This document shows, in pieces, positions 1 through 51,734 of a DNA stretch of 51,734 bases; the first letter of the stretch is position 1, and every line of letters begins with the position of its first letter. Under the pieces are notes generated by a model. That model did no database searches, was not told where the DNA came from, and was given only the letters and a program-made list of their open reading frames with translations. This DNA comes from Gammaproteobacteria bacterium (GTDB lineage: Bacteria; Pseudomonadota; Gammaproteobacteria; Pseudomonadales; Cellvibrionaceae). The translations under genes were made by a program, and so were the position numbers. The stretch is taken from the NCBI GenBank assembly GCA_005801205.1, contig SYDJ01000184.1, positions 1 through 51,734 of the forward strand, read 5' to 3'.

Positions 1-184
1 AGGCGGCTTCATCAACGCCTGGCGGAACGCGGTTGGTGATCAGGTCTAACAGAACGTCATTTTCACCCGTGGGTGGGTTCTTTAGTAATTCGACCAATCC
101 AGCAACTTGTTCAGCGTTCAGTGGTTTTGGTGGAACACCTTCGGCGGCGCGTTCAGCGACGTGTTTACGGTAAGCTTCAAGCAC
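1..184 (-). CDS. acnB: Aconitate hydratase B, N-terminal part (runs off the left edge)
   Basis: Only the first 61 codons are present. The translation begins MLEAYRKHVAERAAEG and ends in NRVPPGVDEAA, which is the conserved start of bacterial aconitase B. This enzyme is the main citrate/isocitrate isomerase of the TCA cycle, carries a [4Fe-4S] cluster, and moonlights as an mRNA-binding protein when the cluster is lost. The start is GTG at 184-182, preceded by a GAGGA ribosome site about seven bases upstream. The cluster ligands and catalytic domains lie outside the window. The leader between this gene and the divergent gene at 472 holds several small hairpins, listed separately. Confidence 0.93.
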   Translation of the reverse strand, partial: MLEAYRKHVAERAAEGVPPKPLNAEQVAGLVELLKNPPTGENDVLLDLITNRVPPGVDEAA

Positions 185-204
185 AATTTTATCCTCATTA
201 GGTG

Positions 205-293
205 GTTTTTACTCTGGCATGCAGGATCTCTGCGGCAAGAGACTATCCATGACCTTCATGGATGTGTTCCTAAACCTTGGGGTTTCTAGGAAC
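205..293 (-). repeat. Tandem small hairpins in the acnB leader
   Basis: Three inverted repeats lie in the acnB 5' leader. ATCCATGA/TCATGGAT (245-263) is an 8-bp stem with a 3-base loop. GTTCCTA/TAGGAAC (266-293) has an inner AACC/GGTT pairing. A weaker TCTCT/AGAGA stem lies near 229-244. None is followed by a T-tract, so they do not look like terminators. They could be folded elements of the acnB mRNA or operator sites. The gap to the divergent gene is otherwise featureless. Confidence 0.4.
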
Positions 294-471
294 CAAATTA
301 ACAACTCTTACAAGAGCAGTAAATCGGGTTTGAAGTATACATGATGCGCGTGGGAGTGTTAACTCGATAGCCCTATATGGTTATGTATTCACTCTATTTT
401 TAGCGTGTTTCTCAGGCTTTTATTGGGGCTATATGGTATGTTTGTCGCCTTACTAATTCACAATTATTATT

Positions 472-930
472 ATGCTTTTATATAAACCGGTCAGAACACC
501 CTGCGTTGGAATTTGCTCTACAGGCATTGGTGATAGTGTATGCCGTGGATGCAAACGCTTCGCGCATGAGGTAATTGATTGGAATGCTTACACTCACGAA
601 CAGCGATTAATTATTGCGCAACGGCTGGAAGGTTACTTGTCGCAAGTCGTGCAAAATGTAATCGAAATTTTCGACGAAAAAGTTTTACTTGCGCAAGTTA
701 AGCATCAACAGATTCAGTTCAAAGAAGAACAAAATCCTTATTGTTGGGTATTTGATTTACTTCGTTCAGGTGCGAGCCAAATTAATGATTTGAACGTCTA
801 TGGTTTGCGCTTGCTGCCCAAATGGCGCGATACACCTTTAACGGAAATTCGCGACAATTTAGATAGAGACTTTTATGCATTATCCTGCGCATATTACGAG
901 CGTTATATAGTGCCTCACTTTACAGAATAG
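472..930 (+). CDS. DUF1289 domain protein
   Basis: The first about 50 residues are a DUF1289 domain: C11-x3-C15-x8-C24-x2-C27 in the context PCVGICSTGIGDSVCRGCKR. These four cysteines are thought to bind a metal or Fe-S cluster; the family is small and poorly characterised. The protein is 152 residues, longer than the usual stand-alone DUF1289 protein, with an extra C-terminal region of about 100 residues that I do not recognise. It ends 11 bp before miaE on the same strand, so the two are probably cotranscribed. A link to tRNA modification is only suggested by that neighbour. Confidence 0.85.
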   Translation: MLLYKPVRTPCVGICSTGIGDSVCRGCKRFAHEVIDWNAYTHEQRLIIAQRLEGYLSQVVQNVIEIFDEKVLLAQVKHQQIQFKEEQNPYCWVFDLLRSGASQINDLNVYGLRLLPKWRDTPLTEIRDNLDRDFYALSCAYYERYIVPHFTE

Positions 931-941
931 TTTTTAACCTT

Positions 942-1568
942 ATGACTACATCTTCAAATGCTGCATTAACACGCATTCAAAATTTTTTACATTGCGCAAC
1001 ACCCGACGCTTGGATAGAAACTGCGAAGCTGCCTGCGAATCAGGCATTGTTGTTATTGGATCACGCAAATTGTGAAAAGAAAGCGGCGTCCACAGCGATC
1101 AACCTAATGTATCGCTATGTGGGTGATTTTGAAATGATGCATAAGATGTCACGTTTGGCACGTGAAGAGTTGCGTCATTACGAACAGGTTATGCAGCTAA
1201 TGCAAAAGCGCGGCATAGCTTACGATCAGATTACACCTTGCCGCTATGCAGGTGAATTGCGTAAACCGGTTCGAACGCATGAGCCTGCTCGCTTTGTAGA
1301 TACATTAATTGTAGGTGCGATTATTGAAGCACGTTCTTGCGAACGTTTTGCCAAGTTGGCACCGCATTTAGATGAAGAACTGCAAACCTTTTATTTATCT
1401 CTGTTGAAATCTGAGTCCCGTCATTACGAAGACTATTTGCATCTTGCTAAAAAAGTGGCGGGTGATGAGGATATTTCTGAGCGTGTGAATGTGTTTTTAG
1501 CAGTAGAAAAAAATTTGATTGAAAGTGCGGATACGGAGTTTCGCTTTCACAGTGGCGTGCTGAATTAA
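942..1568 (+). CDS. miaE: tRNA-(ms2io6A)-hydroxylase MiaE
   Basis: MiaE is a non-haem di-iron monooxygenase that hydroxylates the isopentenyl side chain of ms2i6A at tRNA position 37. The 208-residue protein shows the ferritin-like four-helix ligand pattern: Glu in HANCEKKAAST (about 40-52), EELRHYEQV (about 75), EARSCERF (about 128) and ESRHYEDY (about 158). Length is normal for the family. It follows the DUF1289 gene by 11 bp and is probably in the same operon. Confidence 0.93.
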   Translation: MTTSSNAALTRIQNFLHCATPDAWIETAKLPANQALLLLDHANCEKKAASTAINLMYRYVGDFEMMHKMSRLAREELRHYEQVMQLMQKRGIAYDQITPCRYAGELRKPVRTHEPARFVDTLIVGAIIEARSCERFAKLAPHLDEELQTFYLSLLKSESRHYEDYLHLAKKVAGDEDISERVNVFLAVEKNLIESADTEFRFHSGVLN

Positions 1569-1650
1569 GTAACGTCAAATTACTCGTGGTTGTTAAAACT
1601 GAGGGTTAAAATGTAGGGATGGGTGGGTACATAACGAATAAGGTAATATT

Positions 1651-2523
1651 ATGTTTAACAATACTGTGCTTGAAGTAGCCATTGGTTTAGTGTTTTGTTA
1701 TGCCTCGGTAGCCTTAATCGCTAGTTCGGTTTATGAGGCGATTGCATCTTGGTTAAATCTACGTTCAAAAACGTTGTTTGTAGGTGTTTCTCGTTTATTG
1801 AATGCAACTGGTGATCAAGACAGTAGTAAAGATTTGCTGCAGAAAATTTATAATGATGCTTTGGTTCATCCTTCTGGCGATGGTAAAACAACTCGCTTTG
1901 ATAAAGACAAGTGCATTCCCGCCTATATCCCCTCAAAAAATTTTGCGTTGGCATTAATGCATGCGATTCAGCAGGCTCCAGGTAAATTTGAAAATTTAAG
2001 AACCGATATCAATGCGGTTAAAGATGAGCAGTTGCGCAATTTATTGCTTAGCTTAGAGCGCAAGGCGGCCGGCAATCTAGATGCATTTCAGCACGAAGTA
2101 GCGAATTGGTTTGACGCAAGCATGGGGCGAGTGTCGGGTATTTATAAAAAATGGTCGCAATTATGGTGTTTTATTATTGCGTTGGTGATTGCCATTATTT
2201 TTAATATTGATAGTGTGCACTTGTTTAAAACGCTGTGGTTGCACCCTAGCTTAGTCGCTCAAGTTAATTTTGATAAGGTTGACCCCGCACTGGCAGCTAA
2301 AGCGTACCAACAATTGCAGATGTTACCTGTGGGGTGGAATCAGTCGTTTGAGTGGAGTGCTTTGCTTAGCCCTAGCTTGTGGCTTGGTTGGTTATTAACA
2401 GCATCGGCATCACTATTTGGTGCACCATTTTGGTTTGATACGTTAAAAACCTTGGTTCGTTTACGCGGTACAGGTTTAAAGCCTGATTCAGAAAAAGCAA
2501 CACGAGACGCTGCGGTGAAATAG
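1651..2523 (+). CDS. Unknown membrane protein, 290 residues
   Basis: I do not recognise a named family. An N-terminal hydrophobic helix (about residues 7-30, beginning VLEVAIGLVFCYASVALIAS) is followed by a soluble region of about 130 residues. A second strong segment lies around 170-190 (WCFIIALVIAIIF) and a third around 235-260 near the C-terminus. The central part contains charged helical stretches but no catalytic motif I can name. A good rho-independent terminator follows the stop codon, so this is the last gene of its transcript. Confidence 0.75.
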   Translation: MFNNTVLEVAIGLVFCYASVALIASSVYEAIASWLNLRSKTLFVGVSRLLNATGDQDSSKDLLQKIYNDALVHPSGDGKTTRFDKDKCIPAYIPSKNFALALMHAIQQAPGKFENLRTDINAVKDEQLRNLLLSLERKAAGNLDAFQHEVANWFDASMGRVSGIYKKWSQLWCFIIALVIAIIFNIDSVHLFKTLWLHPSLVAQVNFDKVDPALAAKAYQQLQMLPVGWNQSFEWSALLSPSLWLGWLLTASASLFGAPFWFDTLKTLVRLRGTGLKPDSEKATRDAAVK

Positions 2524-2525
2524 TG

Positions 2526-2556
2526 TGTGCGAGATTTGTATCTCGCACAGTTTTTC
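2526..2556 (+). terminator. Rho-independent terminator
   Basis: A perfect 10-bp stem TGTGCGAGAT/ATCTCGCACA with loop TTGT is followed by GTTTTTC. It ends the transcript of the 1651-2523 gene and lies between convergent genes. Confidence 0.88.
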
Positions 2557-2570
2557 TTCTTTGGGATGTC

Positions 2571-3116
2571 TTATGCATCTTCCTCAGTATAAGCCTCGGC
2601 TTCTTCGCCAATGATTTCATTGATGATTTGCTCTGGCTTTTTTCTGCTGCAATCAATGGTGATGTTTGCGTGTGCCTGATAGAGCGCGCGGCGTTCATGG
2701 TATAGATCTGCAAAACTTTGACCGGGTTGGCGAGCTAGTCCTCGTGTATCCATGTCCTTAATTCGCTCGGTCAATTCTACAAGCGGTACATCTAAAAATA
2801 CGATTTGACCAAAGTGTCTTAAATGCTGCATGGATTTTTTGCTATAGACTGCACTGCCGCCCGTAGCGATTATGTGGTTAGGGTAGTGGGCGTTTAATAG
2901 CACTTGCTCTTCAAATTCACGCAACTTCAAATAGCCTTGGTTATCCACTATATCTTGTAGTGTTTTGTTGTGTTCCAATTGAATTAATAGATCCGTATCC
3001 ACAAAATCTTTTGCGAGCGCTTTTGCTAAAACAATACCAATAGAGCTTTTTCCTGCGCCGGGCATCCCAATTAAAATTAGGCTGGTGCTGAATTGGTTCA
3101 TGATATTTTTGCTCAT
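2571..3116 (-). CDS. Shikimate kinase-like protein
   Basis: This 181-residue P-loop kinase has Walker A GMPGAGKSSIG (about 17-27), the shikimate-binding D-T-D region (DTDLLIQ), ATGGSAVY with the conserved GG of the family, and the LID segment RGLARQPGQSF. Shikimate kinases (AroK/AroL) phosphorylate shikimate in the chorismate pathway. It is not next to aroB, the usual partner of aroK, so it may be a second isozyme or a related small-molecule kinase; I therefore give no symbol. The listed start is ATG at 3116; a second ATG five codons in is also possible. The C-terminus is unusually acidic. Confidence 0.82.
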   Translation of the reverse strand: MSKNIMNQFSTSLILIGMPGAGKSSIGIVLAKALAKDFVDTDLLIQLEHNKTLQDIVDNQGYLKLREFEEQVLLNAHYPNHIIATGGSAVYSKKSMQHLRHFGQIVFLDVPLVELTERIKDMDTRGLARQPGQSFADLYHERRALYQAHANITIDCSRKKPEQIINEIIGEEAEAYTEEDA

Positions 3117-3186
3117 CGCATATATAAAGGATGCTATAACTTTTTCAGCACTAAGTGTTTCGGTGCCAAGTGTTCAGTTTGAGGTG

Positions 3187-3606
3187 TTATAGCAATTCGG
3201 TGTTGTCGCGCGTACTGCTGTGAAAAATAGCCACAAGTGAATAACTAAAAAATGCAGTGCAGGTTGTTAAATAGTCATGTAGCCAAAATTTTATGGATTC
3301 AGTGTATGCGGCTCTTTGTTCCTGTTTTATGGGTTCTAAACCCCAGCTTGGAAATGTGCAACAAACTGATTCCTGTGCATCATTTTGTTTGGTTGCATCT
3401 GTCACCACAATCTTAAGTTGAGCTAATTCTTCATTCCATTCAAATAACACATAAAGTGAGTCATCTTGAATGTTGGTTTTTAACAGACCGATGGCTTTAT
3501 CTGCACATGCTTCAATGGCTCTGCATATATTGCTTTCATCGATATCAAGTTCAGATGTTGAATGAACTGTGGTGTTCAGTGTTTCAGTTGTAGTCCAGTT
3601 AAGCAT
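3187..3606 (-). CDS. Unknown 139-residue protein
   Basis: This is a soluble, mildly acidic protein with no recognised domain. It has alternating beta-like segments (SLYVLFEWNEELAQLKIVVTD) and a C-terminal hydrophobic stretch (TTCTAFFSYSLVAIF) that looks like a buried strand or helix. It is the last of three same-strand genes (HD-GYP protein, CWC protein, this one) separated by 6 and 28 bp, which suggests an operon. No function can be proposed from sequence. Confidence 0.6.
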   Translation of the reverse strand: MLNWTTTETLNTTVHSTSELDIDESNICRAIEACADKAIGLLKTNIQDDSLYVLFEWNEELAQLKIVVTDATKQNDAQESVCCTFPSWGLEPIKQEQRAAYTESIKFWLHDYLTTCTAFFSYSLVAIFHSSTRDNTELL

Positions 3607-3634
3607 AATCGTGATTCAGTTAAAAAAGAATTGG

Positions 3635-3838
3635 TTAGGTCTTTCTTGTTGTGGTCTGTGGTGAACTTGCACATATTGGGCAAATACAGGATTTGTTGAC
3701 TTGGGCGGGGTCTAGTTGCGCAAGTATCTCAGGCGCTATTTTAGCCTGCATGCACCAGCAGTCGCTAGCATTCTTTCCGCTTGCAAGGCTGCACTCATTG
3801 GGTTGCGCACAAAGCGGGCATAGGTTTGTGTTGTTCAT
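3635..3838 (-). CDS. Cysteine-rich CWC family small protein
   Basis: This 67-residue protein carries CPLCAQPNECSLA near the N-terminus, a DCWCMQ motif in the middle and SCICPIC near the end, the pattern of the cysteine-rich CWC family. The paired cysteines probably bind zinc. It starts 6 bp after the stop of the HD-GYP gene and so is likely translated from the same message. Function is unknown. Confidence 0.8.
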   Translation of the reverse strand: MNNTNLCPLCAQPNECSLASGKNASDCWCMQAKIAPEILAQLDPAQVNKSCICPICASSPQTTTRKT

Positions 3839-3844
3839 TATTGC

Positions 3845-5152
3845 TTAAGTCGCCAGCGCATATTGCAAGTCAATTTGATTGAGCGCTTTTTCTGCCAGTG
3901 CTTTTAAGGGCACATCTTGGGCGGGGATTGCCTCTACAACTCGCTCCATAATATTTTTTAGATGCAAGAGTTGATCATAAATTTGATCCTGCATAACGCT
4001 CATCTCAACCAACGATAAACTATCTTCAGCTGCTTGTGCTTGCATCGTTTTGCTGAGCCATTCCTCTTGCTCTTGTTGCAAAATTCCACTGCGCACAACC
4101 GATATTCCAAGTCGCCCCATAACCGCTGAAACAGAACGTGTCATGGGGCCTGACGGTAGTGCCATTAGTTTTTGTGATAAAAATTTTGCATTTTCAAATT
4201 GCCGCCGCAACATTTTTTGGCGAGCTAATAACTCATCTGCAGAAGGTGCCTCGATCAATGTGGTATTTGGAGAAGGTGCATGCTTGAATAACACCATAGC
4301 GGCGTCATAGACGCTTTCAAAGTAAATATTGTCGCTAAGTTTTAATGCGGTGAGCAGCATGGAGTGGGCGTGAACACCGTAATCTTTATAGCGGGCATGA
4401 TTGAAAATAATATTGTCAGTAGCCGCAATAATTTGGCTGACCATGGGCAACTTATCGCCAAATACATGATAGGGGTAACCTGTGCCATCTATTCTTTCAT
4501 GGTGATTGCCAATAGCGCTGCCAATATCTTTGGGTAGGTTGGGTATAAGATTTAAAAAGCGCTGCGCAATGATTGGATGTGCCTGCAATGCTTTCCACTC
4601 TTCATTACTAAAATCGTGAGTTTTTTGGCTAAGTTCTGGTGCTAAATATAGAAAACCAATGTCGTGAAATAGGCCTGCAATAAAAACACTTTGTAGTTCT
4701 TTTTGGCTAAGCTTTAATTGAATTGCAATCGCAAGGCCTGCGGCAGCACTGAATAAACCCTGAAAATAAATACGTGGCGCGCGATGAGAAAGTACGGTTA
4801 AGTTTTGCTGTAGTAGGGGAAATTTCTCATAATACAAACACACTTGGCGCAGTGTTTTTTGGTAATTTTCGCAATCTGTAACGGCAACTAGGCCACTAAT
4901 ATTGGCAGAGAATTTATTAATAAATTCGTAAAGTTGTTTTGCGTTAAAACTGCTGGCAATGCCAACGCATTCTTCGAGCGGCTTTAGTAGCTTATGCTGT
5001 AATAGGATGTTAGCGCGTTTTTCGCTTAGCTCTGAGCCTGTAGCGAGCAAAAGCATACCTTGCTCGTTATAGATGGGTTGGCTAGTCACTACGGCGCGTG
5101 ACTTATTCACTTCCATGAGGTTTTTGCAATAATGATTGCTTTCGCTAGTCAT
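3845..5152 (-). CDS. HD-GYP domain protein (probable c-di-GMP phosphodiesterase)
   Basis: The 435-residue protein has an unrecognised N-terminal region of about 140 residues. An HD-GYP domain follows: FIAGLFHDIG supplies the HD pair (about 165-175), and NHHERIDGTGYP (about 215-227) is the GYP signature. The proteins that carry this domain hydrolyse cyclic di-GMP and control motility and biofilm choices. The key metal ligands H, HD, H and HH look intact, so activity is plausible. No receiver or membrane segment is evident. It heads an apparent three-gene operon with the CWC protein and a hypothetical protein. Confidence 0.88.
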   Translation of the reverse strand: MTSESNHYCKNLMEVNKSRAVVTSQPIYNEQGMLLLATGSELSEKRANILLQHKLLKPLEECVGIASSFNAKQLYEFINKFSANISGLVAVTDCENYQKTLRQVCLYYEKFPLLQQNLTVLSHRAPRIYFQGLFSAAAGLAIAIQLKLSQKELQSVFIAGLFHDIGFLYLAPELSQKTHDFSNEEWKALQAHPIIAQRFLNLIPNLPKDIGSAIGNHHERIDGTGYPYHVFGDKLPMVSQIIAATDNIIFNHARYKDYGVHAHSMLLTALKLSDNIYFESVYDAAMVLFKHAPSPNTTLIEAPSADELLARQKMLRRQFENAKFLSQKLMALPSGPMTRSVSAVMGRLGISVVRSGILQQEQEEWLSKTMQAQAAEDSLSLVEMSVMQDQIYDQLLHLKNIMERVVEAIPAQDVPLKALAEKALNQIDLQYALAT

Positions 5153-5310
5153 TTAGCCGGTTTCTCTCTCTTGGTATTTATACTTTGGGCGGTATTATTG
5201 ACTGTGTAAGCTTAGACCAAGATTCTTGAAAATTTAGTGCTAATAGAGGTTATCGGGGAAGGCAGCTAGAAATTTGTACCTGAATTGTCCAAATCGCTAG
5301 CCGCTGGTGG

Positions 5311-5850
5311 TTATTTTTGCAGTTGCGCAGTCCAATTTTGCAGTGCATCAAGTTGTGAAAGGATATTCGCTTGGATTTTGCTATCGATGAGACCGCCTTG
5401 GTCATCAAAGGTATTGGCAAACGCATTGGCAAAAACTTCAGGTTTATTGAGTGGGTGCATATTTAAAAACACACAGACTTGCCGCATATGGTACTGCGAG
5501 CGCGATGTTCCCATCCCACCGCCGGAGCCCATTAAGGCTGCGGGTTTGCCACTTAGCAAATTGTTTTCTGGCTCCCGTGATGCCCAATCCAAAGCGTTTT
5601 TGAGCGCAGGCGCTATTGAATAATTGTATTCAGTGCAACCCAAAATTAATGCGTCAGCTTCGCTCAGTTGAGCTAACAGCTTAACAACTGAGGCGGGCTT
5701 TTCGGTGATATCTGCGTTGTAAAATGGAATTTCAGTAAGGTCAGCGATTTCAATACTTACACCTTCGGGTGCATTAGCTTGTGCAAATCGCAACATACCT
5801 AAATTAGTCGAATTTTTACGCAAACTGCCGCATATGGCTAAAAATTTCAT
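5311..5850 (-). CDS. NADPH-dependent FMN reductase family protein
   Basis: This 179-residue flavodoxin-like protein has GSLRKNSTN at residues 8-16 (FMN phosphate loop), CTEYNYSIAPALKNALDW in the middle and GSGGGMGTSR after it. These are the motifs of the ChrR/YieF/ArsH-like group. Such enzymes reduce quinones, chromate or azo dyes with NAD(P)H and protect against oxidative stress. The start is ATG at 5850 with GGAG about ten bases upstream. The gene stands alone between two larger minus-strand genes. Confidence 0.88.
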   Translation of the reverse strand: MKFLAICGSLRKNSTNLGMLRFAQANAPEGVSIEIADLTEIPFYNADITEKPASVVKLLAQLSEADALILGCTEYNYSIAPALKNALDWASREPENNLLSGKPAALMGSGGGMGTSRSQYHMRQVCVFLNMHPLNKPEVFANAFANTFDDQGGLIDSKIQANILSQLDALQNWTAQLQK

Positions 5851-5964
5851 GATAACGTATCTCCGTAATTGTTAGGTAAGGGCCTACATGTGTACAGGCT
5901 TTCGCTTGATGAATCAATCGCCTGAAATAAATTGTCTTAAGGTAAGTATGAGCGATAATGGAAA

Positions 5965-6927
5965 TTAAAAAAATCCACTTTTAATACCGTTCAATTCAAC
6001 TTCAAAAATCAGTGCAGCATAGGGTGGAACACCATCCGCGCCTTTTTCTGCATATGCTAAGTGAGTGGGAATATAAATAATGACTTTTGATCCATCAGGT
6101 ACTTGCAGCATAGCTTCGCCAAACCCTGTAATCATATCTTTCAACTTAAAACTATCCATTTTTCCGCGTTTGTAACTACTATCAAACTCGGTGCCATCGA
6201 GTAAAGTGCCGCGATAATGAACGGTGACAGTATCTTTTGTTTTCGGTGTTTTACCTGTGCCTTTTTTAACGAATTTATATTGCAAGCCAGAGTTCAATGC
6301 GACGACATCTGGTTTAACAATGTTGTTTGCAAAAAAAGCTTTTTCTTCTGCTATATAAAATTGTTTACGGTTCTCTGCCCAATCGTTATCTGTGACTTTA
6401 ATTTTTTCTTTAATAGCTTCGAGTAAAGCCTTCTCTTCTTTGGCTAAGATTTTGGGCGGTGTATTAGCGGATTGTGCGTCGGCTAAGCCAATCGCCATAC
6501 TCGCGGGCATTACCGGAATACCATTTTTGCCAAAGCTTTTGGCAATGGCACGGGCTGTTAAATAACTCACGCGTTCTTGGGTGGTGCGTAGGCCTTCGGG
6601 CGCGTCTGGTGTATCAGTTAATACTGGTGCAGTTGCCACTGGCGAGGCATTTTTTTGCAGGCTATCTATAAGTTCACCGTAAGAGTCTTCGGAGATTCTG
6701 GCTGCAATACCATCGCGTACATCATAGGCACCTAACAAGAAAGGTTTTTCTTCAATGCGAATCTTCATGGCGGCTATTTTTTTTGCAACATTACGCGCTT
6801 GAAAGTAATTGGCTGCTTGCTCAAGGCTGTTGAGTTCAACGCCTTTATAGGGAATATCAAGTTGGCTGCTGCAAGCGAAAATACTGAGAACAAGAGAAAC
6901 TAAACCGGCTTTTAATAGACTACGCAT
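5965..6927 (-). CDS. FKBP-type peptidyl-prolyl isomerase, lipoprotein
   Basis: The 320-residue protein starts with a signal peptide ending in a lipobox (SIFAC, Cys19), so it should be a periplasmic lipoprotein. Residues about 30-190 match the helical FKBP N-terminal dimerisation domain seen in FkpA and Mip. Residues about 210-315 are the FKBP catalytic domain, with DTVTVHYRGTLLDGTEFDSS and a FGEAMLQVPDGSKVIIYIP stretch. It should catalyse proline isomerisation and act as a chaperone in the envelope. The N-terminal domain is longer than in FkpA. Confidence 0.9.
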   Translation of the reverse strand: MRSLLKAGLVSLVLSIFACSSQLDIPYKGVELNSLEQAANYFQARNVAKKIAAMKIRIEEKPFLLGAYDVRDGIAARISEDSYGELIDSLQKNASPVATAPVLTDTPDAPEGLRTTQERVSYLTARAIAKSFGKNGIPVMPASMAIGLADAQSANTPPKILAKEEKALLEAIKEKIKVTDNDWAENRKQFYIAEEKAFFANNIVKPDVVALNSGLQYKFVKKGTGKTPKTKDTVTVHYRGTLLDGTEFDSSYKRGKMDSFKLKDMITGFGEAMLQVPDGSKVIIYIPTHLAYAEKGADGVPPYAALIFEVELNGIKSGFF

Positions 6928-7227
6928 AGCTGAAATTTATTCCTAAAAGTAAGATAGGGAGGGTAGCCATAATAAACCATAAAGCCGTTACTTAGCTTAA
7001 CCAAGGCTCTGATTGATTGTGAAATCGTTAAGAATTGCTCGGGCGACCTTGGAGATTACTAACATAAAGCGCAATTAGAGGGCTATTTTTATAACTAATA
7101 CCTATAAGAAAAAGGTTTTTGGGGTGACGGATAGATTCGTTTTAAATAGCTGACAGCTGATTGGCTTTGCGGTGCCTTTGTGACGTGCAAAATAAGCGTT
7201 GCTATCTATACTCAAACTTGTCGTTGG

Positions 7228-7271
7228 GCCGCTCAGATGGCGGCTCGTGTCAATTCTTTGGAGGGGTTATG
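7228..7271 (+). promoter_or_regulatory. Hairpin and ribosome site that set the start at 7269
   Basis: A GCCGC/GCGGC stem (7228-7244) lies just before the strong Shine-Dalgarno GGAGGGG (7260-7266). The ATG at 7269 has ideal spacing. This makes 7269 the likely start rather than the in-frame ATG at 7161, which has no ribosome site. Confidence 0.55.
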
Positions 7272-8429
7272 GATAAGTTGTGGTTTTTTTCAGACACTGG
7301 GCAAATTTTTTGGGTACCGAGTGCTGGTTCTATTGTAGATGAAAATGGCATCCCCAAATCCGATGTTGCTGAGTTCGAAGTTAAGCTTAAAGATGTTGCT
7401 GAGTTCCGTACTTTTTGTGAGCGCTCTGATCAGATCATTCTAGTATCCAGTTCGCAGGAATTTGCGGCGAATTATGTTGGTGCTATCCCCGTCAGTGTAC
7501 CCCGCGTGGCGCTTATTAAATCGGGAACACCTGCGCCTGCACGTGAGCAGCTCGACAAGCTTGAGTTAGATGCTTATGTGTTAGGCCCCTTTGATACGAC
7601 AATTATCAACGCCACCTTAGATAAATCTCTTGATGACAAAAACTCGTTAATTGCACTTCAGGAAGAGCTAAAAAATTATTCCAGCATTGCCTTTACCGCC
7701 ATGTCTTCGGCGTCAGAGATGGGCGTAGTGGCTTTTTACGCACAATCAGTGCAAAGCATTTCTGATATGGATCGTTTGGCGCAGCAGACCTTGTGCTGTT
7801 TAAAAGACTTATCGGTGCAGGGCTTTCTCCAGTTTTCTTTTGAGGACAGCGTACATATTTATCCTGAAAGTATACCGAATACTTATAGCGATTTATTGGA
7901 TTGGACACGCACATCTGAGCATCGTATTGTTTCGCATGGCCGCTTTTTAATTTTCAATTTTGAAAATGCACAGGTTTTAATTACGGATGCTCCGGTGGAA
8001 GACCCCGACAAATGTGGTCGTTTACGCGATGTGATCGCCCACATCGTCTCGATTGCCGAGGCCCGTGCCAAAACCATTAAAGTCAATGGCTTATTGAAAG
8101 AGCAGCAAGATAATACTCGTATGGTTATGATGTTGCTTGAAATGGCTTCGCGCGATAATCGTAATTCGGTAAAAACTATTATGACAGACTTGTCCATGGC
8201 GTTGCGCGAAATTGCTATGGGGTTGGATCTAAACTTGGCACAGGAGACTGCCATGTTAGCGCTGTCTGAAAAAGCCTTAGAGTCTTTAGAATGTTTGCAT
8301 GAAACAACAGATGCAGTTGAGGTTCATTTCAGAAGTTTGTTATTGCAATTAGATCAAGCCGCAAAATTGTTAAAAACAGATGAGGCTGTTGAAATTGCGG
8401 CGATTGAAAGTAATGTTGAGTTGTTTTAA
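7269..8429 (+). CDS. Unknown 386-residue soluble protein, possibly signalling
   Basis: I do not recognise a named family. The N-terminal about 125 residues alternate strands and helices and contain runs such as DQIILVSSS and RVALIKSGTP, which could be a degenerate receiver-like fold without clear phospho-acceptor residues. A middle region (about 150-270) could be GAF-like. The C-terminal about 110 residues are strongly helical and may form a coiled-coil or four-helix bundle. A perfect terminator follows. Fold guesses are weak inference. Confidence 0.7.
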   Translation: MDKLWFFSDTGQIFWVPSAGSIVDENGIPKSDVAEFEVKLKDVAEFRTFCERSDQIILVSSSQEFAANYVGAIPVSVPRVALIKSGTPAPAREQLDKLELDAYVLGPFDTTIINATLDKSLDDKNSLIALQEELKNYSSIAFTAMSSASEMGVVAFYAQSVQSISDMDRLAQQTLCCLKDLSVQGFLQFSFEDSVHIYPESIPNTYSDLLDWTRTSEHRIVSHGRFLIFNFENAQVLITDAPVEDPDKCGRLRDVIAHIVSIAEARAKTIKVNGLLKEQQDNTRMVMMLLEMASRDNRNSVKTIMTDLSMALREIAMGLDLNLAQETAMLALSEKALESLECLHETTDAVEVHFRSLLLQLDQAAKLLKTDEAVEIAAIESNVELF

Positions 8430-8450
8430 ATTATTTTTTTAAGGCTTGCT

Positions 8451-8478
8451 GAAAGGGCTGCAGTTGCAGCCCTTTTTT
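8451..8478 (+). terminator. Rho-independent terminator between convergent genes
   Basis: AAAGGGCTGCA/TGCAGCCCTTT is an 11-bp perfect stem with a 2-base loop, followed by TTTTTTA. The upstream A-run also allows it to work for the convergent yceH gene. Confidence 0.93.
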
Positions 8479-9187
8479 ATTGATCTATATCGGCATCGCT
8501 AACGCCGTTCAAATCCATTAATACGTTCACTTGCTGTTGCAGGCGTTTAATTTGTTGCTCTAGTTGCTCAACTTTTTGTTCTAGGTGGCTAGTGCGATCA
8601 TCATCGCCAGAAGAGTGGCTTTTAGTGGAGTTGCTCATGGCCGCTATAGAGGCTAAATCAGGTTGGCCGCACAGCAGGTGCATATAGCGGTCTTCTCGTT
8701 GATTGGGAGCGCGTGGGATACGGACAAAATACGGCGTGGTTTTAGCGCAGAGGTATTCAAGTTTTTCTTCAACGGCTTTGATATTTTCAAATTCAAACAT
8801 GCGTTGCGTGCGTGTTAATAACTCTGCCAAGGTTTGCGGGCCGCGCAGCAACATAACGTTCAAAAGTGCTTGTGCGGCTTTATCCAAGCCGAGTACACGC
8901 GTTAAACGCTGATCATAGCGAGCAGCGCGCGCACTGTAATCTACTGTAATCCAATTTTTATCTTGTAGCTGGCTTGCGCAACGCTGCAATTCACCTGATT
9001 CATAATTGCTTACAGGTTCGCGGCTGGTTTTTTGATTACAGGCTAATACTAAGCTATTAAGTGTAATGGGGTAGGCATCGGGTGTAGTTAATTGTTTTTC
9101 CATGAGCGCGCCGAGTACTCGGGCTTCAATGGTCGTGAGCATAGGTTCATGAGTGGTTACTTCGTTATTTTCCATTTGGAGTTCCAT
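8477..9187 (-). CDS. yceH: YceH family protein (DUF480)
   Basis: The 236-residue protein matches YceH: LTTIEARVLGALMEKQLTTPDAYPITLNSL opens the first of two winged-helix domains, and NQKTSREPV follows. LRGPQTLAELLTRT starts the second winged helix, and RIPRAPNQREDRYMHLLCG ends it. A C-terminal coiled coil (EQKVEQLEQQIKRLQQQV) extends the usual family form. The function of the family is not established, though the fold suggests DNA or protein binding. The listed start is ATG at 9187; ATG at 9175 is an alternative. Confidence 0.9.
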   Translation of the reverse strand: MELQMENNEVTTHEPMLTTIEARVLGALMEKQLTTPDAYPITLNSLVLACNQKTSREPVSNYESGELQRCASQLQDKNWITVDYSARAARYDQRLTRVLGLDKAAQALLNVMLLRGPQTLAELLTRTQRMFEFENIKAVEEKLEYLCAKTTPYFVRIPRAPNQREDRYMHLLCGQPDLASIAAMSNSTKSHSSGDDDRTSHLEQKVEQLEQQIKRLQQQVNVLMDLNGVSDADIDQ

Positions 9188-9277
9188 TGTTTTTTAACTA
9201 TTGTCTTTATCAACCATTCTTATTTATTTGAATGGCTCAGCTAATCACAATACATGAAATGCAATAACAAAAAATAT

Positions 9278-9565
9278 TTAATTGTTGGTTAAGTTTTCAA
9301 AGGTATCAATCAAGATTTCTTCATCTTCTTCAGAGAGCTCTGCTAAATCCATAATGCAGGGTTCGTTAACACCAAAAATATTTTCAATTTCTTCCAATTC
9401 AAAATTTGCCGCTGTTGCTTTGGTTAAATAGTGTTGTACTGCTGCCTGCAATTTTAGGGCGTCACCTGCAGCTGCTTTGATCTCGGCGAGTGTGGCTTGT
9501 GTTAGCCCATCAATAAAATCATCACGGGCTTCGGGGGAGGAGTCAGTAATGGCGTTGTAGTTCAT
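9278..9565 (-). CDS. Unknown 95-residue acidic protein
   Basis: A small, strongly acidic protein with helices rich in Ala, Glu and Asp and no cysteines apart from one. The end is very acidic (LAELSEEDEEILIDTFENL). I recognise no family. It is flanked by intergenic DNA on both sides and is probably transcribed alone. The coding assignment rests on open frame, length and isolation. Confidence 0.55.
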   Translation of the reverse strand: MNYNAITDSSPEARDDFIDGLTQATLAEIKAAAGDALKLQAAVQHYLTKATAANFELEEIENIFGVNEPCIMDLAELSEEDEEILIDTFENLTNN

Positions 9566-9703
9566 CGATTTTAATTACCTTTTAACAATAGCACCTTGCT
9601 TAGCAGCGGCGATGGGGATTACTTAAGGAGAGAGTGGTTCAGTATGAGCTAGGAGTGGGTAAAGTTTACTATCGACTTATTCAAAAAACCACTCTGTTTA
9701 GCC

Positions 9704-10564
9704 TCATCCACGCGAGTTCAGAAGCCGCATAAAAGCGATGGGCGCAGGAGTTTCAAAAATTAATTCTTTGTTAGTGATTGGTTTAGTTACTTTTAAGCGC
9801 AACGCATGTAATCCCATTTTCCCACCTGCAGTGCCATAGCGCGCGTCACCCACAACTGGGTAATTAAGCCACGCTAAATGCGCGCGAATTTGGTGTTGGC
9901 GGCCCGTGTCAATTTGCACTTCTAATAGGCTGCGGGTGCTGCTTGCTTTGAGTGTTTTATAGTGGGTGAGGGCGGGCTTTGCATCGGGGTGATCGCCAAC
10001 ATGTACGCGGTATTCAGTTTCATCCAGCCGTAGCGGTTGGTTAATGCTCCCCTCGCTGGGGTTTGGGTTGCCTTCAACAATCGCCAAATAGGTTTTCTCG
10101 GCTTTATCCCATTTTGCCATTACTGCTTCACGCATTTCACGTGATGTTGCAAACAGTAAAACACCAGACGTGTCACGATCAATACGATGCACTGGCCATA
10201 ATTTCACCTCATGTGACTTACGCGATAATTGCTTGCGCAGAATGGCCAAAGCATGTTGCTGAGTTTCTTTGGTAGTGCCAACAGATAAAAGGCCGGCGGG
10301 TTTATTAATCGCGATTAAATCGCGGTCTGAATAGAGAATTTCCAGCTGCGAGAGTGTGGCATTGGCGGGTTTGCCGGAGGCACCTACTTCTACTAGGTCG
10401 CCGATATTAAGTGCGTGGTTATGTTGCGTCACGGTAATACCGTTGACGCTGATGCACCCTGTCTGTAAACGCTGCTTAATTTTGTTGCGTGCCCAACCCT
10501 CTAGCTGAGAATTGAGAAATCCTAATAGGCCAGCTGGCGCTTTAACGTATAACTTATCCGACAT
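9704..10564 (-). CDS. RluA-family RNA pseudouridine synthase
   Basis: An S4-like N-terminal segment (KQRLQTGCISVNGITVTQHNHALNIGD) precedes a catalytic domain with the RluA signature HRIDRDTSG, whose Asp is the nucleophile. The end has TGRQHQIRAHLAWLNYPVVGD, also conserved. It should convert specific uridines in rRNA or tRNA to pseudouridine; the target cannot be told from the sequence. I prefer ATG at 10564 (MSDKLYVKAP) with CAGG upstream over an in-frame ATG 17 codons earlier that lacks a ribosome site. Confidence 0.9.
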   Translation of the reverse strand: MSDKLYVKAPAGLLGFLNSQLEGWARNKIKQRLQTGCISVNGITVTQHNHALNIGDLVEVGASGKPANATLSQLEILYSDRDLIAINKPAGLLSVGTTKETQQHALAILRKQLSRKSHEVKLWPVHRIDRDTSGVLLFATSREMREAVMAKWDKAEKTYLAIVEGNPNPSEGSINQPLRLDETEYRVHVGDHPDAKPALTHYKTLKASSTRSLLEVQIDTGRQHQIRAHLAWLNYPVVGDARYGTAGGKMGLHALRLKVTKPITNKELIFETPAPIAFMRLLNSRG

Positions 10565-10725
10565 GTAATGAGCCTGGTAATAAGAGTTAATATTGAGCAA
10601 TAAACCAGCTGCCAATAAAGCCGATTTTTAAACGGTGGGGAAAATTGAGGTGGCTAAGGTGCCAGTTTATGGTTAATTAAGCTATTCATTCAAATTGTTA
10701 TGGTTGGTATTTTTCGAAAAACCCC

Positions 10726-12294
10726 TCAATTCTTAGCATCAACCAACACAATCAACTCCTGCTTGGGGCGAATGCTCGTCTCTTCTTTAATGTTATTCCA
10801 CTGCATAAGTTGTTTAACGCTTACATCGTATTTGGCGGCGACTTTTCCAAGTGTATCGCCAGATTTTATGGTGTATTTTAAGGTTTGAGATTCTTTGCTT
10901 TCGTTTGTCTTCGCAGAATTAGTTTTTGCTGAATTGTCGCTAACTTGGTTTTGCACAATCAATTTTTGTCCAATCTTGAGTGCGCTTTTGGTGCTTATGT
11001 TATTTAAATGAGCAAGTGTTTCTACGGAGATGTTTTTTGCTTTGGCGATTGCCCACAAATTTTCACCTGACTTTACGGTGTAGTAAGTATTCTGTGTTTT
11101 TTCTTGCGGGCTAACTTGTTGTGCAACGGCTGTTTCTGGTGAGTTATCTGTGCTTGGTGAAAGTGGAATTTGTAGGCGTTGCCCCGGTGTCAGCTTAGCG
11201 CTTTTGAGTGAATTAATAGCCTGTATCTTAGCGGCGCTTATGCCGTACTTTCGCGCAATTCCATCAAGGCTATCGCCTTTTTTAATGTGGTGCTCTTGCC
11301 ATTTAACGCTGGCAATTTTGGGCAGCGAGTCTAATTGCAATCTGAAGGTTGCGGCTGCCTCTACCGGTACTAGTACGTGGCGTGGTTCGGTGGGGTCGGT
11401 TAGCCCGCTTTTAAAGCCTGCATTTAATTTTTTTAAGAGGCCAGCATCAAGTGCGCTTTGTTGGGCTGCATCGGCAATGTTGATTTGTGAATCGACATTG
11501 ACTTTTACAAAATAAGGTACGTCAGGAATCGGGTAGAGATTGAAATCATAAATATTTGGATCAGCAATAATTTTTGACAGCGCCAAGAGTTGTGGGATAT
11601 ACCCTCGGGTGGTTTTGTTTAGAGGGAGCGACCAAAAATCTGTTGGTTTACCTGCACGGCGATTTTGATCAATGGCTTTTTGAACAGCGCCGTCGCCCGC
11701 ATTGTAAGCAGCAACAGCAAGTAGCCAGTCGTTATCAAAACGCGCATAAAGTTTTTTGAGTAAGCGAATGGCGGCTTCGGTAGAGGCGACTACATCTCTG
11801 CGGCCGTCATACCAGTTATTCTGCTTTAAACCAAAATTGCGCCCGGTTGCTGAACCGAATTGCCACATGCCTACATTCTGGTTGCCAGGTGAGCTTGCAG
11901 TTGGATTGTAGGAGCTTTCGATGAAGGGCAGGAGGGCGAGCTCCATGGGCATGTTGTTGGCTTGCATTTCACTGGCAACAAAATACAAGTAGGGTTCGGC
12001 TTGCTGCATCACGCCATAAAAATATTTTTTCTTACTGGTGTAGAAACGTATTTCTGCATCAACAGTGCTATTGGATGTTTGCGGTAATACAAACCCCGCG
12101 CGTATGCGATCCCAAATGCTGTCGTATTTGTGTTCTTCAGCCTGTGCTTGGGGTACTGGTTCAACCAGCGTTACTGCTGTGTGGTTTGCTGATGCAGCGA
12201 TTTGATCGGTCTTTTTAAGGCTTAGGTTACCGCAACCGGAAAGCAGTGCGATGAATGATAGTGAGAATAGCAAGGGGCGATTAATCAATGTCAT
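10726..12294 (-). CDS. mltD: Membrane-bound lytic murein transglycosylase D
   Basis: The protein has a lipoprotein signal ending LLSGC (Cys21 from the chosen start). An SLT domain follows (about 85-215) with the catalytic Glu in LALLPFIESSYNP, and then GMWQFGSATGRNFGL and AVAAYNAGDGAVQ. Three LysM repeats lie at the C-terminus (about 335-380, 405-450 and 470-515), each with KxGDxLxxIAxKxxxS-type spacing. It cleaves peptidoglycan to 1,6-anhydro products at the outer membrane. The chosen start is ATG at 12294, which gives a clean signal peptide; an in-frame GTG lies seven codons upstream. It is divergent from nothing and lies next to gloB, as in Pseudomonas. Confidence 0.93.
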   Translation of the reverse strand: MTLINRPLLFSLSFIALLSGCGNLSLKKTDQIAASANHTAVTLVEPVPQAQAEEHKYDSIWDRIRAGFVLPQTSNSTVDAEIRFYTSKKKYFYGVMQQAEPYLYFVASEMQANNMPMELALLPFIESSYNPTASSPGNQNVGMWQFGSATGRNFGLKQNNWYDGRRDVVASTEAAIRLLKKLYARFDNDWLLAVAAYNAGDGAVQKAIDQNRRAGKPTDFWSLPLNKTTRGYIPQLLALSKIIADPNIYDFNLYPIPDVPYFVKVNVDSQINIADAAQQSALDAGLLKKLNAGFKSGLTDPTEPRHVLVPVEAAATFRLQLDSLPKIASVKWQEHHIKKGDSLDGIARKYGISAAKIQAINSLKSAKLTPGQRLQIPLSPSTDNSPETAVAQQVSPQEKTQNTYYTVKSGENLWAIAKAKNISVETLAHLNNISTKSALKIGQKLIVQNQVSDNSAKTNSAKTNESKESQTLKYTIKSGDTLGKVAAKYDVSVKQLMQWNNIKEETSIRPKQELIVLVDAKN

Positions 12295-12431
12295 ATGGTC
12301 ACTTAATAGGGTCACTTTTATTGTGTGATTGCCTTCGCTTTTCCCTTTCTTCTAAAAGGTTCTGACAAAGTAAGGGCGACAAGTCTAGGGATTGCGCCAG
12401 AATGGGTCAACCCAAGTACCGGTTTCAGTTC

Positions 12432-13214
12432 TCAGAAGTGATCTTTAATGAGTCGCAAACTCGCAAAAACCTCCGCGTCATTTGCAAAGGTCTTGCCTGA
12501 GATTTGCGCAACTGAGCTACGAATAGACTTTAAGTGACAGCGCAAGAAGGGGTTGGTTCGTTTTTCTCTGCCTAATTGGGTAGGCAGGGTGGCTATACCC
12601 TGCTTACGCTTTTCAGTCTCAAGCACTTGTCTCGCCTGAAGTTCGTTGTTGTCCGGCTCAATGCTTAAAGCGAATCGAATATTGGCAAGGGTGTATTCGT
12701 GGCCGCCGTAGATAAAGGTATCTTCTGGCAGCGCTGCAATTCTTTGCAGTGCCGCGTAGAGCAGGGGGGCTGTGCCGTCGAAGAGTCGCCCGCAACCTGC
12801 ACCAAATAGGGTATCGCCACTAAAGAGATGTGGTGGTTGTTCAGTCGTTTCTATTAAGTAGGCTATGTGATCGAGGGTGTGCCCAGGAGTTTCTAGTATT
12901 TTAGCTGTGAGATTTCCCAAAGGGAGCTTATCGCCTTCGCCCAAATGATGGGTCACTTGCGGCATACGTGCTGATCTTGGGCCATAAATGGGGATTTGAT
13001 ACTTGTCGCTCAGTTCAGCTGCGCCATCTATGTGGTCGTGGTGGTGGTGGGTTAGCAATACTCCCTTAAGTTGCAAGTGGTGTTGTTTGAGGTAGTCGTG
13101 AACGACGGGAGCTGAGCCTGGGTCTATTATGTAGCTGCAGGGCGATTGGGCATCCGGTTGAATCAACCAAAAATAGTTATCTTCAAAAGCCGGAAGGGTG
13201 TGAATTTGCAGCAT
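12432..13214 (-). CDS. gloB: Hydroxyacylglutathione hydrolase (glyoxalase II)
   Basis: This 260-residue metallo-beta-lactamase-fold enzyme has the metal motif THHHHDHIDGA (about 54-64), then ETPGHTLDHIAYLI, FSGDTLFGAGCGRLFDGT and GGHEYTLANIRFAL. The last supplies a C-terminal substrate-binding signature typical of GloB. It hydrolyses S-lactoylglutathione to lactate and glutathione in methylglyoxal detoxification. It sits divergently beside the methyltransferase gene, as in other gammaproteobacteria. Confidence 0.95.
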   Translation of the reverse strand: MLQIHTLPAFEDNYFWLIQPDAQSPCSYIIDPGSAPVVHDYLKQHHLQLKGVLLTHHHHDHIDGAAELSDKYQIPIYGPRSARMPQVTHHLGEGDKLPLGNLTAKILETPGHTLDHIAYLIETTEQPPHLFSGDTLFGAGCGRLFDGTAPLLYAALQRIAALPEDTFIYGGHEYTLANIRFALSIEPDNNELQARQVLETEKRKQGIATLPTQLGREKRTNPFLRCHLKSIRSSVAQISGKTFANDAEVFASLRLIKDHF

Positions 13215-13308
13215 AATGACCCAATATCAAGAGAGTGGTGGCCCATGATACCAGAGTCGTTTCAGTGCCATATCAAGCTCATGGTTCTAACAATATGCGA
13301 GCAAACCT

Positions 13309-14148
13309 ATGTCTCATAGATTTTTAACCAGTATTCGGCTGCAGTGGCGTAAACGCTTCGGGGTTTTACCGCTGCGCGATTCGCTAGTGCCCATTGGCGA
13401 ATGGTTTGGTTCACCGCTGGGCCAATTGCTGGTCGAACGAGAGCAGGCACTCATCGATGAGCAGATCCACAATGTGTTTGGCTATCATTTGTTGCAATTG
13501 AGTGTCGCCAAACATTTGGATCTAACCCAGGCAAGCCGCATTTCGCACCGCTTTGCGCTCCATCCCCAAACGGCCGATCAGCCCTTTGTTGCGGGGCAAG
13601 CGGACTACAATCATTTGCCCCTGCCTGCTAATTCAATAGATCTGGTGCTATTGCATCATGTGCTGGATTACAGCCAAAGCCCTCACCATGTATTGCGTGA
13701 AGCTGCTAGCGTGTTGATTTCACAGGGGCATTTAGTGGTGGTGGGTTTTAACCCTTGGAGCATTTTTGGTGTGTGGCGCTGGTTAGCTCGATTTGTTAGC
13801 CGTGCTCCGCAATGGCGGCATCAGTCGTTGCGTTTGGGCCGAGTTTTGGATTGGTTGGCGCTATTAGATTTTGAGCCAATAGCCATCAAACAAGGTTTTT
13901 ATTCCCCACCGTGCTACCAACCTAATAGCATCAAATATTTGCAATGGATGGAGCGCTGGGGTAAAAGACTCGCCTTACCTTGGGGCGGCTTCTATATGAT
14001 TGTCGCCCGCAAAGACAGTCTATCCTTCACGCCTCTAAAGCCGCAATGGCAAGGTTATGCTGGGTTGCGCGGTTGGGGCGTGACAAAAATTTTAGGGCGT
14101 GCGACCCGCGATAAAGAGCCGCAGGTACAATGCAATGCTAAGAAATAG
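13309..14148 (+). CDS. SAM-dependent methyltransferase (class I)
   Basis: This 279-residue protein corresponds to the methyltransferase that commonly lies between gloB and dnaQ in gammaproteobacteria. NSIDLVLLHHVLDYSQSPHHVLREAASVL is the class I motif II-III region and HLVVVGFNPWSIFG follows. The N-terminal motif I is weak. Its substrate is not known. The usual neighbour rnhA is absent between this gene and dnaQ. Confidence 0.85.
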   Translation: MSHRFLTSIRLQWRKRFGVLPLRDSLVPIGEWFGSPLGQLLVEREQALIDEQIHNVFGYHLLQLSVAKHLDLTQASRISHRFALHPQTADQPFVAGQADYNHLPLPANSIDLVLLHHVLDYSQSPHHVLREAASVLISQGHLVVVGFNPWSIFGVWRWLARFVSRAPQWRHQSLRLGRVLDWLALLDFEPIAIKQGFYSPPCYQPNSIKYLQWMERWGKRLALPWGGFYMIVARKDSLSFTPLKPQWQGYAGLRGWGVTKILGRATRDKEPQVQCNAKK

Positions 14149-14205
14149 CTTAATAAAGATGAAATAAGTGTTTGAAAAAAATAGAATTAGCTTAGGAATA
14201 ACTGA

Positions 14206-14937
14206 ATGCGTCAGATAGTACTCGATACCGAAACCACCGGTCTTGAAACCTCGCAAGGGCACCGGATTATCGAAATCGGCTGCGTTGAGCTTTTTAATCG
14301 CCGCTTAACGGGTCGCCATTATCATCAGTACATCAACCCCGAGCGTGAAGTGGATGCCGGCGCGTTTCAAGTGCACGGTATTAGCAATGAGATGCTGGCA
14401 GATAAGCCGAAGTTTGCGCAAATCGCCGATGAGTTTATGGCGTTTGTGGGCGATGCGGATCTTATTATCCACAATGCTGCGTTTGATATTGGTTTTATCA
14501 ATGCCGAGTTTGGTCGTTTGACGCCACGCCTTACCGCCATTGAAACCAATCGCACGGTTATAGATAGTCTCTTACTGGCGCGGGCTAAACATCCTGGGCA
14601 AAAGAATAATTTGGATGCCCTTTGTAAACGCTACGGTGTAGATAACTCACAACGAGATCTCCATGGCGCATTGCTCGACGCCGAAATTTTGGCTGATGTT
14701 TATTTGTTGATGACGGGTGGGCAAACTGCGCTCTCCTTAGGTGGAAATCAGTCGAGCAATAAGGATTCAGGCGGATCTGGCAATGAGATTAAGCGTTTGG
14801 CTGCATCGCGCAAGCCTTTGCCGGTGGTAAGGGTTTCCGATGAAGAGTTGGGGCTGCATAATGAAAAACTTGCTAGCATTAATAAAAGTAGTGCGGGCAA
14901 CTGTATTTGGCTTAAAGATGTTGTCGCCGATGTCTGA
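14206..14937 (+). CDS. dnaQ: DNA polymerase III epsilon subunit (proofreading exonuclease)
   Basis: The protein has the DEDDh exonuclease motifs: VLDTETTGL (Exo I, Asp7 and Glu9), HNAAFDIGF (Exo II) and HGALLDAEILADVYL (Exo III with His and Asp). Its C-terminal tail (about 185-243) is the flexible part that normally contacts the alpha subunit. It supplies 3'-5' proofreading to the replicative polymerase. The length of 243 is normal. Confidence 0.95.
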   Translation: MRQIVLDTETTGLETSQGHRIIEIGCVELFNRRLTGRHYHQYINPEREVDAGAFQVHGISNEMLADKPKFAQIADEFMAFVGDADLIIHNAAFDIGFINAEFGRLTPRLTAIETNRTVIDSLLLARAKHPGQKNNLDALCKRYGVDNSQRDLHGALLDAEILADVYLLMTGGQTALSLGGNQSSNKDSGGSGNEIKRLAASRKPLPVVRVSDEELGLHNEKLASINKSSAGNCIWLKDVVADV

Positions 14938-15084
14938 CAACCCGTGAGCAAACCTTAATCGCTATTCGCTAGACGGTTTTTTGAGAAACCATTAGCATTC
15001 TCTTATCGCAAGCGCTAAATATTAGGCAAAATCTCCCCAAGTGAGATAGAGTCAAAAAATAACATTAACTCTAGGATTTTATAC

Positions 15085-16785
15085 ATGAGTGCAAATGAAG
15101 CTTTTAATATTGCCTCGTTAAAAATGGTGCACGATGAACTGCTTGCCACTATTGAGCAGTCAGCACTGCGTTTAGAGCAGTTTTCAACCGATAGAACCAA
15201 TGGCGAATTATTGCAAAGTTGCATTGAAGGCATTAAGCAAATTCGTGGCACCTTGAGTTTGATTCAATTAAAGGGTGTAGATTTACTGGCTGATGAATTG
15301 CTTGCGCACATCAACGACATCACTCTTGGAGAAGATCCAACGACTGATAAGCGTTTGGAGTTATTAACCACCGCATTTTTTATGTTGCCGCGCTATCTAG
15401 AGTTCTGTTTGCAAACATCGCGCAGTATGGCTTTATTGTTAATTCCGCATATTAATGAATTGCGTCAAGCTCGCCGTGCTGCCCCGCTGCCGGAAAGTTA
15501 TTATTTTGCATTTGAGCCTTTAAAGGTAACGCGTGTTTTACAAAGCACGCCGCTACAAGAAGATATTTCAACGCTTGTGCGTCGTTTGCGTCATATGTAT
15601 CAAACGGGCTTGTTAAAAGTATTGCAAGGCACACAGGTAAAACCCTCTTTTGGCATTATGTGCCGAGCCTTAGAGCGCTTAGAGTCTGCATGCGGCGCTA
15701 GTTCACTCAGTAATTTTTGGTGGCTTGCTAATGCAAGTTTGAGTGCAGTGAGTGAAGAAAGTTTGCGCATCACCAAAAGTCGTAAGATGTTATTCAGCAG
15801 TATAGATCGTGAAATTAAGCGTTTACAGTTTGAAGGCACTGCTGTTCTGAGCCGCGAGCCAGATGCCGCTTTAATCAAAGAATTGTTATACCTCTTAACG
15901 CTCTCCAAATCGATAACTGAAAAAACTAAAGCTGTAGCGGCGGCCTATGGCTTGCGCCCACTAAGTTATAGCGATGCAGAACTTGCGCGTGAAATGGAGT
16001 TTTTAAAAGGCCCAAGTGTAAACACCATTAACTCCATGGCAGCAGTCTTAACGGATGAGCTACACAGCACCAAGAATATTCTTGAACGCGCCGCGCAAAG
16101 TGGTGCGGAATTATTAACCGAATCCCCTGAGCTACTCGATACCTTGAAAAAAATTGCTGATATTTTAGCGATAGTTGGTCTGGTGTCACCAAGCAATGGT
16201 CTTAAACAAGAGATTGAAAAAATTCAACGCTGGCAAACCTCTGGTGAAGCGGTGAATGCCAGTGATCTGTTAGGTGTAGCTGATACCTTGTTGTATGTTG
16301 AAAGTACTATTGCCGGTTTAGGAAAAAGTAATCTGTCGGATGAGAAGCTCGCGCAAATTAACGCATTGTCCCGCGATGATGTAATGGCGAATAACCAAAT
16401 TGCAGAAGCTGAAAAATTGGTGATCGATGAGATTGAATCTGGTCTCGCGATGGTTAAGCGTGCGCTCAGTGCTTTCTCCGAGTCTAATTATGATAAAGGG
16501 CATATCGCCAACATTTCCTCCACCTTAGATAGTGTACGTGGTGGTATGTTTGTATTGGGTTTGCCGCGTGCCGCCAAGGTCATTGCAGGCTGCATGCAGT
16601 TTATTAATGAGTCCTTGATGGAAGATGAACAACAAGCCGCAATTCAACACATGATGGATACTTTTGCGGATGCCATCATCAGTCTCGAATATTATTTAGA
16701 TAGTGTAAAAGTGGACAAACAAGCTGATACGGAAGTGTTGCGCATTGCAGAAGAAAGTTTGGAAGCTTTGGGTTACAAGGTATAA
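15085..16785 (+). CDS. fimL: FimL-like protein (ChpA N-terminal homologue)
   Basis: The 566-residue, mostly helical protein carries no histidine phosphorylation motif. It begins with a helical region resembling the N-terminus of the ChpA hybrid kinase (LEQFSTDRTNGELLQSCIEGIKQIRGTLSLIQLKGVDLLADEL). In Pseudomonas, FimL has that relationship to ChpA, a similar length, and is followed directly by nudC, as here. FimL supports type IV pilus assembly and cAMP signalling through the Pil-Chp system. Assignment rests on length, composition and gene order. The stop is 3 bp before the nudC start. Confidence 0.75.
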   Translation: MSANEAFNIASLKMVHDELLATIEQSALRLEQFSTDRTNGELLQSCIEGIKQIRGTLSLIQLKGVDLLADELLAHINDITLGEDPTTDKRLELLTTAFFMLPRYLEFCLQTSRSMALLLIPHINELRQARRAAPLPESYYFAFEPLKVTRVLQSTPLQEDISTLVRRLRHMYQTGLLKVLQGTQVKPSFGIMCRALERLESACGASSLSNFWWLANASLSAVSEESLRITKSRKMLFSSIDREIKRLQFEGTAVLSREPDAALIKELLYLLTLSKSITEKTKAVAAAYGLRPLSYSDAELAREMEFLKGPSVNTINSMAAVLTDELHSTKNILERAAQSGAELLTESPELLDTLKKIADILAIVGLVSPSNGLKQEIEKIQRWQTSGEAVNASDLLGVADTLLYVESTIAGLGKSNLSDEKLAQINALSRDDVMANNQIAEAEKLVIDEIESGLAMVKRALSAFSESNYDKGHIANISSTLDSVRGGMFVLGLPRAAKVIAGCMQFINESLMEDEQQAAIQHMMDTFADAIISLEYYLDSVKVDKQADTEVLRIAEESLEALGYKV

Positions 16786-16788
16786 CCA

Positions 16789-17580
16789 GTGCAGAATGCA
16801 ATACGTCATTATGTAGTGGCTGATGAAAAATTTTTGTGCTCTGAAGATGGATCTTTAGTGTTATTGGGTGATTCAGATCTCATTAGTTTATCGGTTGAAT
16901 TGATTGTTAAGCATCCTGTAAAAAGTCATGGAGACAAGTTTTTTTATGTAAGCTGTATTCAGCCCAAACATGTGGCAGGTTACCAGTGGTTAAGCTTGCG
17001 AAATCTTTTAGAGCAGTTATCGGAAGATGAACTCCAAACTGCCGGGCGAGCGTTACAAGTTTTACGTTGGCATTTTGATCATCAGTATTGTGGCCGTTGT
17101 GGGAATCCTACAGTACAACACTCACAGGATTTGGCAAAAACCTGTGTTCATTGTGCAGTAGATTTTTATCCGCGTTTGTCACCCTGTATTATCACGCTTG
17201 TTACGCGTGGCGATGAATGCCTATTGGCGTGGCACACACGATCTAAAGAAGAAAAGTACTCGTGCCTCGCTGGTTTTATTGAGGTGGGTGAAAGCCCTGA
17301 GCAAACTCTTGAGCGTGAGGTGATGGAAGAAGTGGGGCTGCGGGTCAAGAATATTCGTTATGCCTCGAGCCAGCCTTGGCCTTTCCCCGGGCAGCTAATG
17401 CTAGGATATTTCGCTGATTATGTTGATGGCGTTATTAAGGTGGATAAGCAAGAAATTTATCGAGCTCATTGGTTTCAATACAATCAACTACCTAAGATTC
17501 CACCCGCTACGAGTATATCTGGGCGCTTAATAAACACGTTTGTACAAGAAAGGCTTCGCATAAATACTATTAAAGATTAG
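16789..17580 (+). CDS. nudC: NADH pyrophosphatase / RNA decapping enzyme NudC
   Basis: The 263-residue protein shows the NudC zinc ribbon YCGRCGNP...TCVHC (about 98-125) and the Nudix box GFIEVGESPEQTLEREVMEEVGL. It also has the NudC-specific SQPWPFPGQLM downstream. It hydrolyses NAD(H) to NMN(H) and AMP and removes NAD caps from RNA. The start is GTG at 16789, directly after the fimL stop, so translational coupling is likely. Confidence 0.95.
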   Translation: MQNAIRHYVVADEKFLCSEDGSLVLLGDSDLISLSVELIVKHPVKSHGDKFFYVSCIQPKHVAGYQWLSLRNLLEQLSEDELQTAGRALQVLRWHFDHQYCGRCGNPTVQHSQDLAKTCVHCAVDFYPRLSPCIITLVTRGDECLLAWHTRSKEEKYSCLAGFIEVGESPEQTLEREVMEEVGLRVKNIRYASSQPWPFPGQLMLGYFADYVDGVIKVDKQEIYRAHWFQYNQLPKIPPATSISGRLINTFVQERLRINTIKD

Positions 17581-17592
17581 CTAAGGATTCCT

Positions 17593-18246
17593 ATGTTATA
17601 CACCCTCGTTGCATTAGTTGTTGTTATAGTCGCTGCTTTTATCGCCTTTCGTGCGTTAAAAATATTGTGGCTAAGCAGTTGGTTTATGGGCTGGGTAAAA
17701 GGCATGTTTGGACTTAGCTTATTGGCCTTGGGTGCTGCTGTGGGTGTTGTGGCTTATGATATTTATAGCTATAAGCAAATTTTGGTTGGCCAGCCTGTCG
17801 CTACTATTAACTTTGAAACTATTGATGATCAATATTTTGATGCAGTGGTAGTAGATGCCAACGGAAAACAACAACGCTTTAGTTTGTATGGCGATCAATG
17901 GCAGCTGGATGCGCGTATTATTAAGTGGCAGGGTTATTTTTCTGGGTTTGATATAAAACCTGCTTACAGGTTAGATCGTCTCAGTGGGCGCTATTACGAT
18001 CTTCACAAAGAAACCACCGAAAAACGCTCTAACTTTTCTATAGTAAAAAGCCCGCTGCAGTTAGATGTGTGGCGTCTTGTTCACGAATATGCTGAGTGGT
18101 TTTCAGTGTTGGATGCGAATTACGGCACTGCGCGGTATTTGCCTATGAAGCATGGTGCGCTGTATGAAATTAGTTTAACGAATATCGGTTTAAATGTTCG
18201 CCCATTAAATGATGTGGCCAGTAATGCCATGAGTGAATGGAAATAG
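17593..18246 (+). CDS. Unknown membrane protein downstream of nudC
   Basis: This 217-residue protein has an N-terminal hydrophobic helix (LVALVVVIVAAFIAFRAL), a second one around 35-55 (LSLLALGAAVGVVAYDIY), and a soluble remainder that would face the periplasm. A similar gene sits between nudC and sohB in Pseudomonas, sometimes annotated as an efflux-pump-like protein, but I see no transporter motif. AAGGA lies upstream of the ATG. Function unknown. Confidence 0.75.
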   Translation: MLYTLVALVVVIVAAFIAFRALKILWLSSWFMGWVKGMFGLSLLALGAAVGVVAYDIYSYKQILVGQPVATINFETIDDQYFDAVVVDANGKQQRFSLYGDQWQLDARIIKWQGYFSGFDIKPAYRLDRLSGRYYDLHKETTEKRSNFSIVKSPLQLDVWRLVHEYAEWFSVLDANYGTARYLPMKHGALYEISLTNIGLNVRPLNDVASNAMSEWK

Positions 18247-18276
18247 TTTTTTAATTTTATTGAGTGGAGTTGTACG

Positions 18277-19353
18277 TTGGAATTTTTAACTGAATATGGT
18301 CTTTTCTTTGCCAAAACCCTAACCTTTGTGGTGGCTATTTTTATCATTGTGACTTTAATTGTATCCGCCGGTGCGCGCGGTAAAAAATCTGAAAAAGGGC
18401 ACATTCAAGTCAGCAAGCTTAATGACAAATTCAAGGCAACACGTGAAGCCTTGCAGCATGCAGTGCTGGATGAGGATCAATTAAAGCTGCTAGAGAAAGA
18501 TGAAAAGAAACGCCTAAAGACTGAAAAGGCCGATCAGAAAAAAGCAGCAAAAGAAAAACATAAAAAAGAAGAAAAGGGTGATGCTACCGACGAGCACAAA
18601 AAGCGCGTATTTGTGTTGGATTTTTATGGCGATATAAAAGCCTCTGCCAATGAAAGTTTGCGTGAAACCATCAGTGCTGTTTTAACTCTCGCAACGCCAA
18701 AAGATGAAGTGGTCGTTAAGGTTGAAAGCGGTGGTGGTATGGTGCACAGCTATGGCTTGGCCTCTAGCCAATTAGCACGTATTACTAACAAACAAATCCC
18801 ATTGACTGTCTGTGTGGATAAGGTTGCGGCATCTGGTGGTTATATGATGGCCTGTGTTGCCAACAAGATTGTGGCAGCACCTTTTGCTATTTTGGGTTCT
18901 ATTGGTGTTGTTGCACAATTGCCCAACTTTCATCGTCTCTTAAAGAAAAACGATATTGACTACGAAATGTTTACCGCTGGTGAATTTAAACGCACTGTGA
19001 CAATGTTCGGAGAGAACACAGTAAAAGGCCGTGAGAAATTCGTTGAAGACTTGGAAGATACTCATGTGCTGTTTAAAGAATTTGTTTCTGAGCATCGCCC
19101 ACAAGTAGATATAGCGGCGGTTGCAACGGGTGAGGTCTGGTTTGGTCGTAGAGCTAAAGCCGTAAATCTCATTGATGCGTTGCAAACCAGCGATGAATAT
19201 TTGTTGGATCAAGTTGAAACTGCCGATATTTTTGAAGTTGAATTCACGCTTAAAAAATCCCTACCTGAAAAATTAGGTATAGCGGCGCAGGTTGCGGTAG
19301 AGCGCGCTTTGTTTAGTGTGTGGGAAAAATCTCAATTAAATCGTTGGTTTTAA
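18277..19353 (+). CDS. sohB: SohB-type inner-membrane peptidase (S49 family)
   Basis: An N-terminal membrane helix (about 8-30) is followed by a lysine- and glutamate-rich linker (about 65-110), which is longer than usual. The S49/ClpP-fold domain follows: VESGGGMVHSYG, VDKVAASGGYMMACVANKI (the serine of AASGG is the nucleophile) and FTAGEFKRTVT with a probable catalytic Lys. SohB is a multicopy suppressor protease that degrades periplasmic or membrane proteins. The start is TTG at 18277 with GGAG close upstream. Confidence 0.93.
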   Translation: MEFLTEYGLFFAKTLTFVVAIFIIVTLIVSAGARGKKSEKGHIQVSKLNDKFKATREALQHAVLDEDQLKLLEKDEKKRLKTEKADQKKAAKEKHKKEEKGDATDEHKKRVFVLDFYGDIKASANESLRETISAVLTLATPKDEVVVKVESGGGMVHSYGLASSQLARITNKQIPLTVCVDKVAASGGYMMACVANKIVAAPFAILGSIGVVAQLPNFHRLLKKNDIDYEMFTAGEFKRTVTMFGENTVKGREKFVEDLEDTHVLFKEFVSEHRPQVDIAAVATGEVWFGRRAKAVNLIDALQTSDEYLLDQVETADIFEVEFTLKKSLPEKLGIAAQVAVERALFSVWEKSQLNRWF

Positions 19354-19400
19354 TTAGTTGGCTTAAATTGTAAGCAGGCGTTTAACAATCGGTAATTACC

Positions 19401-20033
19401 ATGTTCTTTACGCAACAAAAAAATGCATTGCCATCACCTGAACAAGCTTTGCCTGGTCGCAATATCAAGATGGTTGTATCCCAGCAACACAAGGTGCTGG
19501 GTTCACCGCTACAAGAGCCTTTTCCGGTAGGTTTGGCAAAAATTGTGTTTGGTCTTGGTTGCTTCTGGGGTGCAGAGCGCCGTTTTTGGCAGCAAGAAGG
19601 CGTGTTTAGTACGGCAGTGGGTTATGCCGCTGGTTTCACGCCTAATCCAACCTATGAAGAAGTTTGTTCGGGTTTAACGGGGCATAATGAAGTTGTATTG
19701 GTAGTATTCAATCCTGAAAAGACCTCGCTAGAAAACTTGTTAAAAGTATTTTGGGAATCTCATAACCCCACACAGGGTATGCGTCAAGGCAATGATCGCG
19801 GTACGCAATATAGGTCGGGAATTTATACGTTAAACGCTGCACAAAAAGCTTTAGCTGAATCGAGTCGAATTACGTATCAAGCAGCATTGAATGATGCGGA
19901 CTTAGGTGAAATCACTACCGAGATTTTACCGATTAAAGAGTTTTATTACGCAGAGGATTATCATCAACAATACCTCGCCAAAAACCCAAATGGATATTGT
20001 GGCTTAGGTGGAACAGGTGTCTGCTTAAGTTAA
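19401..20033 (+). CDS. msrA: Peptide methionine-S-sulfoxide reductase
   Basis: [13 protein letters not shown] at residues 52-64 carries the catalytic Cys54 of Msr[27 protein letters not shown] and [13 protein letters not shown] are the family's other signatures. [10 protein letters not shown] near the C-terminus contains the resolving Cys. The 210-residue enzyme reduces S-sulfoxides of methionine and repairs oxidised proteins. An N-terminal extension of about 45 residues is normal for the longer proteobacterial form. Confidence 0.95.
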
Positions 20034-20054
20034 TTGAAATAAAACAGGGATGTT

Positions 20055-22472
20055 ATGACGCTACGACTACTATGTTTTTCTCTAGGAATTATTCTGGTTG
20101 GCTATTTGCCAGAGTTGCCGCCGCTAATTTTTATAACTTCTATTTTAGTGTTTGCATTAAGCCTTATTTTATTTCGTAAAAAACTATCTCCGTTATTTTC
20201 TTCTTTAGTCATTGTTATTGGTTTTTTTGTTGCCGGTGTTACCTTTGGCGTTACTGCCGGCTATCAATTCTTGGCAGGCCAACTACCCGATGCTATGGCT
20301 GAGCGAGATATTGTTGTCGAAGGTCAGGTGATAGACCTGCCGCAACAAAACAATCGTCGGCAATTATTTACCTTAAAACTCACTCGCGCTTATTCAACTT
20401 ATGAGCCCTACACGGCTTTTGAAAATATTCCTCAGAAAATTAATATCAGTAGCTATGGTGACCTACGTGTAAAAACGGGGGAACACTGGCGCTTGGTTGT
20501 GAAATTAAAAAAGCCGCGCGGTTTTGTAAACCCCGGTGGATTTGATTATCAAGCGTCGCTGTTGCGCCGTGGTATAGGGGCAACAGGTTATATTCGTAAG
20601 GGTGAGAGCATATTGTTGCAGGCTCCACCTTTCTTCTCGCTAGATGTGATTCGCTATGAATTGCAGCAATGGCTAATTAACACCAGCAGCAGCCCACAAA
20701 AAGGAATTTTAGTTGCACTCTTGGTTGGTGATAGCTCTTTGGTTGACAGAGAGCAATGGGGCGAAATGCTCAAAACCGGCACCAATCATCTGATCGCTAT
20801 TTCTGGGTTGCATTTAGGTTTCTTTGCGATTGTTGGTTTTTTTGTAGGAAATTTGTTGGGAAAATTTGTGCAGCTTGTTTGGCATAGATACCCATCGATG
20901 TTGATGGGTTATGTGTTCTCGGTAGGTTTTACGTTATTTTATAGCCTTATCGCTGGCTTCAATATTCCTACGATTCGCACTCTTATTATGCTGGCGGTGG
21001 TGCAGTTAGCACTTTTGTGGCAGCGCACTTTTCGTGGGCGCGATACCTTATTAATCGCACTGGTTTTGGTGTTGTTATATGACCCGCTGGCTGCTTACGA
21101 TATAGGCTTTTGGTTGTCTTTTGGTGCGGTTGCCATGCTGATATTTTGTTTTGCTGGGCGTATAGCAATAACTAAAAGCATCAACATAAAAATAAAATAT
21201 GCAAATCAATTTCGACTTTTTATCAAATCCCAGTGGGTTATGTTTATTGGTTTGTTAATTCCTTTGGCGTTATTGGTGCATACCTCATCGCTGCTGGCAC
21301 CACCTGCCAATTTTATTGCCATTCCTGTTATTACTTTTTTTGTGGTGCCTTGCTTAATTTTAGCGGCCTTGTGCCATTTTACGTTTAGTGCTTTTGAAGG
21401 TTTCTTTTTGCGCTGCGCTGAAATGGGGATGTCACTTGTACATGAATGGTTGAATTTTTTATTAACCTTGGGCGCTGGCCGATTAAATCCACTCATTAAT
21501 ATCAACCCTTGGGCAGTTTTGTTAGCTGCGCTGAGTGTGGCGCTCATATTAATGCCGCGCGCTTTGGGTAATAAATGGCTAGGTGGTGTTGGATTAATCT
21601 TGGCGTTATTAATTCCCCTAAAGCAAGTGCCCGATTTGCAAATGTTAGTGTTTGATGTGGGGCAGGGTACAGCAGTCTTAATTCGCACGCCTAATCATCA
21701 GTTGCTTTATGACACAGGCCCGGAGTACACAGAAAATTTTGATGCGGGCAGCGGCATTATTGTTCCTTATTTGCACAGCCAAGGATTGCAACAATTAGAT
21801 AAGCTTGTTGTTAGCCACAATGATAAAGATCATTCTGGCGGTTTACTCGGAGTTTTGGCTGCAATAGACGTTAATCAGCTGTTGCTAGGTGAACAGGATA
21901 AATTAGTTGGGTTAAATAAAGATAATAATCACGCAGCTCAGCTAGAAGTTGGAAGTTGCCACACGCAAGCACCATGGCAATGGGATGGTGTTCATTTTCG
22001 ATTTATCGCTTGGCCGATAGATTCAAACGCAAAAGCCAATAACCATTCGTGCGTACTGTTAGTTGAGTTTAATGGGCAGAAAATTTTGTTGGCGGGTGAT
22101 ATCGAAAAAGATGTGGAGCGTATCTTAAGCGAGCGCGAAGAGATTTCTTCAGTGGATATTTTGTTGGCTCCTCATCATGGCAGCAAAACCTCATCAACGG
22201 CTGGCTTTCTTGCTCGTGTACGTCCGCACAGGGTTATTTACAGCGCTGGGTTTCACAACCAGCATGGTCATCCACATCTTGCAGTACAGGCGCGTTACAC
22301 AGAAATGGGGGCGGTGCCGCACAACACGGCCTATGCAGGCGCGCTTGAATTCATTTGGCGCGGGCAGCAGTCATATCGGCTTACGCAATACCGCCAGTCG
22401 CAAGCGCGTTATTGGTATGAGAAGGATCACGTCAGCCCTGTTCGCGATAGCTTCAACGATAGCCCGAGATAG
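20055..22472 (+). CDS. comEC: ComEC/Rec2 DNA uptake channel
   Basis: The 805-residue protein has N-terminal membrane helices and a DUF4131-like region (about 1-190), then a competence domain with many helices (about 215-510) containing TNHLIAISGLHLGF. A C-terminal metallo-beta-lactamase domain has VFDVGQGTAVLIRTPNHQ, SHNDKDHSGG and APHHGS. ComEC carries single-stranded DNA across the inner membrane during transformation. It precedes the exbBD-lpxK genes, as in Pseudomonas. Confidence 0.94.
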   Translation: MTLRLLCFSLGIILVGYLPELPPLIFITSILVFALSLILFRKKLSPLFSSLVIVIGFFVAGVTFGVTAGYQFLAGQLPDAMAERDIVVEGQVIDLPQQNNRRQLFTLKLTRAYSTYEPYTAFENIPQKINISSYGDLRVKTGEHWRLVVKLKKPRGFVNPGGFDYQASLLRRGIGATGYIRKGESILLQAPPFFSLDVIRYELQQWLINTSSSPQKGILVALLVGDSSLVDREQWGEMLKTGTNHLIAISGLHLGFFAIVGFFVGNLLGKFVQLVWHRYPSMLMGYVFSVGFTLFYSLIAGFNIPTIRTLIMLAVVQLALLWQRTFRGRDTLLIALVLVLLYDPLAAYDIGFWLSFGAVAMLIFCFAGRIAITKSINIKIKYANQFRLFIKSQWVMFIGLLIPLALLVHTSSLLAPPANFIAIPVITFFVVPCLILAALCHFTFSAFEGFFLRCAEMGMSLVHEWLNFLLTLGAGRLNPLININPWAVLLAALSVALILMPRALGNKWLGGVGLILALLIPLKQVPDLQMLVFDVGQGTAVLIRTPNHQLLYDTGPEYTENFDAGSGIIVPYLHSQGLQQLDKLVVSHNDKDHSGGLLGVLAAIDVNQLLLGEQDKLVGLNKDNNHAAQLEVGSCHTQAPWQWDGVHFRFIAWPIDSNAKANNHSCVLLVEFNGQKILLAGDIEKDVERILSEREEISSVDILLAPHHGSKTSSTAGFLARVRPHRVIYSAGFHNQHGHPHLAVQARYTEMGAVPHNTAYAGALEFIWRGQQSYRLTQYRQSQARYWYEKDHVSPVRDSFNDSPR

Positions 22473-22609
22473 CCCCGTAAATCCTCTTCTAAATCTACAA
22501 AAATTGACGCCTAGCATGGTTTTATACACGTCTTGTGGTAATGTACACCCCATTTTCGTAGCTTTGCTCAGCCCTAACTTAAATCATTATTCACAAGAGG
22601 ATTTTCGGC

Positions 22610-23236
22610 GTGAAAGAAATATTTTTTGCCGGTGGTATATTAATGTGGCCAATTTTATTGTGCTCTTTAATTGTGTTGGCGGTAACTTGTGAGCGTTATT
22701 GGACGCTGAACTTAAGCAAAATTGCCCCGAAAGGTTTATTGGCGCAAGTGTGGGCTTGGATAAAAAGCAATCAAATGGATGCCGCAAAATTACGTGAACT
22801 TAAGCAGTCATCTTCATTGGGTTATATCCTTGCCGCAGGCCTTAGCAATTCAAAACATGGCCGTGATGTCATGAAAGATTCTATCGAAGAAGCGGCGAAT
22901 CAAGTTGTCCATGAGCTTGAGCGTTTTGTGGGCTTGCTAAGTATGATTGCTAATATTGCGCCTCTTTTAGGTTTGCTAGGTACGGTCTTTGGCATGATTG
23001 AAGTATTCATGGCAATTGAGATGCAAGGCAATGGTAATACCATGGTGTTGGCCGGCGGCATTAAGGTTGCGCTTTATACCACTGCATTTGGTTTGATGGT
23101 TGCTATCCCTGCGACAATCAGCCATCGTTTTTTTCAGCGCCGCATTGATTCTATTGTTGTCACTATGGAAGAAGAAGCTATTAAATTGGTGGATGCTTTG
23201 CATACTGAGCGTCAAGTTGACGTTAAATTGGTTTAG
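22610..23236 (+). CDS. exbB: MotA/TolQ/ExbB proton channel family protein
   Basis: The 208-residue protein has three membrane segments (about 6-28, 100-125 and 145-170) and the conserved PLLGLLGTVFGMI and AFGLMVAIPATI stretches of ExbB/TolQ. It probably forms a proton-driven channel with the next gene (ExbD). The start is GTG at 22610 with AAGAGGA upstream. No TonB gene is adjacent, and the position upstream of lpxK is conserved in the group. Confidence 0.92.
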   Translation: MKEIFFAGGILMWPILLCSLIVLAVTCERYWTLNLSKIAPKGLLAQVWAWIKSNQMDAAKLRELKQSSSLGYILAAGLSNSKHGRDVMKDSIEEAANQVVHELERFVGLLSMIANIAPLLGLLGTVFGMIEVFMAIEMQGNGNTMVLAGGIKVALYTTAFGLMVAIPATISHRFFQRRIDSIVVTMEEEAIKLVDALHTERQVDVKLV

Positions 23237-23256
23237 CCTGCACGGGGATTACTATT

Positions 23257-23682
23257 GTGAAGTTTCGTCGTCAGCGCACTGAAGATGAGGGAATAAATAT
23301 AACCCCTCTGATCGATGTTGTTTTTATTCTGCTGCTGTTTTTTATGGTGTCCACCAGTTTTACGAAAGAGTCGCATCTTACGGTGGTTCTACCCCAGGCA
23401 ATAGGCGAGCCCTCAGCCGAGGTGAAAACAACACTGGAAATAGTTATCAGTGAACAGGGTAGGTATTCGTTAAATGGACAGAGTTTAGTGAATACAGAAA
23501 TTGAAACACTGAAGTCTGCGCTCAACAAAACAGCGCAAGGCAAAACCGACTTACCCATCATGATTACGGCTGATGCAAAAGCTCCGCATCAAGCCGTTGT
23601 TTCGGTGATGGATGCAGCCGGTCAATTAGGCTTTGTTAAATTAAGTATTACAACGCGTCAGCCCGAAACGGTGCAAAAATAA
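23257..23682 (+). CDS. exbD: ExbD/TolR family protein
   Basis: A 141-residue protein with one N-terminal membrane helix (about 17-38). NITPLIDVVFILLLFFMVS contains the conserved Asp that carries protons in ExbD/TolR. The rest is a small periplasmic domain. It starts at GTG 23257, 20 bp after exbB, and is followed by lpxK. ExbBD usually energises TonB, but here it may serve a different outer-membrane process. Confidence 0.92.
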   Translation: MKFRRQRTEDEGINITPLIDVVFILLLFFMVSTSFTKESHLTVVLPQAIGEPSAEVKTTLEIVISEQGRYSLNGQSLVNTEIETLKSALNKTAQGKTDLPIMITADAKAPHQAVVSVMDAAGQLGFVKLSITTRQPETVQK

Positions 23683-23710
23683 TTTTATAATCATTATTAT
23701 CGAGTCGTGT

Positions 23711-24706
23711 GTGAAAAAATCTCACAACCTTTGGTTAAACGCTTGGTACGGTAAATCGCGTTGGGTTTATTGGCTACTGCCGTTGAGTTGGCTGTTCAGT
23801 TTGATTAGCTGCACGCGTAAGTTCATTCTTGTCATTTTTCTGCAAAAAAAATTGTCAGTCCCGGTAATTGTTGTTGGCAATATTTCTGTTGGCGGCACAG
23901 GTAAAACGCCGCTCATTATTGAGTTAGTAAAATATTTACAGCAGCAGGGGCATAAGCCCGGCGTAGTTAGCCGTGGTTATGGTGGTGTTGCGCAGTATCC
24001 TTATCTGCTGGATCAAAATTCACATGCCTCTGCAGCGGGCGATGAGCCACTTTTAATTTACAAGGCTACACAATGCGCTGTGTGTGTTGCACCTGATCGC
24101 GTTGCGGCTGCTTTAACGTTAATCGCGCAGGGCTGCACCCATATTTTAAGCGATGATGGCTTGCAGCATTATCGTTTAGGGCGCTCCTTAGAAATTGCTG
24201 TGGTCGATGGGCAACGGTTATTTGGTAATCAAAAACTCTTACCTGTAGGGCCATTGCGCGAACCTGTTTCGCGTTTGAAATCCGTCGATTTAATTGTATT
24301 GAATAGCAGATCTAAAAAAGCCGTTCTATCTGGATATCACAATATTCACGATATGAAAATTCAACCCTTGGCGTGGCGCAAGCTTGCGACTATGCAAGAC
24401 TTGCCTTTAACGGCTATGAATTTTAAAGAGCCGATTCATGCTTTGGCTGGTATTGGCAATCCAGAGCGTTTTTTTAAAACCTTGGATAGTCTTGAGTTAA
24501 CTTACTATGCGCATCACTTTTCTGATCATCATCAGTTTTCAATAACAGATTTTGAAGTCTATCGAAATGATACGGTTGTGATGACTGAAAAAGATGCAAT
24601 TAAATGTCATGAGTTTGCCAAACCTGAATGGTATTCCCTAATTGTGGGTGCGCAATTGAACGAACATTTTTGGCAAGCATTTCAACACAAGTTGGATTCT
24701 GTTTAA
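23711..24706 (+). CDS. lpxK: Tetraacyldisaccharide 4'-kinase LpxK
   Basis: This 331-residue kinase contains [17 protein letters not shown] with the P-loop (about 55-70), [26 protein letters not shown], and the C-terminal FSDHHQF / MTEKDAIKC signatures of LpxK. It phosphorylates lipid A disaccharide at the 4' position at the inner membrane. The N-terminal membrane helix is present. The GTG start at 23711 lies 28 bp after exbD. Confidence 0.95.
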
Positions 24707-24716
24707 GGTTGGTATT

Positions 24717-25478
24717 ATGAGTTTTACTGTTGTTATACCTGCACGCTATGCGTCCACTCGCTTACCTGCCAAGCCGCTGAAAGAAATTGCTGGCAAACCC
24801 ATGATTCAGCATGTTTATGAGCGCGCCTGCGAGAGTCATGCGCGTCAAGTGATTATTGCGACTGATGATGTACGCATTGAAGCTGTCGCAAAAAGTTTTG
24901 GGGCGCAGGTGTGTATGACCTCCGTTGCGCACACTTCTGGTACAGATCGTCTGCAAGAAGTTGTCAGCAGTTTAGGTTTGGCAGATGATGAAATTGTAGT
25001 GAATGTGCAGGGTGATGAACCTTTAATTCCTGCACAAGTGATTAACCAAGTCGCGCAAAATTTAGCAGCTATGCAAGATGCCAGTATGGCTACACTGAGT
25101 GAGCCCATTCACAGCCTTGCCGATTTTCGCAATCCTAATATTGTGAAGGTAGTTGCGGATAGCAATGGTCGCGCTTTGTATTTTTCGCGTGCCCCTATTC
25201 CTTGGCCGCGCGATCATTTTGCGAGTTCAGATGCGACAGGCCTGCCAGTAGACTTTCCAGCGCAGCGTCACATAGGTATTTATGCGTATCGCGTTGCTCT
25301 GTTGCATAAGTTTGTGAGCTGGCAGCCTGCGCCCTTGGAGCAAATTGAATCCTTGGAGCAATTGCGGGTGATGTGGAATGGCCAAGTGATTCATATTGCA
25401 CAGGCTGTTGTTGCTGTGCCAGGCGGTGTGGATACTGAAGCTGATCTACAACGCATCAAATTGTTATTAGAGAAGTAA
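24717..25478 (+). CDS. kdsB: 3-deoxy-manno-octulosonate cytidylyltransferase KdsB
   Basis: The protein starts with [17 protein letters not shown], the nucleotide-binding signature of Kds[26 protein letters not shown] and HIGIYAYR follow. It activates Kdo as CMP-Kdo for lipopolysaccharide inner core synthesis. Length (253) is standard. It is 10 bp after lpxK and 1 bp before the phosphatase gene, so all three are probably in one operon. Confidence 0.96.
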
Positions 25479-25479
25479 C

Positions 25480-25956
25480 ATGTCTGTAAAAGTGTTGTTT
25501 GTCTGTTTGGGTAATATTTGCCGTTCGCCTACTGCAGATGGTATTTTTCAAAAGTTAGTGAGTGATGCAGGCTTAACCAAGCGGATTCAAGTGGATTCTG
25601 CGGGCACAGCGAATTGGCACCAAGGCCGAGCGCCAGATGCAAGAACTGTTGCCGCTGCCGCAAAGCGCGGGTTTGATCTATCGGTGTTGCGTGCGCGTGC
25701 TGTTAAGCGCAGTGATTTTGATGAGTTTGATTATATCCTCGCTATGGATGAACAAAATCTTGCTGATTTGCGCAGTTTAAAACCAGCAGATTACACGGGT
25801 CATTTAGGTTTGTTCTTGGCTTTCGGTTCACAACAACAGTATCGCGAAGTTCCTGATCCTTATCATGGTGGCAGCGAAGGTTTTGAATTGGTGTTGGATT
25901 TGGTTGAAGATGCGGCTGCAGGCTTACTGACAGCCATTCAAGAAAATAAACTTTAA
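25480..25956 (+). CDS. Low-molecular-weight protein tyrosine phosphatase
   Basis: VLFVCLGNICRSPTADG at residues 4-20 contains the C-x5-R-S phosphatase loop (Cys9, Arg15). The general acid is in EVPDPYHGG near the C-terminus. At 158 residues it has the usual length. In the group it lies between kdsB and murB, as here. Its substrate is unknown; related proteins act on tyrosine kinases for polysaccharide export. Confidence 0.92.
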   Translation: MSVKVLFVCLGNICRSPTADGIFQKLVSDAGLTKRIQVDSAGTANWHQGRAPDARTVAAAAKRGFDLSVLRARAVKRSDFDEFDYILAMDEQNLADLRSLKPADYTGHLGLFLAFGSQQQYREVPDPYHGGSEGFELVLDLVEDAAAGLLTAIQENKL

Positions 25957-26020
25957 TTTTCTTTTCTAATTTTTTAAGCGTACGATTCACTTGTCGGCGT
26001 GATATTAACTGGATCTTATT

Positions 26021-27040
26021 GTGTCGCTCTACTTGCCCCATTTTAATTTACAAAATTACAACACGCTTGCGTCGCCAGTGTGCGCTGAGTTTTTTGTCTC
26101 AGTAAAAGATGAAGTGGAATTAATGGCTGCGCTAAAGTTTGCCAAGGAAAATAATTTGCCGCTTTTATTCTTGGGTGGTGGCAGTAATATTGTTTTGCAT
26201 GATGATTTCCCTGGGTTGGCTATTCACATCCAATTTATGGGTAAAGAATTGGTGAGAGAGGATCTCGAGCATGTTTATATCAAAGCGGCCGCCGGTGAAA
26301 ACTGGAGCGACTTTGTCGATTATTGTTTGGATGAACAATTCTGGGGTTTGGAAAACTTATCGCTAATCCCCGGTAATATTGGCGCTGCACCTATTCAAAA
26401 TATTGGTGCCTATGGCGTTGAGTTGAAAGATGTATTCAGTGAGCTCACTGCGCTAGAGATTAAATCCGGCTTATCAATTACCTTTACGCCAGAGGCTTGC
26501 CAGTTTGGTTATCGCGATAGCGTGTTTAAAAATGCATTAAAAGATCAATTTATTATCACCTCGGTAACTTTTAAGCTTACTAAATCGCCATCGTTAAAAA
26601 TTCATTACCCAGCCTTAAGAGATGCTTTGACAAATGTGTCTGCCGATAAGATTACGCCAGAGTTAGTAAGCCAAATTGTGTGCGATATTCGCCGCAGTAA
26701 ATTACCTGATCCAAAAACTATCCCTAATGTGGGCAGCTTTTTTAAAAACCCTATAGTGAGTACAGCTACCTTATCTGCAATACAGCAGTCTTTCCCCAAT
26801 GTGGTTGCTTATCCCATCGATGATAATTCGGTAAAGCTGGCTGCGGGCTGGCTTATAGACAAGGCTGGCTGGAAGGGGTTTCGTCAGGGGGCAGCAGTTC
26901 ATGAGCAGCAAGCATTGGTGTTAACGAACCCCTATCGATTGAGCGGTTCGGCGGTGCTGGAAGTGGCTGAGCTAATAAAAGCATCTGTTTTAAGCACGTT
27001 TGGGGTGGAGCTGGAGCAAGAGCCTAGGAGCTATCCTTAA
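26021..27040 (+). CDS. murB: UDP-N-acetylenolpyruvoylglucosamine reductase MurB
   Basis: The 339-residue flavoprotein shows LPLLFLGGGSNIV (FAD binding), NLSLIPGNIGAAPIQNIGAYGVE, FGYRDSVFK, and VGSFFKNP with the catalytic Ser. AAGWLIDKAGWKG completes the set. It reduces the enolpyruvyl group to give UDP-MurNAc. The layout is the E. coli-type MurB. The start is GTG at 26021. Confidence 0.95.
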   Translation: MSLYLPHFNLQNYNTLASPVCAEFFVSVKDEVELMAALKFAKENNLPLLFLGGGSNIVLHDDFPGLAIHIQFMGKELVREDLEHVYIKAAAGENWSDFVDYCLDEQFWGLENLSLIPGNIGAAPIQNIGAYGVELKDVFSELTALEIKSGLSITFTPEACQFGYRDSVFKNALKDQFIITSVTFKLTKSPSLKIHYPALRDALTNVSADKITPELVSQIVCDIRRSKLPDPKTIPNVGSFFKNPIVSTATLSAIQQSFPNVVAYPIDDNSVKLAAGWLIDKAGWKGFRQGAAVHEQQALVLTNPYRLSGSAVLEVAELIKASVLSTFGVELEQEPRSYP

Positions 27041-27098
27041 GCCGTGACGTTATCCTTAAATCACAGGAAGCCAAGAAAACGGATTGAATTCAATCTTT

Positions 27099-27126
27099 TT
27101 GCAAGGTTTCACAGTCAATCTACACT
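27099..27126 (+). promoter_or_regulatory. Possible sigma-70 promoter for the gacA-type gene
   Basis: TTGCAA (27099-27104) and TACACT (27121-27126) are separated by 16 bases in the otherwise empty stretch after murB. Match to consensus is moderate and position is sensible; not proven. Confidence 0.35.
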
Positions 27127-27250
27127 AGAGATAGGTCATAACGGCCTTAACCTGTGGTAGTTTGTGAAAGCTGCGATTACAATCGCTGAAAAATGCGTCA
27201 AGCATCCATTCAGTAAAAATAACAATTGCCTTAGCGGCATGGGGGCTGGT

Positions 27251-27904
27251 TTGACTAAGATACTCGTTGTCGATGATCACGACTTGGTACGCATGGGGAT
27301 AGTGCGTATGTTAGCCGATATAGACGGCTACCAAGTGGTAGGAGATGCCAAAAGCGGGGAAGAAGCCGTAACAAAGGCGCGCACTTTGTTGCCCGATGTA
27401 GTGCTAATGGATGTAAAAATGCCCGGCATGGGTGGTCTAGAAGCCACTAAAAAACTATTGGTTGTAAACCCAACTCTCAAAATTATTGCGGTAACTGCGT
27501 GTGATGATGATCTTTACCCAACACGTTTAATGCAAGCGGGTGCGGTAGGTTACGTCACCAAAGGTGCAGAATTCTCTGAGATTACCAGTGCTATTGATAA
27601 AGTGATGCGCGGTGATCTCTATATGAGCAATAGTATTGCTCAGCAGTTAGCGTTAAAAAACTTCTCGGGTAGCAACAGTCAGGAGTCACCTTTTGAAAAG
27701 CTCTCTCAGCGCGAGCTGCAGACGGCTATGTTGATTGCCAATGGTCAAAAAGTGAATGATATTGCTAATACTTTTTGTGTAAGCCCAAAAACTGTTAATA
27801 GCTATCGCTATCGTATTTTTGAAAAGTTGGATATCAACAGCGATGTTGAATTAACCCTGCTTGCGGTGAAACACAATCTGTTAGATCCAGAATCGGTTGT
27901 GTAA
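27251..27904 (+). CDS. gacA: GacA/UvrY response regulator
   Basis: A receiver domain (VVDDHDLVRMGI, phospho-Asp in VVLMDVKMPGMGG, Lys in VTKGAEFS) is followed by a LuxR-type helix-turn-helix (LSQRELQTAMLIANGQKVNDIANTFCVSPKTVNSYRYRIFEKL). GacA, paired with the GacS kinase, activates RsmY/Z-type small RNAs. I favour the TTG at 27251 with GGGGGCTGG just upstream, giving the standard length of about 217 residues. An ATG (27239) and a GTG (27164) in frame are possible starts but lack ribosome sites. uvrC follows, the standard arrangement. Confidence 0.92.
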   Translation: MTKILVVDDHDLVRMGIVRMLADIDGYQVVGDAKSGEEAVTKARTLLPDVVLMDVKMPGMGGLEATKKLLVVNPTLKIIAVTACDDDLYPTRLMQAGAVGYVTKGAEFSEITSAIDKVMRGDLYMSNSIAQQLALKNFSGSNSQESPFEKLSQRELQTAMLIANGQKVNDIANTFCVSPKTVNSYRYRIFEKLDINSDVELTLLAVKHNLLDPESVV

Positions 27905-27927
27905 AAATTCTTAATCAGGATTCATGT

Positions 27928-27954
27928 AAAGTGCGGTTTATTGCCGCACTTTTC
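27928..27954 (+). terminator. Rho-independent terminator after gacA
   Basis: AAAGTGCGG/CCGCACTTT is a perfect 9-bp stem with a 7-base loop, followed by T residues. It separates the regulator from uvrC, so uvrC may be transcribed mostly by readthrough or from its own promoter. Confidence 0.88.
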
Positions 27955-27969
27955 TAACGCCTAAAATCC

Positions 27970-29811
27970 ATGTCTGAAAAATCTCTCTCACCTCATTTTG
28001 ACTCAGTTCGTTTTTTAGCGGATGCATCCCCGCAGCCCGGCATTTATCAAATGTTTGGTGTGGATGGCAATATTCTCTATGTGGGCAAAGCGAAAAATTT
28101 AAAATTGCGACTCGCCAGTTATTTTCGCAAAACAGGTTTAACGACTAAAACAATTGCCTTGGTTGCGCGTATTCATCGTATTGAAGTCACCATCACCGCG
28201 AGTGAAGCAGAAGCCTTAATTCTTGAACAAAATTTAATTAAATCGAATCGTCCGCTTTACAATATTTCATTGCGGGATGACAAATCTTACCCCTATATTT
28301 TTGTATCCAGTGGCGAGCCTTACCCGCGCATTAGTTTTCATCGCGGCGCTAAGAAAAAGCAGGGCGATTATTACGGGCCATTTCCCAACGTTAGCGCTGT
28401 GCGCGAAAGCATGCATTTTTTGCAAAAAACATTTCGTGTGCGTCAGTGTGAAGATAGCGTATTCAATAATCGCTCGCGCCCATGCTTACAGTATCAAATC
28501 AAACGGTGTACGGCACCCTGTGTAGAATTTATCAGCAAAGAAGATTACGCCAATGATTTGCGTCATACCCGCATGTTTTTAACGGGTAGCAGTGAAGAAC
28601 TTATGACTGAGCTGGCCGATCAAATGGATCAGGCTGCGCAAACTTTAGCCTTCGAAAAAGCTGCGCACTATCGCGATCAAATTACGTTTCTACGCAATAT
28701 TCAATCTCAACAAATTATTGAAGAAGGTAATGGCGATATAGATGTGGTTGCGGTAGTCGCGCGCCCCAATGCGCTCTGTGTGCATATTTTATTTGTTCGC
28801 CAAGGGCGGATTTTGGGTAGCCGGAGTTTCTTCCCTCAGTCGGGTATTGCTGAAACACCTGCGGATGTACTCACGCAATTTGTGGCACAATTTTATTTGG
28901 CGAGCACCGGGCGCGATATTCCCCGTGAAATTATTACCAATTATGAATTGGAAGAAGTGGATGTTTTAGCGTCTGCGCTGCAACAGTCCATTGGACGCCA
29001 AGTGCATTTTTCACACAGCGTGCGCAGTCATCGCGCCAAGTGGTTGCAAATGGCTGTTAATGCGGCTGAACAAAATTTAATTGCGCATCTCAACACGAAA
29101 CAAAATTCATTGGATAGATTTATCGCACTACAGGATGCGCTGCAATTGGATGAAATCCCACAGCGCATGGAATGTTTTGATATTAGTCATAGCAGCGGTG
29201 AATTAACGGTAGCCTCCTGTGTGGTATTTGATACCAATGGCCCGCTGAAATCTGACTATCGCCGTTTTAATATTGAAGGTATTACGCCCGGTGATGATTA
29301 TGCGGCTATGGAACAAGCGTTAGAGAGACGTTATACGCGTCTCAAAAAAGGTGAGGGCAAAATGCCCGATATTTTGCTGATTGATGGTGGTAAGGGGCAA
29401 TTATCCAAAGCTATTTCGGTATTGGCTGAATTAGGTATTGATGATGTGCTGATGATTGGTGTCGCTAAAGGTTCAACCCGCAAAGCGGGTTTTGAAACAC
29501 TCTACAATGCACAAACAGATGCAGAAATAGTGCTTAATAATGATTCGCCCGCATTGCATTTAATTCAGCATATCCGCGATGAGGCTCATAGGTTTGCCAT
29601 CACTGGCCATAAACAGCGCCGTGATAAAAAGCGCAAGACATCCACGTTAGAAGATATCCCGGGTGTGGGTGCTGTGCGTCGGCGGGAGTTGCTGCGTCAT
29701 TTTGGCGGAATCCAAGAAATACAAAAGGCCAGTGCAAATGATTTAATGAAAGTCAGTGGCATAAATCAGCTTTTGGCAGAAGAAATTTATGCATTTTTCC
29801 ATAATGATTAA
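27970..29811 (+). CDS. uvrC: UvrABC excision nuclease subunit C
   Basis: The 613-residue protein has an N-terminal GIY-YIG nuclease domain ([26 protein letters not shown]), a central UVR motif ([17 protein letters not shown]) that binds UvrB, an RNase H-like endonuclease domain (about 375-540) with the metal ligands in ECFDISH and LIDGGKGQL, and a C-terminal helix-hairpin-helix ([18 protein letters not shown]). It makes the dual incisions in nucleotide excision repair. Confidence 0.96.
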
Positions 29812-29900
29812 TCGATAGTGTATTATCGTGCCTTCATTTGATGTTTGGCTTAGGGCCATCTTCTGTTCCTGTGTATATTTCTGGGCGAGAAATACTGGTT

Positions 29901-30461
29901 ATGACGTTTGCTAATCAGCTAACACTTTTGCGAATTATTTTAATTCCACTGTTTGTTGTGATCTTTTATTTACCAGTCCACTGGGCTCATTTAGCCTGCG
30001 CTCTAATCTTTGCGGTTGCCGCTATTACTGATTGGCTAGACGGGTATGTTGCTCGCAAATACGACCAAAGTACTGCTTTTGGTGCCTTTCTTGATCCCGT
30101 CGCCGATAAGCTTATGGTGGCAATCTCCTTACTGCTGCTCGTTTCAATTCATCATGATTCTGCATGGTTTGTTGCTGCGGCAGCGGTGATTGTAGGGCGT
30201 GAAATCGTTATTTCTGCACTGCGTGAATGGATGGCAGAGTTAGGGCAAAGATCTAGCGTTGCTGTGTCATTTATCGGCAAGATAAAAACGACTTTACAGA
30301 TGATTGCTATATTGGTCTTGTTGATGGATAGGCAAGAATGGTACCTGATGGAGATTGGTTTTATCGCTTTGGCGGGTGCTGCGGCGCTCACGCTCTGGTC
30401 GATGTTTATTTACTTGCGCGCTGCATCTCCGTTCTTCTTGGTGAGTGCGGACAAAAAATAA
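29901..30461 (+). CDS. pgsA: CDP-diacylglycerol--glycerol-3-phosphate 3-phosphatidyltransferase
   Basis: The membrane protein carries the CDP-alcohol phosphotransferase signature D-x2-DG-x2-AR-x8-G-x3-D-x3-D in [20 protein letters not shown] and FLDPVADK. It makes phosphatidylglycerophosphate, the precursor of phosphatidylglycerol and cardiolipin. I choose ATG at 29901 ([12 protein letters not shown]), the normal N-terminus, over an in-frame ATG 21 codons upstream. gacA-uvrC-pgsA-tRNA is the usual order in Pseudomonas-like genomes. Confidence 0.94.
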
Positions 30462-30554
30462 GCGGATTGTTGATTTTAGCCACGCAATTGGCGATGCACA
30501 TAAAAATAATCTTATAACTATCAGAAAACACTAGGATTTTCAAAACGACTCCGC

Positions 30555-30581
30555 TAAAATTGCGCCCTCTCGAAAGGGCGC
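30555..30581 (+). promoter_or_regulatory. Possible -10 box with GC-rich discriminator for the tRNA operon
   Basis: TAAAAT (30555-30560) is followed by a GC-rich discriminator TGCGCCCT, the form of stringently controlled stable-RNA promoters. The GCGCCCT (30562-30568) also pairs with AGGGCGC (30575-30581), which overlaps the 5' end of tRNA-Cys. No convincing -35 box was found, so confidence is low. Confidence 0.35.
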
Positions 30582-30650
30582 GATAGCAAAGCGGTTATGC
30601 TCTGGATTGCAAATCCAGCTAGTCCGGTTCGACTCCGGATCGCGCCTCCA
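30577..30650 (+). tRNA. tRNA-Cys (anticodon GCA)
   Basis: The 74-base cloverleaf has acceptor GGCGCGA/TCGCGCC, anticodon stem GGATT/AATCC around GCA, T arm TCCGG TTCGACT CCGGA and an encoded CCA end. It lies 116 bp after pgsA and is followed by tRNA-Leu. Confidence 0.97.
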
Positions 30651-30684
30651 CAATTCTTTTACTTGCCGAAAGTAAAAGCACTCT

Positions 30685-30770
30685 GCCCGAGTGGTGAAAT
30701 CGGTAGACACAACAGATTTAAAATCTGTCGACCTCTGGTCGTGCCGGTTCAAGTCCGGCCTCGGGCACCA
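30685..30770 (+). tRNA. tRNA-Leu (anticodon TAA)
   Basis: An 86-base class II tRNA with acceptor GCCCGAG/CTCGGGC, anticodon TAA in the CAGATT/AATCTG stem, a long variable arm, T loop GGTTCAAGTCC and encoded CCA. The integrase gene begins 156 bp downstream, which makes the 3' half of this tRNA the likely attachment site of the accessory element. Confidence 0.97.
30746..30770 (+). other. Probable attachment site (attB core) at the tRNA-Leu 3' end
   Basis: Tyrosine integrases with a DUF4102 domain insert at tRNA 3' ends and usually restore the tRNA. The integrase start at 30927 and the 3' end of this tRNA are adjacent. I found no second copy of the sequence in the window, so the other end cannot be located here. 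Confidence 0.5.
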
Positions 30771-30802
30771 TATATAGATTTACTGACATCCAGTAACATC
30801 CC

Positions 30803-30829
30803 AAAACCCGCGTAAATGCGGGTTTTTTT
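30803..30829 (+). terminator. Rho-independent terminator of the tRNA operon
   Basis: AAAACCCGC/GCGGGTTTT is a 9-bp perfect stem with loop GTAAAT followed by TTT. It stops tRNA transcription before the integrase gene. Confidence 0.9.
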
Positions 30830-30882
30830 ATGTTTTTTCGTCCATTATCGTCCACTGATATCCCGTTGCAGCCACATACATT

Positions 30883-30921
30883 TGGGGGCACAATTGGGGG
30901 CATATTTAATTCGTGGGGGCA
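30883..30921 (+). repeat. Three direct repeats TGGGGGCA before the integrase
   Basis: Copies at 30883-30890, 30895-30902 and 30914-30921 lie between the tRNA terminator and the integrase start. The third also provides the Shine-Dalgarno for ATG 30927. Repeats of this type next to an integrase gene fit arm-type integrase binding sites, which could let the integrase repress its own gene. Confidence 0.6.
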
Positions 30922-30926
30922 TCGGT

Positions 30927-32126
30927 ATGGTCGCGATAAATAAGCTAACTGAAGTTGCTATAAAGCAGGCTAAGCCCAAAGAGAAAAGTTATCGCATGGC
31001 TGACGGCGGCGGTATGTATTTAGAGGTGATGCCGAATGGCTCCAAATACTGGCGTCTTAAGTATCGATATGGAGGGAAGGAAAAGCGGCTTGCTTTTGGT
31101 GTTTATCCCGTAGTTTCGCTTGCCTCTGCGCGTGAAAAATGTCGTTTGGCGAGAGCGGAATTGTTGGAGGGATTTGATCCAGGCGAAGTTAAAAAACAAG
31201 ATAAGCTTAACAAAAAATCCACAACAGCAAACACCTTTGAATCGGTTGCTCATGAGTTTTTAGCCAAGCGTGTTCTTGAAGGAGCTGCTTCAATAACGAC
31301 AGATAAGATTCGTTGGATTGTCGATAAGAAGCTGGGTCCCTTTATTGGTAGCTTGCCCATATCAGAGATTACTCCAGTTCAGTTGCTTAATGCGCTGCGC
31401 CAGATTGAGGTTGATGGGTTGCACGAAACAGCTAATCGAGCAAAGAGAATTTCAGGGCAAGTATTTCGATATGCGGTTGCGACCGGAAAAACTGAGCGGG
31501 ACCCATCGCAAGATTTAAAGGGTGCTTTGATAATAAAAAAATCAGAGCATCGTGCTGCGATTACAGACCCCAAGGAGTTGCGTGGACTTCTAATTGCAAT
31601 TGATGGCTATAAAGGAACGCCTGAATTAAAAGCGGCATTACAGCTAACGCCTTTGCTGTTTCAGCGTCCAGGTGAAATTCGCCACATGGAGTGGAGTGAG
31701 ATCAATTGGACGGATGAATGTTGGGAAATTCCTGCTGAAAAAATGAAGATGCGATTGACTCATTTGGTTCCGCTGTCTAGCCAGTCGTTAAATATTCTTA
31801 AGTCTTTGCAACCGTTGACGTCCTATGGTCGCTATGTTTTCCCTAGTGCGCGAAAATGCGGAAAGCCTTTGTCTGAGGGTGGGGTCCGCGCTGCGTTACG
31901 GGCACTTGGCTATAGCAATGAACAAGTAACTCCGCATGGGTTTCGAGCTACTGCACGCACGATATTGGATGAGGTGCTTGGGTATAGGGTTGACTATATC
32001 GAGCAGCAACTAGCTCATGCGGTGCGTGATGCAAACGGAAGAGCGTACAACCGAACCAAGCATTTGCCTGAGCGAAAGCAAATGATGCAGGGCTGGGCCG
32101 ATTATTTGGATCATTTAAAGCAGTAA
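30927..32126 (+). CDS. DUF4102-type tyrosine integrase
   Basis: The protein starts VAINKLTEVAIKQAKP and contains the DUF4102 arm-binding domain (about 1-90; YRMADGGGMYLEVMPNGSKYW). A core-binding region follows, then the catalytic domain with R in FQRPGEIRHMEW, HGFRATARTIL (H-x-x-R) and a late Tyr in NGRAYNRTKHL. This is a P4/CP4-57-type integrase. I reject a 37-codon upstream extension to 30816, which overlaps the tRNA terminator and lacks a ribosome site. The gene defines the left end of the accessory region. Confidence 0.93.
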   Translation: MVAINKLTEVAIKQAKPKEKSYRMADGGGMYLEVMPNGSKYWRLKYRYGGKEKRLAFGVYPVVSLASAREKCRLARAELLEGFDPGEVKKQDKLNKKSTTANTFESVAHEFLAKRVLEGAASITTDKIRWIVDKKLGPFIGSLPISEITPVQLLNALRQIEVDGLHETANRAKRISGQVFRYAVATGKTERDPSQDLKGALIIKKSEHRAAITDPKELRGLLIAIDGYKGTPELKAALQLTPLLFQRPGEIRHMEWSEINWTDECWEIPAEKMKMRLTHLVPLSSQSLNILKSLQPLTSYGRYVFPSARKCGKPLSEGGVRAALRALGYSNEQVTPHGFRATARTILDEVLGYRVDYIEQQLAHAVRDANGRAYNRTKHLPERKQMMQGWADYLDHLKQ

Positions 32127-32155
32127 CTTTTGATGGCGGATCTCTCACTGCCATG

Positions 32156-32548
32156 TTATTGAATTAAGCCCATGATTTTATGGGCTTTTTTTATGCCTTT
32201 ATTTTTCATACCCATGTTTTTACCCATGCTATTTTGTCCTATGCCATGGGTTATTTTTTTGGGGGGTAAGGGGCTCTTTTCGAGCCTCTTAAGCATTTTT
32301 TTGTGACTTTCCTGAATAAGTATTTCAACTAATTTACTGGTACTGCAACCATTGTCTTTAATTAGCTCCGCCAGTTTTGCGTGAGTATCATTATTCAACA
32401 TAAGAACAAGCTCCTTAGCTTCTTTGTTTAGGCCTCTTCGCTTATATGCCCTCCATGCATTTGTAACGCGTCCGAAAAGAGCCTCCTCATACTCAACTGT
32501 GCCTTGGTGACTTTGGCATAGCTCATTTATGCCGAGGGGAGTTGAACT
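32156..32548 (-). pseudogene. Truncated paralogue of the neighbouring DNA-binding-like gene
   Basis: Only about 81 codons follow an ATG at 32401, but the frame stays open upstream to about 32551. That upstream stretch has no ATG, GTG or TTG start and reads NAWRAYKRRGLNKEAKELVLML. This resembles the part of the next minus-strand gene that reads GAWRQKIYRDNQK. LNNDTHAKLAELIKDNG also resembles its LSNRSLRHLNKLAKDIG. The C-terminus overlaps the integrase terminator. This looks like a decayed or 5'-truncated duplicate, though a non-standard start cannot be excluded. Confidence 0.5.
32166..32192 (+). terminator. Rho-independent terminator after the integrase
   Basis: AAGCCCAT/ATGGGCTT is a perfect 8-bp stem with loop GATTTT and seven T residues. 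It ends the integrase transcript and overlaps the 3' end of the opposite-strand remnant. Confidence 0.9.
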
Positions 32549-32636
32549 ATTTCATTAGCTTAATGATATATATCAAAAAATTTTTATAATAAAATTAATG
32601 GGATACATTTTGGAATACATAAGACCCTTGTTGGAG

Positions 32637-33047
32637 CTAAGGTATTTTCTTCTGCTTGGGCTTACGGCTTATCTGCTGCATTTCTTTATTTCTAAGGTAG
32701 GTATCTTCAATGATTTCCTCAAGAGTGGAATTGATTGGCGCACCTATATCTTTGGCCAGCTTGTTTAAATGTCTAAGCGATCTATTAGAGAGGGTAAAGG
32801 AGCATGCTCGTTTGCCGTTGGATTTTTGATTATCTCTGTAGATTTTTTGTCTCCATGCGCCCCTCATTTTAGTAATAAGTAATTCAAGGTCGGCAGACCT
32901 GATTGCTGAGACTCTTCCTCTCTCTATGTATTCGTATATCTCCATTCTTAATGATTCTTGGATGTTGTAGCTCTGGTTGCGTAGGTAGTTTTCTATCCAC
33001 TTAACTTGCATATCGTTATTTCTATCAATAAATGAATCAATTGCCAT
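32637..33047 (-). CDS. Possible ribbon-helix-helix-type DNA-binding protein
   Basis: No family is recognised with certainty. The C-terminal part (CSFTLSNRSLRHLNKLAKDIGAPINSTLEEIIEDTYL) has the strand-helix-helix pattern of ribbon-helix-helix repressors. The N-terminal region is helical with a KWIENYLRNQS motif. The C-terminus is basic. I choose ATG at 33047; a TTG at 33092 is also open. It diverges from the next plus-strand gene across an intergenic region with clustered GTTAC half-sites. A regulatory role for the island is inferred. Confidence 0.6.
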   Translation of the reverse strand: MAIDSFIDRNNDMQVKWIENYLRNQSYNIQESLRMEIYEYIERGRVSAIRSADLELLITKMRGAWRQKIYRDNQKSNGKRACSFTLSNRSLRHLNKLAKDIGAPINSTLEEIIEDTYLRNKEMQQISRKPKQKKIP

Positions 33048-33099
33048 AATTTTAATATTTCCATGTGCTAATAGCCATTGTCTATTTGTCAATTCATTG

Positions 33100-33131
33100 C
33101 GTTACTAAGTAATAAACTCAGTAACGTTACA
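33100..33131. promoter_or_regulatory. Clustered GTTAC/GTAAC inverted half-sites (possible operator)
   Basis: The divergent gap contains TTACT-A-AGTAA (33102-33112), AGTAA at 33120-33124 and the perfect palindrome GTAACGTTAC (33121-33130). CGTTACT and AGTAACG also pair across 13 bases. Repeated half-sites between divergent genes fit a repressor operator, perhaps for the neighbouring ribbon-helix-helix-like protein. Confidence 0.45.
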
Positions 33132-33210
33132 TGTCAATGTGTTGTTTTAAATTTGAATTTAATAGGTAATAAATATACGATTAAATTACTTGTAGCTTAG
33201 GCGTAAACGT

Positions 33211-34434
33211 ATGCATTTAAATCTATTGAGGAATGTTTTGATCGGAGCGGAGCCAGAGGCTAAGTATTTTTTGATTCGTTTTATAATGCAGTATGGGTTT
33301 GATAAAAGTGTAACTTTAACAGTGAAAGAAGCGGTACTTAGTTTTCGGATGAATGATCGCTACGTAGCTAAAGCAATTAGCTTTTTAGTAGAAAATAATT
33401 ACTTAAATCGACTCAGAGCTGAGCCTAGGCGTAAGAGTTTCAGTGTTAGCGTAAATGGTAGAGGACGGCCAAAAAGTATATATCGGCCTGGGGCAGCATT
33501 ATTGGCTCTAAGAGAAGAATGGTCGCAGTCGGACTTTGCTAATTTACATGGGGAGCAAATAGACTTCTTGTTAACTGAAGGCCTGTTGGCTCCTAAAAAA
33601 GTTGGAGAAAGGGAAGCCGATCCCAATAAGTTGATAGCTAAATCACAATTGCTCTTGTTAGTAACATTGATGGCTCATGCTGACCAAAACGGTATTGTAG
33701 AGAACTTGAGTCTACAGCAGCTGGCGCTATTGGTTGGCTTAAGCAAAGAGCAGATTAGGTGGAACATTAAAGCACTACAGCGAAATATGCATCTCGTACG
33801 TTACATCCCTGGTGGGACGGTCCAGAGAGAGAAGGGACGAAGAATAAGTAGCATCATCGTCTCCGGCAAGCTGTTGGCTGACACTAAACAGCGTAAGCAT
33901 TTGTTTGTATTGGCGCGGTTTGAAATGCATTTTGTCCTAAGAAAATCGGTCCAGCTTGCGATCGCTTTAATGGATTCCCACGAAAATAATCTCCGAGAGG
34001 TAAGAAAAAATGGTAGGCATCAATACGGTCATTGGAGTGCCCTTTATGGTGTTTCCGATAAAGAGTACTCAGGCATTCTGAAATATATAGATCTTTATTT
34101 GCGGATTGGTAAGGAGGCAAAGTTGGGTTTTGATCGATTTGCTGCTGCTGTTTATGCTTGCGTTGAGCAGCTGATTAGGGATTACGGTTTTACCCTTTCG
34201 GATACAGACCAACCGTTGGAAGGCTGGCCAAGCTACTTTTCGTCTGTAAAGCTGGTGCGTAACATTCAATGGATATTTAAAACTAGCAAAAATACAGAGT
34301 GGTTTATAAGCTGGGTTTTTGAATTCTATGAGGAGCTTCGGTGTCTGTCATTGGATGACAGATGCGATATGCAAATACGTTCCCTACGTATAAGGCCAAT
34401 TTTGCAGGACAATGTGCTTATTCAAGTGGCTTAG
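33211..34434 (+). CDS. Unknown 407-residue protein with winged-helix-like segments
   Basis: I recognise no named family. Two stretches look like helix-turn-helix regions: LTVKEAVLSFRMNDRYVAKAISFLVENNYLNRLR (about 35-70), with a basic wing and RGRPKSIY after it, and LSLQQLALLVGLSKEQIRWNIKALQRNMHLVRYI (about 170-200). The second half is mostly helical with Trp-rich ends. It could be a regulator or replication protein of the element. Its start at 33211 has AGG about 11 bases upstream. Confidence 0.6.
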   Translation: MHLNLLRNVLIGAEPEAKYFLIRFIMQYGFDKSVTLTVKEAVLSFRMNDRYVAKAISFLVENNYLNRLRAEPRRKSFSVSVNGRGRPKSIYRPGAALLALREEWSQSDFANLHGEQIDFLLTEGLLAPKKVGEREADPNKLIAKSQLLLLVTLMAHADQNGIVENLSLQQLALLVGLSKEQIRWNIKALQRNMHLVRYIPGGTVQREKGRRISSIIVSGKLLADTKQRKHLFVLARFEMHFVLRKSVQLAIALMDSHENNLREVRKNGRHQYGHWSALYGVSDKEYSGILKYIDLYLRIGKEAKLGFDRFAAAVYACVEQLIRDYGFTLSDTDQPLEGWPSYFSSVKLVRNIQWIFKTSKNTEWFISWVFEFYEELRCLSLDDRCDMQIRSLRIRPILQDNVLIQVA

Positions 34435-34488
34435 TTGTCTTGTAGTAATTTATATATTCGCAGTTAAAAAAATACATCGATTCTTTAT

Positions 34489-34520
34489 CTCATGACTAAT
34501 AATTTGGAGTTTGTCATGAG
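34489..34520 (+). promoter_or_regulatory. Inverted repeat enclosing the alpA ribosome site and start codon
   Basis: CTCATGAC (34489-34496) and GTCATGAG (34513-34520) are perfect complements with a 16-base spacer. The spacer contains GGAG (34506-34509), and the ATG at 34516 lies in the right arm. The hairpin could hide the start in RNA, or the DNA repeat could be an operator. Confidence 0.6.
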
Positions 34521-34719
34521 AATAATTCGTTTGTCAGAAGTGCTATTGTTTACTGGATTGGCTAGATCTACTGTATATCGCTATATAGAAAAGGGAATTT
34601 TTCCTAAGCCTGTTTCGCTTGGTGATCGCGCGGTTGGCTGGGTTGATGAAGAGGTACAGGCGTGGGTGATGGATCGAGTGGGGGAGCGGGATCGAGGGGA
34701 AGAATTTAAAGTTTTTTAA
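34516..34719 (+). CDS. AlpA-family excisionase-like transcriptional regulator
   Basis: The 67-residue protein starts IIRLSEVLLFTGLARSTVYRYIEKGIFPKPVSLG, the MerR-like helix-turn-helix of AlpA, and ends with AVGWVDEEVQAW. AlpA-type proteins activate excision or transcription in P4/CP4-57-like elements. I prefer ATG at 34516, with GGAG seven bases upstream, to ATG 34492, which has no ribosome site. Confidence 0.9.
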   Translation: MRIIRLSEVLLFTGLARSTVYRYIEKGIFPKPVSLGDRAVGWVDEEVQAWVMDRVGERDRGEEFKVF

Positions 34720-34721
34720 TT

Positions 34722-34757
34722 ATAGTGAAGTAGGAGCTTTAGCTCCTACTTCACTAT
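34722..34757. repeat. Perfect 16-bp hairpin after alpA
   Basis: ATAGTGAAGTAGGAGC pairs completely with GCTCCTACTTCACTAT around the loop TTTA. It could end or protect the alpA message, but there is no T-tract on either side, so a standard terminator is not certain. It opens a 320-bp gene-free gap. Confidence 0.6.
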
Positions 34758-35041
34758 GTAATGTATGTTCAATGTTTGGAAATTTTGGAAAAAGAGAACC
34801 TAGCTTTTTGGTTGAAAAATCGCCTTCGTTCATGTGGTTTTTAGATGTATTTGGTGTTGGTTGTTGTGGGGAATATTAATATACATTTAAGCTTTCTAGC
34901 TAGTATCCAGTGTATATGAGTACAATTAATTGCGTAGCGTAATTAATTAAAGGTAATCCCGGCATAAGAAAATATTCATAATCAAATAATGTTTTACCTG
35001 TTCATCGAGATGTATGAATCAATCATAATCGGTGAACAAAA
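34758..35041. other. AT-rich gene-free gap with a 25-bp near-palindrome
   Basis: The gap between alpA and the next gene has no credible open frame. Its main feature is AATTAATT-gCGtagCGt-AATTAATT at 34924-34948. All positions pair if two G-T pairs are allowed. It could be an operator or a replication-related site of the element. Nothing else is evident here. Confidence 0.4.
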
Positions 35042-35731
35042 ATGAAACACAAATCTAAATTAATACCGCCAAAGCGTGTGCCATATCAATATCATCTCTC
35101 ATTATGGGCGCAGTCTTGGTACAAAGGTCTGCCCGTTCTTTGCAATAAAGAAGGCTTGGTTTGTGAGTACTTAGATAAAATTCACTCTGTGCTTATTAAA
35201 TCACTAGAACAGAGCTCGAAGGTATTTGTTGTCAGGGTTGATTTGAGTTTTCCGCAATATTTTTATGCTATAGGTGAGGAACAGTTATCGAATGCCTCTC
35301 TTAATTTATTTATTAAAAATTTAAGATATAGGCTTGGTCAATATGCAGCTAGAAAACGGCAGCTTGAGCTTAGAGTTTATTCTGTTGATTTTGACTATGT
35401 ATGGGCAAGAGAAAGCGGAGATGTGAATTGCCGACCCCATTATCATCTACTACTTCTTTTCAATGGGCACGAGTTCAATTCTCTTGGTAGGTTTTCTTGT
35501 CACAGAGAAAGCCTTTACAACAGGTTGGGGGATGCTTGGGGATATGCTTTAGGCTTGAGGGAAGGCGAGGGAGCTAAATATATCTATATACCGGATGGTG
35601 GGCAGTACATGATTGGATCAAGTGATCCGATTCAGATGGAGCGTGTGTTCTTCAGGGCCAGTTATTTGGCAAAAGTTGCAACTAAAGATTTTAAGAGCGG
35701 CTTTCATGTTTTTGGCGGCAGTAGAGTCTGA
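35042..35731 (+). CDS. YagK/YfjJ (inovirus Gp2-like) domain protein
   Basis: This 229-residue protein contains CRPHYHLLLLFNGHEFNSLG with the HYHLL motif seen in the YagK/YfjJ C-terminal (Gp2-like) family. It also has YIYIPDGGQ and a C-terminal RASYLAKV stretch typical of that domain. The HxH motif resembles that of rolling-circle replication initiators, but I do not assert that activity. GGTGA lies before the start. The family is common in CP4-57-like islands, which matches the AlpA and integrase genes. Confidence 0.8.
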   Translation: MKHKSKLIPPKRVPYQYHLSLWAQSWYKGLPVLCNKEGLVCEYLDKIHSVLIKSLEQSSKVFVVRVDLSFPQYFYAIGEEQLSNASLNLFIKNLRYRLGQYAARKRQLELRVYSVDFDYVWARESGDVNCRPHYHLLLLFNGHEFNSLGRFSCHRESLYNRLGDAWGYALGLREGEGAKYIYIPDGGQYMIGSSDPIQMERVFFRASYLAKVATKDFKSGFHVFGGSRV

Positions 35732-35859
35732 TATATTCAGTAATTAAGCTTGTATGAGATTTGTCTATCAAATAATTACTAAGTTTCAGATTACAAATGA
35801 TGAACTTAGGAAAGAAAATAAAGTCTTGCGTTCGATGCCGAATTCCCTATTATTCCCTC

Positions 35860-35907
35860 AAAAAATGCATAAATCCCTGAAACCTTTATGGCTTCAGGGA
35901 TTTATGC
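35860..35907 (-). terminator. Rho-independent terminator of the small zinc-ribbon gene
   Basis: GCATAAATCCCTGAA (35867-35881) pairs perfectly with TTCAGGGATTTATGC (35893-35907), a 15-bp stem. Read on the minus strand it is followed by ATTTTTTG, so it ends the 35926-36204 transcript. Confidence 0.85.
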
Positions 35908-35925
35908 CGTTAGGTTGTTGATTAG

Positions 35926-36204
35926 TTAAATACTGAAGCGTTGTTCGCAGTTGTTGCATTGATAATCGCTGAGAATGTGCTCATCAATACCTTTGCCCAC
36001 AGCGTGACCTGCTTGGCAGCCCGTGATGGCACCACCAATTAATCCGGCGAATGTCCCAGTAAACATACCAATTGGGCCAAAAAAGCTGCCAAGTCGATAA
36101 CCATAAATTGCTCCACCAAGTGCACCTATCGATGCTCCCGTTTTTCTAGCAGTGGTGGAGCAAGAAATGTTAGAGGAGTTGCAATTTGGACACGTTGTAT
36201 TCAT
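35926..36204 (-). CDS. Small protein with terminal zinc ribbon pairs and glycine-rich membrane core
   Basis: This 92-residue protein has CPNCNSSNISC at the start and a matching C-x2-C (CNNCEQ) at the end, which together could form one split zinc ribbon. Between them is a glycine-rich hydrophobic core (about 22-72; GASIGALGGAIYGYRLGS, then GTFAGLIGGAITG) like a glycine-zipper membrane hairpin. AGGTG precedes the ATG. Whether this belongs to the element or the host is unclear. Function is unknown. Confidence 0.75.
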   Translation of the reverse strand: MNTTCPNCNSSNISCSTTARKTGASIGALGGAIYGYRLGSFFGPIGMFTGTFAGLIGGAITGCQAGHAVGKGIDEHILSDYQCNNCEQRFSI

Positions 36205-36522
36205 CTTTCACCTCATTTTAATGATTGCGCCACGTCAAAAGTGGCTCACCAAAATGATGTATACTTGAATTTTTTTGGAGTTGATCGTTTAAGCTGAAAC
36301 TATTGAGCGTGTGATTGCTTTGCTGGGAGCGCAGAAATTAACTGCGCTTTTCTTGATGCCAATTTGAGCGCCTGTTTTTTTCTTGCACTCCGTCACAAAA
36401 CCAGTAAGATTCGGGCTCACTTAGGACTTCATTGGATGAAACGTGAATCGAATAAAAATCAACCAGAATCGTGTTGTTAACTGTATTGAAGCAAATCTGG
36501 CCTCTGTTAATGGGGTTGAATT
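36205..36522. other. Gene-free gap between the mobile element and the defence island
   Basis: I see no credible coding frame here. It holds a GCCAC/GTGGC inverted repeat (36229-36245), a TATACT box at 36260 without a clear -35, and a terminator-like hairpin at 36328-36352. GGGG precedes the next start. Confidence 0.5.
36328..36352 (+). terminator. Orphan terminator-like hairpin
   Basis: AGCGCAG/CTGCGCT is a perfect 7-bp stem with a 7-base loop followed by TTTTC. No plus-strand gene ends just before it, so it may end a short untranslated RNA or mark an old junction. Confidence 0.55.
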
Positions 36523-37989
36523 ATGCGTCTAGTTAGTTGGATTGGTCATGCTGATATAGAAGCCGTTGTGAAGCAGAGCTCTCAGCCTGGCGCTATTGCC
36601 TCCACGCTTAAAAATGTGACCTTTAGCGAAGTTCATCTTCTTAATAATTATACCGATGAGCGAGTACCGGCTTATTTAAGCTGGCTTGCCGATAATACTG
36701 AGTGCGCTCTTAGCTCGCGCTTAGTGTCTCTAAGCTCCCCCATTGATTTTCATGACATCTATATTGCGGCTGACCGTTTGCTCACTGATCTTGCAGCGGT
36801 GAGTAGTAAGCCTATAGCTGTTCTCTTAAGCCCCGGCACACCAGCAATGCAAGCTGTGTGGATTTTGCTTGGCAAAACCAAGCATAAAGTGACTTTCTAT
36901 CAGTCCACGCTTGAGCAAGGTGTGCAGAAGGTTGATATCCCCTTTGAGATTGCCGCTGAATTTATCCCTAAGCATCAAGATCAACAGGCGACTAGGCTGG
37001 CAACAGGCCAAGTGCCTACCAATGCCGCCTTTGACGATATAATCACTCAGAACCCGCATATGCTTGCATTAAAGCAGCAGGCTACAACCTTGGCGGCCAG
37101 AAATATCCCTGTGCTTATTTACGGCGAATCAGGTACTGGCAAGGAGCTTTTTGCCACGGCAATTCATAACGCAAGCCCCAGAGCTAAAAAGCCCTTTATC
37201 GCCATTAACTGTGGTGCCATTCCCCCAGAACTTATCGACTCAACACTTTTTGGGCATGTAAAAGGCTCATTCACCGGGGCGGCTAACGAGAGCGCAGGGT
37301 GTTTTCGGCAAGCCGATGGCGGCACCTTATTTCTAGATGAGTTTGGTGAGCTTGAACCAGCGGCGCAAGTTCGCTTGTTGCGTGCGCTGCAAAGTGGAGA
37401 GGTCCAGCCAGTAGGTGCGGCCAAATCTTCCAAGGTAGATGTACGCCTGATTACCGCGACCAATAAAGACCTTTTGAAGGAAGTTGTCGAAGGCCGTTTT
37501 AGAGAGGATCTATTCTATCGCGCAGCCATTGGCGTATTACATTTGCCTCCATTGCGCGTACGAGAGGGCGATTTACTCCTGTTGAGTGAGCGCATACTTG
37601 AATCAATTAATGCGCAGCTCGATCATGCGGAGCATAAGAAACTTTATGCTGACGCAAAAAATCTTATCTTAAAGCAGCCGTGGCGGGGTAACATCCGCGA
37701 GTTGCAGTCCACCTTGCTGCGTGCATCCTTATTTGCCGCTGGTAATAAAATTACTGCCGCTGACATTCAGCAAGCTCTATTCGCTATGCCAGAAGGTGTT
37801 GTGGATATTTTAGGACGTGATGTTTCACAAGGCATTGATATACAAGAGCTTATATCTGAGGTCATCCAGCACTATATTCCCCGTGCAATGGCAGAATCGC
37901 AGAATAATAAAACTAAAGCTGCCGAGTTATTAGGGTTTAAATATTACCAAACGTTTAATAACTGGATAAAAAAACACGGTATCGAATAA
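36523..37989 (+). CDS. CARF-domain sigma-54 activator (RtcR-like)
   Basis: The 488-residue protein has an N-terminal region of about 165 residues that begins MRLVSWIGHADIEA and contains VLLSPGTPAMQAVWILL (about 100-116). That is the pattern of CARF domains as in RtcR, which bind nucleotide ligands. The AAA+ domain follows: Walker A GESGTGKE (about 201), GSFTGA (248-253, a variant of GAFTGA that contacts sigma-54), Walker B TLFLDEFGEL, and sensor NIRELQST. A Fis-type helix-turn-helix closes the C-terminus (NNKTKAAELLGFKYYQTFNNW). It sits directly upstream of a sigma-54 promoter and hsdR, so it likely activates them in response to a nucleotide signal. Ligand unknown. Confidence 0.85.
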   Translation: MRLVSWIGHADIEAVVKQSSQPGAIASTLKNVTFSEVHLLNNYTDERVPAYLSWLADNTECALSSRLVSLSSPIDFHDIYIAADRLLTDLAAVSSKPIAVLLSPGTPAMQAVWILLGKTKHKVTFYQSTLEQGVQKVDIPFEIAAEFIPKHQDQQATRLATGQVPTNAAFDDIITQNPHMLALKQQATTLAARNIPVLIYGESGTGKELFATAIHNASPRAKKPFIAINCGAIPPELIDSTLFGHVKGSFTGAANESAGCFRQADGGTLFLDEFGELEPAAQVRLLRALQSGEVQPVGAAKSSKVDVRLITATNKDLLKEVVEGRFREDLFYRAAIGVLHLPPLRVREGDLLLLSERILESINAQLDHAEHKKLYADAKNLILKQPWRGNIRELQSTLLRASLFAAGNKITAADIQQALFAMPEGVVDILGRDVSQGIDIQELISEVIQHYIPRAMAESQNNKTKAAELLGFKYYQTFNNWIKKHGIE

Positions 37990-37993
37990 AAAT

Positions 37994-38010
37994 TGGCACG
38001 GCCTTGGCAA
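37994..38010 (+). promoter_or_regulatory. Sigma-54 promoter directly before hsdR
   Basis: TGGCACG-GCCT-TGGCAA matches the consensus TGGCACG-N4-TTGCW with one change, and the GG and GC elements are exactly 10 bases apart. Transcription would start about 38020, next to the ATG at 38021. The message would be leaderless, or use the in-frame ATG at 38039. The upstream gene encodes the required type of activator. Confidence 0.8.
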
Positions 38011-38020
38011 TAAGGCTGTC

Positions 38021-41000
38021 ATGGACAGAATAGAATTTATGCAATCACTCAACTTCGAACACCTTCGCCCGCACTGGCCTGAGTTGTCAGACCTCTGCGG
38101 CTTTGCGGAAAAATACACGGCCGATGATCCGCAAAGTGCGTTGGTTAAATTGCGCACCTATGCGGAAATCTTGGTGGGGATTGTTTATCGCGAATTTAAA
38201 TTGCCAAGTTTAGCAACCGATAAATTTGTAGATCGCTTACAGGCTGCGGCTTTTATAGCCGCAGTAGACGGTGCCATCCTCGATAAGCTTCACGCTATTC
38301 GCAAGGCGGGCAATAGTGCTGCACACGATGGTAAATACGTTAAAGGCGATAGCCTTTGGTTGCTGAAAGAAGCGCATATTCTGAGTTATTGGTTGCTGCT
38401 GTCTACCCAGCGCGGCAATAAAGCCGATGTAAAGGTTTTTGTTTCACCCGCACACTTAGAAGAAAAACCCAACGCTAAAAAAGCAGAAGAGCATCAAGCT
38501 CGCTTAGAGCAAGCGCTTGCTGAATTAGAAGCAGCTAAAGCCGCTGAAGAAGCTGCCGTGCGTGAAAACGCAAAACTTAAAGTTCAACTCAGCCAAACCG
38601 AACAAACCAAATTCCAGCAAGCCAGCGCAACCGCGAAAAATAGCCTCGAATTAAATGAGGCTGAAACGCGTCGCCGTATGATTGATACCGAACTTTATTC
38701 TCGCGGTTGGGATATAGATTTAGTTCACGGTAAAAACACCGAGCAAGTTACCCGCGAAGAAGAAGTGGATGGCCAGCCCACAGCAAGTGGCATTGGCTAT
38801 TGCGATTACGTTTTGTGGGATGACAACGGCAAACCACTTGCCGTAATAGAAGCCAAACGCACGCGCGAAAACGCAGAGAAGGGCCGTCAACAAGCCATTC
38901 TCTATGCGGATTCTTTAGAGAAAAAATACGATCAACGCCCCGTGGTTTTTTACACCAATGGCTACGATATTTTTATTGGCGACGATGCCCAAGGCTACAG
39001 CCCGCGCAAGCTCTACAGCTATTACAGCAAAGAAAGCCTGCAATATTTAATTCGCCAACGTACCGAACGTAAAGATCTCAATAAAACACCCATTCGCACC
39101 GACATCGCAGGGCGCGACTATCAAATTGAAACCATTACGCGCGTATGCGAACGCTTCGCGCAAAATTATCGTAAAGCCTTAGTTGTACAAGCTACGGGCA
39201 CCGGTAAAACCCGTGTATCCATTGGTCTCACCAAACGCATGATTGATGCGGGTTGGGCCAAGCGCATTCTATTTTTGTGTGACCGCAAAGAGCTGCGCAA
39301 ACAAGCAGGAAAAGCCTACAACGAATACCTAAGTGAGCCGGTTTATATTGTTGGCAAAAGCAAAAAATCAGATCGCCAAAATGCGCGCATTTATATTGCG
39401 ACATACCCCGGCATGATGACGATTATGGAAGAGTTCGATCCCGGTTTTTTTGATCTCATTATTGCCGATGAATCCCATCGTTCTATTTATAACGTCTATG
39501 GCGATGTATTCAAATATTTTGATGCTCTGCAATTAGGCTTAACCGCGACACCGGTAGAAATGATTAGCCGTTCCACCAGTCAATTATTCGGTTGCGATTA
39601 CAAATTGCCCACGGCGAATTACCCCTTAGAAAAAGCGGTTGAAGATAAAAACCTCGTGCCTTTTAAAGTGGTAAGCCACACCACACAATTTTTGCGCGAT
39701 GGCATTCAAGCAAAATCGCTGAGCGATGAACAAACCGCTGCACTAGAAGATCAAGGCCTAGACCCTAACGATTTAGATTTCGACGCAAAAGAAATAGATA
39801 AAGCCGTTTACAACAAAGACACCAACCGCGCCATATTGCGCAACCTTATGGAAAACGGCCTGCGCCTTGCCGATGGTCAAACCCTTGGCAAATCCATGAT
39901 TTTTGCGCGCAATATTGAGCACGCAGAGTTATTGGCGAAATTATTTGATGAAATGTATCCGCAACTGAACAAAGAAAGCGGGAGTAATTTTTGCCGAGTT
40001 ATTCACTCCAAGTTCGAGCGCGCCGAAGAACTGATAGACGATTTTAAAGAAACCAAAGATGCCAGTAAAAAAATTACCATAGCCATATCGGTCGATATGT
40101 TAGATACGGGTATTGATGTGCCTGAAGTGCTCAATTTAGTATTTGCCAAACCGGTAAAATCCAAAGTGAAGTTTTGGCAAATGGTAGGGCGGGGCACTCG
40201 CTTAAGTGAAAACTTGTTTGGCCCAGGCAAAGACAAAACTAAATTTCTTATTTTTGATCACTGGGGCAACTTTGAATATTTTGAAGTAGAGCATGACGAA
40301 GAAGAACAGCGACAAAGCAAATCGCTCAGCCAAAAATTATTTGAAGCCCGTGTGCAGTTTGCAACTGATGCTTTAGCCTTGGGCGATATTTCCAAGTTTG
40401 AAAAAATGGTCATGCTTATCAAGCAAGATATAGATGCGCTAGATGACAAATGCATCGCCATTAAAGACAACTGGAAACTCAAACACGAATTTGGTTCGCT
40501 TACAGTGCTCAATCAGTTTGCGCCCGCTACACGCACCGTCTTAATGGAAAAAATTGCACCGCTTATGCAGTGGCGCAACATTCAAGGCCAAAGCGAAGCC
40601 TTTACGTGGGATTTAGATACGGTGCGCGCACAACATGCCGCGCTCAACCACCCAGAGCAACGCGAAGCCGTAAAAGCCAATATCTTGCTTAAAGTAAAAT
40701 CGCTCTCTATGCACTTAAACCAAGTGCGCCAAAAATCGACTGTGGTGAATGCGTTACAGCAGGACGTCTTTTGGGATGTAATGAGTTTCGATGAGCTAGA
40801 AAAAGCTCGTACAGAATTGCGCAGTATTATTCACCTGCGCGACAAAGGCGCTTCACCGCCAACAGCCCCCGTGTTGATTTACGATATTCCTGAAAATACC
40901 GATTTGCTGGAAGTTAAAGAGCTCAAAACCAACATTCGCACAGTGGATTATGAAATCTATCGTCAAGAAGTTGAAAAAACGCTAGAGCCTTTATTCAATC

Positions 41001-41467
41001 AAGACCCTGTGCTGAAAAAAATTCGCGCAGGCGAAAGCATCTCTGAGGATGAATTAAATCAACTCAATGCATTAGTGCACACTCAAAATGCGCGGGTAGA
41101 TTTAAAACTGCTCAAAGAATTTTACCCCGAATCATCCGTGGGAATAGATCAACTCCTACGCACCATTATTGGGTTAGATGAACACGCCATTACTAAACGC
41201 TTTGAAACATTTATTCAAGAGCACCACATTAGCCTTAACGCCATTCAGCAACGCTTTTTGGCGTTGTTAAAAAGCGAAATTTGCCGCACTGGTCAAATGA
41301 GCATTAGCCGTTTATACGAACAGCCTTTTATTGCCCTGCATCAAGACGGTGTAGATGGTTTGTTTAAAGACGAGCAGGCCCAACTTATCGCCACCTTTGT
41401 GGCTAATTTTGCCGTTGAGCTAGGCACACTTAAAAAACAAACCACAACAATTAAGCGCTATTCTTAG
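38021..41467 (+). CDS. hsdR: Type I restriction enzyme, R subunit
   Basis: The 1148-residue protein begins with a DUF4145-like region (about 20-135) and a coiled coil (about 150-205). The PD-(D/E)xK nuclease domain follows (YCDYVLWD and VIEAKR, about 258-280). The SF2 helicase has ATGTGKTR (about 390), DESHRSI (about 480, a DEAH-type box), GLTATPV and MVGRGTRLS. The C-terminal domain contacts the methylase. It translocates DNA and cuts unmodified DNA together with HsdM and HsdS. The ATG at 38021 touches the predicted sigma-54 start site, and ATG 38039 is an alternative. Confidence 0.95.
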   Translation: MDRIEFMQSLNFEHLRPHWPELSDLCGFAEKYTADDPQSALVKLRTYAEILVGIVYREFKLPSLATDKFVDRLQAAAFIAAVDGAILDKLHAIRKAGNSAAHDGKYVKGDSLWLLKEAHILSYWLLLSTQRGNKADVKVFVSPAHLEEKPNAKKAEEHQARLEQALAELEAAKAAEEAAVRENAKLKVQLSQTEQTKFQQASATAKNSLELNEAETRRRMIDTELYSRGWDIDLVHGKNTEQVTREEEVDGQPTASGIGYCDYVLWDDNGKPLAVIEAKRTRENAEKGRQQAILYADSLEKKYDQRPVVFYTNGYDIFIGDDAQGYSPRKLYSYYSKESLQYLIRQRTERKDLNKTPIRTDIAGRDYQIETITRVCERFAQNYRKALVVQATGTGKTRVSIGLTKRMIDAGWAKRILFLCDRKELRKQAGKAYNEYLSEPVYIVGKSKKSDRQNARIYIATYPGMMTIMEEFDPGFFDLIIADESHRSIYNVYGDVFKYFDALQLGLTATPVEMISRSTSQLFGCDYKLPTANYPLEKAVEDKNLVPFKVVSHTTQFLRDGIQAKSLSDEQTAALEDQGLDPNDLDFDAKEIDKAVYNKDTNRAILRNLMENGLRLADGQTLGKSMIFARNIEHAELLAKLFDEMYPQLNKESGSNFCRVIHSKFERAEELIDDFKETKDASKKITIAISVDMLDTGIDVPEVLNLVFAKPVKSKVKFWQMVGRGTRLSENLFGPGKDKTKFLIFDHWGNFEYFEVEHDEEEQRQSKSLSQKLFEARVQFATDALALGDISKFEKMVMLIKQDIDALDDKCIAIKDNWKLKHEFGSLTVLNQFAPATRTVLMEKIAPLMQWRNIQGQSEAFTWDLDTVRAQHAALNHPEQREAVKANILLKVKSLSMHLNQVRQKSTVVNALQQDVFWDVMSFDELEKARTELRSIIHLRDKGASPPTAPVLIYDIPENTDLLEVKELKTNIRTVDYEIYRQEVEKTLEPLFNQDPVLKKIRAGESISEDELNQLNALVHTQNARVDLKLLKEFYPESSVGIDQLLRTIIGLDEHAITKRFETFIQEHHISLNAIQQRFLALLKSEICRTGQMSISRLYEQPFIALHQDGVDGLFKDEQAQLIATFVANFAVELGTLKKQTTTIKRYS

Positions 41468-41525
41468 GTACTTCAAAAATGAAAAATCATATAAACCCAT
41501 CTGCAAGAGTTATTAAAAGGTATTT

Positions 41526-42152
41526 ATGGAAATGATAAATTTTTTCGAAAAAGATATCAATTTGCTGGGGAAGCGAATTGAAGAAGCAATAGGTAAGGCA
41601 TCTGATGAAATCAGTAAGCAGAGAGGTCTCACTAAGGTGGATCTTGAGGAGCTGATTGTATTCGCAAGCGTCCAATTTGGTGATGCACTAGACCAGCGAA
41701 TAGAAAAAGCCAAGCATGAAACTGGTGAACTTATTTCGGCAAAGCTTACTGAATTTAAAACACAATTGAGTGACGCTGCAGAGAAACAGAAAAAAGCTAC
41801 CATCCGTAACGCAACTGTTGGTGTGTGCGGTGCAATTTTGGTAAGCGTCATTTCGCTTTTAACTAAGAAAAGTGGAGCTGACGGATTTAATGCTATTGAT
41901 GTATATCGCACTGTCATGGCGGCAATTGCCGGAGGGTATCTGGCTGCGATAATATTTAAATTCGCAAGAACTTACCTTGAGACCCCAGAAATTAAAAAGA
42001 ATTCTATCATTGCAGGAGCGTCTTATATCGATGCACTAAAACCCAAAGCACTAGGCCCTCACTTGGTCATATTTGCAACGGCCTTACTTGGCTGGGCTAT
42101 TTTAAATGAAACAGATTTTATCATCACGCTTCTTTCCAGTATAAAAAGGTAA
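41526..42152 (+). CDS. Unknown coiled-coil membrane protein, between hsdR and hsdM
   Basis: The 208-residue protein has a helical, charged N-terminal half (about 1-95) with coiled-coil character. Three hydrophobic segments follow (about 97-112, 130-148 and 180-198). No catalytic motif is visible. A clear AAAAGG ribosome site precedes it. It lies 58 bp after hsdR and 4 bp before the next gene, so the three are probably cotranscribed. It is not a known part of type I restriction systems; it could be a membrane effector or anchor. Confidence 0.72.
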   Translation: MEMINFFEKDINLLGKRIEEAIGKASDEISKQRGLTKVDLEELIVFASVQFGDALDQRIEKAKHETGELISAKLTEFKTQLSDAAEKQKKATIRNATVGVCGAILVSVISLLTKKSGADGFNAIDVYRTVMAAIAGGYLAAIIFKFARTYLETPEIKKNSIIAGASYIDALKPKALGPHLVIFATALLGWAILNETDFIITLLSSIKR

Positions 42153-42156
42153 AAAA

Positions 42157-42564
42157 ATGACACCATATTTCCCTGTTTTAAAAGCCATACTCCCATATCT
42201 TAAACCTCTTGTTTCAGCCGCCGCACCGTATTTTACAAAAGGTTCAGAAAAAAGTAGTAGTGAACAAAGCTTACAAGAAAAGCAAATAGCAGAGCTTCAA
42301 GTAGAGGTTAAAAACAATGCAGAATCTCTTCAAACGCTGGCAACTCAATTGCAGCAGACGATCACTGCTTTCGATGAGCGCGAACTAAACGATCAAAAGA
42401 GTTTTGTAAGTGTTAATGACGCATTGAAATCTCTAACTGAACAAAATGAAATGCTTAAAAATGCATTGCAGAAATCAATTAAAGATGCCCAAATTACTAA
42501 ATATATTGCGCTTTCATGTCTGTTCGCATCACTGGTTACAATAATTTCTGTGTTTTTAAAGTAA
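42157..42564 (+). CDS. Unknown coiled-coil protein with a C-terminal membrane anchor
   Basis: This 135-residue protein starts with a short hydrophobic stretch (YFPVLKAILPYLKPLVSAAA), has a central coiled coil (about 38-110; KQIAELQVEVKNNAESLQTL), and ends in a clear membrane helix (YIALSCLFASLVTIISVFL). Its AAAAGG ribosome site lies at the end of the preceding gene, 4 bp away. The pair probably works together at the inner membrane. Function unknown. Confidence 0.72.
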   Translation: MTPYFPVLKAILPYLKPLVSAAAPYFTKGSEKSSSEQSLQEKQIAELQVEVKNNAESLQTLATQLQQTITAFDERELNDQKSFVSVNDALKSLTEQNEMLKNALQKSIKDAQITKYIALSCLFASLVTIISVFLK

Positions 42565-42884
42565 GAAAAATAATTGAATTGCTTTTAAATAAGATCGGGG
42601 TATTTCATCCATCGGTCACTAGGTTGAAGTATGGGGATTGCCCTTTTGCTTATTTTAATCCTTAAAAGAAATAAGGCTTAGTGGCGTGGATAGAGGATCG
42701 GTATTTTCACATGCGTATAAAGTGGCCGAATAATGCCAGACGACCCAGTGAGTAAACGGTAGGGTTATATCGGGAATGAAATAGAGCAGATGTCGAGTGT
42801 GTTTCCTGCATATTTGCAATATGCATTTTTTTGAAAGGCGCTGCGCTTTTCCAGCCTCCCAAGTAAATTATTAATGAGAAAAAT
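42565..42884 (+). other. 320-bp gap before hsdM; possible untranslated RNA
   Basis: No open frame is convincing. It includes CTTATTT/AAATAAG (about 42649-42677), a strong terminator (42807-42832) and a GAAAgGCGC/GCGCTTTTC stem right after it. A non-coding RNA ending at the terminator is possible, but I found no clear promoter. Confidence 0.4.
42807..42832 (+). terminator. Rho-independent terminator between hsdR block and hsdM
   Basis: TGCATAT/ATATGCA is a perfect 7-bp stem with loop TTGCA, followed by seven T residues. It should reduce transcription from hsdR and the membrane genes into hsdM. Confidence 0.82.
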
Positions 42885-44441
42885 ATGATTACCGGTCAAC
42901 TCAAAAGCAAAATCGATAAACTCTGGGAAGAATTCTGGACGGGTGGCATAACCAACCCGCTTACCGTAATCGAACAAATTACATTTTTAATGTATGCCCG
43001 TTTGTTAGATATGAACGAAACCAGTGACGAGAAAAAAGCGCTGCGCACCAAAAAGCCATTCAATCGTCGCTTTAACGATGAGCAACAAAACATCCGTTGG
43101 CAAAATCTAAAACATATTGAATCGGCTGACGTGTTGCTTTCAACCATTCGCGATCAATTGTTTCCTTACTTTAAAACCGTAAACAACACCAATACGCTCT
43201 TCACCGAGTTTATGAAAGATGCCCAGCTCATGGTGCAAAAGCCGTCACTCTTAGTTAAAGCAGTGACGATGGTAGATGAATTACCGCTCGACAAAGGCGA
43301 TACCAAGGGCGACCTCTATGAATACTTGCTCAGCAAATTAACCACTGCAGGTATTAATGGCCAGTTCAGAACCCCGCGCCACATTATCCGCGCCATGGTG
43401 GATTTAATGGACCCAATCGCAACAGACCGCATTTGCGATCCTGCTTGCGGCACCGCCGGTTTTTTAAGTACTGCCTATGAATTTATGCTGCAAAAATACA
43501 GCTCAAAAGCGGGCACTATTTCTGAAAAAATTATTAACGAAAAAGGTGAGGCGGAAACGCAAACTTTATATACGGGTGATTTGTTAGCCGAGCATCGCAA
43601 ACATGTGGATACCGACATGTTTCATGGCTTCGATTTCGATGCCACCATGCTGCGCATTGCCGCCATGAACTTAGTTATGCACGGCGTAGCCGAGCCAGAT
43701 ATTCACTACCAAGACACGCTCAGCCAACGCTTTACAGAGCGACATCCAAATGCCGCCAATGAAGGCTTCGATATTGTTTTAGCAAACCCGCCCTTTAAAG
43801 GCAGTTTGGATGAAGAAGACGTTGCGCCCGAATTGTTGCGCATGGTGAAAACCAAAAAAACCGAATTGCTTTTTGTCGCGTTAATTTTGCGCATGTTAAA
43901 AATCGGTGGCCGCGCCGCTGTAATCGTGCCAGACGGTGTTCTATTCGGTTCATCCAACGCGCACCAACAATTACGTGAAGAACTTATCGAGCGCAACCAG
44001 TTAGAAGCGATTATCAGCTTGCCCTCTGGTGTATTCAAACCCTACGCCGGTGTAAGCACTGCCATTATGATTTTCACCAAAGGCGGCCAAACCGATCAGG
44101 TGTGGTTTTACGATTTAATGGCAGATGGCTATTCCCTAGACGATAAACGCACACCCATTCAAGACAACGACTTGCCAGATTTAATTGCGCAATATGAAAA
44201 ATACCGTAAAGCACGTGAGGCTGGTAAAAACACCAAAGAGTGGAACGACAAAAAACAAAAAGCATTTTTGGTAGATAAAGCCGATATTGCCGCACAAAAA
44301 TACGACTTAAGTATTAACCGCTACAAAGAAGTGGTGTACCAAGAAGAAACCTATGCACCGCCGAAAGAAATTCTGAAAGAGTTGAAAAAGCTTGAACAAG
44401 AAATTATGCAGGATTTGTTTGAGTTGGAGGCGATGTTGTGA
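42885..44441 (+). CDS. hsdM: Type I restriction enzyme, M subunit (N6-adenine methyltransferase)
   Basis: The 518-residue protein has an HsdM N-terminal helical domain (about 5-130), the SAM-binding motif [11 protein letters not shown] (about 185) and the catalytic motif [10 protein letters not shown] (about 300). A C-terminal helical tail ([19 protein letters not shown]) normally packs against HsdS. It methylates adenine in the recognition site to protect host DNA. Start ATG at 42885. Its stop overlaps hsdS by four bases (GTGA). Confidence 0.95.
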
Positions 44442-45598
44442 GTTGGCCTGTAGTTAGATTGGGTGATGTGGTTGACTTTATTGGTGGCTCTCAGCCACCA
44501 AAAGAAGAGTTTCTTTATGAGGAGCGTAACGGATATATTCGGATGCTACAGATTCGAGATTATAAGTCGGACGCTAATAAAACCTATATACCACTCAAAT
44601 TAGCGAGAAGGTTTTGTACCAAAGACGACATTATGATTGGCAGATATGGCCCTCCGGTGTTTCAAATACTCAGGGGTATGGAGGGTGCGTACAACGTCGC
44701 TTTAATGAAGGCGGAACCTACTAATAAAGTAGATAAAAATTATCTTTATCATTTTCTGAAGCAAGACTCGTTGTTTCGTTTGATTGATGGTTTGACACAA
44801 AGAACCGCAGGTCAAAGCGGCGTTGATATGGATGCGTTAAAGTCATATCCGATGATTCTTCCAGATCTATCGGAACAAAAACGCATCGCCGTCATCCTCG
44901 ACAAAGCCGATGCCATCCGCCGCAAACGCCAACAAGCCATAAAACTCGCCGACGATTTCCTTCGCTCCGTTTTTTTAGAAATGTTTGGTGATCCAGTGAC
45001 TAATCCGAAGGGGTGGGAGGTTAAAAGCTTAAAAAATTTAGCCTCAAAAATTGGTAGTGGTTCGACTCCGCGAGGAGGAAAAGAAGCATACATAAGTGAA
45101 GGCATTTCTCTTATTCGTAGCTTGAATATCCATGATGATGAATTTTTGCATAAAAACTTGGCATTCATCACAGATAAGCAGGCCAAAGAGCTATCAAACG
45201 TTACAATTGAAAAAAATGATGTGCTTTTAAATATTACCGGTGCGTCTGTTTGTCGGTGCTCGTTAGTGGATAACTCTGTTTTGCCTGCTCGAGTTAATCA
45301 GCATGTTTGCGTTATTAGGCCTAAAGATATGGAGCCAGAGTATCTGTTGCACATGCTCATATCCACATCCTATAAACAGCAACTTTTACGAATTGCGCAA
45401 TCCGCTGGCGCGACTCGTGAAGCACTTACTAAAGATCAGGTAGAGAATCTAAAAATACCTGTTCCACCTCAAGATCTGCAAAGAAAGTTCTCAACTATTA
45501 AAGGTGGCGTTAAAGCCATGTTGGCTAAGGCTCAGTATTCAAACGAAATACCATTATTTGAATCATTAAGTCAAAAAGCATTTTCAGGAATGATTTGA
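44438..45598 (+). CDS. hsdS: Type I restriction enzyme, S (specificity) subunit
   Basis: The 386-residue protein has two target-recognition domains: N-terminal (about 1-140, starting [14 protein letters not shown]) and C-terminal (about 195-345, starting [16 protein letters not shown]). A central conserved helix lies around 140-185 ([20 protein letters not shown]). This gives a bipartite recognition sequence that cannot be read from the protein. The recognition domains are more AT-rich than hsdM. GTG start overlaps hsdM. Confidence 0.93.
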
Positions 45599-45619
45599 TA
45601 AGTAATCAATGGGGTATTT

Positions 45620-47506
45620 ATGGAATTAAACTTTCTTCCGCTAGTAAATTCAAAATTTGAAATTCCGGTTTTTAGGCGGAGATCAGAAAACAATAAATCA
45701 AAACCGCACGGTTCCTTTGGGTTCCGATTGAAAGATGGTCTCTCAGGAGACTATGAGCGATTTGATGTGATGTGGGAAGAAAGTGAAGGGTTTGAACTCT
45801 ATCATGCGGATTCTTTTGAAAATCACGAGCTGACTAAGTTGTATATTTTCTCTCTAATGGAGAATGCGGCAAGAAAAAATAACATTGAAAGTTATTCGTC
45901 GAGAAAAAGCTTTTATAGGGAAATACGATTCATTACTCAAAAATATAATGAAGGCCAAAGAGAAATCCGGTTATCACCTTATTATCTTTCAGTTAATAAG
46001 CAATTTGGTTTTGTCGTGCAGCATCATTTTAAAATGAATACTGATCAAAAATTCAATAGAAATGTGCAAAAATTAAGTCTTTCACTGGATTCCAGATTTC
46101 AACAAAACAGAGACTATTATCTCGACGTCTTTAAGGTCATTAATGGTTTCTTTAAAAATAATCTTCCCCAACTTGAAAGGTTAGCTGACAACGTAATACT
46201 CGCCACAAGTATGGCTGAGTTGTTGGAAGATCGTTTATCTACCAAGCAATATACAGTGGGTAAAGGTCAGCAGAATATTTCTCAATATGCTGGGATAAAG
46301 AAAAATGGCCCTTACCAAAACGTTGATGGTCAAGTTAAGTATCTGTTTGTGTTCTCTGAATCATTAAGGACTCTAGCTAGAGAGGTGTATTCAGCTCTGG
46401 ATGGAAAGTTGTATTCGGGACTTTTTAGCGGGCTAAATGAAATGTTTCACTTACCATTTGGCAAAGAGAATGTTGATCATTATTTAATTTCTGACTATTC
46501 AGAGGAAACTCTATCGGCTGTCGCATCTAGGGCGATAGAGATGCGCGAGGGGGGGGCACATAAAGTTTGTGTCGTAGCTTTTTTTTCAGACTCAATGAGT
46601 GAAGAGCATAATCATTCGGTTTACTCACATCTTAAGCTTGAGGCTATAAAGGGTGGCTTTTTTGCTCAAGTTGTTAATCAAGAAACAATGGGTAAAAAGG
46701 AGCAACTTAAATGGTCAATTGCCAATATTGCACTCCAAATTTTTGGGAAGCTAGGTGGCATCCCTTGGCTGCTAAAGCCATCGCACCCTAAATGTTTAAT
46801 TTTTGGAATAGGGAGTGCACATGAGTTTGATGCTGATGGTTCAATCAAGAAATATACTGCTTATAGCGTATGCATAGATACTCAAGGAAAGTTTAATAAA
46901 ATTCAGCCTCTAGCTTCTTCATCTGATGAGAGCACTTATCTCGATCTTTTAAAAAGAGAATTAATTGGAGCCTTGCAGGATGGTGTGAGCCGTGATGTTG
47001 AGGAGTGTGTGGTACATCTTCCTTATAAAATCGAATGGAATGAAATGAAGTCCATTGAGGATGCAGTTAAGTCGGCTGAAACAGATCACCCTTTGGGTAT
47101 AAAGATAATAAAAATTAATACTCACAATCGTTTCTTCGGATTTTCTTCTCACGTTACGAAAGTACCCTATGAAAGTACATTCGTGGAGCTTTCTTCCAAG
47201 GAGTATTTGATTTGGACTGAAGGTCTACAGTACGGGAAGGAGTTGGTAAATAAGAGAATCTCTGAGCCAATTCATGTTGAATTTTTGTATGGTGATATTA
47301 GGGATTATGACGAAGCAAAAACTTACCTTCAAGATATTATAAATCTGACAGGGGCGAACTGGCGGGGGTTTAATTCTAAGGCTCAGCCCATTTCAATTTA
47401 TTATTCTAAGTTAATTGCAGATTTCATGAAGAGATTTGGTGCGTATGAATCTGTAAATGATTTTTCGGTCATGTCTCAAGAATCCTTTAATCCTTGGTTT
47501 TTATAG
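45620..47506 (+). CDS. Prokaryotic Argonaute, catalytically inactive, PAZ-less
   Basis: The 628-residue protein has an N-terminal part (about 1-235) with IRLSPYYLSVNKQFGF and QKLSLSLD, as in the N/L1 (or APAZ-like) region of Argonautes. The MID domain (about 240-378) carries the 5'-phosphate pocket Y335-x3-K339, Q350 and K377 in FGKLGG. The PIWI domain (about 380-628) ends with NWRGF and PISIYYSKLIA. The slicer residues are lost: Gly398 replaces the first Asp in LIFGIGS, and His466 is where the RDG Asp would be. It probably binds a guide and target and signals to a partner. SIR2 follows 10 bp after its stop. No PAZ is visible, so it is neither a standard long-A nor a simple short form. Confidence 0.87.
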   Translation: MELNFLPLVNSKFEIPVFRRRSENNKSKPHGSFGFRLKDGLSGDYERFDVMWEESEGFELYHADSFENHELTKLYIFSLMENAARKNNIESYSSRKSFYREIRFITQKYNEGQREIRLSPYYLSVNKQFGFVVQHHFKMNTDQKFNRNVQKLSLSLDSRFQQNRDYYLDVFKVINGFFKNNLPQLERLADNVILATSMAELLEDRLSTKQYTVGKGQQNISQYAGIKKNGPYQNVDGQVKYLFVFSESLRTLAREVYSALDGKLYSGLFSGLNEMFHLPFGKENVDHYLISDYSEETLSAVASRAIEMREGGAHKVCVVAFFSDSMSEEHNHSVYSHLKLEAIKGGFFAQVVNQETMGKKEQLKWSIANIALQIFGKLGGIPWLLKPSHPKCLIFGIGSAHEFDADGSIKKYTAYSVCIDTQGKFNKIQPLASSSDESTYLDLLKRELIGALQDGVSRDVEECVVHLPYKIEWNEMKSIEDAVKSAETDHPLGIKIIKINTHNRFFGFSSHVTKVPYESTFVELSSKEYLIWTEGLQYGKELVNKRISEPIHVEFLYGDIRDYDEAKTYLQDIINLTGANWRGFNSKAQPISIYYSKLIADFMKRFGAYESVNDFSVMSQESFNPWFL

Positions 47507-47516
47507 TAGATAAAGT

Positions 47517-48566
47517 ATGAAAACAGATTCAGTTATGTTTTTGTTAGGAGCTGGTGCAAGCGTAGATGCAACCATACCAATGGCTATTCAGATGCTGGAA
47601 AAGATTGAAGATTTAATTCGTGATGATGAGGATCTTCAAAATCTCTACTTTTATCTTAAAAGTGCGATTCTTTACCAGCGAGGATTGGAGGGAGATTTCA
47701 ATACAAAAGTTGGGGTTGAGGATCTTTTAGGCGTTATTGAAGAGCTTAGCCAAAAGCATAGAAATAGACTATATCCCTTTGTTGGTGCGTGGAGTCCACA
47801 TTTAATAAATGTGGCTAAGTCTGATTTCTCTAATATTAAAAAGTTGGATCATTTGATCCGATCAAATCTTGTTGACTGGGTTCAACCAAAAAATGGATCT
47901 AGAGCCGGTTCATACTTCCAAAAGCTTGAGAATTTTCGCAGAGAATATGGAAAATCAATATCTGTTTTCACATTGAATTATGATCTTTTGGTGGAGCGAA
48001 ATTTAGTGCAGTTAGGTTGTTTAGTGGAGACCGGTTTTGATGAATCTGACAAATGGAATGCTTCTCGATTTGAAAGAAATGAATATGATAATGTAAATTT
48101 TTATGTTTACAAGCTTCATGGTTCAATAGATTGGGAACGAGAGTTAGATGAAAGGGATGATTGCCTAAAGAAGCGAGAAAACCCTGTTAAAAATCCTGAT
48201 TTGATATTTGGGGTAAACAACAAACTCAACTCAGGTGATCCCTATCTTTTTTATGTCCATGAGCTAAGGCGCCATACATTAGAAAATGCCACTAAGCTTA
48301 TTTTTGTTATTGGGTATAGCTTTAGCGATCAATATATCAACAAGCTACTTAGCCAGGCACTTAGAAGCGATTCTACAAAGCGCATCATTAACGTATCTCC
48401 AGATGCAGATTCTAGAAACGGCGAGATAATTACGGAGCTGAGATTGGAGCAAAATCCAAGTGCTATCGTTCCATTGAGCACAACTGCTAAAGAGTTCTTT
48501 GAAAATAAATTAACTGTTGAGTTATGTCAGAACAACTTTGTAGTTGGATCTGACACTCCGTTTTGA
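47517..48566 (+). CDS. SIR2-family protein (probable NADase effector of the Argonaute)
   Basis: The 349-residue protein has GAGAS (11-15), FTLNYD (151-156), YKLHGS with His201 (198-203) and VIGYSFSD (264-271), the residues of the SIR2-like Rossmann fold. In Argonaute-linked systems, SIR2 domains deplete NAD+ when the guide pairs with invader DNA, causing growth arrest or death. There is no APAZ domain here, unlike SIR2-APAZ of SPARSA. The gene begins 10 bp after the Argonaute stop and overlaps the next gene by four bases. NADase activity is inferred. Confidence 0.87.
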   Translation: MKTDSVMFLLGAGASVDATIPMAIQMLEKIEDLIRDDEDLQNLYFYLKSAILYQRGLEGDFNTKVGVEDLLGVIEELSQKHRNRLYPFVGAWSPHLINVAKSDFSNIKKLDHLIRSNLVDWVQPKNGSRAGSYFQKLENFRREYGKSISVFTLNYDLLVERNLVQLGCLVETGFDESDKWNASRFERNEYDNVNFYVYKLHGSIDWERELDERDDCLKKRENPVKNPDLIFGVNNKLNSGDPYLFYVHELRRHTLENATKLIFVIGYSFSDQYINKLLSQALRSDSTKRIINVSPDADSRNGEIITELRLEQNPSAIVPLSTTAKEFFENKLTVELCQNNFVVGSDTPF

Positions 48567-49420
48567 AATATTTAAGGGACTCGTTAGAAAAAGCTATGCG
48601 ATATAGCATTCAAGAAGCAGATGCCTACGGCGGTGTATTACTAACTTGCAGTGGGAAAATTCTTCTGCGTGAACCCACAAACCATTTTGATGGATATGTG
48701 TGGACCTTTGCTAAAGGTAAGCCGAGCGTAAGTGACACGCCAGAGAAAACGGCCCTGCGCGAAGTGGAGGAGGAAACCGGTTATGTCGCGGAAATTGTTG
48801 ATGTACTGCCTGGTGTTTTTAAAAGCGGGCTCAGTAGTAATGCTTATTTTGTTATGCGCCACCATGGCTCGCAAAAAGCCTTCGACTGGGAAACCTGGGG
48901 AACACGCTGGGTTAATTTTGATGAGGCAGAGCGGCTTATTAATGAAACAACTAACGTTAAAGGGCAGCAGCGTGATCTCGCTGTCTTAGCGGCAGCTAAA
49001 CAATGGTTTCTTAATAATAAAACGGTTGTGTTGCCCGAAGCAGAGCGGGAGTATTTGTTAGCGGCTAGGGCAAGTTCTTGGGAAAATTTACAACCCTTGC
49101 CTGAACAGCTTGTGAAAATTGAATTAAATATTGGCTTCACTCATGAGCAATCTAATCTGATCCGTTTGGGATTTGTTCCCAAGGTTATGGAAGATAAATG
49201 GTTTTCATATTTTAAAAACAATGTGCTTCACCAATTCAGAAGTTGGACAGGTTTTTGTATCGACGAAATTTATTTTGAATCAACGTCTACAGGGTTACAT
49301 GCGTTGTATGCCAAGGTAAATCGTGATTCACGAGAATATTCACAGCAAAATGAGCTATTAGATGCTGAGCGAATTAAAAGCATGCTCCGCCATTTAGCAA
49401 GCCAAGACTTGAGTAATTGA
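48563..49420 (+). CDS. Nudix hydrolase with an unknown C-terminal domain
   Basis: The N-terminal domain (about 12-165) has a Nudix box ending TALREVEEETGY (about 62-73). The C-terminal domain (about 180-285) contains VPKVMEDKWFSYF and HQFRSWTGFCIDEIYFES, which I cannot assign. Nudix enzymes cleave nucleoside diphosphates such as ADP-ribose, the product of SIR2 NAD cleavage, but the substrate is unknown. The TTG start at 48563 forms a TTGA overlap with the SIR2 stop, which suggests coupling. ATG at 48596 is the alternative start. Confidence 0.85.
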   Translation: MKYLRDSLEKAMRYSIQEADAYGGVLLTCSGKILLREPTNHFDGYVWTFAKGKPSVSDTPEKTALREVEEETGYVAEIVDVLPGVFKSGLSSNAYFVMRHHGSQKAFDWETWGTRWVNFDEAERLINETTNVKGQQRDLAVLAAAKQWFLNNKTVVLPEAEREYLLAARASSWENLQPLPEQLVKIELNIGFTHEQSNLIRLGFVPKVMEDKWFSYFKNNVLHQFRSWTGFCIDEIYFESTSTGLHALYAKVNRDSREYSQQNELLDAERIKSMLRHLASQDLSN

Positions 49421-49464
49421 TAACTTAAGGCTCGCTCTACATTTTTGGGATTAGTGGTATTGGG

Positions 49465-50022
49465 ATGTCAACCTTTAAGCAGCGCAATTTGGATAAGTTA
49501 GTCTTGTTTGCGTACTTGCTGGAGCAAGGCGAACACTGCCAAATTACTAAGCTGACTCCATTGTTCAGGCTGGTCGATACGGTACAAGTAGGCAGTACGT
49601 TTATGCAGTATTTGTTAATCAAGAATTATGAATATTTAGTTGCGGGCAATTCTTTAGCGACAGGTGAACTGATTTCATTGGATAACAAATTGGCTCTGTA
49701 TGAATCCATATTGTCTACGGGTCAAAATTTTTTAAATTTGAATACATCAAGCAAAGCAGTTCTAGAAAATGTTTATAACACGTGTTCAACCTTTGGCGGA
49801 ACCAAACGCCTATACATACACACAACTCGCCGCGCATTGCCTGACCCTGATCTGCTATTGCTGGAACAGTTTTCGCGCTACCACCTAAATTCCTGGTTAA
49901 AAGGAACTTGGGCATATTGGTTTGCACAAACCTATTGTTGCGATTACCAAGGCTACCGATATAAACCAGATCATCGCTCAGCGGTTCGAGTACAAGACAT
50001 AGTGAGATTTTTTAATGAGTAG
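49465..50022 (+). CDS. Unknown 185-residue protein
   Basis: I recognise no domain. It has a hydrophobic N-terminal helical part ([22 protein letters not shown]), a middle segment with Thr and Cys ([20 protein letters not shown]) and a Trp/Tyr-rich C-terminal part. It overlaps the start of the DUF262 gene by 8 bases, so the two are probably coupled and may work together. The isolated length and lack of motifs leave the function open. Confidence 0.65.
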
Positions 50023-51734
50023 TCAAAAATATTCCGTAAACCAACACCTAATCGAAACTCTTTTGAATTGGGTTAAATCTGGTGAAATTGCTATCCCTGA
50101 AATTCAACGCCCCTTTGTGTGGGATGCCTCTAAGGTTCGGGATTTAATGGATAGCCTTTACCAAGGCTTTCCCGTGGGTTACATCATTGCCTGGCGCAAC
50201 CCTACCGTTAAGTTGAAGGACGGTTCTTTAGCGGAAGGCAAAAAAGTATTGATAGATGGTCAGCAGCGCGTGACCGCACTAACCGCTGCAATTGCTGGCC
50301 AGCAAGTGGTTAATCAAGACTACAAGCAAGTGCGTATTCGTATTGCATTTCATCCACTCGAAGAGCGCTTTGAAGTGTGCAACCCTGCTATTGAAAAAGA
50401 TAAGGCGTGGTTAACGGATATTTCGCCTATTGTGAGTGGCGAACAAAAAGCCCATAAAGTCGCGCGTGATTACTTGGCGCTAAACCCAGAGGTGAGCGAG
50501 GACTTAGTGTATGAGCGTTTGGATAAGCTCTGCGACATAGTGAAAAAGCAAATCGGTTTAATTGAGCTGGCGCCAGATTTAGAAATAGATACAGTCACAG
50601 AAATATTTATTCGTATTAACTCGAAAGGTGTAGTGCTCAGCCAAGCAGATTTTGCTATGTCTAAAATTGCCGCCAATGAAGAATTTCAAGGCAATACACT
50701 GCGTAAGGCAATCGACTATTTCTGTCATTTGGCAATTGCCCCCGAGTTCTATCCACTTATTGAAAAAAATGATCAAGCATTTATAAAAACTGATTACTTC
50801 AACGCTATGCGTTGGCTGCGCCATGAAAACGATGATCTTTATGATCCCAGCTATTCAGATATGCTACGTGTTGCATTTACGTCGCGCTTTAATCGTGGCC
50901 GCTTATCAGATTTAGTGGGCTTGCTATCGGGTCGTAATTTTGAAGCGCGTACCTATGAAAAAGAAATTGAAGAATCTTCATTTGCTTTGCTGAGCGAGGG
51001 CGTGCGTGAGTTTATTAATGAGACTAACTTCAAGCGCTTTTTAATGATTGTACGGTCAGCCGGTTTTGTCGATAAATCTATGATCCGCTCTGGCAACGCC
51101 ATTAACTTTGCTTACATTCTTTATTTAAAACTAAAGCGTGATCTTGGCAATAACCCGAATATTGAAAGCTGGGTACGTCGCTGGTTGGTTATGTCGATCT
51201 TAACGGGCCGCTATTCATCTTCACCAGAATCACAATTCGATCAAGATATCAAAGCGATTGCCGAGCGCGATTTTGCAGAATTTTTACATTCCGTAGAATC
51301 CGCTGAATTATCAGATGCATTTTGGCGTGTGGGCTTAGTGCAAAACTTAACCACCAGTTCAGTCAACGCCGCTGCATTTAAAGTGTTCCTGGCTGCACAA
51401 GTGAATGGAAACGATAGAGGCTTTTTATCCAAAGATATTACTGTGCGCGACATGCTCACGCACCACGGCGATATACACCACGTGTTCCCGCGCAACTACT
51501 TGAAAAAGCATGGCTACCAACAAGCTAAATATAACCAGGTTGCAAACTTTGTATATTTACAACAAGAAGTAAATATCAAAATAGGTGATGGTGCGCCGAG
51601 TAATTACCTACAAGAAGTTTTCAATCAATGCGAAACCGGTGAGGCGAAATACGGTGTAATTCTAAACTCCACCGATTTAATGCAAAATCTAACAACCAAC
51701 TGCCTGCCTGCAACCTTGGAAAGTTACACGCTTG
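50015..51734 (+). CDS. DUF262/HNH (GmrSD-like) nuclease, partial at the right edge
   Basis: 573 codons are present and the gene continues past the window. The DUF262 domain is N-terminal: [17 protein letters not shown] and [10 protein letters not shown] (about 79-88), which forms the NTP-binding ParB-like motif. The C-terminal region has an HNH-like DUF1524 sequence with [13 protein letters not shown] (about 489) and [15 protein letters not shown]. This is the fused form of GmrSD-type modification-dependent restriction enzymes. Such enzymes cut modified phage DNA, complementing the methyl-sensitive type I system. Start ATG at 50015. Confidence 0.9.

Follow-up and report, generated by a model that had tools for sequence, protein, structure and literature searches.

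The window, a 51,734-nt stretch of gammaproteobacterial DNA, carries a gene for a sigma-54 activator of the CARF-AAA+-HTH type directly upstream of a type I restriction-modification system in which hsdR, hsdM and hsdS are all present (Table 1). The hsdS gene is separated by 21 bases from an Argonaute gene, which is possibly part of the hsd operon. In 11 of the 48 loci listed among the relatives, hsdM starts at most 52 nt past the hsdR stop codon. A sigma-70 scan of positions 36000–45000 for a separate hsdM promoter gave 12 matches, below the 17.6 found in shuffled sequence. Genes for sigma-54 and for HU/IHF-family proteins were found in the source genome.

Table 1. Features of the locus, with the evidence for each.
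Feature	Position	Strand	Evidence
CARF-AAA+-HTH sigma-54 activator, RtcR_PspF2 type, 488 aa	36523..37989	+	PADLOC PDLC01995, Pfam Sigma54_activat, relatives
CARF sensor domain, residues 1–140 (confident part of model)	36523..36942	+	AlphaFold, Foldseek
AAA+ domain and lid, residues 173–421, with Walker A, GSFTGA and Walker B	37039..37785	+	Pfam, translation
E1, 32-bp imperfect dyad in activator coding sequence, candidate enhancer, centre ~−370	37635..37666	+	Synonymous-conservation peak, relatives
E2, candidate IHF site WATCAANNNNTTR in activator coding sequence, centre ~−186	37828..37840	-	Consensus match, second synonymous peak
Sigma-54 −24/−12 promoter TGGCACGGCCTTGGCA	37994..38009	+	Conserved near activator stop, 67/85 distinct segments
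Inverted repeat GGCCTT/AAGGCT over −12 element and Shine-Dalgarno-like AAGG	38000..38017		Watson-Crick pairing vs shuffled arms
Predicted transcription start	38020	+	Geometry alone, from −12 numbering
hsdR, type I restriction subunit, 1148 aa, predicted leaderless; second in-frame ATG 38039	38021..41467	+	PADLOC REase_I, 860 bits
Protein of 208 aa, slot between hsdR and hsdM	41526..42152	+	No family match
Protein of 135 aa, same slot	42157..42564	+	No Pfam/NCBIfam match; PADLOC 0.003 and weaker
hsdM	42885..44441	+	PADLOC MTase_I, 611 bits
hsdS	44438..45598	+	PADLOC Specificity_I, 266 bits
Long prokaryotic Argonaute	45620..47506	+	PADLOC pAgo_II, 685 bits
Argonaute-associated SIR2 protein	47517..48566	+	PADLOC Aga_SIR2, 409 bits

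The activator matches the PADLOC profile RtcR_PspF2--CARF_AAA_HTH (PDLC01995) over its full length (residues 3–488 of 488, 660 bits) and the Pfam family Sigma54_activat with 220 bits. Its translation contains a Walker A motif (GESGTGKE), a Walker B motif (LFLDE) and GSFTGA, a variant of the GAFTGA loop, which are hallmarks of bacterial enhancer-binding proteins; the HTH domain comes solely from the PADLOC label. Since a CARF profile gave only three weak matches against PDB sequences (Csm6 at E 0.57), the N-terminal domain was compared by fold. Its AlphaFold model (mean pLDDT 90) has 50 fold matches in the PDB at E ≤ 0.001, with Csm6 at the top (E 4e-6), and we take all 50, going by their titles, to be CARF proteins. 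The motif SPGTP-M of this domain is conserved in relatives. The CARF-like N-terminus and the intact AAA+ core with GSFTGA, both noted in a preliminary description of this DNA, are thus borne out. The protein scores below the cut-off of the equivalog for RtcR proper (NCBIfam NF038308; 302.7 bits, cut-off 650). No rtcB or rtcA was seen among the scanned neighbour genes, and RtcB was not found in the source genome, which is 78% complete.

Relatives of the activator were taken as the best 80 of 377. The 94 oriented loci were reduced to 89 by dropping L005, a duplicate of L113, L073, L092 and L105, whose activators are truncated or cut, and L108, which lies at a contig end. A later sample (L123–L165) left out L123 (the window), L149 (L113 again) and the fragments L157, L164 and L165; of the 38 loci run, 11 were set aside because their activator gene ends in the same 300 nt as one already used, and 27 were kept, including L141 and L159 with short activators. 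A control sampled by HsdR comprised 30 loci minus L173 (contig edge) and L195 (fragment), and shares several genomes with the other samples. Of the loci compared, 65 are hsdR-linked; in other relatives the activator family precedes Zorya, kinase/phosphatase and MoxR-vWA operons. The PADLOC profile matched in 353 of 369 genomes, nearly always through the AAA+ part; seven were accepted as members by score, so the figure does not measure the size of the family. No evident member of the activator family was seen among the 8 phage-record matches listed of 66.

The sigma-54 promoter TGGCACGGCCTTGGCA begins 5 nt past the activator stop codon and has the GG-N10-GC spacing. It is the sole site in the window that scores 8 of 9 in our own scoring (three others reach 7). 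Among dinucleotide-shuffled 90-nt segments 0.01% score at least 8, as do 7 of 33,839 background windows. Its −14 base is G, where T is usual. An element of this kind stands just after the activator stop codon in 67 of 85 distinct segments, compared with 0.2% of shuffles, which take no account of shared ancestry, and 94 of 33,839 background windows. In the HsdR-sampled loci, it lies within 60 nt in 17 of the 19 that have an upstream activator (window included), and in none of nine HsdR homologues without an activator, which are mostly distant (27–35% identity; the exception, L174, has 63%). Because the element recurs in relatives, far above shuffles and in agreement with the HsdR-sampled control, a chance match is ruled out; on these comparisons, the occurrence of the promoter depends on the presence of the activator. 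The promoter position and spacing described previously are thereby confirmed, and the proposal that hsdR is the target of the CARF sigma-54 activator gains support from the relatives.

Two further elements, E1 and E2, lie within the activator reading frame, and their synonymous-conservation peaks indicate that both are constrained at the DNA level. E1 is under strong synonymous constraint (peak z 36–42); in the same 29 genomes its peak of 36 compares with a maximum of 11 in HsdR, and it also ranks first among windows where the cargo is different. It scores at least 12 in 23 of 25 later-sampled loci, while the scoring of 52 of 52 near loci is circular, since the E1 matrix was derived from them. 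E2, the second peak (z 16.7–18.5), lies midway between E1 and the promoter. Its sequence CAAGGCATTGATA reads TATCAATGCCTTG on the minus strand and satisfies the IHF consensus WATCAANNNNTTR. Of 52 near loci, 29 have the exact consensus here, and it occurs twice elsewhere in 76,704 nt; among relatives with a window-like HsdR, it is present in 3 of 13. Enhancer palindromes were also sought upstream of the activator gene, and none of the gapped type was shared by more than 3 of 85 loci. A word TTTACTAT in that upstream region is common to 14 of the 85 loci.

E1 is probably an enhancer, i.e. the binding site of the activator, because the dyad recurs in non-coding DNA before sigma-54 promoters. The in-gene E1 is lost in L114 and L045, where a copy (placed divergently, 36 bits, in L114; just 3' of the stop codon, 23 bits, in L045) is located ~100 nt before the sigma-54 site. 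In L077, a decayed duplicate of the activator 3' end retains E1, the IHF consensus, the promoter and a 27-nt spacing, with the promoter and ATG standing 442 nt from the activator. Across loci, a promoter directly follows the gene in 73 of 77 with an in-gene E1 versus 1 of 12 without (Fisher 4e-10, shared ancestry ignored). E1 is weak despite a promoter in L002 (7 bits) and L147 (2 bits), L098 carries E1 but yielded no promoter, and in L087, L075 and L076 words resembling E1 stand outside the gene and are not followed by a sigma-54 site. A programmed frameshift at the A-run of E1 was considered as the source of the conservation and set aside, since G or T breaks the run in relatives such as L034, L075 and L037. 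It is rather unlikely that E1 is an unrelated element, such as an RNA structure, an internal antisense promoter or the site of another protein: the element was discovered through conservation alone and its dyad is not exactly palindromic, but such a role would not account for the non-coding copies ahead of sigma-54 promoters in L114, L045 and L077, nor for the absence of a promoter directly after the gene in 11 of the 12 loci without in-gene E1.

Sigma-54 promoters have GG at −24 and TGC at −12 relative to the start, as given in a passage of PMC3844500. Placing GG at −25/−24 and the final C of the −12 GC at −12 puts +1 at 38020, so that ATG 38021 has its A at +2; the exact position may shift by 1–2 nt. 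An in-frame ATG lies 26–29 nt from the first base of the element in 52 of 65 hsdR-linked loci (exactly 27 in 41), which upholds the earlier observation that the predicted start adjoins ATG 38021. This spacing is seen in all five HsdR clusters (60% identity), whose lowest pairwise identity is 39%. In the later sample, with non-identical final 300 nt of the activator gene, the ATG is at 27–28 in 16 of 19 loci with an intact activator and HsdR. The hsdR message should therefore, by this geometry, begin at ATG 38021 or within 3 nt of it.

The preliminary description offered two outcomes, a leaderless message starting at 38021 or translation from ATG 38039. The first is favoured, because a Shine-Dalgarno sequence precedes the codon equivalent to 38021 in the leadered relatives L066 and L131, and because hsdR codons 1–7 vary among relatives in the manner of protein-coding sequence. 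We consider it quite unlikely that sigma-54/CARF control is real but translation begins at 38039 behind an 18-nt leader, the tight spacing reflecting some other need near +1. None of the 37 distinct sequences lacks the second in-frame ATG, which sits at codon 7 in 34 of them and at codon 5 or 6 in three, and the codons following it are conserved; it corresponds to the nearest ATG of the activator-free L174, L180, L182 and L190, and L185 retains both ATGs without an activator or a sigma-54 element. However, besides the coding-type variation and the Shine-Dalgarno position mentioned above, changes in codon number near the hsdR start preserve the frame (L004, L109, L110), and no Shine-Dalgarno is seen upstream of 38039 in the window.

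The inverted repeat over the promoter has 139 of 204 Watson-Crick cells versus 103 ± 5 with shuffled arms (0 of 2000), and 53 of 84 versus 39 ± 3.5 in the later sample (0 of 5000). The Shine-Dalgarno-like stretch falls in its 3' arm in many loci. Among the four free pairs, G-T and A-C each occur 11 times; G-T being no commoner than A-C, these pairs do not point to an RNA hairpin as the basis of the repeat. That hsdR is expressed mainly by read-through from the activator gene, with the AAGG Shine-Dalgarno and the repeat governing translation and the sigma-54 site giving a boost, would suit the 31 bases between activator stop codon and ATG and the content of the 3' arm, but is quite unlikely in view of the free pairs, of six loci in which no more than 3 of the 6 positions pair and no Shine-Dalgarno is visible by eye (L040, L068, L079, L086, L090, L116), and of L077, which holds the 27-nt promoter-ATG spacing far from the activator.

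We regard the locus as likely to be a self-contained cassette through which a signal gates the expression of a type I restriction-modification operon. With a promoter and a dedicated sensor-activator ahead of it, the operon has the look of a defence that comes on only in response to a signal. Sequence comparison establishes which parts are present and how they are usually ordered and spaced, and we infer the steps of binding, transcription and translation, the ligand and how far the operon extends. By binding a ligand arising from infection or RNA damage, the CARF domain would release the AAA+ domain, which it otherwise keeps inactive. The activator would then bind the E1 dyad in its own gene, ~370 bp upstream of +1, IHF at E2 would bend the intervening DNA midway, and the AAA+ ring would remodel sigma-54 polymerase at 37994–38009. 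Transcription would begin within ~2 nt of ATG 38021, giving an essentially leaderless hsdR message, and the genes after hsdR (hsdM, hsdS and here also those for Argonaute and SIR2) are probably on the same message.

A bolder version of this scheme seems improbable to us at present. The operon would stay off until an RNA or nucleotide produced during infection is sensed by the CARF domain, for instance the ligand of RtcR, cleaved tRNA that ends in a 2',3'-cyclic phosphate. A leaderless message would suit ribosomes damaged in the same event by loss of the anti-Shine-Dalgarno; restriction would be an induced, last-line or self-sacrificing response, not a standing immunity; and the cassette with its enhancer inside the activator gene would be a portable switch before several unrelated defence systems.

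Type I restriction is usually regarded as always on, and sigma-54 promoters have almost no basal activity. A dedicated sigma-54 switch that includes a sensor domain implies that restriction is induced, and the protection of self-DNA at induction then becomes a question. Reporter screening would offer a route to the ligand of a CRISPR-independent CARF domain, and E1 together with the −24/−12 element provides a DNA signature for finding further targets of the activator family.

Among known systems, PspF of the psp operon resembles the present activator as a sigma-54 activator tied to phage stress, and acts together with IHF. PspF and IHF are paired in a reference title within PMC7175178; PspF is described in a passage of PMC4012209 as AAA+ and HTH only, without a sensor domain, whereas the activator here has a CARF domain. 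RptR-controlled islands (PMC12255303) likewise place a type I restriction-modification defence island under a dedicated regulator. However, RptR is a small repressor with a TAGCTA site, sigma-54 not being named in the abstract of that paper, and the regulator here is a sigma-54 activator. A further precedent is the CARF-NtrC-type activators of Makarova et al. 2014 (PMC4012209), with CARF, NtrC-like AAA+ and HTH domains, often adjoining restriction-modification genes, for which passages of that paper predicted a link to these systems and a sigma-54 role. The pairing of activator and restriction is consequently not new, contrary to the preliminary description, which knew of no type I system so regulated; its promoter, spacing and leaderless prediction are absent from those passages, as are an enhancer, an IHF site and Zorya, kinase or MoxR-vWA cargo. 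The E1 dyad and the IHF consensus are new elements of the present analysis. RtcR with rtcBA (Hughes et al. 2020, PMC7790460; Kotta-Loizou et al. 2022, PMC9650030) shares the combination of CARF, sigma-54 AAA+ and HTH domains and a single adjoining operon. RtcR controls RNA repair, whereas the activator described here precedes a restriction operon, with a candidate enhancer inside its own gene and a predicted leader of near-zero length.

The preliminary description had proposed a CARF-like N-terminus and an intact AAA+ core with GSFTGA for the activator encoded ahead of hsdR, and both proposals hold. A model of the N-terminal domain, built on 50 aligned relatives (mean pLDDT 90), gave 50 PDB matches at E≤0.001 in a fold search, with Csm6 at the top; from their titles, we take these to be CARF proteins. 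The translated core contains a Walker A motif (GESGTGKE), GSFTGA and LFLDE. Against the RtcR equivalog model the protein scores 302.7 bits, far under the 650-bit cut-off.

Features of the window around the activator and hsdR
Feature	Position	Strand	Remarks
tRNA-Cys, tRNA-Leu and integrase region	30577-32126
Integrase	30816-32126		phage-type; directly after the tRNA genes
CARF-AAA+-HTH activator, 488 residues	36523-37989	+	PADLOC RtcR_PspF2--CARF_AAA_HTH, residues 3-488, 660 bits
E1, candidate enhancer	37635-37666		within the activator gene; centre about -370
Putative IHF consensus	37828-37840	-	about -186, midway between E1 and promoter
Sigma-54 element TGGCACGGCCTTGGCA	37994-38009	+	starts 5 bases past the activator stop codon
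Type I hsdR	ATG at 38021	+	next after TGGCACGGCCTTGGCA
Two small unknown proteins	41526-42564		in the hsdR-hsdM slot
Long-type Argonaute and SIR2 effector genes	45620-48566	+	immediately past hsdS
NUDIX-domain protein (Pfam)	48563-49420		4-nt overlap with the SIR2 gene

Activator relatives were gathered by whole-genome search (7, the window among them), from plasmids (7) and from contigs (80, the best 80 of 377). Removal of five duplicate, truncated or cut loci left 89 (individual loci carry L-numbers below), whose 90-nt segments at the activator stop codon comprise 85 distinct sequences. The sigma-54 promoter claimed to lie directly after the activator recurs in these relatives: an element scoring at least 7/9 is present in 67 of the 85 segments, versus 0.2% of dinucleotide shuffles. 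Elsewhere in these loci, 94 of 33,839 windows reach that score, and just 1 of 89 loci has an element in the 90 nt that precede the activator start. In a later sample, counted only where the last 300 nt of the activator gene were not identical to those already used, 21 of 25 intact activators have the element near the stop, and L134 has it at +203. The suggested search for such activators beside hsdR found an HsdR homologue downstream at 65 of the 89 loci.

As a control from the HsdR side, 381 genomes of the order were searched with the HsdR N-terminus, yielding 30 places in 29 genomes, of which 28 had upstream DNA and were judged. An element is found no more than 60 nt from the hsdR start in 17 of 19 places with an activator upstream (window included) and in none of nine without. 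Most of the activator-free homologues are remote from the query (27-35% identity), with L174 at 63%; within the same low-identity range, the element occurs in 5 of 7 with an activator and 0 of 8 without.

At 52 of the 65 hsdR-linked loci (the near group), an in-frame ATG follows the element's first base by 26-29 nt; the distance is 27 nt in 41 loci, 28 nt in nine, and 26 and 29 nt in one each. This group was selected by an ATG at 24-32 nt, and the outer values are empty. Since sigma-54 promoters have GG at -24 and GC at -12 (PMC3844500, in the part available), the A of the ATG is predicted to fall at +1 to +4, so that the adjoining transcription start and ATG proposed for the window would be shared by relatives. 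The 46 full-length HsdR proteins of the group have identities down to 39% and form five clusters at 60%, all with 26-29 nt. L077 keeps the 27-nt spacing, yet its promoter is 442 nt past the activator. Among the remaining hsdR-linked loci, six have longer leaders (L034, 56; L037, 53; L103, 54; L066, 51; L075 and L076, 64 nt), while L002, L008, L096, L100, L102 and L104 align to HsdR only from about residue 196 and their starts were left unjudged. Where the first gene is not hsdR (14 loci), 51-112 nt separate the element from the first long ORF in 13, by mechanically assigned starts, and in L006 the element is overlapped by an ORF. Exceptions in the later sample are L131, with a 39-nt spacing and AGGAGGA preceding the ATG, and L145 and L146, whose -12 box is degenerate. 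L166 seems to retain no more than a remnant of the activator, and its ATG has drifted to 33 nt from the promoter.

Two starts had been offered for hsdR, a leaderless one at 38021 (codon 1) or ATG 38039 (codon 7); the comparison favours the first, but the second ATG is conserved as well. L066 and L131, two loci with a leader, carry a Shine-Dalgarno sequence ahead of codon 1. In 37 distinct sequences, codons 1-7 mostly read M-D-R-I-x-F/Y-M, and the second ATG is kept at codon 7 in 34 (codon 6 in L004 and L109, codon 5 in L110). Codon 4 varies chiefly in its third base, and N-terminal length changes preserve the frame. In activator-free L174, L180, L182 and L190, the nearest ATG is the equivalent of codon 7. 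We read these patterns to mean that the start near codon 7 is the older one and that an upstream start was added later on +1; L185, which has neither activator nor element and keeps both ATGs, misfits this reading unless its activator was lost. The strongest synonymous constraint in HsdR is in the first 10 codons (z 11). Arginine codon 3 is AGA except in L033 (AGG) and L109 (CGC), despite many hosts being Pseudomonas, a hint that the 5'-most bases of the message are constrained.

Because the promoter lies directly behind the activator, an enhancer must sit in coding DNA or farther off. Synonymous codon identity, scored in 9-codon windows against codon shuffles preserving protein and codon usage, peaks twice in the activator, reaching z 42 at residues 366-388 and z 18.5 at residues 430-447 (all windows, mean 3.8, s.d. 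5.2); in HsdR, taken from the same 29 genomes, windows rise no higher than z 11. In far-hsdR loci and in those with other cargo, too, no window scores higher than the first peak (z 7-8). At the core of this peak lies E1, an imperfect dyad of 32 bp (TAAGAAA-TTT...AAA-TCTTA) whose conserved bases are, by eye, symmetric about the centre. A matrix derived from the near group found seven extra copies scoring at least 16 outside intact activator genes, versus none for column-shuffled matrices (ten trials). Four of the seven are followed by a sigma-54 site; those of L087, L075 and L076 are not. In L092 the activator gene is split and the copy sits in its displaced 3' portion; the copies of L114, L045 and L077 are non-coding, each preceding a sigma-54 site. 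L114 and L045 have no in-gene E1, and their outside copy is about 100 nt ahead of the promoter. In L077, which also has an in-gene E1, a decayed, stop-filled duplicate of the activator 3' end retains E1, the exact IHF consensus and the promoter. A promoter directly follows the gene at 73 of 77 loci with in-gene E1 and 1 of 12 without (Fisher p 4e-10, which is optimistic because the loci are related). In the later sample, 23 of 25 intact activators score at least 12 for E1 (misses, L147 and L148). Thus, E1 is probably an enhancer of the adjoining sigma-54 promoter.

The second peak holds the IHF consensus, WATCAANNNNTTR, on the minus strand. Of the 52 near loci, 29 have it at this one position, and the same genes (76,704 nt) contain just two further copies. 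The putative site is a common component, not a universal one, since of 13 relatives whose HsdR resembles that of the window only 3 (window, L085, L066) have the exact sequence. The window's genome has four HU/IHF-family matches, each of which may be either HU or IHF. An inverted repeat, GGCCTT/AAGGCT, spans the -12 element. Across 34 distinct sequences whose spacing is 27 nt, pairing is seen in 139 of 204 cells, versus 103±5 for re-dealt arms (0/2000); in 14 later-sample loci, the values are 53 of 84 versus 39±3.5 (0/5000). The repeat may mask the Shine-Dalgarno sequence of a read-through message, or it may be a repressor site.

Downstream of hsdR and on its strand come two unknown genes, then hsdM and hsdS, then the genes of a long Argonaute and its SIR2 partner. 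Among 48 loci listed, hsdM starts 23-52 nt past hsdR in 11. Ten near loci selected for a gene in the hsdR-hsdM slot hold RmuC (6), a YhcG nuclease (2) or a Schlafen/AlbA protein (2). As Argonaute and SIR2 directly follow hsdS on the same strand, this second defence system may share the control of the restriction operon; neither was matched at any other locus tested, within flanks of limited length. The NUDIX-domain protein may be part of a SIR2/NAD effector module. With an integrase just past the tRNA-Cys and tRNA-Leu genes, the region may be a genomic island; the tRNA-Leu end has no exact repeat of 16 nt or more elsewhere in the window. The same activator family also precedes a VWA-PP2C-kinase-helicase operon (L054 by Pfam; L035 and L036 as annotated) and a MoxR-vWA operon (L087), and in L101 is divergent from ZorA and an HNH helicase. 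L101 and L107 have a divergent minus-strand sigma-54 site (8/9) upstream of the activator, and the genes behind it in L101 include the HNH helicase and ZorA; sigma-54 control of Zorya is possible there.

The view that no type I system had been described with such regulation stands only in part. The pairing of these activators with restriction systems is already known from Makarova et al. (PMC4012209, in the part available). In the open-access literature searched, no description was found of the promoter geometry, the candidate enhancer within the gene, the putative IHF site or the wider range of cargo; in the available part of PMC7159879, CARF appears in a reference only. As read from the sequence, the locus has the anatomy of a ligand-gated sigma-54 switch, with sensor, AAA+ engine, putative enhancer and bend, promoter and target. 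No RtcB was found in the window's genome (78% complete). RtcR, according to the available parts of the sources, has as its ligand 5' tRNA halves bearing a 2',3'-cyclic phosphate (PMC7790460), and in E. coli also requires RtcAB (PMC9650030).
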